A stretch of 64,000 nt of DNA from an uncultured Tateyamaria sp. (GTDB lineage: Bacteria > Pseudomonadota > Alphaproteobacteria > Rhodobacterales > Rhodobacteraceae): positions 186,001 through 250,000 of the forward strand of contig NZ_CANNES010000003.1 of NCBI RefSeq assembly GCF_947503705.1, in the 5' to 3' direction. The translations under genes were made by a program, and so were the position numbers. Below are positions 1 to 64,000 of the stretch, piece after piece; the first letter of the stretch is position 1, and the number at the start of each line of letters is the position of its first letter. The notes below the pieces were generated by a model that ran no database searches, was not told where the DNA came from, and saw only the letters and a program-made list of their open reading frames with translations.

Positions 1-479
1 AAAACCGCGCCCTGTTTGTCGGTGCCTGATTTTAGACGGGCGGTCTGTTCGGCCTCAACCGGTTGCGGATTGGCCGCAGCGCGCAGACGGTCTACGGCTT
101 GCTGCAATTCGCCTTCCGGCAGCGGGTAGGGGACAAATTCGTCCGCCCCCTGCCGCAGCAATTGATGCAGCGAGGCGGGTGTCACATCTTCCGCGATGAG
201 TATGACACGGATACCGTGCGATTTGGCCTGAGTGATGATTTCACCCAACAAAACCAGGTTATCCTCGTCCTCATCGTCGATGGCCAGTGCCACGAATTCC
301 ATCGCTTCCGCGTCCGGTTGATTGAAAAAGGCCAGCGCCTCGGCAAAACCAAGGTCACCCCAGGCCTCGCCCAGAGCCTGTTCCATATCCTCGATCAGCA
401 GATCAAAGTTCTGCACATCGCGGCTGATGGTACAGGCCACAATCGGCGCTGTTTCTGGTTGTGGCATTACACTGCTCAT
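1..479 (-). CDS. cpaE: CpaE/TadZ-like pilus assembly protein, N-terminal part (runs off the window start)
   Basis: The frame opens at an ATG at 479 and stays open to the window edge, giving 159 residues of the N-terminus. The visible part looks like the receiver-like domain of CpaE/TadZ: alternating hydrophobic strands and acidic helices, with 'RVILIAEDV' followed by 'LLRQGADEFVPYPL'. In this family that domain precedes a MinD/ParA-type ATPase domain that places the Flp pilus machine at a pole; the ATPase part lies outside the window. It follows the OmpA-like, CpaC and CpaB genes on the same strand, which is the usual tad gene order, and this context carries most of the call. Confidence 0.8.
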   Translation of the reverse strand, partial: MSSVMPQPETAPIVACTISRDVQNFDLLIEDMEQALGEAWGDLGFAEALAFFNQPDAEAMEFVALAIDDEDEDNLVLLGEIITQAKSHGIRVILIAEDVTPASLHQLLRQGADEFVPYPLPEGELQQAVDRLRAAANPQPVEAEQTARLKSGTDKQGAV

Positions 480-667
480 TGCCCACTCGTCCTTTATTCC
501 GGGGTTCGGCAGGCAGATCGGGCAAAACATGCGCCCAAATCACTCTGCGGTCACCCAAGCCCGGCACGGTACGGCCGGGCATACGTATCCCATGGAGCGG
601 TTGTCGCAGTTAATTCAGGCGAGATTGGGGCCAAAAAACTCCAATTGTTTGGTATCTTTGAACGGTA

Positions 668-699
668 AGGGGCGCGGACAGTTGATTGTCCGCGCCCCT
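668..699 (-). terminator. Strong intercistronic stem-loop between the OmpA-like gene and cpaE
   Basis: AGGGGCGCGGACA (668-680) pairs perfectly with TGTCCGCGCCCCT (687-699) around a 6-nt loop. It lies in the 245-bp gap between the OmpA-like gene (stop at 725) and cpaE (start at 479). No U-run follows it on the minus strand, so it may be a processing or stability element or a weak attenuator rather than a full terminator. Nothing else is evident in this gap. Confidence 0.6.
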
Positions 700-724
700 C
701 TTAGCCCACGAAATTACGGTTGAT

Positions 725-1390
725 TTATTGTTCGGTCCGCAGATCAGCGCCCACGATGCCGGTCAGTTGCGACGGCGCTTCGGCGCTCTTGAGGTAATCG
801 CGATAGATGATCTCGGCATAGCGGCCGTTCAACACACTGGGATGCGATTGCACGAATCCGCTGACCTCGGTGACAGTGCGCCGATTGCGGCGTTCGCGGC
901 CCTGGGTCACGATCAATGGTTGCGTTTCGCCGAAAGAGGCGACCGCTTCGAGCCGCGAACGGCTGATACCCTGGGTCGTTAGATAAGCGACAACGGCGTT
1001 GGCACGCGCGAGGCCCAGACGCTTGTTGGCGGAATTTGAACCAACCGCGTCCGTATGGCCATAGACCCGGAACCGAATTTCGGGGAACTGGCGGATCCAT
1101 TGCGCCTGTTCGCGCAGCGCGTCTTGTGCGCCTGCGTCCAGTTGCGACGAATTGAAGGCGAAATTGACGGTTGTGATCACCTCAGAGGCGAAACGGTTCG
1201 CCAGATCAAAGGTATATTGCCGTTCACCTGTCATGATCAGGGTGTTGTTGGCCGTTGCATTGCCGAACTGACCGGTATCCACCAGCGCACCTGCTTCGCG
1301 ATAGAACTGGGTATAGACCGGATCGCTGGACGGCGCGCACGCACCAAGTGCGATGCAGCCTGCCATTGCGACGGAGATGATCGGTTTCAT
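725..1390 (-). CDS. OmpA-family lipoprotein of the tad pilus locus
   Basis: This 221-residue protein starts with a lipoprotein signal: a hydrophobic stretch and lipobox LGAC with Cys18. Residues ~95-200 form an OmpA/MotB-type peptidoglycan-binding domain: 'FNSSQLD', then 'YGHTDAVGS', then 'NKRLGLARANAV', ending in 'ERRNRRT'. It is expected to be anchored in the outer membrane and hold peptidoglycan near the pilus secretin. It sits directly after cpaC, where many tad loci carry the CpaD lipoprotein. The domain call is firm; a role in pilus assembly is inferred from position. Confidence 0.85.
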   Translation of the reverse strand: MKPIISVAMAGCIALGACAPSSDPVYTQFYREAGALVDTGQFGNATANNTLIMTGERQYTFDLANRFASEVITTVNFAFNSSQLDAGAQDALREQAQWIRQFPEIRFRVYGHTDAVGSNSANKRLGLARANAVVAYLTTQGISRSRLEAVASFGETQPLIVTQGRERRNRRTVTEVSGFVQSHPSVLNGRYAEIIYRDYLKSAEAPSQLTGIVGADLRTEQ

Positions 1391-1400
1391 GACCCAGTCC

Positions 1401-2828
1401 TTAATCTAACACGTAGCCATATGAGCCGGAGAAGTCCTGTTTGGCAACCTCGCCCGCAGCCCCTTGTTTGGGTGTGCGTGTGCCTGCGGCGGTACGCCCG
1501 AACAAAAAGAGGTCTTGCTCAGACGGTGGTTTGATCCTGTCGGTGGGCAAGGCCAGGACGTCACCTTTGACGGGCGACACAAGATGCGCGGTGATGATGA
1601 TCACCAATTCTGTCTGATTGCGTTGATACGAGGCGCTGCGGAACAGGGCACCGAGGACAGGCACATCACCCAACCAGGGCAATTGCGAGTTGTCATCGTT
1701 GAAATCGTCTTGCAACAGACCCGCGATGGCAAAGCTTTCGCCATCCCGCAACTCGACTGTGGTCGAGGTTTCGCGGCGGCTGAAGGCGTCGATCTGGAAG
1801 TTGTCAAACTGGAACCCGTTCGTTGGGTCGATGGCCGACACAGCCGCTTCAAGTTCGAGGTTGATCAGGTCCTTGTCCACCACGCGGGGGATAAAGTTCA
1901 ATTCGATGCCGAAAGGTTTGAATTCAACGGTAATCGTGCCGTTATCCTGGCTGATCGGCACCGGATATTCGCCACCGGCGAGGAACTTTGCTTCCTGGCC
2001 GCTCAGAGCCACTAGATTCGGTTCGGCCAGCGTGCGCACAACCCCCTTGGATTCGAGCGCTTCTAGCAACAGACCCACCTGAGTGGAGCCTGCATTAAAG
2101 CCAAAGAGCAGGGCGCCAGCGTTTTCGTTATTTGCGGGCACCGCGCCACCCAGCGAATTGGTTATGGCCCCGGAGGTTACATTCGTACCGTTGCCGCCGT
2201 TCACGCCCACATCACCATTAAAGAGCGAGCCGCTGAGGGCAAGCGATGAGCTGAGAGATTTGGACACGGTGCGTTGCATCTCGGCGAAACGGACCTTGAG
2301 CATGACTTGCTGAATGCCGCCGACGCTCATTAGGTTGGATACGCGCCCCTCGGCATAGCGTTCGGCCAGATCAAGCGCGCGTTGCAGGCGGGCGGTCGAG
2401 GAGACGACGCCAGACAGGACAATCCCGTCATTGGCGGTGCGCACTTCAATCTTTTCACCGGGCAGGATCTGCCGCAGGCGTTCCTTGAACTCGGAAATGT
2501 CAGAGGCCACGCGCACATTGACGTTTGTAATAAGGCGGCCGTTGGCATCCAAAAGGGTCAGAGTGGTCAGACCCGGGGATTTGCCCAGAACATATATCGT
2601 GCGATCCGACAGCGACGAGATATCCGCAATGGCCGGGTTCGCGATGCTCAGTTCGGCAAAGGGTTCGTCACTTTCAACCACGACCGCCCGGTTCATCGGC
2701 ACGTTCAGGGTAGATTCTGTTGCCTGGCGCACAACGCGCAGGTTTTCGGCCTGCGCTGTCAGGGCGATTGGGCTTACAGCAAGAGACAACCCCAAAAGGG
2801 TTGCTTTGAGAATTCCGTCGATTTTCAT
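1401..2828 (-). CDS. cpaC: CpaC/RcpA outer-membrane secretin of the Flp pilus
   Basis: The protein has 475 residues. The ATG at 2828 is chosen because AGGCAGG lies just upstream and the product then opens with a good signal peptide ending near AQAEN; an in-frame ATG seven codons earlier is less likely. The N-terminal half (~35-180) carries the pilus/BON-like domain of type II/III secretin-family proteins ('DRTIYVLGKSPGLTTLTLLD'). The C-terminal half is the secretin core, with 'AKFLAGGEYPVPISQ' and the closing 'LPWLGDVPVLGALFRS' and 'ELVIIITAHLV' motifs. It should form the outer-membrane pore for Flp pili. It is followed by the OmpA-like lipoprotein gene. Confidence 0.92.
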   Translation of the reverse strand: MKIDGILKATLLGLSLAVSPIALTAQAENLRVVRQATESTLNVPMNRAVVVESDEPFAELSIANPAIADISSLSDRTIYVLGKSPGLTTLTLLDANGRLITNVNVRVASDISEFKERLRQILPGEKIEVRTANDGIVLSGVVSSTARLQRALDLAERYAEGRVSNLMSVGGIQQVMLKVRFAEMQRTVSKSLSSSLALSGSLFNGDVGVNGGNGTNVTSGAITNSLGGAVPANNENAGALLFGFNAGSTQVGLLLEALESKGVVRTLAEPNLVALSGQEAKFLAGGEYPVPISQDNGTITVEFKPFGIELNFIPRVVDKDLINLELEAAVSAIDPTNGFQFDNFQIDAFSRRETSTTVELRDGESFAIAGLLQDDFNDDNSQLPWLGDVPVLGALFRSASYQRNQTELVIIITAHLVSPVKGDVLALPTDRIKPPSEQDLFLFGRTAAGTRTPKQGAAGEVAKQDFSGSYGYVLD

Positions 2829-2974
2829 GTGACCTGCCTTTTTGATCACGCCTCAGTGTCGGGTCTTTTTGCCCGCGATTTTCATCACCATGCGTCAGTT
2901 TCGTTTTTTTTGCAAGAATCAATGGGTTCGGGTCTGATTCTTATGTGGATAACGGGCAACAGCACGGCAAACAC

Positions 2975-3007
2975 TTACGGCGCGCCCAAGGGGACGCGCC
3001 GTAGTAA
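2975..3007 (-). terminator. Stem-loop between cpaB and cpaC
   Basis: TTACGGCGCG (2975-2984) can pair with CGCGCCGTAGTAA (2995-3007) across a 10-nt loop, with a small bulge. It lies just after the cpaB stop (3037) in the ~210-bp cpaB-cpaC gap. Read on the minus strand it is followed by GTGTTTG, not a clean U-tract, so it is more likely an attenuator or mRNA end-stabiliser than a full stop. An exact DnaA-box 9-mer (TGTGGATAA, 2944-2952) lies in the same gap. Confidence 0.5.
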
Positions 3008-3036
3008 GGTGTTGAAATGCGATGGTTTCAGAAGCG

Positions 3037-3894
3037 TCAGTTGGTGCACGGGATCGGGATTTCGACCACGTCTGCGCCGCGACGTGTCCGGATCGAGCAG
3101 GTGCGTTCTTCTTCCACTTCGGCTTTGACCTCCTGACTTGCGATCCCAAGGAGGGTGCGCTGGTCGACTTCGATGGCCGAGGCAATCGTGTCATCCTCAG
3201 CACCAACCAGCGACAGGGACAACCGGCCAGTCGATTGGGCCTGAGCCAAGGTCGCGACCTGGCCGGGGGCCACGGCAACGGTGACGGTGCGCGCGATGCT
3301 GGCGCCATCCAGATCACCAGCAGCGTTCTGGTCGATGGCAATCAGACGCACACCCGCTTCGATCAGTTTGGTGACTTCGCCGCGGGTCTGGCTCAGCGAT
3401 TGGTCCACGCGGCCGGTCCAGTAGACATCGACACGGTCGCCAGGGCGCAAAAAGCCCGACACACCAGAGGCCACATCCACCTTGATTGCAAAGGCCCGCA
3501 TGCCCCGCTCAAGACGGGAGGTCAGCCCTGCCTCTTCGCCGGGGAGAGTGACTTTCACGGCCATGATGGCCTCGTCTTTTTCCATGGCACGCAGGACCAC
3601 GCGAAGTTCTGTTTCGCCCTCGGCAAACAGGGGGTTGTCTGCGGTGAACGTGCCCTCGGGAATGGCGTTTTCGGGCCAATCCACTTGGCGCACGTCCTCT
3701 TCGGTCAGCGCCTCACCATATTTCAACGGGCGTTCGGCCACGTAGACCGGGATCGTAGGCACGATCTTTTCCCGCTGGGCCCGTTCCTTGGCCAGGGCGG
3801 TCTGATATTGCCCGATGTAATTCTTCGCCATGTAGACAGCACCACCAGCCAGGGCGATCCCGGCCAATAACACCAATCCGAAAACCATACGCAT
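3037..3894 (-). CDS. cpaB: CpaB/RcpC Flp pilus assembly protein
   Basis: This 285-residue protein begins with a membrane segment (~2-22, 'MVFGLVLLAGIALAGGAVY'). An SAF-type domain follows (~50-115, 'VAERPLKYGEALTEEDVRQV'), then the RcpC/CpaB domain with 'LRPGDRVDVYWTGRVDQS'. CpaB proteins act in the periplasm with the secretin CpaC during Flp pilus assembly. GAGGTG sits about 6 nt before the ATG. It lies between the pilin genes and cpaC, as in other tad loci. No tadV-type prepilin peptidase gene is seen in the pilin-cpaB gap. Confidence 0.92.
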   Translation of the reverse strand: MRMVFGLVLLAGIALAGGAVYMAKNYIGQYQTALAKERAQREKIVPTIPVYVAERPLKYGEALTEEDVRQVDWPENAIPEGTFTADNPLFAEGETELRVVLRAMEKDEAIMAVKVTLPGEEAGLTSRLERGMRAFAIKVDVASGVSGFLRPGDRVDVYWTGRVDQSLSQTRGEVTKLIEAGVRLIAIDQNAAGDLDGASIARTVTVAVAPGQVATLAQAQSTGRLSLSLVGAEDDTIASAIEVDQRTLLGIASQEVKAEVEEERTCSIRTRRGADVVEIPIPCTN

Positions 3895-4044
3895 TTCAGC
3901 ACCTCTTGGGTTGGGTTCACTTCACCAAAATGGCGGGAACCTCTCGCGACCTATGTGATCGGTGATTGTGGCAATTTGGTGGAAAGGGCGGGGTGGTCGT
4001 TGGGCATTTTGGCCCCGCACAATACAACCGTTTCCAACGACAAC

Positions 4045-4064
4045 CGCCCGACGGATGCCGGGCG
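4045..4064 (-). terminator. Small GC-rich hairpin after the second pilin gene
   Basis: CGCCCG (4045-4050) and CGGGCG (4059-4064) form a 6-bp stem with an 8-nt loop, 30 nt after the stop of the pilin gene at 4095. No U-run follows on the minus strand. It could trim or stabilise the pilin message before cpaB. Confidence 0.35.
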
Positions 4065-4094
4065 AGCAGGACGCAAAGGAAATTTGAAAGAAAG

Positions 4095-4271
4095 TTAGAA
4101 ATCCCAGCCGGTCATGAAAGCCTCAATACCCGCAGACACGCCAACAGAGCCTTCTACAAGCACAGCGACGATGGCCACGGCCAAGGCGACAACCGCTGCG
4201 GTCAGGACAACCCAATCTACGGTGACAGCACCTTTTTCGTCTCGAATAAATTTGTTCGCAAAGCAGAGCAT
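4095..4271 (-). CDS. Flp-type IVb pilin, copy 2
   Basis: This encodes a 58-residue small pilin. A basic N-terminus is followed by 'EKGAVTVDWVVLTAAVVALA', the conserved processing site and hydrophobic helix of Flp pilins of this group, where cleavage is expected after the Gly. A purine-rich AAGAAAGAG precedes the ATG at 4271, which is preferred over an ATG 13 codons upstream. It differs from the neighbouring pilin in leader and C-terminal tail (ending GWDF), so the two may be a major and a minor pilin. Which is which cannot be told from sequence. Confidence 0.85.
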   Translation of the reverse strand: MLCFANKFIRDEKGAVTVDWVVLTAAVVALAVAIVAVLVEGSVGVSAGIEAFMTGWDF

Positions 4272-4308
4272 TATGGTTCTCTTTCTTGAGGCACGGGTTA
4301 CTGGGCAC

Positions 4309-4347
4309 AAAAAAGGGCCGCGTCCGGATGCGGTCGCGGCCCCCTTT
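4309..4347 (-). terminator. Rho-independent terminator after the first pilin gene
   Basis: On the minus strand a GC-rich stem (GGGGGCCGCG with CGCGGCCC, arms within 4314-4345) is followed by TTTTTTG (4309-4315). It sits 30 nt past the stop of the pilin gene at 4375-4554 and before the second pilin gene. This would let the first pilin be made in excess of the downstream assembly genes. Confidence 0.75.
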
Positions 4348-4374
4348 GAGCATTACGCTGTAGGTCAGACCAAC

Positions 4375-4554
4375 TTAGTTAGGGTCACGCGCCTGCAGGA
4401 ATGTGTCGGTGTCGGCGGTCAGTTCTGTCGCACCGGTTTCGATCGAAGTGTAGGCTGCGACGGCCAGGCCAACAACGGCTGCGGTCAGAACAACCCAGTC
4501 AACTGTCACGGCGCCGTTTTCGTCTTTGCGGAATTTGTTCAGGAATTTTGTCAT
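4375..4554 (-). CDS. Flp-type IVb pilin, copy 1
   Basis: This 59-residue pilin begins MTKFLNKFRKDENG and continues 'AVTVDWVVLTAAVVGLAVAA'. The likely prepilin peptidase cleavage lies after the Gly at residue 14. The +5/+6 residues after the cleavage site read Asp-Trp where the textbook Flp motif has Glu-Tyr, a form I associate with Rhodobacteraceae. A strong ribosome site GGAGG lies ~10 nt before the ATG. It is the first gene of the tad block, directly followed by an intrinsic terminator, which suggests high expression as the major pilin. Confidence 0.88.
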   Translation of the reverse strand: MTKFLNKFRKDENGAVTVDWVVLTAAVVGLAVAAYTSIETGATELTADTDTFLQARDPN

Positions 4555-4927
4555 TGTAGTGTCCCTCCAAAGGATCAGTGGTTTTGCGTTTCAACCTTGC
4601 CGTCTCTGTGGTGCGCCGCTCTCTCTCATTGGCGCTGTCCGACTTGGTATGACGCTATATAGCCGTCTGATTGGGGCACGAATTTGGCGGCAAATTGAGA
4701 ATATTAAGTTTTGGTGCGAGAAGTTGGGTGATTTTGAGCAAGTGCTAGAAAACAAAAGGTTTTTATCCCGATTTTTTTTCGACAAACCTTAATTTTATGT
4801 AAATGAGCCCGCAAATGTGGCGAGATCGCCATGTTCTAAGGGCCTTTGACTGGTTTTGTGGGCCGTTTTTTGCGATAGTTGGCCCGGTAAGCGGTCAAAG
4901 AACCGTTCTGGCAGAGTGAGCAGTTGC
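4555..4927. promoter_or_regulatory. Divergent AT-rich intergenic region upstream of the pilin genes and the transglycosylase
   Basis: This 373-bp gap holds no convincing gene. It is clearly more AT-rich than the flanks around 4690-4800. It contains an inverted repeat AAGGTTT (4756-4762) / AAACCTT (4784-4790) enclosing a run of eight T. It must carry the promoters for the minus-strand tad genes and the plus-strand transglycosylase; I could not assign -35/-10 boxes with confidence. Confidence 0.5.
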
Positions 4928-5734
4928 ATGAAATACTTGGTTTTGGCCTGTGCCGTGGCGTTTGGTGTGGCGGGTGCTCCGCTGCGCGCCGATGATCCGC
5001 CCCCCTTCAAGGACTTTTCGGCCAAGCGGGTGAAGCCGCCCGAACCTGGTGCGCGCAAACGGATCACGATACAGATTGATCCTGCCGCTGCGCCAAGCGC
5101 GCCCGCGGCAGCAGCGAATGTGGGGAACACGGTCGTCGGCCGACCGTCCAGCCGGTATGATTGGTTCTGGTCCGACATCTCGCCCGACATCTCGGATACA
5201 GGGCCGGGCCGCCTTGATCTTGCGATGCGCGCGTTGGCCCGTGCAGAACAGCCAGTTCCGGTGCCGCGGTTACAACAGATGCAGGTGTTGGCCCAAGAGC
5301 GTGGCATCGACATTCTTAAGGCAACCATTGGCACGGATGTATCCCCGGCTTTGGTTCTGGCCGTCATGATGGTGGAATCAGGTGGTCAAGTGGACGCGGT
5401 AAGCGGGGCAGGCGCTCAAGGATTGATGCAATTGATGCCTGACACGGCTACGCGCTTTGGTGTGACGGACAGTCTCGAGGCGGCGCAGAACATCACAGGT
5501 GGTGTGAAATACCTCAACTGGCTGATGGGCACCTTCGACCGTGATCCGGTGTTGGTTTTGGCAGGTTATAACGCAGGCGAAGGATCGGTGCGCACGCACC
5601 AAGGCGTTCCGCCTTTTGCCGAAACGCGTGATTATGTGCCCAAAGTGCTGGCGGCGTTCCAGATCGCACGAGGTTTGTGTGTAACCCCGCCCGAGCTGAT
5701 CACTGATGGTTGTGTGTTTCGTGTGATGAACTAG
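4928..5734 (+). CDS. Secreted lytic transglycosylase (SLT domain)
   Basis: The protein has 268 residues. The ATG at 4928 gives a clear signal peptide (MKYLVLACAVAFGVAGAPLRA). A proline-rich linker follows. Residues ~135-255 form a Slt70/MltE-like goose-type lysozyme fold: the catalytic Glu is in 'VMMVESGGQV', followed by 'GAQGLMQLMPDTA' and 'VLAGYNAGEGSV', the three hallmark motifs. It should cleave peptidoglycan glycan strands in the periplasm. It may open the wall for the neighbouring pilus machine, but being divergent it could equally be a general cell-wall enzyme. Confidence 0.9.
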   Translation: MKYLVLACAVAFGVAGAPLRADDPPPFKDFSAKRVKPPEPGARKRITIQIDPAAAPSAPAAAANVGNTVVGRPSSRYDWFWSDISPDISDTGPGRLDLAMRALARAEQPVPVPRLQQMQVLAQERGIDILKATIGTDVSPALVLAVMMVESGGQVDAVSGAGAQGLMQLMPDTATRFGVTDSLEAAQNITGGVKYLNWLMGTFDRDPVLVLAGYNAGEGSVRTHQGVPPFAETRDYVPKVLAAFQIARGLCVTPPELITDGCVFRVMN

Positions 5735-5796
5735 GCGCTGGTCGGAATTTGACACAAATTCCGGGCCGTTTTCCGATAATCGGAAAACGCCAGCGC
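5735..5796. terminator. Compact bidirectional terminator folding as a three-way junction
   Basis: The 61-bp gap between convergent genes, plus the first base of the downstream stop codon, is almost wholly palindromic. An outer stem GCGCTGG (5735-5741) / CCAGCGC (5790-5796) encloses two hairpins: CGGAATTT-gacac-AAATTCCG (5743-5763) and CGTTTTCCG-ataat-CGGAAAACG (5767-5789). The T- and A-rich halves lie inside the stems, so either strand can form a hairpin with U residues on its far side. The second hairpin shares its core with the array at 44667-44783. Confidence 0.65.
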
Positions 5797-6086
5797 TAGA
5801 CGTTAAAGGCATCCGCCCAATCAGGATGGCGCCGCCGCTGTGCGTTTACGAAGGGACAAAGCGGCACGATTTTCCACCCGCCCGCGCGGGCATCCGCCAC
5901 CAGCCTCTCGACCAGAGCGAGGCCCGCACCTGTACCACGCAACGCGTCTGGTACCCCGGTATGATCTGCAATCCGTGTCTGCGGTGAAAGGATGGAATAG
6001 GTCAGGTCCGCCTCGGCGCCATTATGCACCAACACATAGCGGCCCTTGGTCTCGCCTTCTTCATGGCTGATCGTGAATTTAGACAA
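5796..6086 (-). CDS. Small GNAT-like N-acetyltransferase (YjdJ type)
   Basis: This 96-residue protein reads '[19 protein letters not shown]', then '[20 protein letters not shown]' and '[20 protein letters not shown]', the pattern of the minimal GNAT_2/YjdJ group. The start is taken as TTG at 6086, overlapping the scoB stop (ATTGTCTAA), because no ATG fits and the family N-terminus begins here. It is translationally coupled as the last gene of the scoA operon. The substrate of these small acetyltransferases is not known. Confidence 0.8.
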
Positions 6087-6705
6087 TGGTCGCCTGCGTG
6101 GCTGCACGCAGCTCGTCTTCGCTGACACCATCCGCAGTTTCAACAATGCGCAAGCCGCCTTCGACGACATCCAGAACGCCCAGATTTGTGATAATCCGGT
6201 CCACAACGCCTTTGCCTGTCAGGGGCAGGGTGCATTCGGTCAACACTTTGCTATCGCCGTGCTTGTTGGTGTGATCCATGACCACCACGACCCGGCCCAC
6301 GCCGGCGACAAGATCCATAGCGCCACCCATACCCTTGACCAGCTTGCCCGGGATCATCCAATTGGCAAGGTCACCATTCTCGGCCACTTCCATCGCACCC
6401 AGGATCGCCATGGCGATCTTGCCGCCCCGGATCATGCCAAAACTTTGCGCGCTGTCGAAATAGGCGGTCTGGGGCAATTCGGTGATCGTCTGTTTGCCCG
6501 CGTTGATCAGGTCGGCATCTTCGGTGCCCTCAATCGGGAAAGGTCCCATGCCAAGCATTCCGTTTTCGGATTGCAGAGTAACTTCGATCCCTTCGGGGAT
6601 ATAGTTGGACACCAATGTGGGGATGCCAATGCCAAGATTGACATACCAGCCGTCTTCAAGCTCTTGAGCGGCGCGGGCCGCCATCTGGTTACGATCCCAG
6701 GGCAT
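6079..6705 (-). CDS. scoB: 3-oxoacid CoA-transferase subunit B
   Basis: The 208-residue beta subunit transfers CoA between succinyl-CoA and a 3-oxoacid such as acetoacetate. The catalytic Glu lies in '[12 protein letters not shown]', and the family-typical '[16 protein letters not shown]' follows. It is shorter than the mitochondrial fusion because subunit A is a separate gene. That partner, scoA, lies upstream, but a LOV-kinase gene is inserted between the two. Likely role: acetoacetate and ketone-body use or PHB turnover. Confidence 0.93.
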
Positions 6706-6718
6706 CGGTGTTCCTAAC

Positions 6719-7744
6719 TTACTTGATTAAGGTCGCGCCCGCGGGCACGTCGATGGTGATTATGCTGCCAGCCGCGCCGCGGCCCAGTTGAAGCGTGCCT
6801 TCCAAACCCTCGATAAGACCGCTGACGATGCGGCCGCCCATGCTGACCTGGCTAGGCCACTGCATGGTTGTCGGAATACCCACGCCATCGTCGGAAATAA
6901 CGACACGCAAGCCCCCGCCGCTGAGCTGGGTCACGCGCACCTCAACCAGACCATTTTCCATCCGGTCAAAGGCATGTTCCAGCGCGTTGGTCATCAGTTC
7001 AGACACCACGAGACCCACGCGCGAGGCGATTTCGATCGGGACCTCGACGTTTTCAAGTTGCAGGTTCATCCGGACGCCGGGACGGCCATAGATATGGCCG
7101 ATGGCACAGCATAGGCGCGACAGATAGCTGCCAATGTTGATGCTGTCCTCGTTGGACTGTGTGTCAGACAGCTTCATCTCTTCGTATAGAAGCTGGAGGG
7201 TTTCGATCCGACGGGCGAGGGCGGCATATTCCGACGGGCGCGTCGTTTGGCCAGATTGCTGACGGACCATGCCGATGATCATCGACATATCGGCCTCGAC
7301 CCGGTCCTGAATTTCGGACAGGTGGCGATTGACCTTTTCGATCTCGTCTTCGGGGCGTTCGGTGTTCAACTCTGTCTGAACACCGATGTAATAGAGAAGT
7401 TCGCCCTTGTCGTCATTCAAGGGGGCAACGACCAAACGGTTCATGAACGGCTCGCCATTGGCCCGGTAGTTCAGAATATCAACAGAAACGGATTCCTGTT
7501 GCTGAATGCCTTCGCGCAGTCGGTCTACGGCGGCCTTGCTGGTGCCATCCCCTTGAAGAAAGCGGCAATTGCGGCCGATCACGGCGCTGCGGGCATAGCC
7601 GGTTTGCCGGGTGAACGCCTGATTCACATAGATAATCGGATTGTCTTCCTGATGGGGATCGCTGACCAGTATCGACACCCTGGCACGGCTGAACCCGTCA
7701 AAGAACGAATCCTTCATCAGGACACCCTGAAGTGTTTCTGACAT
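6719..7744 (-). CDS. LOV-domain sensor kinase (HisKA_2/HWE type) with altered phosphoacceptor site
   Basis: The product is 341 residues if the ATG at 7744 is used; an ATG at 7753 is also possible. Residues ~15-125 form a PAS/LOV domain with the flavin-adduct motif GRNCRFLQG (Cys60). A helical linker leads to a dimerisation domain of the HisKA_2 kind, reading '[13 protein letters not shown]' where the family has a His before RVKN: residue 147 is Asp. The ATPase domain keeps the N box ('[11 protein letters not shown]') and G1 ('SDDGVGIP'). Blue-light sensing is expected from the motif; phosphotransfer by the usual route is doubtful. It sits between scoA and scoB, starting 12 nt after the scoA stop. 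Confidence 0.85.
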
Positions 7745-7755
7745 CCCCTCCATCC

Positions 7756-8469
7756 TCAAGCGGCGCGCGTCGTGCGCTGTTCGATGCGCTTTTCGTGCTC
7801 GCCCTGGATAAGGCGGTGCACATAAATGCCGGGCAGATGGATGGTGTCGGGGTCGAGGCTACCGGTGGGCACGATTTCTTCGACTTCGGCCACGCAAATC
7901 TTGCCGCACATGGCGGCAGGGGGGTTGAAGTTGCGTGCGGTCTTGCGGAACACCAGATTGCCCGTCGCGTCGGCTTTCCACGCTTTGACGATACTTAGAT
8001 CAGCAAAAAGACCTTCTTCAAGGATATATGTTTCATCCGCGCCATCGGGTCCTGTCGGGAAATCCTTGTGCTCTTTGCCCTCGGCAATAACAGTGCCTAC
8101 GCCGGTCTTGGTGTAAAAACCGGGGATGCCACAACCGCCAGACCGCATACGCTCGGCCAAGGTGCCTTGTGGGTTGAATTCCAACTCAAGCTCGCCCGAC
8201 AGATATTGGCGCATGAATTCGGCGTTCTCACCTACATAAGACGAGATCATTTTGCGCACCTGACGCGTTTGCAACAGGATACCGATGCCAAAATCATCCA
8301 CGCCCGCATTGTTGGATGCAAAGGTCAGATCCTTGGTGCCAGCGTCCTTGATGGCATCCAGCAAGAGTTCCGGAATGCCGCACAGGCCAAAACCACCGGC
8401 CGCGATAAACATGCCATCGAACAAAACCCCATCAAGGGCCTCAGCCGCAGAGCCGTAAATCTTCTTCAT
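7756..8469 (-). CDS. scoA: 3-oxoacid CoA-transferase subunit A
   Basis: This 237-residue alpha subunit carries the glycine-rich 'GVLFDGMFIAAGGFGLCGIP' and 'LTFASNNAGVDDFGIG' regions near the N-terminus, both typical of SCOT/AtoD alpha subunits. It is the first gene of a four-gene minus-strand operon with the LOV kinase, scoB and a small acetyltransferase. Its ATG at 8469 follows a ~160-bp gap holding the promoter. Its partner is the scoB product. Confidence 0.93.
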   Translation of the reverse strand: MKKIYGSAAEALDGVLFDGMFIAAGGFGLCGIPELLLDAIKDAGTKDLTFASNNAGVDDFGIGILLQTRQVRKMISSYVGENAEFMRQYLSGELELEFNPQGTLAERMRSGGCGIPGFYTKTGVGTVIAEGKEHKDFPTGPDGADETYILEEGLFADLSIVKAWKADATGNLVFRKTARNFNPPAAMCGKICVAEVEEIVPTGSLDPDTIHLPGIYVHRLIQGEHEKRIEQRTTRAA

Positions 8470-8628
8470 GAATGTCCCCTAAAGCGCCTTGCCGCGTTTC
8501 GCAGTAGTTTACCTTTTTACTTGTATCGGTGGCAAGACAACTTCGATGGTTTGTATGGCGCATTATACTGCCACATCCAGACGGCGGCGCTGTGCGGCGA
8601 TGCGAGCGCCGCACAACTTCTGGGAAAG

Positions 8629-9252
8629 CTAGTCAGTATATGCCGCCACCACGCCGGACAGCCCCGCCTCCATAAAGGGGCTGAAGTCGTTTTTGAGAAA
8701 ACGGTTGATCGCAGGCCGGGCCAGAAACAGATTGGGTTTGATGTTGTAATCCCATGTGACTGTCACGCGATTTCCGTCCTGTGCATAGCGAAATTCGCCC
8801 ATGATATAGCTGATAACGCGGCCAGCAGGCGCGGTGATATCCCAGATCTGATAGGAGAACCGGTCTTTGGTGTTGGTCAGCACCCGTTCAAGCACACTGT
8901 GCCCGCCGGCTAGGTGAACACGGCGCACAGAGCCGACCTGGGGCCAAGTGCCCGACAAATATGTGATGTCTTCAATGGCGGGAATGGCGTCGGTTGGGAC
9001 AACAAAATCAGTGATTGGATTTCTGTCCAGAAAGGCACGAAAGCCTGTGATTGAACCGGTAAAGGTCCGGGTTTCGGTGTTTGTCAAATAGCGGCCGGGA
9101 TCAGACAGTTTCGGCGCTTGGCTCACCGTCGCGGCTTTGTGCAGATCATGGGGCGGAAAAACCGACGGAACCACCGGAAACCCGGATGCATGGGCCGGCA
9201 GTGCAAAGCTTATTGTCAGAAACAGGGCGGTCAGGACAGGACGCAAGGGCAT
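8629..9252 (-). CDS. Exported SRPBCC-fold protein
   Basis: The protein has 207 residues with a signal peptide (cleavage near PAHA-SGF). The rest resembles START/SRPBCC lipid- or ligand-binding domains: a 'RTFTGSITGFRAFL' helix, several strands, 'VTVTWDYNIKP', and a long C-terminal helix. The ligand is unknown. It is transcribed away from a MarR regulator gene across a shared operator, so it is probably that regulator's target. Confidence 0.7.
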   Translation of the reverse strand: MPLRPVLTALFLTISFALPAHASGFPVVPSVFPPHDLHKAATVSQAPKLSDPGRYLTNTETRTFTGSITGFRAFLDRNPITDFVVPTDAIPAIEDITYLSGTWPQVGSVRRVHLAGGHSVLERVLTNTKDRFSYQIWDITAPAGRVISYIMGEFRYAQDGNRVTVTWDYNIKPNLFLARPAINRFLKNDFSPFMEAGLSGVVAAYTD

Positions 9253-9275
9253 GAGGGATCTCCATTTGATGCGAA

Positions 9276-9303
9276 ATTCGTACTAAAAGATACGAATATC
9301 GTA
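9276..9303. promoter_or_regulatory. Palindromic operator, probably for the adjacent MarR regulator
   Basis: ATTCGTA (9276-9282) and TACGAAT (9291-9297) form a perfect inverted repeat around 8 nt. The right half overlaps a second near-palindrome, TACGAATATCGTA (9291-9303), and TCGTACTAAA occurs twice. It lies between the divergent SRPBCC and MarR genes, where a MarR dimer would control both. Confidence 0.65.
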
Positions 9304-9354
9304 CTAAATGGGATTGCCCCTTGTCAGTTCAAGTCCGGATCGCCAAAAAACCAC

Positions 9355-9804
9355 ATGACCAAGGAAAAACACCTGCTGGAATACGTGCATGTCCTGATGC
9401 GCGTGATGCTTGTGAGCGAACGGACAGCACCTGAGCATCAGCATGTGATAAAGTTTAATCCATTGGATTTTCACACGCTGGGCCTTCTGCGCGAGGCACC
9501 GGGCACCCGAGCATCAGCCGTGGCGGATGCCTTGGGCGTAGTGCCAACAACCGCCAGCAGCGTTATCGCACGACTGGTCAAGCGTGGCTATGTGGCCCGT
9601 ACCCAAAGCGCGCAAGACCGCCGGGCCTATGATCTGACACTGACCGAAGATGGGATGCGTGTCGCGCAAACGATCCACCAGCAGGATTTGCGCAATATGG
9701 GTCTGTTCCTGTCCGCTCTGTCAGAGGTGGATCAGGACAAGCTGATCGAAATTCTGGGGCAGGTCGTCAGCCGCGTCGCAGACTTGGAAGGGCGCGCGAC
9801 CTAG
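9355..9804 (+). CDS. MarR-family transcriptional regulator
   Basis: The 149-residue protein has a winged helix-turn-helix. 'TLGLLREAPGTRASAVADAL' leads into the recognition helix 'TTASSVIARLVKRGYVARTQ', and the wing reads 'SAQDRRAYDLTLTEDG'. MarR proteins bind short palindromes as dimers and release them on ligand binding. The start at 9355 matches the family N-terminus. The upstream palindrome at 9276-9303 suggests autoregulation plus control of the divergent SRPBCC gene. Confidence 0.9.
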   Translation: MTKEKHLLEYVHVLMRVMLVSERTAPEHQHVIKFNPLDFHTLGLLREAPGTRASAVADALGVVPTTASSVIARLVKRGYVARTQSAQDRRAYDLTLTEDGMRVAQTIHQQDLRNMGLFLSALSEVDQDKLIEILGQVVSRVADLEGRAT

Positions 9805-9843
9805 TCGCGCCCTTCAAAAGACCTGGCAACGATGCACCGCAGC

Positions 9844-12435
9844 TTATTCCTTGGCAGCGGACTTTTTCGCGGCTTTTCTCTTTGCCGGGGCCTTTTTGGT
9901 TGCAGCCTTTTTGCGGGTCGTCTTTTTGGCTGGAGCCTTCTCGGCAATGAGTTGAACGGCCATCTCCATGGTCACGTCGTCAGGCTCTGTGCCCTTGGGG
10001 ATCGTCGCATTGACCTTGGCCCATTTCACATAAGGCCCGTATTTGCCCTTCATAATATTGACGGGACCGCTCTCGTCAGGATGTTCGCCCAATTCGCGCA
10101 AAGGTTTGGCCGCCGCACCACGCCCGCCGCGGCTTGCGACCTTTTCAGCCAGCAGCTGGACCGCGCGGTTCATGCCGACAGTAAACACCTCTTCGAGGCT
10201 TTCTAGGTTGGCATTGGTGCCACCCCGATCCGAAGTTGAGGGGGCATGTTTGATATAAGGTCCATAGCGACCGATATTGGCCCAGACCATGATACCGTCT
10301 TCCGGGTGCGGACCAATCTCGCGGGGCAGCGACAGCAGGCGCAGGGCTTGCTCCAAGTCCACTTCGGTGGGTGGCCATTCCTTGGGGATCGACTGGCGGG
10401 GCGGTTTCTTATTGTCGTCCGTGACCTCGCCGCGCTGTGCATAAGGACCAAAGCGACCTTTGAACACGTAAATCTTGTCGCCCGCATCCTCGCCCAACAA
10501 TTTGCCTTCGGGCGGAATGCCGCTGTCTTCTTCAGTTCCGGGGGGGCCAAAGGCACGGGTATAGCGGCACTCAGGATAGTTCGAACACCCGATAAATGCC
10601 CCACCAGAGCGGGCGGTGCGCATCGACAAACGGCCAAGTCCACAATTCGGACACAAGCGCGGATCGCTGCCATCCTCATTGGGCGGGAACAGGTGCGGTT
10701 CCAGCACTTCGTTGATCTTTTCCAGCACGTCCGTGATGCGCAGCTCTGATGTCTCGGCGATTGCTGCGGAAAAGTCCTGCCAGAACCGGCCTAACACGTC
10801 CTTGTAGTCACGGTCCCCCGCGCTCACATCATCCAGCTGCCCCTCAAGGTCGGCGGTGAAATCATACCCCACATAGCGGCGGAAATAGTTTTCGAGAAAG
10901 GCGATGACAAGCCGCCCTTTGTCCTCTGGTATCAGACGGTTGCGGTCCTTACGGACATAGCCACGATCCTGGATCGTCGTCACGATGCTGGCATAGGTCG
11001 AGGGGCGTCCGATCCCCAACTCTTCCATCCGCTTGACCAGAGTTGCCTCGGTATAGCGGGGCGGGGGCTGCGTGAAATGCTGCTCGGGCGTGACCGACCG
11101 TTTGTTAGCCTTTTCGCCCTCGGTCACTTGTGGCAGGCGCTTGTCATCGTCGTCCACAACCTCGTCATCGCGGCCTTCCTCGTAGACGCGGAGGAAACCG
11201 TCAAAAAGTACAACCTGACCTGTGGCCCGCAGGCCCACCTGCCCATCATCGCTGCCAATCTCAACGGTGGTCCGCTCAAGCCGTGCACCTTCCATCTGGC
11301 AGGCCAGGGTTCGTTTCCAGATCAGGTCATAGAGCTTGCGTTGATCATCGTCAGTAATCTTCAGGCTCGCTGCATCCCTCGCCATATCGGTAGGGCGAAT
11401 ACATTCGTGAGCCTCTTGGGCATTCTTGGCCTTATTCTTGTAGATGCGCGGCTGGCTGGGCACGTATTCGGCGCCGTACCGATCCTTGATCGCATCGCGG
11501 GCCATGGTCACGGCCTCGGGCGCCATGTCGATGCCGTCAGTCCGCATATATGTGATATAGCCTGCCTCATAAAGCCGCTGCGCCGTGCTCATCGCGGCGC
11601 GCGCACCCATGCCGAACTTCCGGCTGGCCTCTTGCTGCAAAGTCGAGGTCATGAAAGGGGCCGACGGATTGCGCGAAGCGGGTTTGGCCTCAACCGATTG
11701 GATTTTCAGATCGCGGCTGCTGATTGCCTGTTCGGCCATCTCCGCCTGAGTCTGGTTCTCCAGATCAAATTTTTCGAGCTTCTTGCCCGCCAGGCTAACC
11801 AGCCGTGCCTCGTATTCCTGTCCCCGCGGGGACGCTAGCACCGCTTTGACGGACCAGTATTCGCGATTGCGAAATGCCTCGATCTCCATCTCGCGCTCGG
11901 TGAGGATGCGCAGGCAAACTGATTGAACCCGCCCGGCGGATTTCGCACCGGGCAGCTTGCGCCACAACACCGGCGACAGGTTGAAGCCCACCAAATAGTC
12001 CAAAGCGCGGCGCGCCAGATAGGCTTCCACCAGTGGCATGTCGACTTGTCGGGCATTGGCCATGGCCTCGGTCACGGCCGCTTTGGTGATTGCGTTAAAT
12101 GTCACCCGGCTGACAGGCGTGTCTTTCTTGATCGACTTGCGCTTGGTCAGGGCCTCTTGCAGGTGCCAACTGATTGCTTCGCCCTCGCGGTCGGGGTCGG
12201 TTGCGAGAATCAGCGCATTGTCTTCTTTGAGCGCGTCGGCGATCGCCTTCATGTGCTTTTTGCTGTCGCTTGCGACCTCCCAAAGCATCTCGAATCCGTT
12301 GTCCGGGTCGACCGATCCATCCTTGGGTGGCAGGTCCCGGACGTGGCCGTAACTGGCCAAAACGGTATAGTCGTCGCCCAGATACTTGTTGATTGTCTTG
12401 GCTTTGGCTGGGGATTCGACAACGACGACAGGCAT
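9844..12435 (-). CDS. topA: DNA topoisomerase I (type IA)
   Basis: The protein has 863 residues. An N-terminal TOPRIM domain opens 'MPVVVVESPAKAKTINKYLG'. The active-site tyrosine is Tyr296 in 'YITYMRTDG'. A four-Cys zinc motif (CPNC..CSNYPEC) lies near residue 600, followed by repeats with 'GRFGPYAQ', 'GRYGPYIK' and 'GKYGPYVK', and a Lys/Ala-rich basic tail. It relaxes negatively supercoiled DNA. It lies ~100 bp downstream of dprA on the same strand, a common alphaproteobacterial arrangement. Confidence 0.97.
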   Translation of the reverse strand: MPVVVVESPAKAKTINKYLGDDYTVLASYGHVRDLPPKDGSVDPDNGFEMLWEVASDSKKHMKAIADALKEDNALILATDPDREGEAISWHLQEALTKRKSIKKDTPVSRVTFNAITKAAVTEAMANARQVDMPLVEAYLARRALDYLVGFNLSPVLWRKLPGAKSAGRVQSVCLRILTEREMEIEAFRNREYWSVKAVLASPRGQEYEARLVSLAGKKLEKFDLENQTQAEMAEQAISSRDLKIQSVEAKPASRNPSAPFMTSTLQQEASRKFGMGARAAMSTAQRLYEAGYITYMRTDGIDMAPEAVTMARDAIKDRYGAEYVPSQPRIYKNKAKNAQEAHECIRPTDMARDAASLKITDDDQRKLYDLIWKRTLACQMEGARLERTTVEIGSDDGQVGLRATGQVVLFDGFLRVYEEGRDDEVVDDDDKRLPQVTEGEKANKRSVTPEQHFTQPPPRYTEATLVKRMEELGIGRPSTYASIVTTIQDRGYVRKDRNRLIPEDKGRLVIAFLENYFRRYVGYDFTADLEGQLDDVSAGDRDYKDVLGRFWQDFSAAIAETSELRITDVLEKINEVLEPHLFPPNEDGSDPRLCPNCGLGRLSMRTARSGGAFIGCSNYPECRYTRAFGPPGTEEDSGIPPEGKLLGEDAGDKIYVFKGRFGPYAQRGEVTDDNKKPPRQSIPKEWPPTEVDLEQALRLLSLPREIGPHPEDGIMVWANIGRYGPYIKHAPSTSDRGGTNANLESLEEVFTVGMNRAVQLLAEKVASRGGRGAAAKPLRELGEHPDESGPVNIMKGKYGPYVKWAKVNATIPKGTEPDDVTMEMAVQLIAEKAPAKKTTRKKAATKKAPAKRKAAKKSAAKE

Positions 12436-12535
12436 TTAACAGACGTACCTCAGACAGGAAATTTGACGTGCTCTATGGCCGGGCAAGATGTGGGGTGCAA
12501 GTGCCGATTGTCAACAGACCTGGACACCGGTGCGC

Positions 12536-13690
12536 CTAACTGGCGCGGGACAAGAGCCCGCCGGGGGCACGATTGATGCTGCCATCCAACTCCAACTCGA
12601 CCAGAGCGGGCGCCACGGCAGAGGCAGGCGTGTTCAGGTCGCGGATCAGTTGGTCTTCGGCCAGGGGCGATGGGCCGAGGCGGGACAGGATCTGGCTGTG
12701 CAGGTCGGCCGTTTCGCGCAGACTGCGTCGATCTTGCGGCGGCCGCTCCGGTATGTCGAGCGGCAATTCCGGTGTGTTTCGCGTCGCCAGCGGTGTCAGC
12801 GCCTCCAGCACGTCATCCGCGCTCCGCACCAATGTAGCGCCGTCGCGGATCAGCATGTTGCATCCAGAAGCGCGCGCATCCATCGGGTGGCCCGGTACGG
12901 CAAGAACTTCGCGCCCCTGATCAAGGGCGTCGCGCGCGGTGATCAGGCTGCCTGATTTCGCGGCCGCCTCAACCACGATGGTGGCCACCGCCACGCCCGA
13001 AATGATCCGGTTGCGCGCGGGGAAGTGGCGCGCCATGGGCTGCAATCCCATGGGTTGCTCGCTGATTCTCAGACCGGACTTGGCGAGGTTCTGTGCCAGT
13101 TCGGCGTTTTCTGCCGGATAAATCGTATCGACGCCGCCCGCCTGGACCGCGGCCGTACCGGTTTCGAGTGCCGCAATATGCGCAGAGGCGTCGATGCCGC
13201 GGGCAAGGCCCGACACAATCACATATCCCGCAGTGCCCAGGTCGGAGGCAAGCTTGCGCGCCATCCGGGTGCCTAGGGACGACGCGTTGCGTGCCCCGAC
13301 CATGGCGATCATCGGCCTGTGCATCAAACGCGTGTCACCGATGACCCACAAGAAGGGCGGCGCATCGTTGAGATCACCCAAGGCAGAGGGGTAATCGCGG
13401 GATCCACGTGCTACCAGCCTGGCACCTGCTGCGCGCCCTGCCTTGAGTTCGGCATGGATGACGCGTTCGGGACAAATAGAATAGCGTTCAACGCCCGCGG
13501 CGCGCGCCACCTCAGGCAGCGCGGCCAGCGCGTTTTGCGCGGTGCCGTGTTCAATCAGCAGACGGTAGTACGTCGCAATGCCGACCCGGCGAGAGCGCAA
13601 CAGACGAAGCCGCATGAACTGGTCGTCTTCCGAGGTGGGTGGGAGTGGGGGGTGAGTGGAAGAAGGATGGGTATCCTTGTCTTCAGTCAT
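12536..13690 (-). CDS. dprA: DNA-processing protein DprA
   Basis: The 384-residue protein has a central Rossmann-like domain: 'MIAMVGARNASSLGTRMARKLA', 'YVIVSGLARGIDASAH', 'RNRIISGVA' and 'REVLAVPGHPMD'. A C-terminal winged-helix-like segment follows (~320-380). DprA loads RecA on incoming single-stranded DNA during natural transformation. The N-terminus has a low-complexity Ser/Pro/Thr stretch (residues ~8-18). It is upstream of topA. Confidence 0.93.
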   Translation of the reverse strand: MTEDKDTHPSSTHPPLPPTSEDDQFMRLRLLRSRRVGIATYYRLLIEHGTAQNALAALPEVARAAGVERYSICPERVIHAELKAGRAAGARLVARGSRDYPSALGDLNDAPPFLWVIGDTRLMHRPMIAMVGARNASSLGTRMARKLASDLGTAGYVIVSGLARGIDASAHIAALETGTAAVQAGGVDTIYPAENAELAQNLAKSGLRISEQPMGLQPMARHFPARNRIISGVAVATIVVEAAAKSGSLITARDALDQGREVLAVPGHPMDARASGCNMLIRDGATLVRSADDVLEALTPLATRNTPELPLDIPERPPQDRRSLRETADLHSQILSRLGPSPLAEDQLIRDLNTPASAVAPALVELELDGSINRAPGGLLSRAS

Positions 13691-13909
13691 CCTACGCTCC
13701 GTCCGTTGCTGGGACCGTTATAGAATCGGCAAGGTTAACAATGCATGAAGGAAAGCGACTGCATTCGCCTAAATTCCCCTATTGGTTGAGTATTGTCAGA
13801 TGGAAACGGGCGGCAGAACGGATCGCGAACAATTCACCGCCTCGCGCCTCCCCATAAATAGCGAGGCTTGAGGTTCACAGTCTGATCAACGTTGCCGAAT
13901 CAACCAAAG

Positions 13910-15331
13910 TCAGGCCGCTGATCCGCCGACAGTAAGCCCACCGATCATCAGCGTCGGCTGGCCCACGCCCACCGGCACCCATTGGCCAGCTTTGCCGCAA
14001 TTGCCCATGCCGGGGTCCAGCGCCATGTCGTTGCCAATCGCGCGGATCTGTTTCAGGGCGGTGGCCCCGTCGCCGATCAGCGTCGCCCCTTTGACGGGCG
14101 CACCCACAACACCGTTCTCAACGCGGTAGGCTTCGGTACATGAGAAAACAAACTTCCCATTGGTGATGTCGACCTGTCCGCCGCCAAAACCCACGGCGTA
14201 AATCCCGTCGCGCAAATCGGCCACAATATCGCCGGGCGCCACGTCGCCGCCCAGCATATAGGTATTGGTCATCCGCGGCATCGGCGTGTGGGCATAGCTT
14301 TGACGCCGCCCGTTGCCGGTGGCCCTGACGCCCATGAGCCGCGCGTTCTGGCGATCCTGCATATAGCCCACCAGAATGCCGTCCTCGATCAGGATATTCT
14401 TGGCCGAGGGCGTCCCCTCATCATCCACGGTGATGGAACCGCGCCGGTCGGGGATCGTGCCGTCGTCCAGAACGGTCACACCCGGGGCTGCGATGCGCTC
14501 GCCCATCAAGCCTGCAAAGGCGGAACTGCCCTTGCGATTGAAATCGCCTTCCAGCCCGTGCCCAATCGCTTCATGCAGCAGAATGCCGGGCCAACCGGGC
14601 CCAAGCACGACATCCATCACGCCCGCCGGGGCGGGGACGGCGTCAAGGTTCACAACCGCTACGCGCAGCGCCTCGCGCGCCTTGGCCTGCCAGTCGGCCC
14701 GATCAATCAAACCATCAAGGCCTACACGGCCACCGCCGCCGGCCGATCCGCTTTCGCGGCGTCCGTTCTGTTCAACGATGACCGAGATGTTGAGGCGGCT
14801 CATGGGCCGCGCATCGCGGACGCTGACGCCATCGGGGCGCAGAATCTCGACCTCCTGCAAGGATGCGGCCAGAGAGGCCGATACCTGAACAACCCGCGAA
14901 TCAAGATCGCGGACAAAGGCGTCGACCTCCTTCAAGGTCTCCAATTTGACCGGAAACGTGGCACCGGCGATGGGATCATCAGAGGTATAAAGGTGGCGAT
15001 TGGTGGCTTGCGGCCCTTCCGCCAGGGTGCCGCCACCATCGCCCACGGCGAGGCGGGCCGTTTCAGCGGCACGGCGCAAGGCACTTTCGCTGATTTCGGT
15101 GGAATGGGCGTAACCCGCCACTTCACCGCGCACGGCCCGCAGGCCAAACCCTTCGGACGCATCATAGCTGGCGGTTTTCAGGCGGCCATCGTCATAAACC
15201 AGCCCCTCAGAGCGGCGGCGTTCAAAGAAAAGCTCGCCATCGTCGGCCCCTGCGGTCGCCTCACGCAGGATGGCAAGAGCGTCGTCGCGGGCCAGATCAT
15301 TGTCGAGTGGGGCAAAAGGGGCGTCAGACAT
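13910..15331 (-). CDS. tldD: TldD metalloprotease
   Basis: The protein has 473 residues. The start at 15331 ([12 protein letters not shown]) is preferred to the longer open frame, which lacks family similarity. The zinc motif is HEAIGH (His253, Glu254, His258), followed by '[16 protein letters not shown]'. TldD normally forms a heterodimer with TldE and degrades unfolded peptides or trims modified peptides. No tldE homologue lies in this window. It is divergent from ctaC with a ~200-bp gap. Confidence 0.94.
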
Positions 15332-15527
15332 GGGCAGTTTCCTGTTTTGTTTTTCAAGGGCCGGGGTGAAATTTCCTGACGCAAGCGTCCGTTTGACGCG
15401 GCCAAAACCCTTTATCTTGTTTCCAAGATATGATTGTAAGTCCCGACAATACAACGGGCGGGGTCTGCGGTGCGCGTATCGGCCTTTCTCCGAACCTTGG
15501 ATGATCCAACAAGATCAGGACGACCAG

Positions 15528-16409
15528 ATGAAAAAGCTTCTCTCGATTTCGGGCGTGTTCAGCGCTTTGGCCGCGGCCCCGGTGTGGGCGCAAGACAACC
15601 TTGAGGTCATCGGCAGGCCCATTGACGGTGCTCTGGGCTTTCAGCCCGCCGCGACCGAGGTGGCACGCCGCCTGCAATGGCTGGATGGTATGATCCTGGT
15701 GATCATCACCATCATCACGCTGTTCGTGACCGGCCTGATGGCTTGGATCGTGATCCGCTATAACCGCAAGCGGAACCCTGAGCCCGCCAACTTTACCCAC
15801 AACACCCCGATCGAGATTGCGTGGACGGTTGTGCCGATTGTGATCCTGGTCTTTATCGGTGCGTTCTCGCTGCCGACGCTGTTTCACCAGCAAGAGATCC
15901 CCGAGGCGGACGTGACAATCAAGGCCACAGGCTATCAGTGGTTCTGGGGCTATGAATATGTGGACGAGGGCTTTGGCTTTGACGCTTACATGATTGGTGC
16001 ACCGGCCACGGGGGGCGACAATTCCCTGACGCCCGAGACCGAGGCCGCACTGGTCGAGGCGGGTTACAGCCGTGAAGACTTCCTTCTGGCCACCGACAAC
16101 GCAATGGTGATCCCTGTAAACAAGACAGTTGTCGTGCAGGTGACGGGCGCAGACGTGATCCATGCCTGGACTGTTCCCGCATTCGGCGTGAAGCAAGACG
16201 CCGTTCCCGGTCGTTTGGCCGAGCTGTGGTTCGAAGCCGAAAAAGAAGGCATCTATTTTGGCCAGTGTTCTGAGCTGTGCGGCATCGCCCACGCCTACAT
16301 GCCGATCACGGTCAAAGTGGTGAGCGAAGAGGCCTATGCCGCATGGCTGGCCGAGGCGAAGGCCGAATTCGCTGGACTGCCGCAGCCTGTGCAGGTCGCT
16401 TCCAACTGA
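15528..16409 (+). CDS. ctaC: Cytochrome c oxidase subunit II
   Basis: The 293-residue protein has a signal peptide (MKKLLSISG...VWA), two membrane helices (~55-78 and ~98-118), and a periplasmic cupredoxin domain with the CuA ligands: His in '[16 protein letters not shown]', then '[15 protein letters not shown]'. The aromatic electron-entry patch '[10 protein letters not shown]' is intact. It accepts electrons from cytochrome c in the aa3 oxidase. It heads the cta operon; subunit I (ctaD) is not in the window. Confidence 0.97.
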
Positions 16410-16465
16410 ATGCGTGCGGCGGGGTGAACCCCGCCCTACGGCGTGATCCAACCCATGGGATTTAC

Positions 16466-17404
16466 ATGACCGACGTCAGCTATCAGCAAACGGCACAGAC
16501 GGGCGAGGCCAGCTTGGGCGATTACTTTGCCCTGATGAAGCCGCGCGTGATGCAACTTGTCGTGTTCACGGCTTTGGTTGGCCTGCTCGCCGCACCAATT
16601 GCTGTGCACCCGGTCGTTGCCTTTGCCTCGATACTGTTCGTGGCCATTGGGGCAGGGGCCTCTGGCGCGCTGAACATGTGGTGGGACGCCGATATTGACG
16701 GCGTAATGAACCGCACCGCCAAACGCCCGATCCCTGCAGGCAAGGTGACCCCGGACGAGGCTAAGGTACTGGGCTTTGCCCTGTCCGGCATGTCCGTGAT
16801 GATGCTGGCACTGGCCGCGAACCTCCTGGCAGCATTCCTGCTGGCGTTCACCATCTTCTTCTACATCGTGATCTATTCGATGTGGCTCAAACGCTCGACC
16901 CCGCAAAACATCGTTATCGGTGGCGCGGCGGGTGCCTTCCCGCCGGTCATTGGCTGGGTGATTGCGACGGGTTCGATGGCGATTGAACCGTGGTTGATGT
17001 TTGCGTTGATCTTTATGTGGACGCCGCCGCATTTCTGGGCATTGGCCCTGTTCATGAAGGCGGATTACCACAATGCTGGCGTGCCGATGCTGACGGTGAC
17101 GCATGGGCGCACGTCCACGCGCAAGCATATCCTGATCTATACCGTGCCGCTTGTCATTCTCGCAGTCGGCACCGGGTTCACCTCAATCGGCGGACCAGTA
17201 TATTTGGCAACGGCTCTGGTTCTGAACGCCATGTTCCTCAAGGGCGCCTACGACATTTGGCGCCGGGACGAGGCGCAGGCCGAAGCCGATGGCTACGCCG
17301 TCGAGAAAAGCTTTTTCAAACTGTCGCTGTGGTATCTGTTCCTGCATTTCGGGGCCATTCTGGCCGAGGCGCTGTTGCCTGCCGCCTGGGGGATCTGGGC
17401 ATGA
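16466..17404 (+). CDS. ctaB: Protoheme IX farnesyltransferase (heme O synthase)
   Basis: This 312-residue polytopic protein of the UbiA family carries the prenyl-diphosphate binding motif 'NMWWDADIDGVMNRTAKRP' and a second motif near 'YHNAGVPMLTVTHG'. It adds a farnesyl group to heme b, giving heme O for the oxidase. The ATG at 16466 is about 55 nt after ctaC. Its stop overlaps the next small gene (ATGA). Confidence 0.96.
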   Translation: MTDVSYQQTAQTGEASLGDYFALMKPRVMQLVVFTALVGLLAAPIAVHPVVAFASILFVAIGAGASGALNMWWDADIDGVMNRTAKRPIPAGKVTPDEAKVLGFALSGMSVMMLALAANLLAAFLLAFTIFFYIVIYSMWLKRSTPQNIVIGGAAGAFPPVIGWVIATGSMAIEPWLMFALIFMWTPPHFWALALFMKADYHNAGVPMLTVTHGRTSTRKHILIYTVPLVILAVGTGFTSIGGPVYLATALVLNAMFLKGAYDIWRRDEAQAEADGYAVEKSFFKLSLWYLFLHFGAILAEALLPAAWGIWA

Positions 17405-17562
17405 GCATCAAGGCAGAGCATGAAATTCATCAACGCCGCAAAGGTCGCAACGTGGGCGTTGGCCTGATGCTGGCCGCCTTTGTTGTGCTGATCCTGGCGC
17501 TGACATTCGTGAAAATTACTGGCGGTGATTTCGAATTGCCCCGCGTGGAGGAGACACAGTAA
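17401..17562 (+). CDS. Small membrane protein of the cta operon (CoxF-like)
   Basis: This encodes a 53-residue protein with one membrane helix ('VGLMLAAFVVLILALTFVKI') and a basic N-terminus. It is coupled to both neighbours: it overlaps the ctaB stop by 4 nt, and its stop overlaps the ctaG start. Rhodobacterales carry a comparable small protein at this place, often annotated CoxF or oxidase assembly protein. Its exact function is unknown to me. Confidence 0.8.
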   Translation: MSIKAEHEIHQRRKGRNVGVGLMLAAFVVLILALTFVKITGGDFELPRVEETQ

Positions 17563-18137
17563 TGGCCATTTCCGCCCCTCAAAAAACAGTCTTGCAGACG
17601 GTTGGGCTGGTTGTGTTCATGGGTGGTCTCGCCTGGGCGTCGGTGCCGTTTTACGACTGGTTCTGCCGGGTCACGGGCTTTGGTGGCACGCCTGGCATCA
17701 GCGAAGTGGCCTCTGACGACATTCTGGATCAGACAATCACCGTGCGGTTCGACGCCTCGCTTGAGCGGAACATGCCTTGGGATTTCACCCCCGAAGTCCG
17801 CGAGATGGAATTGCGGATCGGTGAGACGGGGCTGGCCTTTTATGAGGCCTATAATCCCACTGACAAACCCGTAGCCGGTTCCGCCAGCTACAACGTCGCC
17901 CCCTACGAGGCGGGTGGGTTTTTCTCGAAAATCGACTGCTTCTGCTTTGAAGAGCAGGTCCTGCAACCCGGCGAGCGGGTGATGATGCCGGTGACTTTCT
18001 ATGTTGACCCGGAAATTGTGACGGACCGCGACGCAAAATACGTGCATACGATCACGCTCAGCTATACCTTTTACCAAATCGACCTGCCCGAAGGCTATGC
18101 CGCCCTCGACCAGGCCGCCGATACCAACCTGAACTGA
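17562..18137 (+). CDS. ctaG: Cytochrome c oxidase assembly protein CtaG/Cox11
   Basis: The 191-residue protein has an N-terminal membrane anchor ('[29 protein letters not shown]') and a periplasmic immunoglobulin-like domain with the copper motif CFCFEEQ ('[15 protein letters not shown]'). It delivers copper to the CuB site of subunit I. It lies between the small CoxF-like gene and ctaE. Confidence 0.96.
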
Positions 18138-18147
18138 GGGACGGACA

Positions 18148-18981
18148 ATGGCCCACGCAAAAAATCACGACTACCACATTCTGGCGCCCTCCAGCTGGCC
18201 GCTCTTGGGCGCGGTGGCCGCCTTCTGCATGCTCTTTGGCGGAGTAGTCTGGATGTCGGGCGGGATGACAATCCTGTTCAAATCCGTCGAATTGAGCGGT
18301 CCTTGGATGTTCCTGATGGGCTTTGTGGCCGTGCTCTATGTCATGTTTGGCTGGTGGGCTGACGTGGTCACAGAAAGCTCCATCGGGGATCACACGCCCG
18401 TGGTGCGGATCGGTCTGCGCTATGGCTTCATCCTCTTTATCATGTCCGAAGTGATGTTCTTTGCGGCGTGGTTCTGGTCTTTCTTCAAGCACGCCATCTA
18501 CCCGATGAACGAATATGTGGGCAGCACCTATGTGCCGCCAGAATTCTATCAGGTCGATGCGCTGCACTTGCCTTTGATCAACACGCTGGTCCTGCTTTTG
18601 TCGGGCTGTGCCGTGACCTGGGCGCACCACGCGTTGGTGCACGAAAACAACCGCAAAGACCTCGTCAACGGTCTGGCCATAGGCATCGTGCTCGGCATAT
18701 TCTTTACCGGTCTGCAAGCCTATGAATATGGCTACCTGCTGAAACAAGGCTGGGAATTTGGCGGCGACAAGTTCTTCTCCAACTTCTTCATGGCCACCGG
18801 TTTCCACGGTTTCCACGTGATCATCGGTACCATCTTCCTGGGCGTCTGCCTGATCCGCGCGATGAAAGGGCACTTCACCCCCGAAAAGCACGTCGGCTTT
18901 GAGGCCGCCGCCTGGTACTGGCACTTCGTGGACGTTGTTTGGCTGTTCCTCTTCTTTGCCGTCTACCTCTGGGGCGTCTGA
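18148..18981 (+). CDS. ctaE: Cytochrome c oxidase subunit III
   Basis: The 277-residue protein has about seven membrane helices, starting '[13 protein letters not shown]'. Family motifs include '[10 protein letters not shown]', 'THALV'-like '[15 protein letters not shown]' and '[15 protein letters not shown]', and the protein ends '[20 protein letters not shown]'. It stabilises the oxidase core. It closes the oxidase part of the operon and is followed by a strong intrinsic terminator. Confidence 0.97.
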
Positions 18982-19020
18982 TCGCGCCTTGAAGTGACAG
19001 CCGAAAGGCGTAAAAACACC

Positions 19021-19055
19021 GGCGCGCGAGACACCCCTCGCGCGCCTTTTCTTTT
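19021..19055 (+). terminator. Rho-independent terminator after ctaE
   Basis: GGCGCGCGAG (19021-19030) pairs perfectly with CTCGCGCGCC (19037-19046) around a 6-nt loop and is followed by TTTTCTTTT. It lies 40 nt past the ctaE stop, before surf1, so surf1-thrC expression probably needs readthrough or its own promoter. Confidence 0.85.
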
Positions 19056-19082
19056 GGACACGAGGCTGGAGCCGAGGGCGTT

Positions 19083-19766
19083 ATGGCGCGCATCATCTTC
19101 TTTGTGGCAATCGGGTTAGGCGGCGCTGCGATCCTGATCAGCCTGGGCGTCTGGCAGGTCCAGCGTCTGGCCTGGAAGCAGGACCTGCTGGCCCGGATCG
19201 AGGCTGAGATTGCCGCTGATCCCGTGCCATTGGCGGATGCGCTGGCGCCGGAATTTCGCCGATATGCCCCAGTAGAGATGACAGGTAGTTTCGCCGAAGG
19301 CCACATCCGCATGTTGGCATCGCGCAAATCCATTGGCCCAGTCTACCGCATCATTCGCCCCTTTGAACTGGCCCAAGGGGCGCGCGTCCTGGTGGATACC
19401 GGATGGCAGCCTCAATTGGCCGAAGTCGGTGGCGCACCCCAGGTTCGCCTGACGGTCGTTGGTAATCTGGACGCGCCCAATGAGGCCGATGAATTCACCC
19501 CCGCCCCTGACATCGCCGCCAATATCTGGTTTGCCCGAGACGTGCCCGCCATGGCCGCCGCCCTGAACACCGATCCGGTGCTGGTGGTTTTGCGCGAAGC
19601 GCCGGAAATTGACCTCGCCGTGACGCCCTGGCCCGTAGACAGCGCTGGCATTCCCAACGATCACCTGCAATACGCCATCACCTGGTTTTCGCTGGCCGCG
19701 ATCTGGATGGCGATGACCACTTATTTCGTGTGGCGCCCCAGGCGTCACGCCGCCTCGAAAGACTGA
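19083..19766 (+). CDS. SURF1-family oxidase assembly protein
   Basis: This 227-residue protein has terminal membrane helices (~5-23 and ~200-218). Typical SURF1 motifs are 'LGVWQVQRLAWKQDLLARIE' near the N-terminus, 'VLVDTGWQP' in the middle, and 'PNDHLQYAITWFSLA' before the last helix. SURF1 proteins assist heme a insertion into oxidase subunit I. Its position after the cta genes fits this role. Confidence 0.92.
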   Translation: MARIIFFVAIGLGGAAILISLGVWQVQRLAWKQDLLARIEAEIAADPVPLADALAPEFRRYAPVEMTGSFAEGHIRMLASRKSIGPVYRIIRPFELAQGARVLVDTGWQPQLAEVGGAPQVRLTVVGNLDAPNEADEFTPAPDIAANIWFARDVPAMAAALNTDPVLVVLREAPEIDLAVTPWPVDSAGIPNDHLQYAITWFSLAAIWMAMTTYFVWRPRRHAASKD

Positions 19767-19769
19767 CCT

Positions 19770-21158
19770 ATGCGCTATATCTCGACCCGTGGCACGGCCC
19801 CCGCCCTCAGCTTTGAAGAGGCGATGTTGTCGGGCCTCGCCCGTGACGGGGGCCTGTATGTGCCCGAAACCATTCCGACGCTGGATCCCGCCACCATCGC
19901 CGCGATGGAGGGCCAAAGCTATGAGCAGATCGCCTATACCGTGATGCGCCCGTTTGTGGGTGACACGTTCAGCGATGAAGAGTTCCGGGCTTGTATTGAC
20001 CGTGCCTATGCCGGTTTTGGGCATGCTGCGCGCGCACCGATGGTGCAGTTGGATCAGGGACATTTCCTGTTGGAGCTGTTCCATGGCCCCACGCTTGCCT
20101 TCAAAGACTTTGCAATGCAGCTGATCGGCCAGCTGTTTCAGACGGCCCTGGCCCGACGCGGGGATCGCGTGACCATCGTTGGGGCCACATCCGGTGATAC
20201 CGGCTCTGCCGCGATCGAGGCGTTTCGGGGCCTCGACAATGTGGATGTCTTTATCCTTTATCCCCATGGCCGCGTCAGCGAGGTGCAACGCCGTCAGATG
20301 ACCACGCCCACGGAAAGCAACGTGCATGCGCTGGCCTTGGACGGTGATTTCGACGATTGCCAAGCTGCTCTTAAGGACATGTTCAACGATTTTGAGTTCC
20401 GCGATGGCGTGGGCCTTGCCGGCGTGAACTCGATCAACTGGGCACGGGTGCTTGCGCAGGTTGTCTACTACTTCTCATCCGCCGTGGCCCTGGGCGCGCC
20501 TGGGCGCAAGGTCAGCTTTACGGTGCCCACCGGCAATTTCGGTGATATCTTTGCAGGGTACATCGCCAAGCGAATAGGGCTGCCCATCGACAAGCTGGTG
20601 GTGGCCACGAACCAGAATGACATTCTGCACCGCTGCCTGAGCGGGCAGGGGTACCACAAGGGCGAGACGATTCCTTCAATCAGTCCGTCGATGGACATTC
20701 AGGTCAGCTCAAATTTCGAACGCGCGCTCTTTGACGCCTATGACCGGGATGGGGCCGCTGTGGCACAATTGATGGACGAGTTGAAGGCAGGCGGCTTTGA
20801 CGTGAGCCAAGGGGCGATGCAGACACTGCAAGACACATACGCCTCTGGGCGCGTGTCCGAGGACGAAACCAGCGCGCAGATCACTCAGACGCTGAACACC
20901 ACGGCCGAGCTGCTTTGCCCCCATTCTGCGGTTGGCGTGAAGGTCGCGGAGGATCAGCGGGTTAAAGGCACACCGATGATCACGCTGGCCACGGCGCATC
21001 CGGCAAAGTTTCCCGATGCGGTGAAGGCGGCGACGGGCATTCATCCCCCCCTTCCCCCCCGGATGGCGGACCTGTATGAACGCGCCGAACGGCTGACGCG
21101 GGTGCCCAATGACCTTGGTGCGCTCATGGCCCATATCAAGGAAAACCGATCCAAGTGA
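19770..21158 (+). CDS. thrC: Threonine synthase
   Basis: The 462-residue PLP enzyme converts O-phosphohomoserine to threonine. The N-terminus 'MRYISTRGTAPALSFEEAML' is typical, the PLP lysine is in 'LAFKDFAMQL', and the phosphate-binding loop is 'GATSGDTGSAA'. It starts 3 nt after the surf1 stop and overlaps the next gene (GTGA), so the three are co-translated. Full length for the family. Confidence 0.97.
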   Translation: MRYISTRGTAPALSFEEAMLSGLARDGGLYVPETIPTLDPATIAAMEGQSYEQIAYTVMRPFVGDTFSDEEFRACIDRAYAGFGHAARAPMVQLDQGHFLLELFHGPTLAFKDFAMQLIGQLFQTALARRGDRVTIVGATSGDTGSAAIEAFRGLDNVDVFILYPHGRVSEVQRRQMTTPTESNVHALALDGDFDDCQAALKDMFNDFEFRDGVGLAGVNSINWARVLAQVVYYFSSAVALGAPGRKVSFTVPTGNFGDIFAGYIAKRIGLPIDKLVVATNQNDILHRCLSGQGYHKGETIPSISPSMDIQVSSNFERALFDAYDRDGAAVAQLMDELKAGGFDVSQGAMQTLQDTYASGRVSEDETSAQITQTLNTTAELLCPHSAVGVKVAEDQRVKGTPMITLATAHPAKFPDAVKAATGIHPPLPPRMADLYERAERLTRVPNDLGALMAHIKENRSK

Positions 21159-22417
21159 CCACGCAGACCCATCGCCTGAAAAACGGCTTTCGCATCGTGA
21201 CAGAACATATGCCCGGCCTCGCCTCTGCCTCGGTCGGGGTGTGGGTTGGGGCGGGCGCGCGCCACGAAGCGGCGGACCAGAACGGGATCGCGCATTTCCT
21301 TGAACACATGGCGTTCAAAGGGACCAAGCGGCGCAGCGCCTTGCAGATTGCCGAGGCGATCGAAGATGTGGGCGGCCATATCAACGCCTATACCAGCCGC
21401 GAGGTCACGGCCTATTACGCTCGGGTGCTGCAAAACGATGTGCCGCTGGCGATGGATGTGATTGCCGATATCCTGCTGAACCCGGTTTTGGACTTGGCCG
21501 AGATCGAGGTCGAGCGCGGCGTGATCCTGCAAGAGATCGGCCAGGCGCTGGATACGCCCGATGACGTGATCTTTGACTGGTTGCAGGAACAGGCCTATCC
21601 CGAGCAGCCTTTGGGCCGCACGATCCTGGGCCCGTCCGAGCGTGTGTCAGCCTTTGGCCAGGCCGACCTGTCGCGCTTTATCGACCAGCATTATGGACCT
21701 GAGCAGATGATCCTGTCGGCGGCAGGTGCCGTGGATCATGACGCCATCGTACGGATGGCAGAGGACCTGTTCGGCCACCTGACGCCCCGTCCGGCCTTGA
21801 TCGCGGACACCGCAACATTTGCAGGGGGCGAAGTGCGCCAGTCCAAGTCGCTGGAGCAGGTCCATTTTGCCATAGCCTTTGAATCACCGGGATACCGGGA
21901 CGACGATATCTATACGGCTCAGATTTACGCGAGCGCCCTGGGGGGCGGCATGTCGAGCCGCCTGTTCCAGGAAATCCGCGAAAGCCGGGGGCTGTGCTAT
22001 ACCATCTTTGCTCAGGCCGGGGCGTACAATGACACCGGCATGACCACGATCTATGCGGGCACGTCCGCCGAACAGATCCCCGATCTGGCCACCATCACGG
22101 TGGACGAGATGAAACGCGCCGCCAGCGATATGTCCGAAGCCGAAGTGGCCCGTGCCCGCGTCCAGATGAAGGCGGGCCTGCTGATGGGGCTGGAAAGCCC
22201 GTCGAACCGGGCCGAGCGTATGGCGCGGCTGATCCAGATCTGGGACAGGGTGCCAAGCCTGCACGAAACTGTGGAGCGCATTGATGCGGTGACCACGGAG
22301 GACGTGCGCCGCTTTGCCGAAAACATCGCGAGCACAGCCCCGATGGCGCTTGCGCTTTATGGCCCTGTCGACCAAGCGCCATCCCTGGCACAGTTGCAGG
22401 AGCAGCGGGCCGCCTGA
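21155..22417 (+). CDS. M16-family zinc peptidase (processing-peptidase-like)
   Basis: The 420-residue protein has the inverted zinc motif HFLEH (His47, Glu50, His51) and a second glutamate ~76 residues later in 'EVERGVILQEI'. The C-terminal half has 'GGGMSSRLFQEIRESRGLCY', as in mitochondrial processing peptidase beta-like proteins. It starts with GTG overlapping the thrC stop. In alphaproteobacteria this thrC-M16 pair is common. The natural substrate is not established. Confidence 0.93.
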   Translation: MTTQTHRLKNGFRIVTEHMPGLASASVGVWVGAGARHEAADQNGIAHFLEHMAFKGTKRRSALQIAEAIEDVGGHINAYTSREVTAYYARVLQNDVPLAMDVIADILLNPVLDLAEIEVERGVILQEIGQALDTPDDVIFDWLQEQAYPEQPLGRTILGPSERVSAFGQADLSRFIDQHYGPEQMILSAAGAVDHDAIVRMAEDLFGHLTPRPALIADTATFAGGEVRQSKSLEQVHFAIAFESPGYRDDDIYTAQIYASALGGGMSSRLFQEIRESRGLCYTIFAQAGAYNDTGMTTIYAGTSAEQIPDLATITVDEMKRAASDMSEAEVARARVQMKAGLLMGLESPSNRAERMARLIQIWDRVPSLHETVERIDAVTTEDVRRFAENIASTAPMALALYGPVDQAPSLAQLQEQRAA

Positions 22418-23001
22418 TGCTCTTGGCAAAGCGGAAATTGCGGATCGAAACGGAGCGGATGACGCTGCGTTCACCCACGCATTCCGATTTCCGATCATGG
22501 GCTGCCCTGCGTCATGCCAGCGCCAAACATCTGACCCCGTGGGAGCCAAGCTGGGCCACCGATCACCTCACGCGCAAAGCCTTTACCAATCGGGTCTATT
22601 GGGCACAGCGGTCTGTGGCCAGCGGTACGGCGTTGCCACTGTTTCTGTTCAGGCGCAGCGATGATGCGTTGATCGGGGCGATCACACTGGACAACATCCG
22701 CCGGGGGCCCGCACAGGCAGGCACGCTGGGCTATTGGACGGGGCAGGCCTATGCGCGCCAAGGCTTTATGCAAGAGGCAATCAAGGCGGTGGTGCACTAT
22801 GCCTTTACCCGCATCGACCTGAGCCGGATCGAGGCGGCGTGCCTGCCGGAAAACGCGGCTTCTCGGGGCCTGCTGGAAAGCTGTGGGTTCAAGTATGAAG
22901 GGGTTGCGCAGAGCTACCTTCAGATCGACGGGCGCTGGCGCACCCATGTCCTTTACGCAGCCCTGCGCATGGACCGACGCGGACGCACCGACGCCGGTTA
23001 G
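22417..23001 (+). CDS. GNAT N-acetyltransferase, RimJ/RimL type
   Basis: The 194-residue protein begins 'LRIETERMTLRSPTHSDF', the opening of RimJ-like acetyltransferases, and has 'GYWTGQAYARQGFMQEAIKA' for acetyl-CoA binding and 'ENAASRGLLESCGFKYEG' near the end. It may acetylate a ribosomal-protein N-terminus or another amine. The start overlaps the M16 peptidase stop (TGATG). It is the last gene of the run. Confidence 0.88.
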   Translation: MLLAKRKLRIETERMTLRSPTHSDFRSWAALRHASAKHLTPWEPSWATDHLTRKAFTNRVYWAQRSVASGTALPLFLFRRSDDALIGAITLDNIRRGPAQAGTLGYWTGQAYARQGFMQEAIKAVVHYAFTRIDLSRIEAACLPENAASRGLLESCGFKYEGVAQSYLQIDGRWRTHVLYAALRMDRRGRTDAG

Positions 23002-23008
23002 CCTCGGG

Positions 23009-23293
23009 TCAGTGCATCGCTTTCAACGTGAGTGGTGGCGGCAATGGCGGCCCGGGGCGTCTCTTGACCACAGAGCGTGGCCCTATGGTGGCTTTTTGCG
23101 CCGCGACGCCTGTTACGGCCGATTTCGCAACAAGTGGGGGGATCGGGGGCACGGGTGCGACGCGGCTTTGTTCCGCCTCTTTCTTGGCCTTGAGCAACAA
23201 GAGCGGGTGCGCGCCAACTGGGGCGGCCAGGGTCAGGGCAAGGCCTGCAATCAATGATCCAAAAATGGTCTTGTAACGCGCGCTCGTGCTCAT
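23009..23293 (-). CDS. Small secreted proline-rich protein of unknown function
   Basis: From the ATG at 23293 (AAGGGA lies ~10 nt upstream) the product has 94 residues. It has a signal peptide (ALTLAAPVGA-HPLL) and then a Pro/Val/Ala-rich, basic tail ('APVPPIPPLV', 'RRPGPPLPPPLTL'). No family is recognised. A large palindrome 30-55 nt upstream of the start suggests regulation. It converges on the RimJ-like gene with a 7-bp gap. Confidence 0.5.
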   Translation of the reverse strand: MSTSARYKTIFGSLIAGLALTLAAPVGAHPLLLLKAKKEAEQSRVAPVPPIPPLVAKSAVTGVAAQKATIGPRSVVKRRPGPPLPPPLTLKAMH

Positions 23294-23322
23294 GCTCTGA
23301 CATCCCTTCTGTTTCGATTTGT

Positions 23323-23348
23323 TATTAATGACATATGTGTCATTAATA
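23323..23348. promoter_or_regulatory. 26-bp palindromic operator-like site
   Basis: TATTAATGACA (23323-23333) and TGTCATTAATA (23338-23348) are perfect inverted 11-mers around TATG. It is far more AT-rich than its surroundings and sits 30 nt upstream of the small secreted protein gene, ~190 nt upstream of the MBL hydrolase gene. The size and symmetry suit a TetR-like dimer, but no regulator gene is adjacent. Confidence 0.6.
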
Positions 23349-23539
23349 GAGATTGCCAAGCCTTTTGATCCGCAATGAGCGAAATCCCGCATGGTTCTTG
23401 TGCAGCAGTGCAGCAGGCGCTGCACCAAAAACGGGCATTTCCCGCCCGTTGCGCGCGTCGGGGCGCGTGGCACGCAGTTGTGAATTTGACTGGTCCTTCC
23501 GGGCGCCTAGCCTAGGTCAAAGCGCAGGAGGACAGTCTG

Positions 23540-24370
23540 ATGTTGAAATGGCTCGCCGTGATTTTCGTCTTTGTCGCCAATGTGGCGCACACCCAGCAGG
23601 CGGCGCGCACGCCCAGCCATTGTATCGCGCTGGCGGGCGACATCCCAGGGGCCGAGTATGTACACCGCGCCAGCTATGCCGTTGATGTCGCGCCTGAAAC
23701 GGTGCGTATCCACTATATCTCTCACGCCAGTTTTCTGATCCGCACAGCGGGTGGTCTGAACATGGTCACCGACTTTACAGGCTTTACCGGGAGCGCGCCG
23801 ATGATCCCGGATGTGGTGACAATGAACCATGCGCACGACACGCATTGGACGGCCAATCCCGATCCCGCGATCCCACATGTCCTGCGCGGATGGGGCGCAT
23901 TCGGTCAAGGGATCGATCATCGGTTGGATCTGGGCGAGGTGCTGGTGCGCAATGTGTCCACGGACATCCGCTCGCAATGGTCCGGGATCGAAGACAATGG
24001 CAATTCGATCTTTGTCTTTGAGGTGGCGGGTCTGTGTATTGGCCATTTGGGGCATCTGCACCACGAACCAAATGCAGAGCAATATGCGGCGCTGGGACGG
24101 CTTGATGTGGTGATGGCGGCGGTGGACGGGGGTATGACCGTGGACCTGCCTACGATGATGCGGATCATTTCGCGGCTGCGGTCCTCCATCGTGATCCCGA
24201 TGCACTGGTTTGGCGACTATACGTTGAACACCTTCCTTGCGGGCATGCAGGAGACGTTTCAGGTGGTTGAGGTGGGTGGCCCGGCCCTTGACGTGTCGCT
24301 GGACCGCCTGCCCAGCACACCAACGATCATGGTGTTGCGACCCGCCTGGCTGCGGGTCGAGGCCGAATAA
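23540..24370 (+). CDS. Exported MBL-fold metallohydrolase (UlaG-like)
   Basis: The 276-residue protein has a short signal peptide (cleavage near AHT-QQA). The metallo-beta-lactamase fold is seen in 'IHYISHASFLIRTAGGLNMV', the metal-ligand stretch 'MNHAHDTHW', then 'LCIGHLGHLHH', and 'SIVIPMHWFGDYTLN'. It belongs to the L-ascorbate lactonase-like branch; the substrate cannot be read from sequence. It stands alone between a small secreted protein and a flavoprotein gene. Confidence 0.8.
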   Translation: MLKWLAVIFVFVANVAHTQQAARTPSHCIALAGDIPGAEYVHRASYAVDVAPETVRIHYISHASFLIRTAGGLNMVTDFTGFTGSAPMIPDVVTMNHAHDTHWTANPDPAIPHVLRGWGAFGQGIDHRLDLGEVLVRNVSTDIRSQWSGIEDNGNSIFVFEVAGLCIGHLGHLHHEPNAEQYAALGRLDVVMAAVDGGMTVDLPTMMRIISRLRSSIVIPMHWFGDYTLNTFLAGMQETFQVVEVGGPALDVSLDRLPSTPTIMVLRPAWLRVEAE

Positions 24371-24441
24371 GACCGCCACATTGCGACGCCCTTCGGTTTC
24401 TGGCACATGGGGGCAACAGGATGCGCGTGTCGGGGGATAAG

Positions 24442-25854
24442 ATGTTGAATTCATTGACAGCAGAGGCCGAAGCGCGCCTGCGCGCGGCCTTGCCCGACGG
24501 TCGGTTTGCACGCGCCGAGGCGCGCCATCTGGAAGAGCCGCGCGGGCGGTATGCGGGGCAGGCAGGGCTGGTCGCCACGCCCCATTCCACGGAAGAAGTG
24601 GCCAGCCTGATCCGCATCGCGGGGCAGGAACGGATCGGGGTGATCCCTTATGGGGGGGGGACTGGACTGGTCGGGGGGCAAGTGGCGCCGGACGGGCCGA
24701 TGCCGTTGATCCTGTCGATGGAAAAAATGTCAGCAATCAGAAAGGTTTACGCAGAGGAGAACGTGTTGATCGCCGAAGCCGGCGTGATCCTGGCAGAGGT
24801 CCAGGCGGCGGCAGAGGCGGCGGACCGACTGTTTCCGCTGTCGCTGGCCTCGGAAGGGTCAGCGCGGATTGGCGGGCTTTTGGGCACCAATGCGGGGGGG
24901 ACAGGTGTGCTTCGCTATGGCAACGCCCGTGACCTCGTTCTGGGGGTCGAAGCGGTGCTCCCCAGCGGTGAAATATATAATGGTCTCAGTCGGTTGCGCA
25001 AAGACAACACAGGCTATGACCTGCGCCATCTGATGGTCGGTGCTGAAGGGACTTTGGGGGTGATCACGGCGGCGGCGCTGAAGCTTTTTGCGCGACCTGC
25101 AGCGATGGGCACCGCGCTGTTTCAGGTGGCCTCGCCCGGCGCGGCGCTCAGCCTGTTGTCGATGGCGCGGGGACAGGTGGGAGAGGCGGTCAGTGCTTTT
25201 GAGCTGATACACCGCCAAGGGTTTGATTTTCTTTCAGAAACCATGCCTCAAGTGCGCAACCCTTGGAGCGAAACGCCGGAATGGTGTGTGTTGGTCGAAT
25301 TGGGCCTGCCGCAGGGGTTGGACCCGGCGGCGGCCTTTGAAACCCTGTTTAGCAACGCGGTTGAGGCGGGGTTGGTTCAGGACGGGTTGATTGCGCAGAA
25401 CCAAGGCCAATCCCAGGACTTTTGGACCATCCGGGAGAGCATCCCGGAGGCCAACCGGTTGATCGGCTCTGTCAGTTCGCACGACATCTCCGTGCCGTTG
25501 GGGGCGCTGGCGGATTTCATTGTCGAAGGTGGCAAACGTATTGAAAAAATAGGGGAATTCCGCATCAACTGCTTTGGTCATGTGGGCGATGGGAACCTGC
25601 ATTACAATGTCTTTCCCATGCCTGGGAAAACCCGCGCGGACCATGAGGGGGAGCGTGATCAGATCAAGCGCGTGGTGCATGATCTGGTGCATGAAATGGG
25701 CGGTTCAGTCAGTGCGGAGCACGGCATCGGGCGGCTTAAGGTCGGTGATCTGGAACGTTATGGCGATCCTGCGAAACTGACGGCGATGCGCGCCATCAAA
25801 GCGGCCCTTGATCCGGTGGGGATCATGAACCCCGGCGCGGTGCTGCGGGGGTGA
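24442..25854 (+). CDS. FAD-linked oxidoreductase (GlcD / D-2-hydroxyacid dehydrogenase type)
   Basis: The 470-residue protein has a PCMH-type FAD-binding domain: 'IPYGGGTGLVGGQVAP', 'LSMEKMSAIRKV', and 'GSARIGGLLGTNAGGTGVLR' with 'GNARDLVLGVEAVLPSG'. The C-terminal domain has 'CFGHVGDGNLHYN' and 'SAEHGIGRLK', which hold the substrate-binding His and metal ligands. These enzymes oxidise D-lactate, glycolate or D-2-hydroxyglutarate. Start taken at 24442; an ATG at 24421 is possible. No electron-acceptor subunits are adjacent. Confidence 0.88.
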   Translation: MLNSLTAEAEARLRAALPDGRFARAEARHLEEPRGRYAGQAGLVATPHSTEEVASLIRIAGQERIGVIPYGGGTGLVGGQVAPDGPMPLILSMEKMSAIRKVYAEENVLIAEAGVILAEVQAAAEAADRLFPLSLASEGSARIGGLLGTNAGGTGVLRYGNARDLVLGVEAVLPSGEIYNGLSRLRKDNTGYDLRHLMVGAEGTLGVITAAALKLFARPAAMGTALFQVASPGAALSLLSMARGQVGEAVSAFELIHRQGFDFLSETMPQVRNPWSETPEWCVLVELGLPQGLDPAAAFETLFSNAVEAGLVQDGLIAQNQGQSQDFWTIRESIPEANRLIGSVSSHDISVPLGALADFIVEGGKRIEKIGEFRINCFGHVGDGNLHYNVFPMPGKTRADHEGERDQIKRVVHDLVHEMGGSVSAEHGIGRLKVGDLERYGDPAKLTAMRAIKAALDPVGIMNPGAVLRG

Positions 25855-26192
25855 GTGCGCTGCGTTAACCGTCGGATTTGAGGTCAATTTTGGCGCTTGC
25901 CGGGGCGTGACACGGGGGCGAAACGTACAGTTTTGGCCCGATTTGCTACGTTTGAGCGGGCGCTGTCGCGGTGGTTATTGGAGCCTTAGGCGCGAAATGA
26001 GCAGTTTGCCTGGGAAAATGTGCATTTTGCCCGCGCCCGTCAGCCTGCGGCGATTCGAATGGTTAATGCGTGCCGATCTGGCGTGGTCTTTTCCTGGGAT
26101 GTTGGGTGGTCTGTTTTCGGGCTGCGCCCGAAAAGGCACCCACCCACCACCCCTTTTGCCGCCCTGCTCCATCCGTTGTGCGGGGGGATGGG
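25855..26192. terminator. Intergenic region with a stem-loop between convergent genes
   Basis: This 338-bp gap separates the flavoprotein gene and apt. The clear element is TTTTCGGGC-tgc-GCCCGAAAA (26114-26134), flanked by TGGGTGG and CCCACCCA that extend the symmetry. It is a likely bidirectional terminator without a clean U-tract. No gene is supported in the remainder. Confidence 0.5.
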
Positions 26193-26723
26193 TCAGAGCC
26201 CCTCGAACGCGCAGAGCGCGGTGACATCCATGCCCATTGCTTCGAGCTTTTGTCGCCCGCCCAGATCGGGCAGGTCGATGACAAAGGCGCAGGACACGAT
26301 CTCGCCCCCGAGCCGTTCGATCAGCTTGATCCCCGCCTCGGCGGTGCCGCCGGTGGCCAGCAGGTCGTCGACCACCAGGATCTTTTCGCCCGCCTGGATT
26401 GCGTCGTCATGCAGTTCGACCACGGCCTCGCCATATTCCAGCGTATAGGCCTGACTGATCGTGGCGCCGGGCAATTTGCCCTTTTTGCGGATTGGCACGA
26501 AACCCACCGACAATTGGTGCGCGATGGCCCCGCCCAGTATGAAGCCCCGCGCCTCTAGCCCCACCACCTTGTCGATCTGCATGCCCGCATAGGGATGCAG
26601 CATCTGGTCAATGGCCATCCGGAACCCGCGTGGGTCGGCAAACAGGGTGGTGACATCGCGAAACATGATCCCTTCGTGGGGGAAGTCGACGATGGTGCGT
26701 ATATAGTCCTGAACGGTTTTCAT
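26193..26723 (-). CDS. apt: Adenine phosphoribosyltransferase
   Basis: The 176-residue enzyme makes AMP from adenine and PRPP. The start at 26723 gives [19 protein letters not shown], typical of Apt. The PRPP site is '[17 protein letters not shown]', and '[14 protein letters not shown]' is the flexible-loop region. Its start overlaps the LysE stop by 4 nt. With mtnP upstream it salvages the adenine released from methylthioadenosine. Confidence 0.96.
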
Positions 26724-27355
26724 GTCGCTCTCCGAAGGGTTGCAGTCAGAAGGCCCATGCCCACCAACGTGGCCCCGCCTGTGCGCGTCAACCACATCTG
26801 GACCGATGGCCGCGTGATCCGCGACCGCATGGCGTTGGCGGCCAGCGCAAAGACCAGCGCGTTGAGCCCGGCGATGATGACAAAGGTAGCGATGAGGATG
26901 GTGGCCTGAGGCGCAAAAGCCGCCTCGGGCTGGATGAATTGCGGCACGAAGGCCACGAAGAAGGTGTTGGATTTGGGGTTGAGGGCCGTGACTGTCGTGA
27001 GGTCGCGGAAAACCTTGGCGGGCCGTTGTCCCGATGGGTGCCGCATCAGGTCGGTCTGTTGGCTGGGCCTGCGCGCGCTGAGCAGCATCTTGACCCCCAG
27101 ATAGACCAGATAGGCCGCCCCCACCCATTTCAGGATGTTGAAGGCCACCGCCGAGGTCAAAAAGAGCGCGCCCAGCCCGATCACCGAGAGTGTCATGGCG
27201 ATAAGGTCGCCTGTGGCCACGCCGAGGGCCGAGGCCACTGCCACCCGCCGCCCCTGGGACAGCGCATAGCTGAGCACCATCATAAGTGTCGGCCCCGGGA
27301 TCACCAAAAGTGCAGTGGAAGCGGCGACAAAGGCCAGCCAGAGATCGAGGGGCAT
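26720..27355 (-). CDS. LysE/RhtB-family exporter
   Basis: The 211-residue protein has about six membrane helices. It carries the family N-terminal pattern '[20 protein letters not shown]' and '[16 protein letters not shown]'. The family exports amino acids or related metabolites. It lies between mtnP and apt and is translationally coupled to apt, so its cargo could be linked to methylthioadenosine or purine salvage; this is only inference. Confidence 0.9.
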
Positions 27356-27436
27356 GATGGGGTTCCTTGTGTTTTGCTTAAAAAGACATGGGCGCGCGTC
27401 TGCGTCGAGGTGAAATCTGTGATTGCCCCGGGGACG

Positions 27437-28309
27437 TCAGAGCAAACGGCCCGCCACCGCGTCAAGTTTGGCCATGAGGGCGGGGTCACGCGCCTCGGGT
27501 GCGGTCAGGATGGCGTATTCAAGCGCCCGGTCGCAGCCATGCGGGCAGGGTGCCCGATCGGCCCCGAGCAGGTCAGGCAGCCGTCGCACCATGTCGCGCC
27601 CCTTGTCGGCATTGCCCATCAGGGTCTGGATGATTTGCGTGACATCGACCTCGCCGTGGTCGGGGTGCCAGCTGTCATAATCGGTGATCATGGCGACGCT
27701 CGCATAGCACAGCTCGGCCTCGCGGGCGAGTTTGGCCTCGGGCATGTTGGTCATTCCGATCACATCCGCGCCCCAGCTTTCGCGGTACATCTTGCTTTCG
27801 GCCAGGGTGGAGAATTGCGGCCCTTCCATGGCCAGATAAGTGCCCCCGTCATGCACCGTGATCCCCGCATCAATTGCGGCCGCCAGGCAGGCCGCTGACA
27901 GCCGGGGGCAGGTGGGGTGCGCGACGCTCACATGGGCCACGCAGCCGGTGCCGAAAAAGGATTTTTCGCGGGCGAACGTCCGGTCAATGAATTGATCCAC
28001 AACGACAAAATCGCCCGGCGCCATTTCCTCGCGAAAGCTTCCGCAGGCGGAGATCGAGATCACATCCGTAACCCCGAGCCGTTTGAGCGCGTCGATATTG
28101 GCCCGGTAGGGCACGGTGGTCGGCGCATGCACATGGCCGCGCCCGTGCCGGGGCAGAAACACCATGTCCACCCCGCTGAGCCGCCCGGTCAGAAGCTGAT
28201 CCGACGGTGCCCCCCACGGCGTGTCGACCGTGACCCAATCGGCCCCTTCCAGCCCGTCAATGTCGTAAATGCCGGAGCCGCCGATCACGGCAATCTTGGT
28301 GTGGGTCAT
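27437..28309 (-). CDS. mtnP: S-methyl-5'-thioadenosine phosphorylase
   Basis: The 290-residue protein begins 'KIAVIGGSGIYDIDGLEGAD', the phosphate-binding opening of MTA phosphorylases. It then has 'LPRHGRGHVHAPTTVPYRAN', 'DVISISACGSFREEMAPGD' and 'MEGPQFSTLAESKMYRE', where the last holds the base/ribose site and 'VIGMTNMPEAKLAREAE' follows. It splits methylthioadenosine into adenine and methylthioribose-1-phosphate. It leads the mtnP-lysE-apt run; the next gene supplies export and the last reuses adenine. Confidence 0.95.
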   Translation of the reverse strand: MTHTKIAVIGGSGIYDIDGLEGADWVTVDTPWGAPSDQLLTGRLSGVDMVFLPRHGRGHVHAPTTVPYRANIDALKRLGVTDVISISACGSFREEMAPGDFVVVDQFIDRTFAREKSFFGTGCVAHVSVAHPTCPRLSAACLAAAIDAGITVHDGGTYLAMEGPQFSTLAESKMYRESWGADVIGMTNMPEAKLAREAELCYASVAMITDYDSWHPDHGEVDVTQIIQTLMGNADKGRDMVRRLPDLLGADRAPCPHGCDRALEYAILTAPEARDPALMAKLDAVAGRLL

Positions 28310-28531
28310 GGCGGGGCCTCGTGTTTGAAAATCTCGGTTCGGACACACGGAAAACCAGCCCGAAAAGCCCTTGCACCATGCGTACACAACCCGTGCACCG
28401 GCTGTACACCCCCACCGCGCGCTTGATCGTGCAGGGATATTACCGGGACAGGATCGGCTGGCGTATTGCTGTGCTCTGCCCGCGGGCAAAAGAGAAAAGA
28501 TTTGCGATATTATGCAACCTGACGTAGCGTT

Positions 28532-30643
28532 GTGCCGTTAAAAAAGACATTTTTGAAACGAGAGTTCATTTTGGCCGTCCCGGTGACATTGATACCTGTG
28601 GCCTTGTCCGCAGTGCGCAGCCTGGTGTTGCTGCGTGGGCGCGTGATCGACATCAAAGACCGCAAACGGCTCGATGATCCGCTGCCTGTGCTGCTGCCTG
28701 CCTTGCCGCCGACGCAGGTCGTCAACCCCACCAAAGACCCCGACCGGATGCGCGCGGCGTTTCGCGCCGACCCCGTCTTTCGCGCGGCGCTGGAGGTGCG
28801 GGGGCTGGAGGACAGCTTTGACGCCTTTGACAAGAATATCGATCCGCTGACCGGTGACGCGCTTGAGACCGAGCGCCATGCCGACATGTTCTGGCGCTTT
28901 ATGGGGCTCTATTATCAGGTCGAACGTCAGGACAGCGTCGCGGGCTTGTCTGATATCGAGGTGGATGCGGGCGGCATTGACCGGTTTCTCGTCCGCTCTG
29001 CCGCAGCGGGGGGCGGGTCGTCGGGGGTGCAGATCCTGCGGGCAACAGCCGAGGTGCTGGTCGAGTTTCTGGGCGACAATGCCAGCATCTTTCTGGCGCG
29101 CTCTTCCAACAAGGTGATCCTGTCTTCTGTGCTGCGCGAGTTTGCCACGCGCACTGATCTGGAGCAGGACACCCCGAAACGCATTCTGAAGATCCTCGTG
29201 GGCTCTGTCGCGGTGGCGGCGGCGGATCATGGGACGGAGGCCACGGACAATCCGGCGGCGGCGATCCTGTTTGGGGCGTTGGGCCGGGCGCGGCAGGAAT
29301 TCGGGGATGATTTCGTCATCCGAATCGCCTCGCATGAAGGGTTCACGACCGTTGTGTCGGATTGGATCGGGAGCCTTGCCGCCGACCCCTATCTGGTGGA
29401 GTTGCTGGCCGACGTCAAAGGGCTGGATGATGGCAGTTACGATCCGGCGGACCCCGGCACGCTGCCTGCGCGTTTGCAGCCGGTGTTTGGCGCGTTGAAA
29501 AACACGCTGGGCGTGATTGGCCGCAATATCGGCACCGCCGAGCCGTTGTCGCAGGAACAGACTTTTCGCGACGTGTTTGGCGCGGTTCTGAGCGGGGTGA
29601 CGCAGAACTCGGGCGCGCTTTTGGGTGAAAAGCTGGATGGCGACCGCTTTATGGCGTCGCTCTTGCAGGCGGTGATCACAACCGTGGGGCAGGCGGGTGC
29701 GGTGCAGAATAATGACCTGATTGCCCCGGTCTTTGCCGATCTGATGGCGCAGATGGCCGAAGTCTTGCCGACCCTTGGCCAGGACGCGGCGCTCAGTCGG
29801 GCCGAGGTGATCTTGCAGGATCTGGCCCTGCGCGTGACCTCGGGCGAGACGCAGGCCGTGCTGGCCGAGTTGGAGGATGCGGGCGGCGCGCGCTTTGCCC
29901 GGGCGCTGATGATCGAGGTGTTTACAATCGCCGGGCAGCGGTCCGATGTCTTGCTTGCGGGCGACAGTGAGCGTGTGCAGGCAGTGGCCCAGGCCCTTTT
30001 TGCGCAGATGCCGGACCTCTTGCGGACGGGCCTTGACCGCGATGGCGCGGTGCGGGTGTTCGAGGCGGTCATTGGCCAGCTTTATGCGGAGGACACACCG
30101 GATGGCGCTTTTGTGCTGGGGCTCTTGCCGCATCTGACGGGTCTGATGCGCGCGGTGGGTGAAGGTCGGCCCACGCTTGAAACCGACGCGGTCGAGGAGA
30201 TCCTGGGTCTGCTTGTGGCCCGTTTGGCCAGTGATCGCCCCGTTTGGCAGCAACTGCATGAAGCGCAGCAATTGCCGGTGCTGATCGCGGCGATTGCCGC
30301 CGTTCTCAAGGGCGACGCGGTGCCCAAGACCCTGTCGGTGATGACGGTTCTGGAAATTGCCGATGAGACCCTGGGCATTTTCGCGCGCCACGGTCTGAAA
30401 CTGTCTGATCTGGCCGCAGCAGCGGATGATCCGGAGGCGTTCCTGACCGAACGGGTCGAAGCCCTTTTGGGCCAGGCGGTCGAGGCGGCAGTGGCCAGGC
30501 TGGGCCGCGATGCCGGTGCGGATGATCTGGTGGACATCGTGCGCCGCATTCTGGCCGAAGCCTTGAAGGCCGATGACCCCATGGCGTTGTCTGCCGCCGA
30601 TCTGGCCGCCGTGATTGAGGCCGCCATAGCTGAATTGAGATGA
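28532..30643 (+). CDS. Membrane-anchored all-helical protein of unknown function
   Basis: The GTG at 28532 opens 703 residues. A single membrane segment (~12-34, 'FILAVPVTLIPVALSAVRSL') follows a basic start. The rest is a long soluble domain, rich in Ala, Leu, Asp and Val with regularly spaced amphipathic helices, resembling an alpha-solenoid in texture. No catalytic motif or known family is recognised. It is the first gene of a four-gene operon; the lipoprotein gene follows after 14 nt. It may be a scaffold in an envelope complex. Confidence 0.8.
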   Translation: MPLKKTFLKREFILAVPVTLIPVALSAVRSLVLLRGRVIDIKDRKRLDDPLPVLLPALPPTQVVNPTKDPDRMRAAFRADPVFRAALEVRGLEDSFDAFDKNIDPLTGDALETERHADMFWRFMGLYYQVERQDSVAGLSDIEVDAGGIDRFLVRSAAAGGGSSGVQILRATAEVLVEFLGDNASIFLARSSNKVILSSVLREFATRTDLEQDTPKRILKILVGSVAVAAADHGTEATDNPAAAILFGALGRARQEFGDDFVIRIASHEGFTTVVSDWIGSLAADPYLVELLADVKGLDDGSYDPADPGTLPARLQPVFGALKNTLGVIGRNIGTAEPLSQEQTFRDVFGAVLSGVTQNSGALLGEKLDGDRFMASLLQAVITTVGQAGAVQNNDLIAPVFADLMAQMAEVLPTLGQDAALSRAEVILQDLALRVTSGETQAVLAELEDAGGARFARALMIEVFTIAGQRSDVLLAGDSERVQAVAQALFAQMPDLLRTGLDRDGAVRVFEAVIGQLYAEDTPDGAFVLGLLPHLTGLMRAVGEGRPTLETDAVEEILGLLVARLASDRPVWQQLHEAQQLPVLIAAIAAVLKGDAVPKTLSVMTVLEIADETLGIFARHGLKLSDLAAAADDPEAFLTERVEALLGQAVEAAVARLGRDAGADDLVDIVRRILAEALKADDPMALSAADLAAVIEAAIAELR

Positions 30644-30657
30644 CGGGAGGACCGAAG

Positions 30658-31488
30658 ATGACACGTATCATGCTGGTGCTGACGCTTGTGACCGGGATTG
30701 TCGGCTGCACGGGGTTGCGCGGGGCCCTGAGTGACGCCGACCACGTGCGGGTGCGCGATGTGCAGGCGGTTTATGACGCGGACTTTCGCGCCGCAGTGGC
30801 CGCCGATGGGGTGGGCGTGGCCCCGGGTCGTTTTGCACGGACCCTGGCCGTCTTGCCCAGTGACACCAGCGGCCTCAGCCAGCCGGTGCGCGGCTTTTAT
30901 ACCTTGCTGGAAGGGCTGATCTATTTGCAGACCGGCCAATTGGGCCAAGCCAAGGCCATCGCCCCTGAGGTGACCGGGGCGGCGTCACGTCTGAACACGG
31001 GCGGCATTGCCGATCGCAATGCCATTATGGCCGAGAACTTTGCCGATCTGGTGGCCGCCCGCGAGGCAGAGGCGAGCCTTGCCAAGCTGAGCAGCAACAG
31101 TGCCGCCGACAATGCGCGGCGCGTGGCGGTGGTGCGCGATATCCAGACCCGGACCCGCGCGGTGACGGGCCGGTTGTGCAAGGCCGATGCGGGCGAGGGC
31201 GATGAGGGCAAGGCATTTGTCGCGGCCTATCAGGCCACGGCACTGGTGCAGGCAGACCGCGCCTTGCAACGCGCTTGTCTGCCTTTGGCGACCGATGCGG
31301 CGCTCTGTGCGGGCTTTCTGGGGGAACGCGCAAGTTTGCAGGACGCCCGTAATTTGATGGCCGCCTTTGGGGGGCCTCTGGCGGATGACAGCAGCCAGAT
31401 TGCCCGCCTGCGCCGCGATATTGAACGTGAATTGATTGCCAACCAGGACGGGGCGCCATTGGGCCCTGCCCAGAGCCCGTGCGGCTGA
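30658..31488 (+). CDS. Lipoprotein of unknown function
   Basis: The 276-residue protein starts at 30658 behind a good GGAGG site. It has a short lipoprotein signal with lipobox IVGC (Cys17). The mature part is mostly helical, with 'YTLLEGLIYLQTGQLGQAKA' suggesting TPR-like pairs, and it contains a few Cys residues in the C-terminal half. No family is recognised. Second gene of the 28532-35514 operon, probably an outer-membrane-tethered partner of the inner-membrane proteins. Confidence 0.8.
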   Translation: MTRIMLVLTLVTGIVGCTGLRGALSDADHVRVRDVQAVYDADFRAAVAADGVGVAPGRFARTLAVLPSDTSGLSQPVRGFYTLLEGLIYLQTGQLGQAKAIAPEVTGAASRLNTGGIADRNAIMAENFADLVAAREAEASLAKLSSNSAADNARRVAVVRDIQTRTRAVTGRLCKADAGEGDEGKAFVAAYQATALVQADRALQRACLPLATDAALCAGFLGERASLQDARNLMAAFGGPLADDSSQIARLRRDIERELIANQDGAPLGPAQSPCG

Positions 31489-31528
31489 CGGACGGCCCGG
31501 ACTGGTGACATAGCGAGAGGGAAAAGCC

Positions 31529-33496
31529 ATGGAAACGCCCGCAGAGCTGAAGCAGCGTTTGTTCAAAGAGGCCCAGGCGATGGTGAGCTACATCGCGGAC
31601 CGGGGCATCGGCAAGGAGTTGCCGGAGCCCACCGTTCTGGCCCTGCTTGATCTGGCCCCGGAAGACCGCGCCGCCGTGCCCATCGCCGACGTCATGGCCT
31701 TGCACCAAGGGTTGGCGCGTGCCGTGGCCCCGGCCTTTCCCGAGACCATCGAGAAACTGCACGAATACCGCATGATGCCTGGGTGGTTTCGACGCCTTGC
31801 GCCGCTGAACTCGATCTTGTGGTTGATCGTGGTTTCGGCTGTTTTGGTGCTTTTGTTCGGCTTTGGCCTGTCGGGGTGGAGCGACTTTAGCCCGGCGGAT
31901 CGGGCGGGGGGCACACCACCGGCTGTTTCCGCGGTACCAGAGGCGGGGAGCGTGGGCCTGCCGCCTGTTGAGGTTGAGCTTGCGACCGAGCCGGAGCGCA
32001 ACCCGTATTTCTTTCCCGTCATCGAATATCTGCATGGCCAATGCCGCTTTAGCGAAGAGGAGTTGATCGCATCCGCCGCAGGTCAGAACCAGGATTTGTT
32101 GCAGAGCCAGCGCGATGCCCTGATCAAGCAGCATTACGAGGATTGTCAGGCCGAGCGTCGTCCCATCCTGTTGCGTATCTTCCTGTTCTTTGGCGCTTTG
32201 GGGATGTTGGGCGCGGCCTATTCCTCGATCTATGACAGCTTTAGCTATATCCGCGAGGGCCGCTATGACATGCGGTTGGCCTCGACCTATTACGTGCGGA
32301 TTTTCCTTGGCGGGTTCTCTGGTATCCTGCTGGCCGAGCCGCTGAGCGATTATCTCGATCAGGGCGTTTTGTCCTCGGCTTTGCTGGCCTTTATCGGCGG
32401 GTTCTCGGCCCAGTTGGTTTATGATTTGTTGACCAAGCTGGTGGATTCCGTGGCCAACATGTTCCGCGAGGATCGCCGCAAGGAGCGCCAGAGCATTCTG
32501 GCGCAGGCCGAATATGGCACATTGGGTGTGATCCAGCAGCATGATGCGGCACAGCGCGAGGAGCTGGCCCGCATTCTGGCCGATGCCCAGCAAGAGCCGG
32601 ATGCGGATCGCCGGGCGACCGTGATGCAGGAGAAAATCCTTGGCATCATGTCGGGCGAGACCCCGAACCCGGTGGCGGTGGGGCCGCAATTCACCGTCAT
32701 TGAACGGTTGCAGCGGGCCCTTGGTCTGGCCGAGGTCAGCGTGCATGCCGCGCCGCTTTGGCCGGATGCGGCCCCCGGCGCTGTTGCGGCGGCCACGGCG
32801 GCGCAGACCGCCCTGCGCGATGCGTTGGAAAAACTGCAGGCCAGCGCAGGTGCGCCGCAGGATCTGGCGACGGCGCGTGCCGCGTTGGACCGTGTGGGGG
32901 GCGGTGATCTTGCCACAGCCGCTTTGACCGCTGCGATGGACGCGTTGCGGGGCGCGCTGAGCGGCCCGGCCTTGCGCGCCACGGCCAAGGGCGCGCTGGC
33001 GGCCAGCATTCACGTGGACGAGCCGTCGCTGCGCCGCTGGCGTCACGTGGCCTACCAGGCGGCCAGCCCAACGATCGCCTTGCTGCGTGATGTGGCCCCG
33101 GACGATCTGGGCAGTGGTCTGGCCTTGCCCGGTGGTGGCGAGATCACGGTGCAAGAGATGCTGACCCAGGATGCCGAAGCCCTTTTTGCCCGACCGGGCG
33201 GATTTGGGGATCGCGCGGGCTTTGATGCGGCCTATGAGGCGTGGATCGATGCCGCTGTTCGTCGCCTGCTGGCGGCGGAGTGGAATGCGACCCTTGCCCC
33301 GGTCACCGGCAGTGCGATGGACGGCGCGGCGTTGGTCAGTGCGTTGTCGCAGGTGTCTTCTGACGTGGCGGCGCGTGGCGGGCTGCAACGGCTGGAGCTG
33401 TTGAGCGGTGCGGTGCCCAAGACCACGGACCCCGAGGCGACGCTGGCCCGCCTGATGGCGCTGGTCGATACGCAACTGGCGGGGGAGGCAAGCTGA
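31529..33496 (+). CDS. Polytopic membrane protein with long helical C-terminal domain, unknown function
   Basis: The 655-residue protein has a soluble N-terminus (1-90), membrane segments at about 95-116, 211-232, 254-271 and 281-303, and a ~350-residue mainly helical C-terminal domain. Between segments 1 and 2 lies a ~90-residue loop with two Cys (172 and 206) that could form a disulfide outside the cytoplasm. Segments 3-4 ('LLAFIGGFSAQLVYDLL') recall a motif seen in various uncharacterised membrane proteins. It begins 40 nt after the lipoprotein gene and overlaps the hydrolase gene (TGATG). Confidence 0.82.
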   Translation: METPAELKQRLFKEAQAMVSYIADRGIGKELPEPTVLALLDLAPEDRAAVPIADVMALHQGLARAVAPAFPETIEKLHEYRMMPGWFRRLAPLNSILWLIVVSAVLVLLFGFGLSGWSDFSPADRAGGTPPAVSAVPEAGSVGLPPVEVELATEPERNPYFFPVIEYLHGQCRFSEEELIASAAGQNQDLLQSQRDALIKQHYEDCQAERRPILLRIFLFFGALGMLGAAYSSIYDSFSYIREGRYDMRLASTYYVRIFLGGFSGILLAEPLSDYLDQGVLSSALLAFIGGFSAQLVYDLLTKLVDSVANMFREDRRKERQSILAQAEYGTLGVIQQHDAAQREELARILADAQQEPDADRRATVMQEKILGIMSGETPNPVAVGPQFTVIERLQRALGLAEVSVHAAPLWPDAAPGAVAAATAAQTALRDALEKLQASAGAPQDLATARAALDRVGGGDLATAALTAAMDALRGALSGPALRATAKGALAASIHVDEPSLRRWRHVAYQAASPTIALLRDVAPDDLGSGLALPGGGEITVQEMLTQDAEALFARPGGFGDRAGFDAAYEAWIDAAVRRLLAAEWNATLAPVTGSAMDGAALVSALSQVSSDVAARGGLQRLELLSGAVPKTTDPEATLARLMALVDTQLAGEAS

Positions 33497-35514
33497 TGTT
33501 GGGCGCGTTTTCCAGACTGTTGAAATACGAACTGCCCATGATGCAGGGCGACGATGTGCAAAACGTGCAAGAGGCGCTGGCCCTGCAAGGGGTGCTGCAT
33601 GCATCGGGGGCGGATGGGCTGTTTGGCCCGGGCACCAAAAGTGCGGTCGAGGCCTTTCAGCGCCAGCATGGGTTGGGCGTGGACGGCATTGTCGGGCGCA
33701 ACACGCATGACACCCTGGCCACCTTGGTGGGCGGCGGGAGTGCCGGTAGTGGTGGCGGGGGCGGCAGGGCCGGGTCCGAGCCGGTGACACCTGTTGCAGG
33801 TCTGGAGGGCCGTGCGGTGCCTGCCGACTGGATGCCTGCCGCGTCGATGAAACGGATCATCCTGCACTGGACCGGTGGTGCCTATGACCCCAGCGGTGTG
33901 GACAAGAAACATTATCATCTATTGATCGACGGCGACGGCCAGCTGCATCGCGGCAATCATCCGATCACCGCCAATGTGCCCCCGCTGAGCAGTGGCGGCT
34001 ATGCGGCCCATACCAAAAGCTGCAACAGCCATTCGATTGGTCTGTCCTTGTGTTCGATGGGCGGTGACGCGCGTGAAAACCCGTTCCGTCCCGGCCCGTT
34101 TCCGATCACGCGCGCGCAGTGGGCCGTGATGGATCAGGTCGTGGCCGAGCTGTGCCTGCGTTACGGCATCGAGGTGTCGCGCGAAACGGTTCTGGGCCAT
34201 GGCGAAGTGCAGGCCAATCTGGGCATCACCCAGAATGGCAAGTGGGACCCGATGGCGGTGGAGTGGGACCCTGGCCGCCCCTACCGGGAAGTCGGAGATG
34301 GTATTCGCGCGCGGGTTGCAGGCATTCTGGACGCGCTCAAGCACCCGACGGCGGTGATCATCGACGCCGATGCCGAGACCGAAGTTGTGCCAACCGAAAC
34401 CGTCACCGTGGATGGGGAGCCGCTGCGCGGTGCCGCCTTTGACGGGCGGATCTGGCTGGACCTGAACCATCTGGTGACCCATTTTGGCTGGGATGCGCCG
34501 GTCATCGACGAGAAAGATGGCGTTGCCATGATCTCTGACCCGGCGCTGCGCTTTGCGATTGTGCGCACGACGGGGGCGGATGGTTTTGATCTGACCTGGG
34601 TCGAGGTGGCCGAGGTCAGCGAACGGCTGGGGTTGATCCTGCGCGAGGATGCGCGGGGTGACCTGCACCTGGAGACGCCAAGTGATGCGCCCGAAAAGGT
34701 GATCGTCAAGCGGGGACAGACCCTGTCACAGATCGCACAGCTTCACCTGGGCGACGCCAACCGCTGGACCGAGTTGCGGATGGAGGATGGCACCCCCTTT
34801 GATGAGGAGAGCGCCAAACGGCTGAAAGTGGGGGCAGTGGTTTTGCTGCCTGCGGGCCAGGACGCAGCCAAGCGGGCGGCTGCCAGCCCCGGCACGCGGC
34901 TCAAGGTCGACGAGATTGCCCAGATTGCCGAGCGGATTGCCAAGCTGGAGGGCGGTGGCGCCACCATGCGCAAGACCCGTGCGGGCGCTGTCGACGCCAT
35001 CCTGCGCGCCTGTGTCGAAAACAAGGTCAACGACCTGTCGCATCAGGCCTATATCCTGGCCACAGCCTATCACGAGACCAATCTGGGCCAGTTCATGAAA
35101 GAGCTTTGGGGGCCGACGGCGATCCAGAAAACCTATGGTCACCGCCTTGGAAATCGCGGACCGGCGGAGGGCAAGCTTTTCATGGGGCGTGGGTTTGTCC
35201 AGATCACAGGTCGCAATAACTATCAGAAATACAGTGACATTTTCCGACAGGATTTTGTCGGCAACCCCGATCTGGTGGCTGATCCCAAGATCGCGGCGCA
35301 GATATTGGTGCGCGGCATGGCCGAGTTCGGATTTACTGGCAAGGGTCTGTTGTCTGACATGGGGCTGGATGGCGATTTTGACTGGTTCAACGCCCGCAGC
35401 CTGATCAATGGCGACAAGAACAAGGGCGGCGATCAACGCTATCCCGGTCAGACCAAGGGCCATGGGATTGCCGACAAGGGACGTGCCTATCGCCAGATCA
35501 TTGCGATGATCTGA
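33496..35514 (+). CDS. Modular peptidoglycan hydrolase: PG-binding, amidase, LysM-like and GH19-like domains
   Basis: The 672 residues show a PG_binding_1 domain (~14-77, 'DGLFGPGTKSAVEAFQRQHG'), a Gly-rich linker (79-93), and an Amidase_2 domain (~119-260) with likely zinc ligands His124 ('ILHWTG') and His235 ('GHGE') and 'GKWDP'. A stalk-like region (~300-350) and a LysM-like module (~402-453) follow. A GH19/chitinase-like domain (~490-672) carries Glu527 in 'AYHETN' and 'GRGFVQITGRNNY'. No signal peptide is visible, as in phage endolysins. It ends the operon and overlaps the membrane-protein gene. Confidence 0.88.
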   Translation: MLGAFSRLLKYELPMMQGDDVQNVQEALALQGVLHASGADGLFGPGTKSAVEAFQRQHGLGVDGIVGRNTHDTLATLVGGGSAGSGGGGGRAGSEPVTPVAGLEGRAVPADWMPAASMKRIILHWTGGAYDPSGVDKKHYHLLIDGDGQLHRGNHPITANVPPLSSGGYAAHTKSCNSHSIGLSLCSMGGDARENPFRPGPFPITRAQWAVMDQVVAELCLRYGIEVSRETVLGHGEVQANLGITQNGKWDPMAVEWDPGRPYREVGDGIRARVAGILDALKHPTAVIIDADAETEVVPTETVTVDGEPLRGAAFDGRIWLDLNHLVTHFGWDAPVIDEKDGVAMISDPALRFAIVRTTGADGFDLTWVEVAEVSERLGLILREDARGDLHLETPSDAPEKVIVKRGQTLSQIAQLHLGDANRWTELRMEDGTPFDEESAKRLKVGAVVLLPAGQDAAKRAAASPGTRLKVDEIAQIAERIAKLEGGGATMRKTRAGAVDAILRACVENKVNDLSHQAYILATAYHETNLGQFMKELWGPTAIQKTYGHRLGNRGPAEGKLFMGRGFVQITGRNNYQKYSDIFRQDFVGNPDLVADPKIAAQILVRGMAEFGFTGKGLLSDMGLDGDFDWFNARSLINGDKNKGGDQRYPGQTKGHGIADKGRAYRQIIAMI

Positions 35515-35525
35515 GGCGCTTTGTC

Positions 35526-36359
35526 TTATGCGCTGCCCGGCTCCGCCGACCGTTGGGCGGCTTGTAGCGCCCTGATCATGCGCGCGTTTTCCAGTGCGAT
35601 GACGCTTTGCGCGGCAAAAAGCTGGGCCAATCGGGTCGTGTCGTCGGAAAAAGGGCGCACCGTCTGACGGTAGATCGTAAAGGCCCCCACCAGCCGGTCA
35701 CCTGCCAGCATCGGGATCGCCACAAAGGACCGCGCCCCGCCCAGATCGGCCGTGGCAAAGCGCAAGGGGTCGTCGCTTTGGTAGATCGCCTCGGATTTGA
35801 CGTCGATGATGTTGACGATACTTTGCTGCGCGACCATCCGGCCCAGGCCGGTTTGCGCACTGACGGCAAAGACGCCCTGATCCTCAAGCCAGGATTTGAA
35901 CGCGCCCGGGATGCCCGCGCTGTGGTTCGCGACAAAGCGCTGGGCGTCGCGATATTCGAACAGGATGCCAAATTCGGCGTCACATAATTCAAGCGCATAG
36001 TTCAGGATCAGTGGCATCACCGCGTCCAGATCGCCCTGTGCCGTGCCGATGATCCGCAGCACCTCGCCCAGAGCCTTTTCGCGGCTAGTTGCCTCTTCGA
36101 GGCTCAGTGCCAGTTCAGAGACCACCATGGCCATTTCGTCCTGGCTGCGCGGTGGTGCGGCGGCGGCGGCCCCGTTGAGCCGGGTGGCCAGGTCGAGTTT
36201 CGAGGACACGTCAAGCTTGCGGTAGATCGTGGCCAGATGGGTGCGTACCGTGCTGGGCGCGATGCCAAGGGTGCCTGCGATGGTCTGGTAGGTTTGCCCA
36301 CCGGCGTAGAATTGGGCGATCTGCAATTCTCTTTGGCTGAGGCCTGTTTGATCCGCCAC
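35526..36359 (-). CDS. Regulator with N-terminal LuxR-type HTH and C-terminal GAF domain
   Basis: From a GTG start at 36359 behind AAGGA the product has 277 residues. Residues ~4-60 form a LuxR/NarL helix-turn-helix ('LSQRELQIAQFYAGGQTYQT', 'APSTVRTHLATIYRKLDV'). Residues ~115-270 form a GAF domain ('GVFAVSAQTGLGRMVAQQSI', 'FVAIPMLAGDRLVGAFTIYR'). The DNA-binding part comes first, the reverse of the usual order. It converges on the envelope operon with an 11-bp gap and diverges from the NTF2-like gene; either could be its target. Confidence 0.85.
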   Translation of the reverse strand: MADQTGLSQRELQIAQFYAGGQTYQTIAGTLGIAPSTVRTHLATIYRKLDVSSKLDLATRLNGAAAAAPPRSQDEMAMVVSELALSLEEATSREKALGEVLRIIGTAQGDLDAVMPLILNYALELCDAEFGILFEYRDAQRFVANHSAGIPGAFKSWLEDQGVFAVSAQTGLGRMVAQQSIVNIIDVKSEAIYQSDDPLRFATADLGGARSFVAIPMLAGDRLVGAFTIYRQTVRPFSDDTTRLAQLFAAQSVIALENARMIRALQAAQRSAEPGSA

Positions 36360-36538
36360 GCTGTTTCCTTCATCGCCTGCGACCTGATGCCAAGCGTGGC
36401 CAGAAGCGGGGCGAAACGCAATCCTGCAAATGCTGTAGATCGCGTACTGCACCTGCGCGTCTGAATTTAAAGCATTTGCGGGATAGGCCGTGGTCGCGTT
36501 CTGGTGCAGACTGCGCAGGTATTGAAAAGGGACACACC

Positions 36539-36952
36539 ATGACGGATTTTGAGACTGCCAAAGCGTTTTTCGAAGCTTGCGAGACCGGTAAGGGCTGGGA
36601 CGTGTGCAAGGCCTGGTGCCAGGACGATGCCGGTTTTGCCTGCCAGGCGGATGCGTTGGCCGATGTAACGACCCTGGCGGCCTATGCCGACTGGATGAAG
36701 GGGCTTTTGACCCCGGTGCCTGACGGTCGCTATGTACTGACCGCCTTTGCAGCCGATGCGGAACGGGGCACGGTTGTCGCGGCGGCCGAATTTCACGGGA
36801 CCCAGACCGGCGAGGGTGGCCCGGTGCCGCCCACGGGCAAGGCGGTGGTGTCGGATTACGCCTATGTCATGCGCCTTGAGGGCGGCAAGATCAGTCACAT
36901 GACCAAGATCTGGAACGACGTGCACGCGCTGCGCGGTCTTGGCTGGACCTGA
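36539..36952 (+). CDS. NTF2-like / SnoaL-type protein
   Basis: The 137-residue protein starts at 36539 behind AAGGGA. The cone-shaped NTF2 fold is suggested by 'FETAKAFFEACETGKGWDVC', 'TLAAYADWMKGLL' and the C-terminal 'YVMRLEGGKISHMTKIWND'. Such proteins are small-molecule isomerases or binding modules. It overlaps the MFS gene (TGATG), and a DUF1185 gene follows, so the three probably act on one metabolite. Confidence 0.75.
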   Translation: MTDFETAKAFFEACETGKGWDVCKAWCQDDAGFACQADALADVTTLAAYADWMKGLLTPVPDGRYVLTAFAADAERGTVVAAAEFHGTQTGEGGPVPPTGKAVVSDYAYVMRLEGGKISHMTKIWNDVHALRGLGWT

Positions 36953-38124
36953 TGCGCTGGCGCATGCTGGGCCTGTTGTTTCTGGCCCGCATTGCGCTTG
37001 GGTTTCAGTTTCAGACTGTGGCCTCTGTCGGTGACGATCTGGTGGTGGCCTTTGGTCTGGACTACGTCGCCATCGGGTTTCTGATCGGTCTGTTCATGGC
37101 GCCGGGCCTTTTTCTGGCGATCCCGGCGGGCTATTGGGGCGGCTATGTGACTGACCGCCTGATGGTGGTGTTTGGCCTTGGCGCTTTGGCCCTTGGGGGG
37201 CTTGTGTCGTCGGTAGCGGTGGATGGGTTTATGATCGGGGCCGGGCGCGTGCTGTCGGGGGCCGGTTTTCTCTTTGCGAACCTGTATTTCACCAAGATGG
37301 TTGCCGATTGGTTTGAAGGCCACGAGATCGCGACGGCCATGGGTATTTTCGTGATGAGTTGGCCGCTGGGCATTGCCATGGGGCAGGTGGGCCATGCCTG
37401 GCTGGCAGTGGCTTATGGGTGGCATATCCCGTTTCAGGTAGCGTCGCTCCATTGCCTGGCGGCGGCCCTGTCCGTCTTTGCGTTTTATCGCGTGCCGCAG
37501 GCTTTGCCCCGCGCAACCGGGGGGGCGGCGGCCGTGTTGACCGGGCAGGAGTGGCGTCTGCTGCTTTGCGCGGCAACGGCCTGGGCCGTGTTCAATGCAG
37601 CTTACGTCATCTACCTCGCCTTTGGTCCCAAGGTGCTGGAGGGGCTGGGCCACACGGCTATCGCGGCGGCGGGCATCATCAGCATCGGCAGTTGGATCAT
37701 GACCGCTTCGGGGGCCGCCTGCGGGCAGGTGGTGGACCGTTTTGGCGGGCGCAGCCTTGTCCTGACGCTCTGTATGGCGGGGGCCTGTGTGGCCCTGTTG
37801 TTGCTGAGCGTGCCAGGGGCGGGCCTTGGGGCCAGTGTCCTTTTTGGGCTGGTGGGCATGGCCCCGGCGGGGGTCATCATGGCCATGGCGGGCCAAGCGA
37901 TGCGGCCACAGGTGCGGGCCTTTGGCATGGGGATCTTTTTCACCATCTATTACGCCATCATGCTGGTGACCCCCCCGGTTGCGGGTGCGCTTTTGGATGC
38001 GACGGGGGATTCGCGCGCACCGATATGGCTGGCGGTTGCCCTTTTTGCCTTTGTTGTGCCGCTTGGCTTTGTTTTTCAACATATCAAGGGGCGAACCACC
38101 CCCGGCCTGCATCAGAAAGCGTGA
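36952..38124 (+). CDS. MFS transporter
   Basis: The 390-residue protein has about 12 membrane helices. It carries the loop 2-3 signature region 'GYWGGYVTDRLMVVFGLGAL', and 'GQVVDRFGGRSLVLTLCMAG' in the second half. It resembles nitrate/nitrite- or cyanate-type MFS carriers in general form, but the substrate cannot be assigned. It is translationally coupled to the upstream NTF2-like gene and 2 nt before the DUF1185 gene. Confidence 0.88.
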   Translation: MRWRMLGLLFLARIALGFQFQTVASVGDDLVVAFGLDYVAIGFLIGLFMAPGLFLAIPAGYWGGYVTDRLMVVFGLGALALGGLVSSVAVDGFMIGAGRVLSGAGFLFANLYFTKMVADWFEGHEIATAMGIFVMSWPLGIAMGQVGHAWLAVAYGWHIPFQVASLHCLAAALSVFAFYRVPQALPRATGGAAAVLTGQEWRLLLCAATAWAVFNAAYVIYLAFGPKVLEGLGHTAIAAAGIISIGSWIMTASGAACGQVVDRFGGRSLVLTLCMAGACVALLLLSVPGAGLGASVLFGLVGMAPAGVIMAMAGQAMRPQVRAFGMGIFFTIYYAIMLVTPPVAGALLDATGDSRAPIWLAVALFAFVVPLGFVFQHIKGRTTPGLHQKA

Positions 38125-38126
38125 CC

Positions 38127-38678
38127 ATGGACGTCAGAAAAACACTGTTTATCAAAGAGATCATCCATTCGGACGAGATAGGCACCCCTTGTGTGCCAAT
38201 TACGCGGGTGGCGGGGATGGCGGTCGTGCGAAACCCGTTTGCAGGGCTGCATCAGGCGGATCTGTCGCCGCTTTTCGAGGTGGCGGCGCGGCTGGGCGAC
38301 AGTCTGACCACTGAGCTGGTGGCGATGCTGGGCGGCGCGCCCCTGTGTTATGGCAAGGCGGCCCTTGTCGGCACGCTGGGCGCGATGGAGCATGGGGCCG
38401 CCGTGTTGCACCCGACGCTGGGCAAGCCGGTGCGTGCGGCTGTGGGCGGGGGCGCGTCCCTGATGCCGTCAAACCACAAGGTGGGCGCGTTGGGCAGTAG
38501 CATTGATCTGCCCTTGGGCCACAAGGACGAGGCGTGGTCTTTTGATCATATTGACACGATGACCCTGAGCGTGGCGGATGGGCCGCGCGCGGATGAAATT
38601 GTGCTCTGTATCGGGCTGTCGGACGGGACGCGGGCCCATCCGCGCGTGGGCAAGGGGCCAAGTGGCGCCACGCTGTGA
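38127..38678 (+). CDS. DUF1185 'amino acid synthesis' family protein
   Basis: The 183-residue protein has the family-typical 'RVAGMAVVRNPFAG', 'GKAALVGTLGAMEHGAAVLH' and 'LPLGHKDEAWSFDHIDTMTL' segments. The family name comes from weak genetic evidence; the reaction is unknown. It is closely linked to an MFS carrier and an NTF2-like protein, suggesting a small catabolic or amide/peptide-handling cluster. Confidence 0.82.
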   Translation: MDVRKTLFIKEIIHSDEIGTPCVPITRVAGMAVVRNPFAGLHQADLSPLFEVAARLGDSLTTELVAMLGGAPLCYGKAALVGTLGAMEHGAAVLHPTLGKPVRAAVGGGASLMPSNHKVGALGSSIDLPLGHKDEAWSFDHIDTMTLSVADGPRADEIVLCIGLSDGTRAHPRVGKGPSGATL

Positions 38679-38694
38679 CCTGCGGGCGCGGCGC

Positions 38695-39087
38695 TTAGCC
38701 TGCGCAGGGATCTTGGTCGCTGGTTTCGGTGTGGGGCAAAGCGTAATAATCGCCCTTCGCCTCCGTATGGATTTGTTTGACGATCTTCAACCGGGTTGGT
38801 CCGTCTAAACCGCCCGCGAAGAGGGACGTGACCGCGCGGTTTCCGGGCTGCCAGAACAACGGGCTGCCGCATGTGCCGCAAAATCCGCGTCGCGCCTTGT
38901 CTGAAGACTGATACCATGTCACGGCGCCGGAAATGGTCAAGCTGGCGGTCGCGGTCTGGGTCGCTGCCACATAGTGACCGCTGGTTTTTCGGCACTGAAT
39001 ACAATGACATGCGATGATCTGGCGCAGTGGGCCTGCGACGTTGTAGGTGATGGCACCGCACAAGCATCCGCCCTTGTGGTTCGTCAT
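38695..39087 (-). CDS. GFA / CENP-V family zinc protein
   Basis: This 130-residue protein has the cysteine pattern of the family: 'GGCLCGAITY', 'ACHCIQCRKTSG' and 'FCGTCGSPLFW'. Relatives were first described as glutathione-dependent formaldehyde-activating enzymes, though most members are uncharacterised. It stands alone, converging on the DUF1185 gene with a 16-bp gap. Confidence 0.9.
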   Translation of the reverse strand: MTNHKGGCLCGAITYNVAGPLRQIIACHCIQCRKTSGHYVAATQTATASLTISGAVTWYQSSDKARRGFCGTCGSPLFWQPGNRAVTSLFAGGLDGPTRLKIVKQIHTEAKGDYYALPHTETSDQDPCAG

Positions 39088-39304
39088 GGCCGCCTCCTGT
39101 TTTCATAGCCGGTCATAGGCAACGGTAGGTGCTTTGCCCTTAGTCGGACCATTACGCGACGACCAAGTGCGGCCGCTTGCGACATGGCGGTATTGCACCA
39201 TAACCGGCCCGAAACCGGGCCCATGGCGTGGATCATCTGTTAGATTGATGAGTGCGGGAGATTGACTGGCTGCGTCCGGGCGTGTGGCCGCCGGATATCC
39301 GATG

Positions 39305-39757
39305 TCACAGTGGTAATTCGGACGTGGCCTTTTCCGTCGATACCACTATGGAGGTGCGAAATTTCCGCACATTCTTGTCGGCAAAGAAAAAGCGGTGGGT
39401 AAAGGCCTCGTAACCGGCGATGTCCTTGGCCATGACGATCAGAATGAAATCGGCCTCGCCCGCGATGCAATAGAAATGGGTGACTTGCGGGTCTGCGCGG
39501 GCCTTGCGCTTGAAAGCGTCGATCTGGTCCAGCCTGTCACGTTCCAGTTCGACCGACACGATGGCCGTGATACCCAGGCCCACCTGTTTGGGGTCGAGGA
39601 TCGCCACGTCGCGCTGGATCACACCCGCGTCGCGCAGGGCACGCATCCGCCGCTGCACCGATGCGGTAGAGATGCCCGTAGCCTCGGCGAGGCTGTGAAC
39701 GGGGGTCTTGGCATTGCGTTGCAACTGGTCAAGAAGTTTGCGGTCGGTGGAGTCCAT
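39305..39757 (-). CDS. Lrp/AsnC-family transcriptional regulator
   Basis: The 150-residue protein has an N-terminal HTH ('MDSTDRKLLDQLQRNAKTPV', 'ASVQRRMRALRDAGVI') and the C-terminal RAM ligand domain ('QVTHFYCIAGEADFILIVMA'). The start at 39757 matches the family. It is divergent from azlCD, which it likely controls in response to a branched-chain or other amino acid. Confidence 0.92.
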   Translation of the reverse strand: MDSTDRKLLDQLQRNAKTPVHSLAEATGISTASVQRRMRALRDAGVIQRDVAILDPKQVGLGITAIVSVELERDRLDQIDAFKRKARADPQVTHFYCIAGEADFILIVMAKDIAGYEAFTHRFFFADKNVRKFRTSIVVSTEKATSELPL

Positions 39758-39775
39758 GATCTGATTTTCCCTGAA

Positions 39776-39834
39776 TGCGATGTTCAATGATGGGATCGCA
39801 TCGCAATTATACGAATTTTTATATTCATCGCATC
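39776..39834. promoter_or_regulatory. Repeated CATCGC boxes, probable AsnC-family binding region
   Basis: Between the divergent AsnC-type regulator and azlC, the hexamer CATCGC occurs at 39799-39804 and 39826-39831 on plus and at 39777-39782 on minus, around an AT-rich core (TTATACGAATTTTTATATT). Such phased boxes with an A/T centre suit an Lrp-type octamer. Confidence 0.45.
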
Positions 39835-39859
39835 AAGGAAATCCCTTATCCCTTTGCCT

Positions 39860-40537
39860 ATGAAACATGGTGCGCTTGCTGTTCTTCCCTTGGCCTTGGG
39901 TGCCGCCCTTTATGGCTTTGCCTTTGGGTTGTTGGCCGCCCAGGTCGGTTTCCCATGGTGGGGCGTTGGGGTGATGAGTGCCGCCGTGCATGCGGGATCA
40001 TCGCAAATTGTCGCTGTTGAGCAGTTTGCCTCAACCCAGGCGGTGTTGGGGGCCGCATTGGCGGGGGCCGCGCTGAACCTGCGCTATGTGGGCATCGTGG
40101 CCTCATTGTCTGACGTGCTTGCTGGGCTGTCCTTGCGTGCCAAGATGGTGGCCATTCACATCACGGGCGACGAAAACTGGGCGCTGACCATGGCAGAGCG
40201 GGCCAAATCGCCCGATATCGGCGCCCGGTTTCTGATCGGGTCGGGGGCTGTGATGATCTGTGTCTGGACAGCATCGACCACGGCAGGCGCGCTTGCGGGC
40301 ACGGTGCTGCCCGATCTGGAGCGGTTTGGCCTTGGCTTTGCCTTTACCGCCGCCTTTATCGCAATGGCGCGGGGCCTTTGGCGGGGGCGGGCGCAGGTGC
40401 TGCCCTGGGCCGTGGCGGGTTTGGCGACGATTGCCGTGGTTCTGCTGGGCCTTCCCAAAGCCTATGCCATCGTGGTGGGAACCGCCTGCGGGCTGGTTGT
40501 GTCCTTTGCGCTGCGTCGCCGGAGTGTGTTGGCATGA
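39860..40537 (+). CDS. azlC: AzlC-family branched-chain amino acid exporter, large subunit
   Basis: The 225-residue polytopic protein has 'VLPLALGAALYGFAFGLLAA' and 'SAAVHAGSSQIVAVEQFAS', hallmarks of AzlC. With AzlD it exports branched-chain or similar amino acids. The ATG at 39860 is chosen; the nearest purine-rich site is rather far, and an in-frame TTG at 39854 is possible. Its stop overlaps azlD (ATGA). The divergent AsnC-type regulator fits control by amino acids. Confidence 0.9.
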   Translation: MKHGALAVLPLALGAALYGFAFGLLAAQVGFPWWGVGVMSAAVHAGSSQIVAVEQFASTQAVLGAALAGAALNLRYVGIVASLSDVLAGLSLRAKMVAIHITGDENWALTMAERAKSPDIGARFLIGSGAVMICVWTASTTAGALAGTVLPDLERFGLGFAFTAAFIAMARGLWRGRAQVLPWAVAGLATIAVVLLGLPKAYAIVVGTACGLVVSFALRRRSVLA

Positions 40538-40830
40538 CCGGCGCGCAATGGGCCGTGATCGGCATTCTGGCGCTGTCAGCCTTTGCCATCCGCCTTTTGG
40601 GCCTGATTGCGGGGGCCCGAATTCAGGCGTCGCGCCATGCATGGATGCTGGAGGATTTGCCGGGCCTGATCATTGTCAGTCTGGTTGCCGCCTCTCTTGC
40701 AGGAGCGCCGACGGGGACCTGGGCCGCCGCCTGTGTGGCCCTCGGGGTGGCAGTTGTGACCAATCATGTGATTGCCACGATGGTTCTGGGTGTCATTGCC
40801 TTTGCCGCGCTGGGCATGATCGGGTTTTGA
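40534..40830 (+). CDS. azlD: AzlD-family branched-chain amino acid exporter, small subunit
   Basis: This 98-residue protein has about three to four membrane helices and the family feature 'AFAIRLLGLIAGARIQASRH' followed by 'WMLEDLPGLIIVSLVAASLA'. It is translationally coupled to azlC and required with it for export. It converges on the cupin gene with ~30 bp between. Confidence 0.9.
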   Translation: MTGAQWAVIGILALSAFAIRLLGLIAGARIQASRHAWMLEDLPGLIIVSLVAASLAGAPTGTWAAACVALGVAVVTNHVIATMVLGVIAFAALGMIGF

Positions 40831-40859
40831 CCGGATGTGCCCGGGTTGCCGTGGTCGGA

Positions 40860-41417
40860 TCACCAGCCTTTGGCATCCGGGCCAAAGTCGTATGGGATGA
40901 GCGGTGTGTCCAGCGGCAGGCGGATTTTGTCCGGGGCGCTGTGATCATATTGAATGGTGGGGAAGTTCACGACCAAGACCTCGGTGTCGCCGATATTGTG
41001 GTCGGCGTGCCAGACATTGCTGGGCACGCTGACGATCTTGGGTTGATCCTCGCTCAGCACGATTTTTGAGACTTTGCCATAGGTGCTGCTGTCTGGGCGC
41101 ACGTCGTAGAGCACCAACTCCATCTCGCCCTTGAGCAGGAAATAGCGGTCTTCGTGACGCTGGTGCAGCCCCCATCCCTTGATGGCGCCGGGGCGGATTG
41201 AAAACTGGTAGACAAATTCAATCGGGTCGGGGTGCCAGTTCCAGCGCGTATCGAACATTTCGGTGACCGATCCGCGATCATCAATATGTTTGATCGAGGC
41301 TCGCTCGCGCATCCCGTCAGGCAATTGTCGGATCGGTACGCCGTCGTCTGATACGGTGCGTTCATCCGCGATGGCGGCGGCAATCGTCTTTTCGAGCAGG
41401 GACTCTGGTTTGGTCAT
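40860..41417 (-). CDS. RmlC-like cupin, sugar epimerase family
   Basis: The 185-residue protein resembles dTDP-4-dehydrorhamnose 3,5-epimerase-type cupins: 'SIKHIDDRGSVTEMFDTRW', 'GLHQRHEDRYFLLKGEMELV' and 'VPSNVWHADHNIGDTEVLVV'. It could act on a nucleotide sugar. The neighbouring glycosyltransferase, ~50 bp upstream on the same strand, makes a role in surface polysaccharide likely. Confidence 0.75.
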   Translation of the reverse strand: MTKPESLLEKTIAAAIADERTVSDDGVPIRQLPDGMRERASIKHIDDRGSVTEMFDTRWNWHPDPIEFVYQFSIRPGAIKGWGLHQRHEDRYFLLKGEMELVLYDVRPDSSTYGKVSKIVLSEDQPKIVSVPSNVWHADHNIGDTEVLVVNFPTIQYDHSAPDKIRLPLDTPLIPYDFGPDAKGW

Positions 41418-41466
41418 ATTACATCTTTATTCAAATAGCTGCCGCCGAGCCATTGCCCGTTTGCGC

Positions 41467-42774
41467 TTAGCGGTCAAGCGGGGGGCGTGCCTGGGTCAGC
41501 CAGGGCCGTTTGGCGGATGGCGTCTGGAAGGATTTGACCACGGATTGCGCATTTTGGAAATCCTGTCCGCTGCGCCACGCCTGCGGTGTGTCGTCCAGAA
41601 TGACCTGGGCTGTTGCGGCATCACCCGCGCGCGCGGCCAGCACCGCCCTGAGCAACTGTGCGGGACGGGCCGTACCGTCCAACCGCGCTTCGAACAGGGC
41701 GACACCGGCCATCGCGGCATCGGGGAAGTCCTGGTTGAGCAGATGCAGCGCCTTGATCCAGCGGGGCCGCTGCGTGCCCAACATATCGACCAGCGCCTGT
41801 TCCTGCGCGGCGTCGCCCGGCGCACCCACGAGGCTCCGCAGCGTCAGCCAGGCCAATGTCGCCTGATCCAGTTGCGCGGCTGTCAGCGGCACATCCATCA
41901 AAGCGCCGTTGACGGCAATGTTGGGTGTCGCGTCCTGGTCCACCGGCCGCAACCCGGCCCGGTCAAAGGCCTCGGCCAGCGTCGCGCATTCGGCCCCGCC
42001 CGAAACGGCAAAGACGCGTGCGATGCGGTCATAGACGCTGGCTTTTTTGCGCAAGCTGTCCATAAAGCCAGGCCTGCCGATCCGGGCGAGCCAGGGCCCA
42101 AGCTCAACCGCGCGAAATTCGGGCGTTGCGCCAAAGCGTTTGTCGGTGTGGCTGGTCAGCTTGAGCGCGCCGCAGCGCATGGTGCTGGCAATCGACAGTT
42201 CCGGCAGGCGCATGAATTTGGCCCACATATACTGGTCTGATTGACCTTCCTCCCAGGGCGCATCTGTCCAGCCTTCGGGCAATTTGAGGTAGGTGTCGCG
42301 CCGGTAGCCCACATAGTTCAGACCGCTGGACACGTGTTTGCGGTTTTGCGCGGCGGCCCTGAATTCAGGTTTGCCATGGTTCAGCACGCCACTTTGCAAG
42401 CTGCCATCGGGCAGCAATCTGACCTCGGACTGGTTGACCCACTCCGCCTCGCGCAGGAGCGCGCCCATGATGTCCAGCTGATCCGGCGCCCAGAGGTCAT
42501 CATCGCTGAGGTGGCAGACAACGTCGGCGTCGCTGTCGCGGATGATGGCGTCGCGATAGGTTTCGCCATAGCGGGGCCCTTTGGGATGGGGCACATAGCG
42601 GATGCGCGCATCCTGCGCTGTGAATTCGGCCGCGATCTGGTTCATACGCGGGGGCGCGCCGTCGCCCACGATGACCAGTTCCCAATCCTCGATCTGCTGG
42701 GCGCGCACACTGGCCACCGACATAAAGAGCGCGTCGGCGTGGTTATAGGTTGGACACAGGATCAGGTATTTCAC
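41467..42774 (-). CDS. Family 2 glycosyltransferase with C-terminal extension
   Basis: The 435-residue protein has an N-terminal GT-A domain ('MKYLILCPTYNHADALFMSV', 'WELVIVGDGAP') with the metal motif SDDD in 'VVCHLSDDDLWAPDQL'. The C-terminal ~170 residues are helical and Ala-rich, possibly TPR-like. It probably adds a sugar to a surface glycan. The downstream cupin epimerase-like gene may provide the donor sugar. Confidence 0.85.
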   Translation of the reverse strand: MKYLILCPTYNHADALFMSVASVRAQQIEDWELVIVGDGAPPRMNQIAAEFTAQDARIRYVPHPKGPRYGETYRDAIIRDSDADVVCHLSDDDLWAPDQLDIMGALLREAEWVNQSEVRLLPDGSLQSGVLNHGKPEFRAAAQNRKHVSSGLNYVGYRRDTYLKLPEGWTDAPWEEGQSDQYMWAKFMRLPELSIASTMRCGALKLTSHTDKRFGATPEFRAVELGPWLARIGRPGFMDSLRKKASVYDRIARVFAVSGGAECATLAEAFDRAGLRPVDQDATPNIAVNGALMDVPLTAAQLDQATLAWLTLRSLVGAPGDAAQEQALVDMLGTQRPRWIKALHLLNQDFPDAAMAGVALFEARLDGTARPAQLLRAVLAARAGDAATAQVILDDTPQAWRSGQDFQNAQSVVKSFQTPSAKRPWLTQARPPLDR

Positions 42775-43029
42775 GGCTGTAGCGCCTTTGTGATGCGTGA
42801 TGATATGTGCGGGCGAGCGCGGTGTCGGAGTGTAGCGCGGCGCAGGTACAGAACCACACCTGCGGGCCTGTCACCAGATGGCACTCCGCGTGCTCTGTGC
42901 CTTCGCATCATCTGTGCCCCATTTGCTATGCTTTGCCTTCATAGCCGCCGCGCGCCCAGCACCCATGGCCATTGCTGCGGTGATGCGTTAGGTGCCCGCC
43001 GTAACCCGCAGACCAGCAGAGGGGCGTTC

Positions 43030-44661
43030 ATGGCCTTTTTCGATTTTTCGAGCATGCGAACCAAGACCCGTTTTGGCGATTTCTCCATCTCGCCGGGCGA
43101 GGTCAAGCTGACCCCCGGTCAGATCAAGACCGAGCTGCTTTCGGGCCTGACGGTGGCGCTGGCGCTGGTGCCTGAGGCCGTTGCCTTTGCCTTTGTCGCG
43201 GGGGTTCATCCGCTGGTGGGCCTTTACGCGGCCTTTATGGTGGGTCTGATCACCGCGATTTTTGGGGGTCGCCCCGGCATGATTTCGGGGGCCACGGGGG
43301 CTTTGGCCGTTGTGATGGTGGCGCTGGTGGCGCAGCACGGCGTTGAATACCTCTTTGCCACGGTTGTTCTGATGGGGCTTTTGCAGATTTTCGCGGGCGT
43401 GATGCAGTGGGGCAAGTTCATTCGCCTGGTGCCGCATCCGGTGATGCTGGGTTTTGTCAACGGGTTGGCCATCGTGATTTTCCTGGCCCAATTGACGCAA
43501 TTCAAGGTGCCGGGCACGGCTGAGGCGTCGGGCCATGGCATGGCGGGCGGTGAATGGCTGTCGGGCATGCCCCTGATGCTCATGCTGATCCTGGTGGGGG
43601 CCACCATGGCGATCATCTGGGTTGCGCCGCGCCTGACCAAGGCGATCCCGGCGCCTCTGGCGGGCATCGGCATCGTGGCCGCCGTCGTGATCGGCTTTGG
43701 CCTGGACGTGCCGCGTGTGGGCGATCTGGCCAGCATTCAGGGCGGCTTGCCCTCCTTCCACATTCCGATGGTGCCGCTGAATTGGGAAACCCTCGAGATC
43801 ATCCTGCCTTATGCGGTGATCCTGGCGGCCATTGGCCTGATCGAGAGCCTGTTGACCCTCAACCTGGTCGGCGATCTGACCGGCCAGCGGGGCGGGGCGT
43901 CACAGGAATGTATCGCGCAAGGCGTGGCCAATACGGCGACCGGATTCTTTGGCGGCATGGGCGGGTGCGCGATGATTGGGCAGTCGATGATCAACGTGAA
44001 ATCCGGGGGGCGGACGCGGATCGCGGGCATTGCGGCGGCGCTGTTTTTGCTGGCCTTTATTCTGGTCGGGTCTTCGGTGATCGAGCTGATTCCGCTGGCG
44101 GCCTTGGTTGGCGTGATGTTCATGGTTGTGATCGGGACATTCGCCTGGAACTCGCTCAAGATCCTGCGCAAGGTGCCTTTGACGGATGCCTTTGTCATCG
44201 TGCTGGTCACGGTCGTGACGGTGATGGAAGATCTGGCCGTCGCGGTGGTCGTCGGTGTGATCGTGTCGGCGCTGGCCTATGCCTGGAACAATGCGCGGCG
44301 CATCCACGCCAAGAGCTATAAAACGCCAGAGGGCGCGCGGGTCTATCAGGTGCAGGGGCCGCTGTTTTTCGGCTCGGCCAGCGGGTTCATCGAGATGTTT
44401 GACGTGGAGAATGATCCCTCCGAGGTCATCGTTGATTTCGCGGATAGCCGGGTGGTGGACCAGTCCGCATTGCAGGCCATCGAGGCGCTGGCGATGAAAT
44501 ATGAAGATGTGGGCAAGCGGGTGCAGCTGCGCCATCTGACCCATGACTGCCACCGTTTGCTGACCAATGCGGGACACCTGATCGTCGACAGTGACGATGA
44601 TCCCGACTACGAGATTGCGACGGATTACGGTGTGCGTACGGGCATTCTGGGCGGCCACTGA
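43030..44661 (+). CDS. SulP-family anion transporter with STAS domain
   Basis: The 543-residue protein has 10-14 membrane segments, starting 'LLSGLTVALALVPEAVAFAF', with 'FGGRPGMISGATGALAVVMV' and 'GLIESLLTLNLVGDLTGQRG'. A C-terminal STAS domain (~430-530) has 'VIVDFADSRVVDQSALQAIE'. SulP carriers move sulfate, bicarbonate or dicarboxylates; the substrate is open. The start at 43030 is chosen from the family N-terminus. A four-hairpin array follows its stop. Confidence 0.93.
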   Translation: MAFFDFSSMRTKTRFGDFSISPGEVKLTPGQIKTELLSGLTVALALVPEAVAFAFVAGVHPLVGLYAAFMVGLITAIFGGRPGMISGATGALAVVMVALVAQHGVEYLFATVVLMGLLQIFAGVMQWGKFIRLVPHPVMLGFVNGLAIVIFLAQLTQFKVPGTAEASGHGMAGGEWLSGMPLMLMLILVGATMAIIWVAPRLTKAIPAPLAGIGIVAAVVIGFGLDVPRVGDLASIQGGLPSFHIPMVPLNWETLEIILPYAVILAAIGLIESLLTLNLVGDLTGQRGGASQECIAQGVANTATGFFGGMGGCAMIGQSMINVKSGGRTRIAGIAAALFLLAFILVGSSVIELIPLAALVGVMFMVVIGTFAWNSLKILRKVPLTDAFVIVLVTVVTVMEDLAVAVVVGVIVSALAYAWNNARRIHAKSYKTPEGARVYQVQGPLFFGSASGFIEMFDVENDPSEVIVDFADSRVVDQSALQAIEALAMKYEDVGKRVQLRHLTHDCHRLLTNAGHLIVDSDDDPDYEIATDYGVRTGILGGH

Positions 44662-44666
44662 GGGGG

Positions 44667-44783
44667 CGGAAAACGACACGTTTTCCGGCTGTTTTCCGGC
44701 ACGGAAAACAGCGCGTCCTTCACCGCCCGCGCGCAACTGGAAACCGTATCGGTTTCCTGCCGTTTTCCGTGTCGGAAAACGGC
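44667..44783. repeat. Array of four perfect palindromic hairpins between convergent genes
   Basis: Four stem-loops with 3-nt loops fill the gap: CGGAAAACG/CGTTTTCCG (44667-44687), GCTGTTTTCCG/CGGAAAACAGC (44688-44712), GGAAACCG/CGGTTTCC (44739-44757), and GCCGTTTTCCG/CGGAAAACGGC (44759-44783). A 26-nt spacer separates the second and third. The array ends 4 nt before the acetyltransferase stop. It probably works as a bidirectional terminator, and its core matches the hairpin at 5767-5789. Confidence 0.75.
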
Positions 44784-44786
44784 CCC

Positions 44787-45413
44787 TCAGTCCAATGCGC
44801 CAAGGTCTCCTGATATCAAGGCGGGCACCGCCTCCTTGATCCGGTCCAGGGGCCAATCCCACCAGGCCGCAGCCAGCAAGGCGGCAACCTTGTCAGGCTC
44901 AAACCGCATCCGCACAACGGTTGCCGGATTGCCCATCACCACCGCGTAATCAGGCACCACACCGCGCACGACCGCACCGGCGCCGACTATCACCCCGTTG
45001 CCGATCCGGGCACCCGGGCAGACGATGGCCCCGTACCCCAACCACACATCGTGGCCGATCACCGTATCGCGGCTGTCGGGCCGGTAGGTTCCGATCTGCT
45101 CTGGATCAAAGATGGGAAAGGGAAAAGTTGTCGCCCCGTCCATCGCGTGGTTCGCCCCGCTGGTGATGAACCGCACCCCATGTGCGATCTGGCAAAACCT
45201 GCCGATCCCCAACCGGTCCGGCCCACCTGCGAACAGGTAGGGCGCCAGATGTGCGGCCCAATCGACGGGCGGGTCGAAATCGGAGGCATAGCTATAGGCC
45301 CCAACCGCGAAATTCGGATGATCAATCACCTGGTCCAGAAACACCGTGCCAGGATGGGCCGACCCATCGGGCAGGGTCACAGGATAGGCGCGGCCCGCCT
45401 CGGGAAACTTCAT
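44787..45413 (-). CDS. CatB-like hexapeptide O-acetyltransferase
   Basis: The 208-residue protein has left-handed beta-helix repeats ('IGRFCQIAHGVRFITSGANH', 'IGHDVWLGYGAIVCPGARIG', 'GVIVGAGAVVRGVVPDYAVV') and the catalytic His in 'SGANHAMDG'. Relatives include xenobiotic (chloramphenicol/streptogramin) acetyltransferases and sugar acetylases; the substrate is unknown. It overlaps the end of the flavin-reductase gene upstream by 4 nt. Confidence 0.88.
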   Translation of the reverse strand: MKFPEAGRAYPVTLPDGSAHPGTVFLDQVIDHPNFAVGAYSYASDFDPPVDWAAHLAPYLFAGGPDRLGIGRFCQIAHGVRFITSGANHAMDGATTFPFPIFDPEQIGTYRPDSRDTVIGHDVWLGYGAIVCPGARIGNGVIVGAGAVVRGVVPDYAVVMGNPATVVRMRFEPDKVAALLAAAWWDWPLDRIKEAVPALISGDLGALD

Positions 45414-46015
45414 TCGCCGGGGCGCGCCAGGCTGAACTTTTCGCGCACCACCGAATAGTCGCGATAGCCCAACCGCGTCAGCGGGTTGAACCGTGTCACG
45501 TCAAAAATGCCGTCTACCAGACAATCATCGCGCATATGCACGCCCACAACTTCGCCAAAGACCACGAAATTCGCGGCCCCTTCCAGTTGCACAATCTGGG
45601 TCATCCGGCATTCCAGCGATGCAGGCGCCGCCCCCACTCGGGCGCAGTCAATCTGGTCACAGGCCGCCTTTTCGATCTCGGCCAGCGCAAATTCATCCGT
45701 GTCCGCCGTCCAGTCCCCGGATGTTTTGTTCATCACATCCTTCATGGCGTATTCCACGACGTTCACGCAAAACACGCCCGTCTCGCGGATGTTGGACACG
45801 CTGTCCTTGGTGCCATCGCGGTCGTCCTTGACCCCGGTCGAGGCAAACATGACCTGCGGCGGCACATAGGCCACGGCGTTAAAGAAGGAATAGGGTGCCA
45901 GATTGTCGGCCCCGTTGCTGCCGCGTGTTGAAATCCAACCGATGGGCCGGGGCGTCACGATGGCGTTAAATGGGTTGTGGGGCAGGCCGTGGCCGTCGCT
46001 GGGTTTGTAGAACAT
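45410..46015 (-). CDS. Flavin reductase family protein
   Basis: The 201-residue protein has the FMN-binding split-barrel opening 'PFNAIVTPRPIGWISTRGSN' and 'NLAPYSFFNAVAYVPPQVMF', typical of the DIM6/NTAB group. It likely reduces FMN or acts as the reductase partner of a monooxygenase; no monooxygenase lies nearby. It is translationally coupled to the CatB-like acetyltransferase gene. Confidence 0.88.
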   Translation of the reverse strand: MFYKPSDGHGLPHNPFNAIVTPRPIGWISTRGSNGADNLAPYSFFNAVAYVPPQVMFASTGVKDDRDGTKDSVSNIRETGVFCVNVVEYAMKDVMNKTSGDWTADTDEFALAEIEKAACDQIDCARVGAAPASLECRMTQIVQLEGAANFVVFGEVVGVHMRDDCLVDGIFDVTRFNPLTRLGYRDYSVVREKFSLARPGE

Positions 46016-46103
46016 GAGGGCTCCGCAGTTTGCGTGGTTTGCCTCACGATTACCCCCATGTTAGGGCGGGGGCCAGCGCAGATCACGAAAAGCCCCGCCC
46101 AAG

Positions 46104-46589
46104 ATGTACCATCTGACTGTTGAGACACCCGATGACTGGTGGGAGGTTGAGGCGCTCTATGACCTGTGCTTTGCCCCGGGTCGCGAGGCGCTGTCGTCTT
46201 ATCGTTTGCGCGATGGTGTTCCGGCCCAAGCGGGGCTGAGCCATGTGGCCCGCGATGGTGACGGGATTCTGGCCGGTGCGATCCGCTATTGGCCGGTGCG
46301 GGTGGGCGAGGTGCCTGCCCTTTTGCTTGGGCCTGTGGCTGTGCACCCGACCCGGCAAGGCGAGGGGCTGGGCCGTCAGTTGATCGAGACCTCGCTGGAG
46401 GCGGCCGCGCCGCTGGGCTGGGCCCGGGTCATGCTGGTGGGCGATGCGCCCTATTACAACCGCTTTGGCTTTGCCCGCCTTGACGATGTGATCATGCCCC
46501 CACCCACCAACCCCGACCGGGTGTTGGGCCGCGCCATGGTGCCCGGCGCCTGGGATGGCATCACGGGCGATGTGCAACGTCTGGATTGA
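46104..46589 (+). CDS. GNAT N-acetyltransferase (YhbS-like)
   Basis: The 161-residue protein has 'LLLGPVAVHPTRQGEGLGRQ' with the acetyl-CoA loop Q-x-x-G-x-G/L, and 'VMLVGDAPYYNRFGFARLDD', the YhbS-type C-terminal signature. The substrate is unknown. It is followed by an EcsC-family gene after ~30 bp on the same strand. Confidence 0.88.
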   Translation: MYHLTVETPDDWWEVEALYDLCFAPGREALSSYRLRDGVPAQAGLSHVARDGDGILAGAIRYWPVRVGEVPALLLGPVAVHPTRQGEGLGRQLIETSLEAAAPLGWARVMLVGDAPYYNRFGFARLDDVIMPPPTNPDRVLGRAMVPGAWDGITGDVQRLD

Positions 46590-46621
46590 AATTCGGCGCG
46601 GGCGGCCCCACCTCTTAGCCC

Positions 46622-47377
46622 ATGACCGAAATTGTCGTGACCACCCCGATTGATCCCGAGGCCGAATTGGCCCGCATCGCAAAACGCTACAAGGCGGCAG
46701 GCGGTTTGGGCATTCAGGTTTTGAACCTTTTGGGCACTCGTGCGGACAGCTTGCTCGATAAGTTGCCCACACCCGTATCGCAACAACTCAACGCCGCCAC
46801 ACGCGCGGCCCTTGAACAGGCGATGGTCGTGGCCAGCCGATCACGTGGAGTTGTGCCTGACCAGTCGGAATGGTTGAACACCGCCGTGGGGACGGCCATG
46901 GGGGCCGCAGGCGGGATGGGTGGATTGCCCACGGCCCTGGCCGAACTGCCTGTCACGACAACCCTGCTCTTGCGCGTGATCGAAGGGGTTGCCGTCGACC
47001 ATGGCTTTGATCCGGCGACGGAATCCGTGCGCTTTGATTGTGTGCAGGTCTTTGCCTCGGCTGGTCCGTTGGAACATGATGATGGCAGCGATATTGCATT
47101 CCTCTCGGCCCGTCTGGCGCTGACGGGCACAGCGATGCAGGCGGTGATTGCCCGCGTCGCCCCGCGTCTGGCGGTTGTGATGGGCCAGAAACTGGCGGCC
47201 CAGACCGTGCCTGTGCTGGGGGCTGTGGCGGGGGCCGCGACGAACTATGCCTATACCAGCTATTACACCGATATGGCCCATGTGCATTTCGGTCTGCGCC
47301 GCCTCGCGATTGAGGCGGATGTGCCCCATGCCGAAGTGGTGGAACGCCTCAGGGCGCAGATGCTTTTGCTGAAATAG
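46622..47377 (+). CDS. EcsC-family protein
   Basis: The 251-residue protein has a helical N-terminus ('AELARIAKRYKAAGGLGIQV') and a Gly/Ala-rich hydrophobic centre ('TAMGAAGGMGGLPTALAELP', 'LLRVIEGVA'). The C-terminus has 'LGAVAGAATNYAYTSYYTDM', all typical of EcsC/YaaH-like proteins of unknown role. Its last 29 nt overlap the 3' end of modC on the other strand. Confidence 0.82.
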   Translation: MTEIVVTTPIDPEAELARIAKRYKAAGGLGIQVLNLLGTRADSLLDKLPTPVSQQLNAATRAALEQAMVVASRSRGVVPDQSEWLNTAVGTAMGAAGGMGGLPTALAELPVTTTLLLRVIEGVAVDHGFDPATESVRFDCVQVFASAGPLEHDDGSDIAFLSARLALTGTAMQAVIARVAPRLAVVMGQKLAAQTVPVLGAVAGAATNYAYTSYYTDMAHVHFGLRRLAIEADVPHAEVVERLRAQMLLLK

Positions 47378-48449
47378 CGCCACCTGAAATGGCGGTCTGG
47401 GCGACCGATGTGGCCTTGATGATGGCAAAGAGGTTTTGGCCGGTGGTCAGCCCCATGGACGTGACCGCCCGTGACGTCACCCGCGCGAGCAGCGTGTCGC
47501 CCCCCGCATCCAGCGCAATGGCCGCCCCCGGTCCGTCGCCTTCGCGGATGGCGGCGATGGTCACGGGCAGGATGTTCTGGGCGCTCAGCCCCGTGGGCCG
47601 GTCCAGCGACAAAAGCACGTCCTGCGCCAACACACGCAAGCGTATTTCCGCGCCCACGGCCGCCTGAACGCCCATCAATTGCACCTCGCCTGCCGCCACA
47701 CGCAGTGTGCTGAGCCCATCCAGCCCATGTTCCGTCACATGCGCGCGCAGGACCGCACCCGCCTCGCGCACGCCCAGCAAGGGCACGGCGGCAGGGTCCG
47801 CCATCACATCAAAAAGCGGCCCTTGCCGCGCCACGCGGCCCCCTGACAAAAGGACCATGTGATCGGCCAGGCGCGCCACCTCGTCTACCGCATGGCTGAC
47901 ATAGAGGATCGGCACCGTCCCTTCGGATTTCAGGCGGTCGAGATAGGGCAGGATCTCGGCCTTGCGCGGGCCATCGAGGGCGGCAAGGGGTTCATCCATC
48001 AGCAGAAGGCGCGGGTCGGCCAGCAGCGCGCGGCCCAAGGCGACCCGCTGCCGTTCGCCCCCCGACAGGGTGCCGGGCCGGCGGGCCAGCAGCGCGCCGA
48101 TGCCCAACATCTCGATAATCCGGTCGCGGCCCGTGGGTCTGGCCCCGAAGCGTTGCGGGTAATCGAGGTTTTGCGCGACGCTCAGGTGAGGGAAAAGCCG
48201 TGCATCCTGAAACACATAGCCCACGCGCCGCTTGTGCGGGGGCAGACAGGTGCGGGCGTCGTTGAAGGTCACAGTGTTGAGGGAAATCTGTGCCGTATCA
48301 GGGCGCAAGAGCCCCGCAACCGCGTTCACGATCGTGGTCTTGCCCGCGCCCGAGCGACCAAAGAGGGCGGTGACGCCGCGACCCGCCTCAAAGCGGACAT
48401 CGAGATCAAAGCCGCCAAAGCGGTGCTGGAGGGCGACCGACAGTGTCAT
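47349..48449 (-). CDS. modC: Molybdate ABC transporter ATP-binding protein
   Basis: The 366-residue protein has Walker A 'GRSGAGKTT', signature 'LSGGERQRVALGRALL', Walker B 'LLLMDEPLAALD' and a His switch ('YVSHAVDEV'). A C-terminal TOBE domain (~290-355) binds molybdate in this family. It is last in the modABC operon, overlapping modB by 4 nt. The 3' end overlaps the convergent EcsC gene. Confidence 0.94.
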   Translation of the reverse strand: MTLSVALQHRFGGFDLDVRFEAGRGVTALFGRSGAGKTTIVNAVAGLLRPDTAQISLNTVTFNDARTCLPPHKRRVGYVFQDARLFPHLSVAQNLDYPQRFGARPTGRDRIIEMLGIGALLARRPGTLSGGERQRVALGRALLADPRLLLMDEPLAALDGPRKAEILPYLDRLKSEGTVPILYVSHAVDEVARLADHMVLLSGGRVARQGPLFDVMADPAAVPLLGVREAGAVLRAHVTEHGLDGLSTLRVAAGEVQLMGVQAAVGAEIRLRVLAQDVLLSLDRPTGLSAQNILPVTIAAIREGDGPGAAIALDAGGDTLLARVTSRAVTSMGLTTGQNLFAIIKATSVAQTAISGGAISAKASAP

Positions 48450-49138
48450 GTGCCCGCAATCCGTGCCGCGACCCGCCGCGCCAGCCATTCCGACAAGACC
48501 ACTGCCCCCAGAGCCAACACGCAGGCCCAGAGGACCAGGCGGATCGCCGCATCCTCACCCCCCGGCACCTGCAAAAGGGCGTAGATGGCCGAGGGCAGGG
48601 TTTGCGTTTCGCCGGGGATGTTGGCGACGAAGGTGATTGTGGCCCCGAACTCGCCAATGGCCTTGGCGAAGCCCATGACGCCCCCCGCCAGAATGCCGGG
48701 CAGGATCAGGGGCAGGGTGACGGTGCGAAAAACGGCCCAGCCCGGGGCGCCCAGAGTGCGGGCGGCTTGTTCGAGCTTGGGATCCACCGCCTCGATCGCC
48801 AGCCTTATGGCGCGCACCATCAGCGGAAAACCCATGACCACGGCGGCAAGCACGGCCCCCGTCCAGCGAAAGGCGAGGACGAGGCCAAAGGTTTCTTCGA
48901 GGAAACGGCCCGCCGGGCCTGTGCGCCCAAAGGCGATGAGCAAAAGGTATCCGGTCACGACCGGGGGCAGGACCAGGGGCAAATGGACCGCCGCATTCAG
49001 CGCGGACTTGCCCCAGAAATCCCGCCGTGCCAGCAGCCACGCGACCCAGATCGCGAGCGGCAGCGCCAGCACCGTGGCCGTCACTCCGACCAGCAGGGAC
49101 AGGCGCAAAGCCTCCCATCCGGCGGGGTCGAGCATCAT
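48446..49138 (-). CDS. modB: Molybdate ABC transporter permease
   Basis: The 230-residue protein has five to six membrane helices and the permease EAA loop 'EQAARTLGAPGWAVFRTVTL'. The N-terminus 'EALRLSLLVGVTATVLALPL' is typical of ModB. It overlaps modA and modC by 4 nt each. It forms the membrane channel for molybdate uptake. Confidence 0.94.
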   Translation of the reverse strand: MMLDPAGWEALRLSLLVGVTATVLALPLAIWVAWLLARRDFWGKSALNAAVHLPLVLPPVVTGYLLLIAFGRTGPAGRFLEETFGLVLAFRWTGAVLAAVVMGFPLMVRAIRLAIEAVDPKLEQAARTLGAPGWAVFRTVTLPLILPGILAGGVMGFAKAIGEFGATITFVANIPGETQTLPSAIYALLQVPGGEDAAIRLVLWACVLALGAVVLSEWLARRVAARIAGT

Positions 49139-49869
49139 GGCATGGGCCTGAACCCCGCGGCCTCGAAGGCTGCGGTTTGGGATGTCAGATGCGCGAGGAA
49201 CGCGGCCCCGGCGGGCGTCAGGGCGGCGGCCGGGTAGCGGATGGGGGGATGCTGGTCGCGCGGCACGGTCCAGAGGACGGAAACGGCGTCGCTGCTTGCC
49301 GCGTCAGAGCTATAGACCACGCCAAGGGGCATCTCGCCCCGCGCGACCAGAACGAGGGCCGCGCGCACATTGTCGGTTTCGGCCAGATGGGGGCGCAGGC
49401 TGTTCCATGCGCCGATGTTCTCAAGCCAGGCTTTGGCGTATATCCCTGCTGGCACCGACATGTGCTGGCCGATGGCCATGCGCCCGCCGTCAAGCCGGGA
49501 GATCAGCGCGTCAGCGCTTGGGGCGAGCAGGGCGCGCGCGCCAGCGGGGCCGATCAGTACAAGATCATTGGACAGAAAATCGGTTCCAGGCCCGGTGATA
49601 TGGCCCTGATCGACCAGCCAATCCATCCAGGCGGTGTTGGCCAGAATCACGATATCGGCTGGAGCGCCGAGGCTGATTTGCCGGGCCAGCGTGCCGCTGC
49701 CGCCATAGCTGATGCGGGCCCTATCGGACCAACCTGCCGCAACGGCATCCAGCGGCCCCTGAAGGCTTGCAGCGGCAAAAATGCGCAACGGCTCTGCTCT
49801 TGTGGCCCCGGCAAGCAGAGCGATGCCCAGCATCAGGGCCAAGCCTTTGATCCAACGAGAGGTTTTCAT
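49135..49869 (-). CDS. modA: Molybdate-binding periplasmic protein
   Basis: The 244-residue protein starts at 49869 with a signal peptide (MKTSRWIKGLALMLGIALL, cleavage near TRA-EP). The ModA fold is seen in 'LRIFAAASLQGPLDAVAAGW', 'ISYGGSGTLARQISLGAPAD' and 'IVILANTAWMDWL', the ligand loops of ModA/WtpA proteins. It is the first gene of modABC. No Moco riboswitch or ModE-type palindrome was recognised in the ~180 bp upstream. Confidence 0.93.
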   Translation of the reverse strand: MKTSRWIKGLALMLGIALLAGATRAEPLRIFAAASLQGPLDAVAAGWSDRARISYGGSGTLARQISLGAPADIVILANTAWMDWLVDQGHITGPGTDFLSNDLVLIGPAGARALLAPSADALISRLDGGRMAIGQHMSVPAGIYAKAWLENIGAWNSLRPHLAETDNVRAALVLVARGEMPLGVVYSSDAASSDAVSVLWTVPRDQHPPIRYPAAALTPAGAAFLAHLTSQTAAFEAAGFRPMP

Positions 49870-50048
49870 CACGAGGGGCACTATTGGGCAAGCGGCGGCC
49901 TGGCTCAAGGGGTGTTGCACGTCTGGGCCGCATATGCCCTTGCGTTTCAGGGCGGCCAAACCCGGGGCGCTTGTGGATAACTGCCCTCTAAGCTGGTGTT
50001 TTCCCTGCAAAATGGGTATAAACGGAAAAAACGAGGAGGGCCGCAGCA

Positions 50049-50522
50049 GTGACAGCCCCTATTATCAAACAACTGCCCCTGCATTTCGGGGCATCGACAA
50101 AATCATCTGTCCGGACGCAATTTGCGGCCCTGTGCTATCGCATCAAAGGCGACAAGGTGCAGGTTCTTTTGGTGACCACCCGGCGCACGGGGCGCTGGAT
50201 CATTCCCAAAGGCTGGCCCATGGACGGCATGACGCCGCAGAAAAGTGCGGCGCAGGAAGCCTGGGAAGAGGCGGGTGTTGTCGGCCGTGTGGATGCGCAA
50301 CCTTTGGGGCTGTTTTCCTATACCAAGCAGGTGGATGACGAGGAATTGCTGCCTTGCGTGGCGATGGTGTATGCGGTGCGCGTAAAGTCCCTGGCCAAGG
50401 ATTTCCCCGAAGCCGGGCAACGCAAACGCAAATGGCTGAGCCGGAGCAAAGCCGCGTCGCTGGTGGGCGAGCCGGAACTGGCGCGCATCCTGCGCGACTT
50501 TGACCCGCGCGTCTTGCGATAG
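50049..50522 (+). CDS. NUDIX hydrolase
   Basis: The GTG at 50049, behind GAGGAGGG, gives 157 residues. The Nudix box is 'GMTPQKSAAQEAWEEAGVVG', with Gln where Arg is usual. 'RTGRWIIPKGWPMDG' precedes it, as in diphosphoinositol-polyphosphate/ADP-sugar type members. It hydrolyses a nucleoside-diphosphate-linked substrate, not identified here. It is divergent from modA. Confidence 0.88.
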   Translation: MTAPIIKQLPLHFGASTKSSVRTQFAALCYRIKGDKVQVLLVTTRRTGRWIIPKGWPMDGMTPQKSAAQEAWEEAGVVGRVDAQPLGLFSYTKQVDDEELLPCVAMVYAVRVKSLAKDFPEAGQRKRKWLSRSKAASLVGEPELARILRDFDPRVLR

Positions 50523-50584
50523 GGGCCTTGCGGTCGCCTCGCGGTGATTGCTATTTCCCGCACGGCCCTTACATTCGTGGGACA

Positions 50585-51028
50585 ATGATCAAATACACTT
50601 TGAAATGCAGCGAAGGCCACCAGTTCGAAAGCTGGTTTGCCAATGCCGACGCCTTTGACACGTTGACGGCGGGCGGCCATGTGGCCTGCGTCGTCTGCGG
50701 CGGCGCGGATGTGTCCAAGGCCATCATGGCCCCCCGCGTCAGCACGGCCCGGACCAAGGATGTGCCCGCCCCCGTGGCTTCCGCGCCAGAGGTACAGCCG
50801 CCCTCGCCAGAGGTGGCCCAGGCGCTGAGCGAGATGCGCGATCACGTTGAAAAGAATGCGACTTACGTGGGCGGTGGTTTCGCGAGCGAGGCCCGGTCCA
50901 TGCATTTGGGCGATGCGCCCGAACGCCCCATCTGGGGCGAGGCGAACCTGGCGGAGGCCAAGGCCCTGATTGATGACGGGGTGCCGGTGGCCCCCTTGCC
51001 CTTTATCCCCACACGCAAAGCGAACTGA
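50585..51028 (+). CDS. DUF1178 family protein
   Basis: The 147-residue protein begins 'MIKYTLKCSEGHQFESWFAN' with a zinc-ribbon-like Cys pattern (CSEGH...CVVCGG). A Pro-rich linker and a helical C-terminus 'PIWGEANLAEAKALIDDGVP' follow. This is the usual architecture of DUF1178 in alphaproteobacteria. Function unknown. The SDR gene follows 4 nt downstream. Confidence 0.9.
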   Translation: MIKYTLKCSEGHQFESWFANADAFDTLTAGGHVACVVCGGADVSKAIMAPRVSTARTKDVPAPVASAPEVQPPSPEVAQALSEMRDHVEKNATYVGGGFASEARSMHLGDAPERPIWGEANLAEAKALIDDGVPVAPLPFIPTRKAN

Positions 51029-51032
51029 CCTC

Positions 51033-51674
51033 ATGCATATTGTGATTACGGGTGCCACACGTGGCATCGGCGCGGGCCTTGCGGCCCATTACCGCGATGC
51101 GGGCCATCAGGTGACGGGCACGGGCCGGTCGGCCGGGGCGGAAATGACCCTGGACGTGACCCAGCCTGCCGATCATGCGGCCATGGCCACCGCGCTGGCG
51201 GGGCAGCCCATCGACCTGCTGGTCTGCAATGCGGGGGTTTATCTGGACAAGGGGGCCGATCTGGAAACAGGATATGCGCCCGATCTTTGGGCCCAAAGCT
51301 TTGCGGCCAACGTGACGGGCGTGTTCTTGACGATCCAGTCGCTCTTGCCGCATCTGCGGGCAGCCGATGCGCCCAAGATCGCTATCATCTCGTCGCAGAT
51401 GGCCTCGCACACCCGCGCGCCGGGCGGCAGCTATATCTATCGCGCGTCCAAGGCGGCGGTGTTGAATGTGGGCCGGAACCTGGCCGCTGACCTGGCGGGG
51501 CAGGTGGCCGTTGGCATCTATCACCCCGGTTGGGTGCAGACCGATATGGGCGGCGCTGAGGCGGCGATCACGGTTGACGAGTCTGTGGCCGGCCTGGTGG
51601 CACGGTTTGCCGCGCTGTCGCACGAGACGACAGGCGTGTTCGAGACGTGGGACGGGCAGCCGCACGCCTATTGA
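51033..51674 (+). CDS. Short-chain dehydrogenase/reductase
   Basis: The 213-residue protein has the NAD(P) motif 'VITGATRGIGAGLAA', the NAG motif in 'LLVCNAGVY', and an active-site 'IISSQMAS...YIYRASKAAV' (Tyr-x-x-x-Lys). It is short for the family, matching the YciK/C-factor-like group. The substrate is unknown. It is 4 nt after the DUF1178 gene. Confidence 0.9.
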   Translation: MHIVITGATRGIGAGLAAHYRDAGHQVTGTGRSAGAEMTLDVTQPADHAAMATALAGQPIDLLVCNAGVYLDKGADLETGYAPDLWAQSFAANVTGVFLTIQSLLPHLRAADAPKIAIISSQMASHTRAPGGSYIYRASKAAVLNVGRNLAADLAGQVAVGIYHPGWVQTDMGGAEAAITVDESVAGLVARFAALSHETTGVFETWDGQPHAY

Positions 51675-51783
51675 GGGCGGCGCAAGGTTTTTTACAACAG
51701 AGACGAATGCCTTGGCGCGCCTTGTGCTTGTGCTTGGGCGCGGGGCGGCGTATGGCCCTTCGGGATTTTGACGTGAGGCGCAT

Positions 51784-53022
51784 ATGCCCGTTTTGGTGAT
51801 GAAATTCGGTGGCACATCCGTGGCCACCCTCGACCGTATACGCCGCGCCGCGAAACGTGTGGGCGTGGAAGTGGCCAAGGGCTATGACGTGATCGTCATC
51901 GTGTCGGCCATGTCCGGCAAGACCAACGAGTTGGTCGGTTGGGTGAACGAAACCTCGCCCCTCTATGACGCCCGCGAATATGATGCGGTTGTGTCCTCGG
52001 GCGAGAACGTGACTGCGGGCCTCATGGCCCTGACCTTGCAGGAAATGGACGTGCCTGCGCGCAGCTGGCAGGGCTGGCAGGTGCCGGTCAAGACAACGTC
52101 GGCCCATTCCAGTGCCCGGATCGAAGAGATTCCCACCGACAACATCACCGCCAAGTTCGGCGAGGGTATGCGGGTGGCCGTGGTCGCGGGCTTTCAGGGC
52201 GTCAGCCCCGAGGGGCGCATCACCACCCTGGGCCGGGGTGGCAGTGACACCACCGCGGTGGCCTTTGCCGCCGCGTTTGAGGCGGAACGGTGCGACATCT
52301 ATACGGATGTGGACGGCGTCTATACCACCGATCCACGCGTCTCGGCCAAGGCGCGCAAGCTGGACAAGATCGCCTTCGAAGAGATGCTGGAACTGGCCTC
52401 GCTGGGCGCCAAGGTCTTGCAGACCCGCTCGGTCGAGCTGGCCATGCGCTACAACGTGCGCTTGCGCGTCTTGTCGAGTTTCGAAGAACCCAGTGATGTG
52501 GCGGGCACCCTTGTCTGTGCCGAGGAGGATATCATGGAAAGCAATGTCGTGGCCGGAGTGGCCTATTCCCGGGACGAGGCCAAGATGACGCTGGTCAGCG
52601 TGGCCGACCGCCCCGGCATCGCCGCCACCATCTTTACCGCCCTCAGCGATGCGGGCGTGAATGTGGACATGATCGTGCAAAACATTGCCGAAGAGGGGCG
52701 CACTGACATGACCTGGTCCTGTCCCACCACCGAGGTGGCGCGCGCCGAAAAGGCGATGGCCGAGGCCAAGGATGGCGGCGTCATCAACTATCAGGAACTG
52801 ATCGCCGACACCGACGTGGCCAAGGTTAGCGTTGTGGGCATCGGCATGCGCAGCCACACCGGCGTCGCGGCCAAGATGTTCCGCGTGCTGAGCGCCGAAG
52901 GCATCAACATCCGCGTCATCACCACGTCCGAGATCAAGATTTCCGTACTGATCGACCGCAAATACATGGAACTGGCTGTGCAGGCCCTGCATGACGCGTT
53001 CGAATTGGACAAGGCGGCCTGA
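51784..53022 (+). CDS. lysC: Aspartate kinase
   Basis: The 412-residue enzyme starts 'MPVLVMKFGGTSVATLDRIR', with the kinase motif KFGGTS. It contains 'TTLGRGGSDTTAVAFAAAF' and 'CDIYTDVDGVYTTDPR'. Two C-terminal ACT domains (~265-412) are visible ('LVSVADRPGIAATIFTALSD', 'VSVVGIGMRSHTGVAAKMFR'). It catalyses the first step to lysine, threonine and methionine, with feedback through the ACT domains. ptsP follows ~150 bp downstream. Confidence 0.97.
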   Translation: MPVLVMKFGGTSVATLDRIRRAAKRVGVEVAKGYDVIVIVSAMSGKTNELVGWVNETSPLYDAREYDAVVSSGENVTAGLMALTLQEMDVPARSWQGWQVPVKTTSAHSSARIEEIPTDNITAKFGEGMRVAVVAGFQGVSPEGRITTLGRGGSDTTAVAFAAAFEAERCDIYTDVDGVYTTDPRVSAKARKLDKIAFEEMLELASLGAKVLQTRSVELAMRYNVRLRVLSSFEEPSDVAGTLVCAEEDIMESNVVAGVAYSRDEAKMTLVSVADRPGIAATIFTALSDAGVNVDMIVQNIAEEGRTDMTWSCPTTEVARAEKAMAEAKDGGVINYQELIADTDVAKVSVVGIGMRSHTGVAAKMFRVLSAEGINIRVITTSEIKISVLIDRKYMELAVQALHDAFELDKAA

Positions 53023-53170
53023 GACTCCTTCGCCGGTGCCCGGACAGGGTGATTGTGCGAAATTGCGACCATAGGTAGAAAATCCTTGCGCAAGAGCTGT
53101 GTTTGCCATTTCGCTTTGGCAGGCGCTGTGATCTAAGCTGTGATCGCGCAAGAATGGGGAGCAGGCCAGA

Positions 53171-55411
53171 ATGGCCGAACGGGTTGAAACAGAAAGCCGC
53201 AAACTGCTGGGCCGTTTGCGTGATGCGATGGCGGGCGAGGACACCGGTCAGGCGCGGCTGGACAAGATCACGCATTTGATCGCCACCAGCATCGGCAGTG
53301 AAGTCTGCTCTATCTATCTGTTTCGGGACGAAGATACGCTTGAGCTGTGCGCCACCGAAGGGTTGAACCCCGAGGCTGTGCACCAGACCCGGATGCGCCT
53401 GGGCGAGGGGCTGGTGGGCAAGGTGGCCCGCCGTCGCCGCGTGGTGAACACCGCCAACGCGCCGCAAGAGCGCGGCTTTCGTTTCATGCCCGAGACCGGC
53501 GAAGAAGTGTTTTCAAGCTTTATGGGTGTGCCGATCCTGCGTTTAGGCGACACATTGGGCGTTTTGGTCGTCCAATCGAAAGAAGCGCGCGAATTTTCCG
53601 CCGACGAGGTCTATGCCCTCGAAGTGGTCGCGATGGTTCTGGCCGAAATGGCCGAACTGGGCGCTTTTGTCGGGGACGGCAGCGCGATGGAGGCGCGGCA
53701 CAGCCAGCCTGCCATGTTGCGCGGCACCGTGGCCCAGGAAGGTGTGGCCGAGGGCCATATCTGGCTGCACGAGCCGCGTGTCGTTGTCAGCAACCCGATT
53801 GCCGACGATCCGCACCGCGAGCTTGAGCGCTTGACCGAAGCGGTCGAGGAATTGCGCGTGGGCGTGGACAAGATGCTGGCCCTGGCGTCGGTCGACAAGG
53901 AACAGGCCGAAGTCCTTGAAGCCTATAAGATGTTTGCCAATTCCAAAGGCTGGATGCGCCGGATGGAAGAGGATATCAGCCGGGGCCTCAGCGCCGAGGC
54001 GGCGGTCGAGAAAGAGCAATCGCTGGCCCGCGCGCGCATGGGCCAGGCCACCGACAGCTATTTGCGCGAACGGCTGAGCGATCTGGACGATCTGTCCAAC
54101 CGTCTTTTGCGTATTCTGACGGGGCAGGGGACCGATACCGGGGCCGAAATGCCCGCCAATCCCATTCTGGTGGCCCGCAATATTGGTCCGGCTGAGTTGT
54201 TGGATTACGGCCGAAGCCTCAAGGGGATCATCCTTGAGGCCGGATCTGTTGGCAGTCATGCGGCCATTGTCGCCCGCGCCCTCGCCATTCCGCTGATTGT
54301 CCATGCAGAGCGCGCGACGCTTGAGGCGCTCAATGGCGATCATGTGATGGTGGACGGCGAACAGGGCATCGTGCATTTGCGCCCGGACGACACTGTTGTT
54401 ACCGCCTTTCGCGACAAGATGGCGATGCAGGCGGCGGCGGTCGAGCGCTATGTCTCGATCCGGGACAAGCCTGCCGAAACGCTATGCGGGTCGGTTGTGG
54501 GTCTGCATATGAATGCCGGTTTGATGGCAGATTTGCCGTCGCTTGAGGGGTCGGGGGCCGAGGGCGTTGGCCTCTTCCGCACCGAGTTGCAATTTCTGGT
54601 GCGCAACAAGATGCCCACGCGGTCCGAGTTGAGCGCGCTTTATGCGCGCGTTCTGGATGCGGCAGGGGGTAAAACGGTGGTGTTTCGCACCCTCGATATT
54701 GGGTCGGACAAGGTGCTGCCCTATATGAAACCCAATGACGAGCCGAACCCGGCGCTGGGCTGGCGTGCGATCCGCGTGGGCCTCGACAAGCCCGGTGTTT
54801 TGCGGATGCAGTTGCAGGCGCTGATCCGGGCGGCCAATGGGCGGCCCCTGACGATCATGTTCCCCTTTGTGGCGCAATACGAGGAATACACCCAGGCCAA
54901 GGCCGAAATGGACAAGGCGCTCGACCGTGAGCGGCGTTTGGGCCATGTGGTGCCGGAAACGGTCGAAGTGGGCGCGATGCTTGAGACGCCCAGCCTTGCC
55001 TTTGCCCCTCAGAAATTCTTTGAAGAGGTCGGGTTCCTGTCGATCGGGGGCAACGACCTGAAGCAGTTCTTCTTTGCCGCGGATCGCGAGAATGAGAGGG
55101 TGCGTCGCCGCTATGATACGCTGAACGTTTCCTTCCTCAGTTTTATCGAGCGGATCGTGGAGCGGTGTGAATTGACCGGAACGTCGCTGTCATTCTGCGG
55201 CGAGGATGCGGGGCGACCCGTTGAGGCGCTGTGCCTGTCGGCCATCGGTCTGCGCAAATTGTCCATGCGCCCGGCGTCCATCGGGCCGGTGAAATCGCTG
55301 TTGCGGCGTTCAAATCTTGAGGATGTGCGCAAGGTGATCATGGATGCCCGCCATCGCGGCGACATGAACGTACGGCCCGCGATCATGGAATACCTGCGCA
55401 ATCAGGGCTGA
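53171..55411 (+). CDS. ptsP: Phosphoenolpyruvate-protein phosphotransferase PtsP (enzyme I-Ntr)
   Basis: The 746-residue protein has an N-terminal GAF domain (~18-160, 'ATSIGSEVCSIYLFRDEDTL', 'VGKVARRRRVVNTANAPQER'). The enzyme I phospho-His domain follows, with His363 in 'GSHAAIVARALAIP', and then the PEP-binding TIM barrel with 'GVGLFRTELQFLVR' and the catalytic Cys in 'SFCGEDAG'. It starts the nitrogen-related PTS phosphorelay to NPr and EIIA-Ntr. Those partners are not in the window. Confidence 0.96.
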   Translation: MAERVETESRKLLGRLRDAMAGEDTGQARLDKITHLIATSIGSEVCSIYLFRDEDTLELCATEGLNPEAVHQTRMRLGEGLVGKVARRRRVVNTANAPQERGFRFMPETGEEVFSSFMGVPILRLGDTLGVLVVQSKEAREFSADEVYALEVVAMVLAEMAELGAFVGDGSAMEARHSQPAMLRGTVAQEGVAEGHIWLHEPRVVVSNPIADDPHRELERLTEAVEELRVGVDKMLALASVDKEQAEVLEAYKMFANSKGWMRRMEEDISRGLSAEAAVEKEQSLARARMGQATDSYLRERLSDLDDLSNRLLRILTGQGTDTGAEMPANPILVARNIGPAELLDYGRSLKGIILEAGSVGSHAAIVARALAIPLIVHAERATLEALNGDHVMVDGEQGIVHLRPDDTVVTAFRDKMAMQAAAVERYVSIRDKPAETLCGSVVGLHMNAGLMADLPSLEGSGAEGVGLFRTELQFLVRNKMPTRSELSALYARVLDAAGGKTVVFRTLDIGSDKVLPYMKPNDEPNPALGWRAIRVGLDKPGVLRMQLQALIRAANGRPLTIMFPFVAQYEEYTQAKAEMDKALDRERRLGHVVPETVEVGAMLETPSLAFAPQKFFEEVGFLSIGGNDLKQFFFAADRENERVRRRYDTLNVSFLSFIERIVERCELTGTSLSFCGEDAGRPVEALCLSAIGLRKLSMRPASIGPVKSLLRRSNLEDVRKVIMDARHRGDMNVRPAIMEYLRNQG

Positions 55412-55838
55412 TTTCTCGTTCGATTTTAAGTTGTTGAACGCGTGACTTCACGTGATGCTTGCACTGTGCCCTGTGGTTACCGCACGGTTCGGAATGCGTG
55501 ATCTTATGTCTGAGCGCGACGAGAGCGTTCAGTTTAGGGATGTATTGTGCCACTTCAGAGCTGCCTGAGCGCCTTGTGGATAAGTGATTTATGAGCCCGA
55601 GACAGGCAGATTGACTTGAAAAGCGTCCCACTTAGATTCTGGATTCAGAACATATTTGATGAGTTACTCACAACCAGAGACACCTGACTTGAGGTAACAG
55701 AGCTTTTGAATGCTTTTATCCCCAGTTCTAATGTCCTGACAACGCGTCCTGTGGATAATGTGAACCCACAACGCAAACACGAAAAAACCGCCACGCATCT
55801 CACGTGGCGGTCTTTCTTTGCTAAAGCTGCCAATTGGA
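55412..55838. other. Long intergenic region with DnaA-box-like sites
   Basis: This 427-bp gap has lower GC than its flanks and no supported gene. Two exact DnaA-box 9-mers (TGTGGATAA) lie at 55575-55583 and 55750-55758, with a one-mismatch box on the other strand (TTATCCCCA, 55716-55724). The right end holds the terminator of the minus-strand ATPase gene. It might bind DnaA or carry a small RNA, but nothing proves either. Confidence 0.4.
55782..55819 (-). terminator. Rho-independent terminator after the sugar ABC ATPase gene
   Basis: ACCGCCACG (55787-55795) pairs with CGTGGCGGT (55803-55811) around 7 nt. On the minus strand it is followed by TTTTTT, and on the plus strand by CTTTCTTT, so it could work both ways. 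It lies 20 nt past the stop at 55839. Confidence 0.8.
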
Positions 55839-56900
55839 TTAGCGCAGTCGCGCCTCGCTCTGAACGTCAAAGAACATTGTCCGGCTCTCGTCGAAGGACA
55901 CGGTGACTTCGGTGCCTTCCTCCATCGCCAGATCACCTTTGGATTCGACAACCAGCCGTTCGCCCGTGGGTGTTGTCAGGTAGTCATAGGCAACGCCGCC
56001 CAACCGCTCGCGGATGTCGAGCTTGATTGCGGACGGGGCGGCCGTCAGTTCCATGTCTTGCGGGCGGATGCCCACGGTGACTTCGGTGCCGGGTGCGGGC
56101 AGGGTGACGGATGTAGGCACAACGGTGTCGGACAGGGCAGGGACACGCACGCCCCCGGCCTCGGCGACACCCTTGACAAAGTTCATTGCGGGCGAGCCAA
56201 TGAAACCCGCCACGAATTTGTTGTCGGGGTCCTGATAAAGATGCATGGGGCTGCCCACTTGTTCGATATGGCCCGCGCGCAAGACTACAATCTTGTCGGC
56301 CAAGGTCATCGCTTCGACCTGGTCGTGGGTCACATAGATCATTGTGGTGCCCAGTTCCTTGTGCAGGCGGGCAATCTCTACGCGCATATCAACGCGCAGC
56401 TCGGCATCAAGGTTCGACAAAGGCTCGTCAAAGAGGAACACCTCGGGGCCACGAACAATTGACCGGCCAATCGCCACCCGCTGACGCTGCCCCCCCGACA
56501 GAGCGGCAGGTTTGCGTTTCAGGTATTCGTCCAGCTTGAGGATTTTGGAGGCAGCACTGACCTTCTTGTTGATCTCGTCCTTGGGGACGTTGTTCATCTT
56601 GAGGCCAAAGCCCATGTTCTCTTCGACCGTCATGTGGGGGTAGAGGGCATAGGTCTGGAACACCATGGCGATGCCGCGTTGGGCGGGGTCTACATGGGTC
56701 ACGTCGCGGGCACCGATATGGATCTGGCCGCCGCTGGTTTCCTCAAGGCCCGCGATCATGCGCAGCAAGGTGGATTTGCCACAGCCCGACGGGCCGACAA
56801 AGACACAGAATTCGCCATCCTCAATCGTCAGGTCCACGTCGAAAATGACCTGCGTGGCCCCGTATTTCTTGACCGCCTTGTTCAGTGTTACGCCTGTCAT
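55839..56900 (-). CDS. Sugar ABC transporter ATP-binding protein (UgpC/MalK type)
   Basis: The 353-residue protein starts at 56900 behind GGAGGGGAG. It has Walker A 'GPSGCGKSTLLRMIAG', signature 'LSGGQRQRVAIGRSIV', Walker B 'VFLFDEPLSNLDAELR', and the MalK-like C-terminal OB/TOBE domain. It should energise the divergent transporter genes at 57922-61149. IclR lies 23 nt upstream on the same strand. Confidence 0.93.
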   Translation of the reverse strand: MTGVTLNKAVKKYGATQVIFDVDLTIEDGEFCVFVGPSGCGKSTLLRMIAGLEETSGGQIHIGARDVTHVDPAQRGIAMVFQTYALYPHMTVEENMGFGLKMNNVPKDEINKKVSAASKILKLDEYLKRKPAALSGGQRQRVAIGRSIVRGPEVFLFDEPLSNLDAELRVDMRVEIARLHKELGTTMIYVTHDQVEAMTLADKIVVLRAGHIEQVGSPMHLYQDPDNKFVAGFIGSPAMNFVKGVAEAGGVRVPALSDTVVPTSVTLPAPGTEVTVGIRPQDMELTAAPSAIKLDIRERLGGVAYDYLTTPTGERLVVESKGDLAMEEGTEVTVSFDESRTMFFDVQSEARLR

Positions 56901-56923
56901 AGGTCTCCCCTCCCAAAAAGATG

Positions 56924-57712
56924 TTACTGACTTGGAAACTGCCAATTGGCAGCCGCCTCCGCGATGTCGCGGGCCGTGGATTGCAGATGCGGGGCAAGGG
57001 CGGTCAGATCAGACAGCGACTTGCGCGCGGTGGATGTTGTTATGCTGAGCGCCCCGATAGAGCGGCCCATATCCGACAGAATCGGCACGGCGACACAGAT
57101 GATGCCGGGCTCGTGCTCTTCGCGGTCATAGGCAATGCCGTCGCGGCGAATGTCGGCCAGTTCGGCGGCCAGCGATTCGGCGCTGGTGTGGGTGTGGGCG
57201 GTATGGGCGAAATAGGCCTGCTGGGCCAAGGCATTGACCTGGGCCTCGTCACTCAGAAAGGCGATCATCGCCTTGCCGACGCCGGTGCAATAGCCGGGGC
57301 CGACCTTGCCCGCCTGGCTGAACAGTTCCAAAGGTTCGGCGGCATTGCGTTTGTCCACGTAAAGGACCTGACCACCATCGAGTTGGGCCAGGTGGATCGT
57401 CTCGCCCACCGCCTCGCTCAGCGCATCAATATGGGCCCGCGCGATAGGGGCGAGCGAGCTTTGGCGCCACGCCGCATGGGCCAGCCGCACAAGGCGCAGG
57501 CCCGGCGCATAGGTCTGCCTATCCACGTCGTAGCGTAGCATTCCAAGGTTCGTCAGGGTCTGCACCAGTCGGTACAGCGTGGCCTTGGGATGTGAGGAAA
57601 GCGACAGTAATTCGGAGAACCGCACAGGCCGTTCCAGCCCCGCAATGAGGTCGAGCACATCCAGTGCCTTGCCAATGGTGCCATCCCCCTGACGGGGGGC
57701 TTGCGTGTTCAT
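56924..57712 (-). CDS. IclR-family transcriptional regulator
   Basis: The 262-residue protein has an N-terminal winged HTH ('TIGKALDVLDLIAGLERPVR', 'HPKATLYRLVQTLTNLGML') and the C-terminal effector domain ('GQVLYVDKRNAAEP', 'GVGKAMIAFLS', 'GRSIGALSITTSTARKSLSD'). It is divergent from the alpha-galactoside transporter operon and likely represses it through the palindromes at 57784-57825. It is co-oriented with the ATPase gene. Confidence 0.93.
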   Translation of the reverse strand: MNTQAPRQGDGTIGKALDVLDLIAGLERPVRFSELLSLSSHPKATLYRLVQTLTNLGMLRYDVDRQTYAPGLRLVRLAHAAWRQSSLAPIARAHIDALSEAVGETIHLAQLDGGQVLYVDKRNAAEPLELFSQAGKVGPGYCTGVGKAMIAFLSDEAQVNALAQQAYFAHTAHTHTSAESLAAELADIRRDGIAYDREEHEPGIICVAVPILSDMGRSIGALSITTSTARKSLSDLTALAPHLQSTARDIAEAAANWQFPSQ

Positions 57713-57755
57713 CCCGGTCCTCCCAACCGCTGATCAAACCACATTCAGGAAACTG

Positions 57756-57784
57756 TTGACGCAAGCGCTGTGTCGCCGCATAGT
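57756..57784 (+). promoter_or_regulatory. Putative sigma-70-type promoter of the alpha-galactoside operon
   Basis: TTGACG (57756-57761) and CATAGT (57779-57784) are separated by 17 nt, a good -35 and a fair -10. The -10 abuts the first IclR-like palindrome, so a bound regulator would block initiation. Predicted by eye only. Confidence 0.5.
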
Positions 57785-57825
57785 TCCAATAGTTGGAATT
57801 CAGTTTCACTATGTGGAACTTCCAC
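57784..57825. promoter_or_regulatory. Twin palindromes, probable IclR operators
   Basis: TTCCAA-tag-TTGGAA (57784-57798) and GTGGAA-c-TTCCAC (57813-57825) share the TTCCA/TGGAA half-site. Their centres are about 28 bp apart, roughly under three helical turns, fitting a tetrameric IclR protein. They lie between the divergent iclR and binding-protein genes. Confidence 0.6.
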
Positions 57826-57858
57826 GAAGAGAGACTGTAAGTCAAAAGAAATCTGACT

Positions 57859-57898
57859 TTCCGTTTCCGGAGCAATGAGACAAGCTCCGGATCGGAAG
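57859..57898 (+). promoter_or_regulatory. Leader stem-loop upstream of the sugar-binding protein gene
   Basis: TTCCG and CCGGAGC (57859-57873) pair with GCTCCGG and CGGAA (57884-57897), leaving a 10-nt loop and a small internal bulge. It sits in the expected 5' leader, 24 nt before the ATG at 57922, and may stabilise or tune the abundant binding-protein message. Confidence 0.45.
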
Positions 57899-57921
57899 AA
57901 ACGGAACTAAGGGAGGAAACC

Positions 57922-59154
57922 ATGTTCCTGAATGTTAAAACCGCTGTGGCGGCGATTGCCCTGTCTGCTATGGCCGGGTCCGCCTTTGCGCGCGATCTCG
58001 TCATCAACTTTGATGACCTGAACCCAGGCCCCAAGCAGGGCTTTGAAGATGCGGTTGAGCTCTTCAAATCTGAGAACCCCGACATCAACGTGATCGTCAA
58101 CATCAACGACCGCGAAGCGCACAAAACAGCGATTCGGAACTTCTTGACCGCTGACGCGCCAGACGTGACCAGCTGGTATCCCGGCAACCGCATGGCGCCT
58201 TTCGTCGATGCGGGCCTGTTCCAGCCTGTTGACGATGTGTGGGCCGACAACGGCTTTAACGAAGACCTGGCGGCCATCAAGGCGACCATGTCGCGCGACG
58301 GCAAGATCTGGGGCGTGCCCTATTCCTACTACCAGTGGGGCATCTACTATCGCAAAGACATCTTTGACATCCTCGAGTTGGAAGAGCCCGGCACATGGGA
58401 CGAGCTGTTGGCCGCCTGTGGCAAGATGAAAGAGAACGGCGTGACGCCCTTCACCATCGGCACCAAGTTCCTTTGGACCGCAGCGGGTGTGTTCGACTAC
58501 ATCAACCTGCGCACCAACGGCTATGACGTGCACAACGCCCTGACCGCAGGCGAGATCAAGTACACCGATCCGCGCATTCGCGCGACATTCGCCAACTGGG
58601 AAACGCTGATCAACGAATGTGGCTTTGTCGACAACCACGCTTCGATGTCCTGGCAGGACGCCATCGCGCCTTTCGCCAATGGTGACGCGGCGATGTATGT
58701 GATGGGCAACTTCTCGGTCGACGGCTACAAGAACGCAGGTTTGACCGAAGATCAGATCGACTTCATGCCGTTCCCGACCATCGACGCGGCTATCCCACCG
58801 GCTGAAGAAGCGCCTGCGGACGCCTTCTTTATCCCCACCAACGCGAAGAACGTCGAAGATGCCAAGAAATTCCTGGCCTTTGTCGCGCGCCCTGATGTGC
58901 AGACCCAGTGGAACAAGACCATCGGTCAGCTGCCCATCAACTCCAAGGCCGACATCTCGGATGACAAGTTCATCCAGGAAGGTTTTGCCCTGCTGAACGC
59001 GGCCACGGGACTCGCGCAGTTCTATGACCGTGACGCCCCTGCGGCAATGGCCAAGGCGGGCATGGAAGGCTTCCAGGAGTTCATGCTGGACACGTCCAAA
59101 GTGGACGCGATCCTTGAGCGCCTCGATACCGTTCAGGAAGAAGTCTACAAGTAA
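57922..59154 (+). CDS. Sugar ABC transporter substrate-binding protein
   Basis: The 410-residue protein has a signal peptide (cleavage near SAFA-RDL) and the family-1 binding-protein pattern: 'EDAVELFKSENPDINVIVNI', 'NRMAPFVDAGLFQPVDDVWA' and 'KIWGVPYSYYQWGIYYRKDI'. AAGGGAGGAAACC precedes the ATG. It captures the substrate in the periplasm. The alpha-galactosidase in the same operon points to melibiose- or raffinose-like sugars. It is followed by a stem-loop. Confidence 0.93.
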   Translation: MFLNVKTAVAAIALSAMAGSAFARDLVINFDDLNPGPKQGFEDAVELFKSENPDINVIVNINDREAHKTAIRNFLTADAPDVTSWYPGNRMAPFVDAGLFQPVDDVWADNGFNEDLAAIKATMSRDGKIWGVPYSYYQWGIYYRKDIFDILELEEPGTWDELLAACGKMKENGVTPFTIGTKFLWTAAGVFDYINLRTNGYDVHNALTAGEIKYTDPRIRATFANWETLINECGFVDNHASMSWQDAIAPFANGDAAMYVMGNFSVDGYKNAGLTEDQIDFMPFPTIDAAIPPAEEAPADAFFIPTNAKNVEDAKKFLAFVARPDVQTQWNKTIGQLPINSKADISDDKFIQEGFALLNAATGLAQFYDRDAPAAMAKAGMEGFQEFMLDTSKVDAILERLDTVQEEVYK

Positions 59155-59164
59155 GATTTCATCG

Positions 59165-59196
59165 CGGGGCGCGCGGATCGTGCGCCCCGCCATTTT
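59165..59196 (+). terminator. Stem-loop between the binding protein and permease genes
   Basis: GGGGCGC (59166-59172) pairs with GCGCCCC (59182-59188), and CCATTTTT follows. It sits 11 nt past the binding-protein stop, within the 158-bp gap before the first permease gene. Such partial terminators commonly keep binding protein in excess over the membrane subunits. Confidence 0.65.
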
Positions 59197-59312
59197 TCCC
59201 ATTAATCCTTTGTAAACGCTTAATTTGCGCGTTTTCAAAAGCTTAGTGTTTGTCCTCTCGTTTTCGATTGGGGGGACAGGTTTTCGATACCTAAAAACAG
59301 GAGTGCGCGCCC

Positions 59313-60299
59313 ATGTCCGATGCCACGCATCAATCGCAGGCCGAACCAAGCTGGCTGAGCCGCAACAAGCTGGCGGTGGCCCCGTGGATTTTCTTGATCC
59401 CTGCGCTCATCTTCTTTGCCATTTACGTGGTCATTCCGATCTTTGAGTCGCTCTGGCTGTCGCTTTATGAATGGAACGGCCTTTATGATGCGGACGGTAA
59501 TTCGACCGCCACTTGGGTCGGGTTTCAAAATTACGTCAAGCTGTGGGACGATCCCAATTTCTGGACCTCGCTGCGCAACAACATCGCCTGGCTGATCCTC
59601 TATATGCTGGCCGTGCCCCTGGGCCTGTTCATCGCTTTGTTCTTGAACCAGACCGTCACGGGGATGCGATTTTACAAGTCGATGTTTTTCTTTCCCTTTG
59701 TCATCTCGCAGGTCGTTGTGGGCCTGATCTTTGGCTGGTTCTACAACCCGGACTTTGGGGTCGTCGGCACCGTGTGGAAGGCGATTTTCTGCGAGGAAAC
59801 CACCAACATCCTGGGCAACGTGACCTTTACCTGCTCGCGCCCCGCGCCTGACATCCTGTCGAGCCCCGAATGGGCCACTTACGGCATCATCGCCGCCGGT
59901 TTGTGGCCCCAGATCGCCTATTGCATGATCCTCTATCTCACCGGCCTGAACAACGTCGCCTCTGACCAGATCGAAGCCGCGCGTCTGGATGGGGCCAAGG
60001 GCTGGAAGATGCTGTGGTACGTGGTCGTGCCGCAACTGAAACCCGCCACATTCATTGCCATCGTGGTCACTGTGATCGGGGCGCTGCGTTCGTTCGATAT
60101 GATCGCGATCATGACTCAGGGCGGACCGTTCGGATCAACCAATGTACTATCGCATTACATGTATGAGGTCGCGATTTCCGAATACGGTGAGCGGTATGGT
60201 TACGGGTCGTCCGTGGCGACGGTTCTGTTCGGCATCATGCTGATTTTCATCAGCTATTTCCTCTGGCAGATGTACCAAGAAGAGAAGGGGGGCCGCTGA
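59313..60299 (+). CDS. Sugar ABC transporter permease 1
   Basis: The 328-residue MalF-type protein has about six membrane helices. The EAA loop reads 'DQIEAARLDGAKGWKMLWYV', which contacts the ATPase. Residues ~155-185 carry an insert with two Cys between helices. Its stop is 2 nt before the second permease gene. It works with the binding protein upstream and the divergent ATPase. Confidence 0.94.
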   Translation: MSDATHQSQAEPSWLSRNKLAVAPWIFLIPALIFFAIYVVIPIFESLWLSLYEWNGLYDADGNSTATWVGFQNYVKLWDDPNFWTSLRNNIAWLILYMLAVPLGLFIALFLNQTVTGMRFYKSMFFFPFVISQVVVGLIFGWFYNPDFGVVGTVWKAIFCEETTNILGNVTFTCSRPAPDILSSPEWATYGIIAAGLWPQIAYCMILYLTGLNNVASDQIEAARLDGAKGWKMLWYVVVPQLKPATFIAIVVTVIGALRSFDMIAIMTQGGPFGSTNVLSHYMYEVAISEYGERYGYGSSVATVLFGIMLIFISYFLWQMYQEEKGGR

Positions 60300-60300
60300 G

Positions 60301-61149
60301 ATGTTTCCGCGTCCAATTCAAAAATCCGCAGCACCCGCCCGCTTTGCCTATCAGGCGTTCCTGCCCTTCGCCCTGATCCTGTGGCTCTTGCCGCTGATCG
60401 CGATCCTGCTGACGTCGATCCGCTCGGCGCAGGATATCAACTCGGGCAACGTGTTTGGCTGGCCGTCTGAATTTGCCCTGATCGAGAACTATTCGGCAGT
60501 ATTCACGCAATCGGCCGCCGCGCAATACATGCTGAACTCGGTGCTGATCACGGTGCCCACGGTCATGATCTCGGTCGCTTTGGCCTGCCTTGCAGGGTAT
60601 GCGCTGGCGATCTACCGGTTCCGGGTCGCCTTGCCGCTTTTCTTCCTCTTTGTGGCGGGCAATTTCATCCCCTTTCAAATCTTGATGGTGCCGGTGCGGG
60701 ACATGTCGGTGCAGACGGGGCTTTATGACACGATTGCGGGACAGTTCCTGTTCCATGCGGCCTTCCAAACCGGCTTTTGCACCCTGTTCATGCGTAACTT
60801 TATCAAGGCCTTACCCTTTGATCTGGTAGAATCCGCGAGGATCGAGGGCATCGCAGAGTGGAAGATTTTCTGGTACGTGATGCTGCCCCTTGTGCGGCCC
60901 GCAATTGCAGCACTTGCAGTGTTGATCTTTACCTTTGTCTGGAACGACTTTTTCTGGGCCAACGTGCTGACCCAAGGGGAAGGGGCCAAACCCATCACCG
61001 CCGGTGTGCGTGCCTTGAACGGCCAGTTTGTGAACAACTGGCACCTCGTCTCTGCCGCCTCGTTGATGGCGGCCATCCCGCCGGTTCTGATGTTCTTTGC
61101 GATGCAGAAACACTTCATCACCGGTCTGACCCTGGGGGCGGTAAAGTGA
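60301..61149 (+). CDS. Sugar ABC transporter permease 2
   Basis: The 282-residue MalG-type protein has six helices and the EAA loop 'DLVESARIEGIAEWKIFWYV'. It ends 'KHFITGLTLGAVK', the usual C-terminus of MalG-like permeases. It overlaps the alpha-galactosidase gene by 4 nt (GTGA), tying uptake to hydrolysis. Confidence 0.94.
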   Translation: MFPRPIQKSAAPARFAYQAFLPFALILWLLPLIAILLTSIRSAQDINSGNVFGWPSEFALIENYSAVFTQSAAAQYMLNSVLITVPTVMISVALACLAGYALAIYRFRVALPLFFLFVAGNFIPFQILMVPVRDMSVQTGLYDTIAGQFLFHAAFQTGFCTLFMRNFIKALPFDLVESARIEGIAEWKIFWYVMLPLVRPAIAALAVLIFTFVWNDFFWANVLTQGEGAKPITAGVRALNGQFVNNWHLVSAASLMAAIPPVLMFFAMQKHFITGLTLGAVK

Positions 61150-63230
61150 TACGATGTTGGCGTCTGGATGACGGACGTCAGACCCTCGTTCTTGGCTCTG
61201 ATCGGGGCCGGTTGGCAGAGGTGGTCTATTGGGGGCCGCGCCTGCCGGACGAGGAGGATCTGACGACCCTCTATGAGGCATATACCCTCGATGTGACGGG
61301 TGGCATGTTGGATGCCAACCCCGAGCTGTCCATTTGTCCCGAAGCGACGCGGTCGTTCCCGGGCCAGCCCGGGCTGATCATTCGCGACGGGGACGGCACG
61401 CCCTATCTGCCAAAATTCTGCTTTGAACAGGCGGACCTGGGCGACGGTGTTCTGGTGCTGACCTTTATGGATCAGGACCGCGTTCTGACCTACCGGGCAC
61501 GCTTTGCCCTCGACCCTGTGACCCATATCATCGAGGCGAGCGCAGAGGTGGAGGCCGACCGGCCCATGCACCTGCATTGGCTGTCTGCGCCCGTGTTCCC
61601 GGCGCCGCAACTCAGCGATGAGATGATCGATTTCGCGGGTCGTTGGTGTGGTGAGTTTCAGATGAACCGCACGCCCTGGTCCCCCGGCATCCGCTATCGC
61701 GAAAACCGCACGGGGCGCACGGGGCATGAGCATTTTCCGGGCCTGATCGTGCCGGTGCGCGGCGCGTCCAATGCCAGCGGCCACACCTATGCGTTCCACT
61801 ATGGTTGGTCCGGTGGGCACCGTATGGTGGCCGAAGAGTTGCCCGATGGCCGTCGTCAGATCCAGTTTGGCCACGCCGCCCGGGTCGAGGGTGCGGCGCA
61901 ACGAAAGTTTGCCACCGGTAAACTATATGCCGTATTTTCCGACGATGGCTTGAACGGCTGTGCCGTTGCGTTCCAACGCCATTTGCGCGACCGGATCGTG
62001 ACCTTTCCCCGCCCGGACGCGCCGCGCCCGGTGCACTACAACTGCTGGGAAGCCGTCTATTTCAACCACAATCTGGACGAGCTGAAAGAGATCGCCGAAC
62101 GCGCCGTAGCCCTTGGGGCGGAGCGTTTCGTGCTGGATGATGGCTGGTTCGGGAACCGCGATGACGACACGCAGGCGTTGAGCGATTGGGAAGTGGACCC
62201 GCGCAAATATCCCGATGGCCTGACGCCCCTGATTGATCACGTCAAATCGCTGGGCATGACGTTCGGCATTTGGTTCGAACCCGAGATGATCAATCCGAAC
62301 TCGGATATTTTCCGCGCCCATCCCGATTGGGCTTTGGGGGGTGAGGATCAGATCATGGGGCGGCAGCAAATGGCGCTGAACATGGCGTTACCTGCGGTGC
62401 AATCCTTCCTGTTTGCTCGGATCAGCGACATCCTGAGCCGCCACGACATCGACTACATCAAGTGGGATCATAACCGCGTGTTGCCAATGCCGGATGCCGC
62501 GCAAACGCGGGGGTCTTACGCCCTGTTGGACCGGCTGCGCCGTGAATTCCCGCATGTTGAAATCGAAAGCTGTGCAAGTGGCGGGGGGCGTATCGATTTT
62601 GGCATTATGGAGCGGACCCAGCGGGTTTGGCTGAGCGACAGCAATGACGCGGTGGAGCGCTTGCGCATTCAGCACAATGCGGCGCTGTTTTTGCCGATGG
62701 CTGTGACTGGCAGCCATGTGGGGCCGCGCACCAGCCACACCTCTGGCCGGACGCTGGACATTCGGTTTCGCGCCTGGGTCGCGGCGCAGCGGCACATGGG
62801 GTTCGAAATGGACCCGCGCGAGTTGACGGACGACGAGGCGACCGTGCTGCGCGATGTGACGGGCTGGTGGAAAGCCAACCGGAACTGGATGCACGGAGCC
62901 GATATTCTGCGCCTCGACAGTGCCGACCCGGCGGTGTTCGCCGAGCAGCATCTGGAAGAGGGTGGCGGACAATTTGTCGTTTTTGCGGGCAAGGCCGCGA
63001 CATCCGATCAGATCGCCCCGCGGCCCTTGCGCCTGACCCGCCTTTCGCCTGACGCCAAGTACCGGATCGAGCTGGTGAACCGCGACGAAGTGGGCCATTT
63101 GTCACGCGGCGCAAATGCGCTGAAATCCGGCCCACTTGTGGTGAGTGGCGCCTATCTGATGTATCATGGCCTTACCCTGCCATGGAGTTTTCCTGAACGG
63201 ATGTGGGTGATCAAGGGTGACCTTGCTTGA
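61146..63230 (+). CDS. GH36 alpha-galactosidase, cytoplasmic
   Basis: From a GTG overlapping the permease stop, the product has 694 residues and no signal peptide. GH36 motifs are in order: 'NCWEAVYFNHNLDELKEIAE', 'FVLDDGWFGNRDDD', the nucleophile Asp441 in 'YIKWDHNR', 'IESCASGGGRIDFGI', and the acid/base region 'WLSDSNDAVERL' (Asp498/Asp501). It cleaves alpha-galactosides after import; the galactose would feed the SDR gene downstream. Confidence 0.94.
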   Translation: MIRCWRLDDGRQTLVLGSDRGRLAEVVYWGPRLPDEEDLTTLYEAYTLDVTGGMLDANPELSICPEATRSFPGQPGLIIRDGDGTPYLPKFCFEQADLGDGVLVLTFMDQDRVLTYRARFALDPVTHIIEASAEVEADRPMHLHWLSAPVFPAPQLSDEMIDFAGRWCGEFQMNRTPWSPGIRYRENRTGRTGHEHFPGLIVPVRGASNASGHTYAFHYGWSGGHRMVAEELPDGRRQIQFGHAARVEGAAQRKFATGKLYAVFSDDGLNGCAVAFQRHLRDRIVTFPRPDAPRPVHYNCWEAVYFNHNLDELKEIAERAVALGAERFVLDDGWFGNRDDDTQALSDWEVDPRKYPDGLTPLIDHVKSLGMTFGIWFEPEMINPNSDIFRAHPDWALGGEDQIMGRQQMALNMALPAVQSFLFARISDILSRHDIDYIKWDHNRVLPMPDAAQTRGSYALLDRLRREFPHVEIESCASGGGRIDFGIMERTQRVWLSDSNDAVERLRIQHNAALFLPMAVTGSHVGPRTSHTSGRTLDIRFRAWVAAQRHMGFEMDPRELTDDEATVLRDVTGWWKANRNWMHGADILRLDSADPAVFAEQHLEEGGGQFVVFAGKAATSDQIAPRPLRLTRLSPDAKYRIELVNRDEVGHLSRGANALKSGPLVVSGAYLMYHGLTLPWSFPERMWVIKGDLA

Positions 63231-63262
63231 CCGTAACGCTCCGCAATTCATAGGTTTGAACC

Positions 63263-64000
63263 ATGCACGACACTGCCCAATTTCCTGACCTCAAAGGCGC
63301 TTCCGTTTTCATTACCGGGGGCGGGTCCGGCATCGGCGCGTCCCTGACCGAAGGTTTCATCGAGCAGGGCGCGCGCGTCGCCTTTGTTCAGCGGTCGGAT
63401 GCGACTGCGTTTTGTGACGAGATGGAAGGCAAGCATGGGGTGCGCCCCTTGTTCATTCCGTGCGACATTACGGATGTGGATGCGCTGAAGGCGGCAATTG
63501 ATCAAGCTGCAGAGGCGCATGGGCCGGTCACTTGCCTCGTGAACAACGCGGCCAATGACAAGCGGCACACCACAGCAGAGGTCGACAGCGAATTCTGGGA
63601 CTGGATGATCGCCATCAACTTCAAAGCCTATTTCTTTGCCTGTCAGGCGGTCATTCCGGGCATGCAGGCCGTCGGCGGAGGCTCCATCATCAACTTTTCC
63701 TCGATCAGCTACATGATGGGGAATGCGGGCTATCCTTTGTATACGGGCTCTAATTCCGGGATCAACGGCATGACCCGGTCGCTGGCCCGCGAGTTTGGAC
63801 CCGACAAGATCAGGGTCAACGTGATCGCGCCCGGTTGGGTGTTGACCCAAAAGCAGTTGGACAAGTGGGCGACGCCCGAGGGACTGGCCGCGCATATGGA
63901 TCGGCAGTGCCTCAAAGAACATCTTGAGCCGCGTGACATTGTTGGTGCGACCCTGTTTTTGGCGAGCGATATCAGCCGGATGATGACCGGCCAGTCGATG
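63263..64000 (+). CDS. SDR-family sugar dehydrogenase, C-terminus cut by the window end
   Basis: At least 246 residues are visible. The cofactor motif is 'VFITGGGSGIGASL' and the NNA motif is in 'LVNNAAND'. The active site has Ser in 'NFSSISYM' and Tyr160, but position 164, where Lys is expected (Tyr-x-x-x-Lys), is Asn ('YTGSNSGING'). The frame is open to 64000, so only the last residues are missing. Placed after the alpha-galactosidase, it could oxidise galactose, if active. Confidence 0.85.
   Translation, partial: MHDTAQFPDLKGASVFITGGGSGIGASLTEGFIEQGARVAFVQRSDATAFCDEMEGKHGVRPLFIPCDITDVDALKAAIDQAAEAHGPVTCLVNNAANDKRHTTAEVDSEFWDWMIAINFKAYFFACQAVIPGMQAVGGGSIINFSSISYMMGNAGYPLYTGSNSGINGMTRSLAREFGPDKIRVNVIAPGWVLTQKQLDKWATPEGLAAHMDRQCLKEHLEPRDIVGATLFLASDISRMMTGQSM

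Follow-up and report, generated by a model that had tools for sequence, protein, structure and literature searches.

How does a peptidoglycan hydrolase that has two catalytic domains but lacks a discernible export signal reach the cell wall, and what part is played by the three genes encoded with it? This question is raised by four plus-strand genes in the window, the whole 64,000-nucleotide stretch of DNA analysed here (Table 1). Their ORF coordinates agree with an earlier sequence-only reading of the locus, which described gaps of 14 and 40 nt and one overlap. That reading recognised no named system in the set, and four family libraries (Pfam, NCBIfam, PHROG, and PADLOC) bear out an uncharacterised conserved operon: genes 1–3 have no significant match in any of them. 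Literature searches found nothing on the operon, which is not proof that it is unpublished.

Table 1. Positions of the four genes, their domains and the surrounding block in the window
Feature	Position	Strand	Description
Accessory block	28304..43029		~14.7 kb; flanked by a phosphorylase-superfamily gene (mtnP-like) and a sulfate-permease (SulP) gene
Gene 1	28571..30643	+	690 aa, helical; alternative GTG start at 28532 (28532-30643, 703 aa)
Gene 2	30658..31488	+	276-aa lipoprotein; 14-nt gap after gene 1
Gene 3	31529..33496	+	655-aa membrane protein; 40-nt gap after gene 2
Gene 3 TM region	31814..32419	+	Residues ~96-297; best-conserved portion of gene 3
Gene 4	33496..35514	+	672-aa endolysin-like peptidoglycan hydrolase; 1-nt overlap with gene 3
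Gene 4 PG_binding_1	33544..33717	+	Residues 17-74; 60.9 bits, above cut-off
Gene 4 Amidase_2	33844..34251	+	Residues 117-252; 52.6 bits (cut-off 26)
Gene 4 LysM-like stretch	34702..34746	+	14.5 (Pfam cut-off 20.9)
Gene 4 GH19 endolysin domain	34948..35505	+	23.5 (Pfam cut-off 25.5)

The four genes are genuine and move together as one unit. Their order is present again in Roseovarius albus, and the operon is more than a chance arrangement because gene order recurs elsewhere and homologues of genes 1 and 3 exist. The set is rare and horizontally shuffled in the Rhodobacter group: a gene 3 profile matched 2 of 394 family genomes, and 3 of 292 order genomes have gene 4 at full length (the window's own genome included in both counts). 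Full-length gene 4 also turned up in four of nine genomes or records chosen for gene 3-family matches, and in two plasmid records. Wherever full-length gene 4 was found, the same cluster holds gene 3 and a lipoprotein gene. A form without gene 1 is carried on plasmids of Paracoccus and others. The sequence-only reading had taken rare co-occurrence of the four genes as telling against its proposal; the set is indeed rare and gene 1 occurs in one form only, but gene 3 shares a cluster with every full-length gene 4 found. A patatin gene upstream of the set in Paracoccus was considered as a fifth member and left out because of a 0.8 kb gap and because the locus in genome G289, which holds the plasmid form, has different genes there. 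The chromosomal site of the window's ~14.7 kb block is variable among sister species, six of which have 1.3–2.2 kb instead. The neighbouring genes in the window offer no hint of a trigger.

Gene 4 is the most readily interpreted member of the set. Four domains had been read in it, of which the PG-binding and Amidase_2 domains exceed their cut-offs. The GH19 domain falls below that of Pfam but is backed by other matches (a PHROG endolysin family at 1e-27 and a solved endolysin at 1e-14), and a Paracoccus homologue passes the Pfam cut-off (26.9); the LysM-like stretch is weak and stays below the cut-off. Residues H124, H235, K249, and D251, which we take to be the zinc-binding and catalytic His, His, Asp, and Lys of the Amidase_2 (AmiD/T7 lysozyme) type, are invariant in all four full-length homologues compared. 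The same is true of H526, E527, E536, Q569, T571, and N638 of the GH19 domain, which were matched by eye to a residue list in PMC12329726. The top three matches in a PHROG search were lysis families, and the endolysins of Sinorhizobium phage PBC5 and of Rhodobacter phages have Amidase_2 domains 41–52% identical to that of gene 4; among the 691 phage records matching gene 4, none covers 80% of it. Gene 4 is an endolysin-type hydrolase that combines an amidase and a GH19 enzyme (probably a muramidase), and the active sites of both are conserved.

No signal peptide or TM segment was found in gene 4: no 19-mer exceeds the hydrophobicity threshold, and the maximum within the first 60 residues is 0.8. 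Wall hydrolases without signal peptides are typical of contractile-system effectors, and gene 4 could be delivered to competitors in this manner, with gene 2 or 3 providing immunity, a role that a lipoprotein partner could serve. We consider this highly improbable: the search for contractile systems, which was limited to the T6SS sheath family VipB, was negative in all four operon carriers or records tested (the window's genome, G289, the R. albus genome, and plasmid pTAV3).

The remaining genes encode the putative partners of this hydrolase. For gene 1, the TTG at 28571 is more likely to be the start codon than the GTG at 28532, because GAGAG lies 6 nt upstream and because, in ten aligned homologues, five starts fall in the TTG column and four within 9 columns of it (one is far upstream). 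The only hydrophobic stretch of the protein is N-terminal, and K/R-rich residues come directly behind it; these charges place the helical, repeat-like body probably in the cytoplasm. Its homologues are 49–79% identical (own copy left out). Gene 2 was correctly read as a lipoprotein with lipobox IVGC; homologous and counterpart lipoproteins have LAAC, LSGC, and LAGC. It is 47% identical to its R. albus counterpart, and BLASTP shows no similarity between it and the lipoprotein that the G289 plasmid form encodes.

Gene 3, whose homologues are 32–98% identical, consists of a helical N-terminal domain, four TM segments, a loop with two cysteines, and a helical tail of ~340 aa. The four segments and tail had been proposed previously: the structure model has four membrane-length helices, and hydropathy gives three stretches over threshold. 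All 16 rows of the close family have the loop cysteine pair, which is absent from the plasmid form. Charges around the TM helices suggest that the tail is probably cytoplasmic; support for this topology is moderate because the long first loop also contains K/R (mean ~8 over 100 residues, versus 13 D/E). The earlier proposal that the set spans inner membrane, wall, and outer membrane was not upheld, given a hydrolase devoid of signal peptide and TM segment and charges that would favour the cytoplasm for both the gene 1 body and the gene 3 tail.

Unnamed, stand-alone membrane proteins of ~340 aa in Burkholderia, Paraburkholderia, and Ralstonia share with gene 3 its helical N-terminal domain and its TM core, but lack the tail. 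Full-length gene 4 was not found in the one Burkholderia record examined. In B. stagnalis, the neighbour of the ~340-aa protein is Bestrophin-like. The TM part occurs without full-length gene 4 in five of the nine genomes or records (G584, G755, G497 [a weak match], G1013, and the B. stagnalis record), and the older function of the TM part therefore differs.

In G584, the gene 3 relative adjoins OmpA, MotA/ExbB-like (below the Pfam cut-off), and OmpA/MotB-like genes. This setting is consistent with a non-lytic envelope machine, in which gene 4, exported by its partners independently of Sec, would open the wall locally for remodelling or for passage of a filament or cargo, gene 3 being the platform and the lipoprotein the outer-membrane end. 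Lipoprotein and membrane protein accompany each other in both forms of the set, and the PG-binding and LysM-like modules would anchor gene 4. Nonetheless, such a machine seems unlikely: gene 4 has no export signal, the four genes include no known transporter, two strong hydrolase domains would exceed the needs of local trimming, and the window and G289 lipoproteins show no similarity in BLASTP. No MotA/ExbB domain of a MotAB/TolQR/Zorya-type machine was detected in gene 3, for which the Pfam search at E≤1 was empty.

The resemblance of gene 4 to phage endolysins raises the prospect of a domesticated phage or GTA lysis cassette, or of a Type 10 secretion system (T10SS) proper, with holin, endolysin, i-spanin, and o-spanin, whose other members have diverged beyond recognition. 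A membrane protein, a lipoprotein, and a membrane-proximal helical protein are superficially like a holin and spanins. However, genes 1–3 gave no match when searched by tblastn against 50,697 phage records and nothing better than E 0.02 among PHROGs, and their products are large (690, 276, and 655 aa), gene 3 being approximately six times the usual holin size. No holin family is among the PHROG matches of gene 3 at E≤1, nor is one among the matches listed for the 15 rows of its wider family, two of which match an Rz-like model (best E 0.11). There is no spanin family among the PHROG matches of genes 1 and 2, and a spanin-like pair was not found.

Structure models, of middling confidence, gave no match at E≤0.001. 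Gene 3 drew viral Foldseek matches to small phage membrane proteins, all weak (E above 1). They are proteins of 110 aa (E 1.4, prob 0.99) and 131 aa (E 3.0, prob 0.87) and the holin of Olleya phage Harreka_1, 108 aa long (E 4.6, prob 0.80, rmsd 8.0). The Harreka_1 ORF compared is of matching length and adjoins the GH19 gene of the phage; it is assumed to be the UniProt 'Holin', while its record says hypothetical. Its alignment with gene 3 is collinear (hhalign E 0.034, probability 1.5%), and a search for its relatives returned the ORF itself and a pair of contigs in which the ORFs that match resemble other proteins. Its score was reached by 0 of 59 decoy membrane pieces with profile A3 and by 15 of 59 with A4; since the two profiles disagree, the comparison is not robust, and the holin resemblance of gene 3 was dropped. 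Taken with the searches above, this makes a domesticated cassette or diverged T10SS very unlikely.

The R. albus operon lies between SIR2 and LmuB-like/SMC genes on one side and a Septu pair on the other (best PADLOC E: PtuA 2.3e-221, PtuB 1.3e-85). This location, together with the rare, sporadic occurrence of the set, is in keeping with an anti-phage role by abortive infection: gene 1 or 3 would sense infection or membrane damage, and gene 4 would lyse the cell before phage maturation. We regard this as improbable, as R. albus is the one defence-rich setting among four independent contexts, the neighbours at the other three being scanned in part (five window block genes, three at G289, and two plus the patatin at Paracoccus). 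PADLOC matches of those neighbours are weak at most (best E 4.7e-4 for a LuxR-type protein and 1.6e-4 for a RepC protein), and none of the four operon proteins has a PADLOC match at E≤1.

The explanation that we tentatively favour is an accessory, self-contained device for conditional lysis or breaching of the wall, operating in the manner of a holin-endolysin cassette. Gene 4 would be kept in the cytoplasm, tethered or restrained by the gene 3 tail and also, where gene 1 is present, by that protein as a helical scaffold. Upon a signal, gene 3 would open a passage through the inner membrane or destabilise it, assisted by its cysteine-bearing periplasmic loop and by the lipoprotein on the far side. 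Gene 4 could then get to the wall, and the cell would lyse or open locally, with altruistic death, release of cargo or vesicles, and defence as candidate purposes. The sporadic presence of the set, both on plasmids and at a chromosomal site that varies, fits a dispensable device. Among the functions proposed from the sequence, 'lysis/release' is the best-fitting, given the endolysin architecture, the catalytic residues conserved in four of four homologues, and the missing export signal.

A bolder reading, which we consider doubtful, is a lysis or wall-opening system of bacterial rather than phage birth: a four-TM protein of an unnamed family, with a helical tail added in Rhodobacterales, would control the cytoplasmic bi-catalytic hydrolase, with the lipoprotein and helical-repeat scaffold as parts, and the whole would spread as an accessory cassette. 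If this holds, a device for endolysin release has arisen in bacteria from membrane proteins that are unrelated to the holins and spanins of phages, and programmed wall breach outside phages goes beyond recycled phage cassettes. The forms with and without gene 1 would then be a test set for the way in which a hydrolase is restrained in the cytoplasm and later released.

Among the closest known systems is YenLC of Yersinia entomophaga, a T10SS or holin-endolysin-spanin lysis cassette that, as described in PMC10847048, likewise combines a signal-less hydrolase, a membrane protein, and a lipoprotein outside phages. Unlike that cassette as described there, the operon has no small holin or spanin pair that sequence comparison can recognise. 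The partner proteins are instead large and helical, and its hydrolase joins binding modules to a pair of catalytic domains. PaGH19Lys (PA0629), from a cryptic prophage cluster of Pseudomonas aeruginosa, is described in PMC12329726 as a small single-domain GH19 enzyme. Unlike PaGH19Lys, gene 4 has no adjoining phage genes that we could find, and its GH19 domain is fused to amidase, PG-binding, and LysM-like domains; nevertheless, E527 and E536 of gene 4 have the same 9-residue spacing as E51 and E60 of PaGH19Lys.

The four plus-strand genes proposed in the sequence-only reading were confirmed at their positions in the window; they encode a helical protein (gene 1), a lipoprotein (gene 2), a membrane protein with four transmembrane (TM) segments (gene 3) and a wall hydrolase (gene 4). 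For gene 1, TTG 28571 is a likelier start than GTG 28532, because GAGAG lies 6 nt 5' of this TTG and because the starts of ten aligned homologues fall in the same column (5/10), at most nine columns away (4/10) or far upstream (1/10). A promoter scan, little informative for this bacterial group, found no sigma-70-like sites in the operon region against 1.2 expected.

Coordinates of the operon, its setting and related loci
Locus	Coordinates	Feature
Window	28571-35514	Genes 1-4
Window	28304-43029	Accessory block
Window	43030-44658	Sulfate-permease gene
Roseovarius albus (L003)	1429-6163	SIR2-like gene, small gene, LmuB/SMC-like ATPase gene
R. albus (L003)	7058-14040	Four-gene order identical to the window's
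R. albus (L003)	14647-18500	Pentapeptide-repeat protein and weakly alpha/beta-hydrolase-like protein, immediately downstream of operon
R. albus (L003)	18510-21691	Septu-type PtuA and PtuB
Paracoccus plasmid pTAV3 (L010)	5836-8622	Patatin-like phospholipase (928 aa; several stretches look hydrophobic), 0.8 kb upstream of three-gene form
Burkholderia stagnalis (L012)	9512-11444	351-aa gene 3-family protein, then Bestrophin-like protein
Genome G584 (L021)	9191-13146	Gene 3-family protein preceding OmpA, MotA/ExbB-like (under Pfam cut-off) and OmpA/MotB-like genes

Gene 4 carries PG_binding_1 and Amidase_2 above the Pfam cut-offs and GH19 slightly under, the GH19 part being matched by solved endolysins (9ms7, 9.5e-15); LysM is weak (E 0.035, and 0.0072 in the homologue from genome G289). 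Matches to PHROG lysis families are strong (phrog_5867, 2.7e-33; phrog_181, 1.1e-27), and a diverged phage cassette is the third-ranked rival explanation of the operon. When the full-length homologues of the window, R. albus, G289 and Paracoccus are aligned, H124, H235, K249 and D251 of the amidase domain, which fit the AmiD-type pattern, are invariant in all four, as are H526, E527, E536, Q569, T571 and N638 of the GH19 domain. The muramidase PaGH19Lys has the catalytic pair E51/E60 (PMC12329726), the spacing of which equals that of E527/E536. A hydropathy scan of gene 4 detected no stretch of signal-peptide or TM-grade hydrophobicity. That gene 4 is a delivered effector is disfavoured by the absence of a T6SS marker from the four operon carriers or records tested, and is the last-ranked rival.

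A search of 5.8 billion proteins gave 12 matches to gene 1, one of them its own copy in the window, and in the relatives search gene 1 was found in 1/101 genomes, its own. Its model is all-helical and repeat-like with low confidence (pLDDT 65.9, pTM 0.37). In 9/9 sequences, own included, a single N-terminal hydrophobic stretch is followed by 3-6 K/R within 15 residues, which argues for a cytoplasmic body; reach to the wall is therefore not supported. With gene 4 showing neither signal peptide nor TM hydrophobicity, the earlier picture of an envelope-spanning set is left unsupported. Gene 2 has no significant family match in Pfam, NCBIfam, PHROG or PADLOC (best PHROG E 0.024) and shares 47% identity with its R. 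albus counterpart.

Gene 3 has no match in Pfam or NCBIfam at E<=1 or in PADLOC, and one in PHROG (E 0.26). Its model is almost wholly helical (pLDDT 77.8, pTM 0.44) and its TM core very conserved. Two cysteines in the TM1-TM2 loop are invariant in 16/16 close-family rows and missing from the G289, Paracoccus and Burkholderia relatives. K/R counts are 5.4 in the N-terminal flank, 2.8 in loop 2, 4.9 at the tail start and none in loop 3, and the long loop 1 has approximately 8 K/R and 13 D/E over 100 residues; the likely topology has both termini inside (N-in/C-in) and the cysteine loop in the periplasm. In its N-terminal and TM part gene 3 is a member of a larger family that has no name (65 matches, 48 of them new, nearly all proteins of 330-380 aa), relative to which the Rhodobacterales operon version has an additional tail. 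Named members come from Burkholderia, Paraburkholderia, Ralstonia and their family, and others occur in genomes G584 and G755; G497 gave a weak match over part of the length (E 8.6e-7). Relatives of the 351-aa B. stagnalis protein recur among Burkholderia and Ralstonia proteins, and the one scanned had no Pfam match. Searches with gene 3 profiles gave matches in 2/394 family, 4/385 class and 2/299 phylum genomes (own genome counted each time) and, in the class of genome G1013, in 1/78, G1013 itself; a scan of assembled genome contigs gave one locus, in R. albus.

Besides R. albus, gene 1 and gene 3 homologues occur together on five further contigs (lengths 14,542; 5,082,563; 12,888; 301,872; 15,467), as judged from equal source-contig sizes; on two of these their locus tags, in the source names, are 10 apart, which fits one intervening gene. 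A second arrangement without gene 1, the three-gene form (gene 3, then a lipoprotein gene and gene 4), is carried by Paracoccus plasmids pTAV3 and pFER3, by genome G959 of the same lineage, and by a contig of G289 on which RepC, RepB and ParA-type genes also lie; the gene 1 profile has no match in G289, G959 or pTAV3. The G289 lipoprotein is related to that of Paracoccus and has no BLASTP similarity to the window's gene 2. Full-length gene 4 was found in 3/292 order genomes (the remaining 101 with a match had partial matches only) and in 4/9 genomes or records searched with the gene 4 profile, and in each of these carriers gene 3 and gene 4 share a cluster.

The mtnP-like gene is present in all eight same-genus genomes considered, six of which were fetched for comparison (20 kb each). 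In these six the left flank is syntenic (hypothetical, FAD oxidase, phosphoribosyltransferase, LysE, mtnP-like), genes 1-4 and six genes to their right have no match in the fetched sequence, and the mtnP-like to sulfate-permease distance is 1.3-2.2 kb, versus 14.7 kb in the window. The operon thus sits in an accessory block, the site of which is variable; the other genes of the block (LuxR-GAF, SnoaL, MFS, AA_synth, GFA, AsnC, AzlC, AzlD, dTDP-sugar-isomerase/cupin-like and glycosyltransferase) give no functional hint. Of the six sister loci (L070-L075), one has a pentapeptide-repeat-like protein, slightly under the Pfam cut-off, at this site. The R. albus operon is flanked to one side by SIR2 and LmuB-like genes, with a fragment of an IS110-type transposase in between, and to the other by Septu-type genes; ten neighbours scanned at other carriers gave at best weak PADLOC matches (best E 1.6e-4). 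An anti-phage lysis system is the second-ranked rival.

Because gene 4 lacks an export signal and has a membrane protein and a lipoprotein as constant neighbours, the simplest reading is that this two-domain cutter of the cell's own wall would stay in the cytoplasm and escape once the membrane gives way. This release reading is weakened by the gene 3 family, which also occurs without such a hydrolase, and by the window's neighbouring genes, which give no clue to a trigger; the first-ranked rival is a non-lytic wall-opening machine. Holin-endolysin sets, like the type 10 secretion system, retain an enzyme inside until membrane release (PMC10847048), and we infer a functional likeness, the same working principle being proposed for the operon. 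We do not place the operon in that family, since no holin or spanin family was detected in it. If the release reading is true, the operon works along a known principle; its combination of four genes is new, and there is a modest chance that it is more than a variation on that principle.
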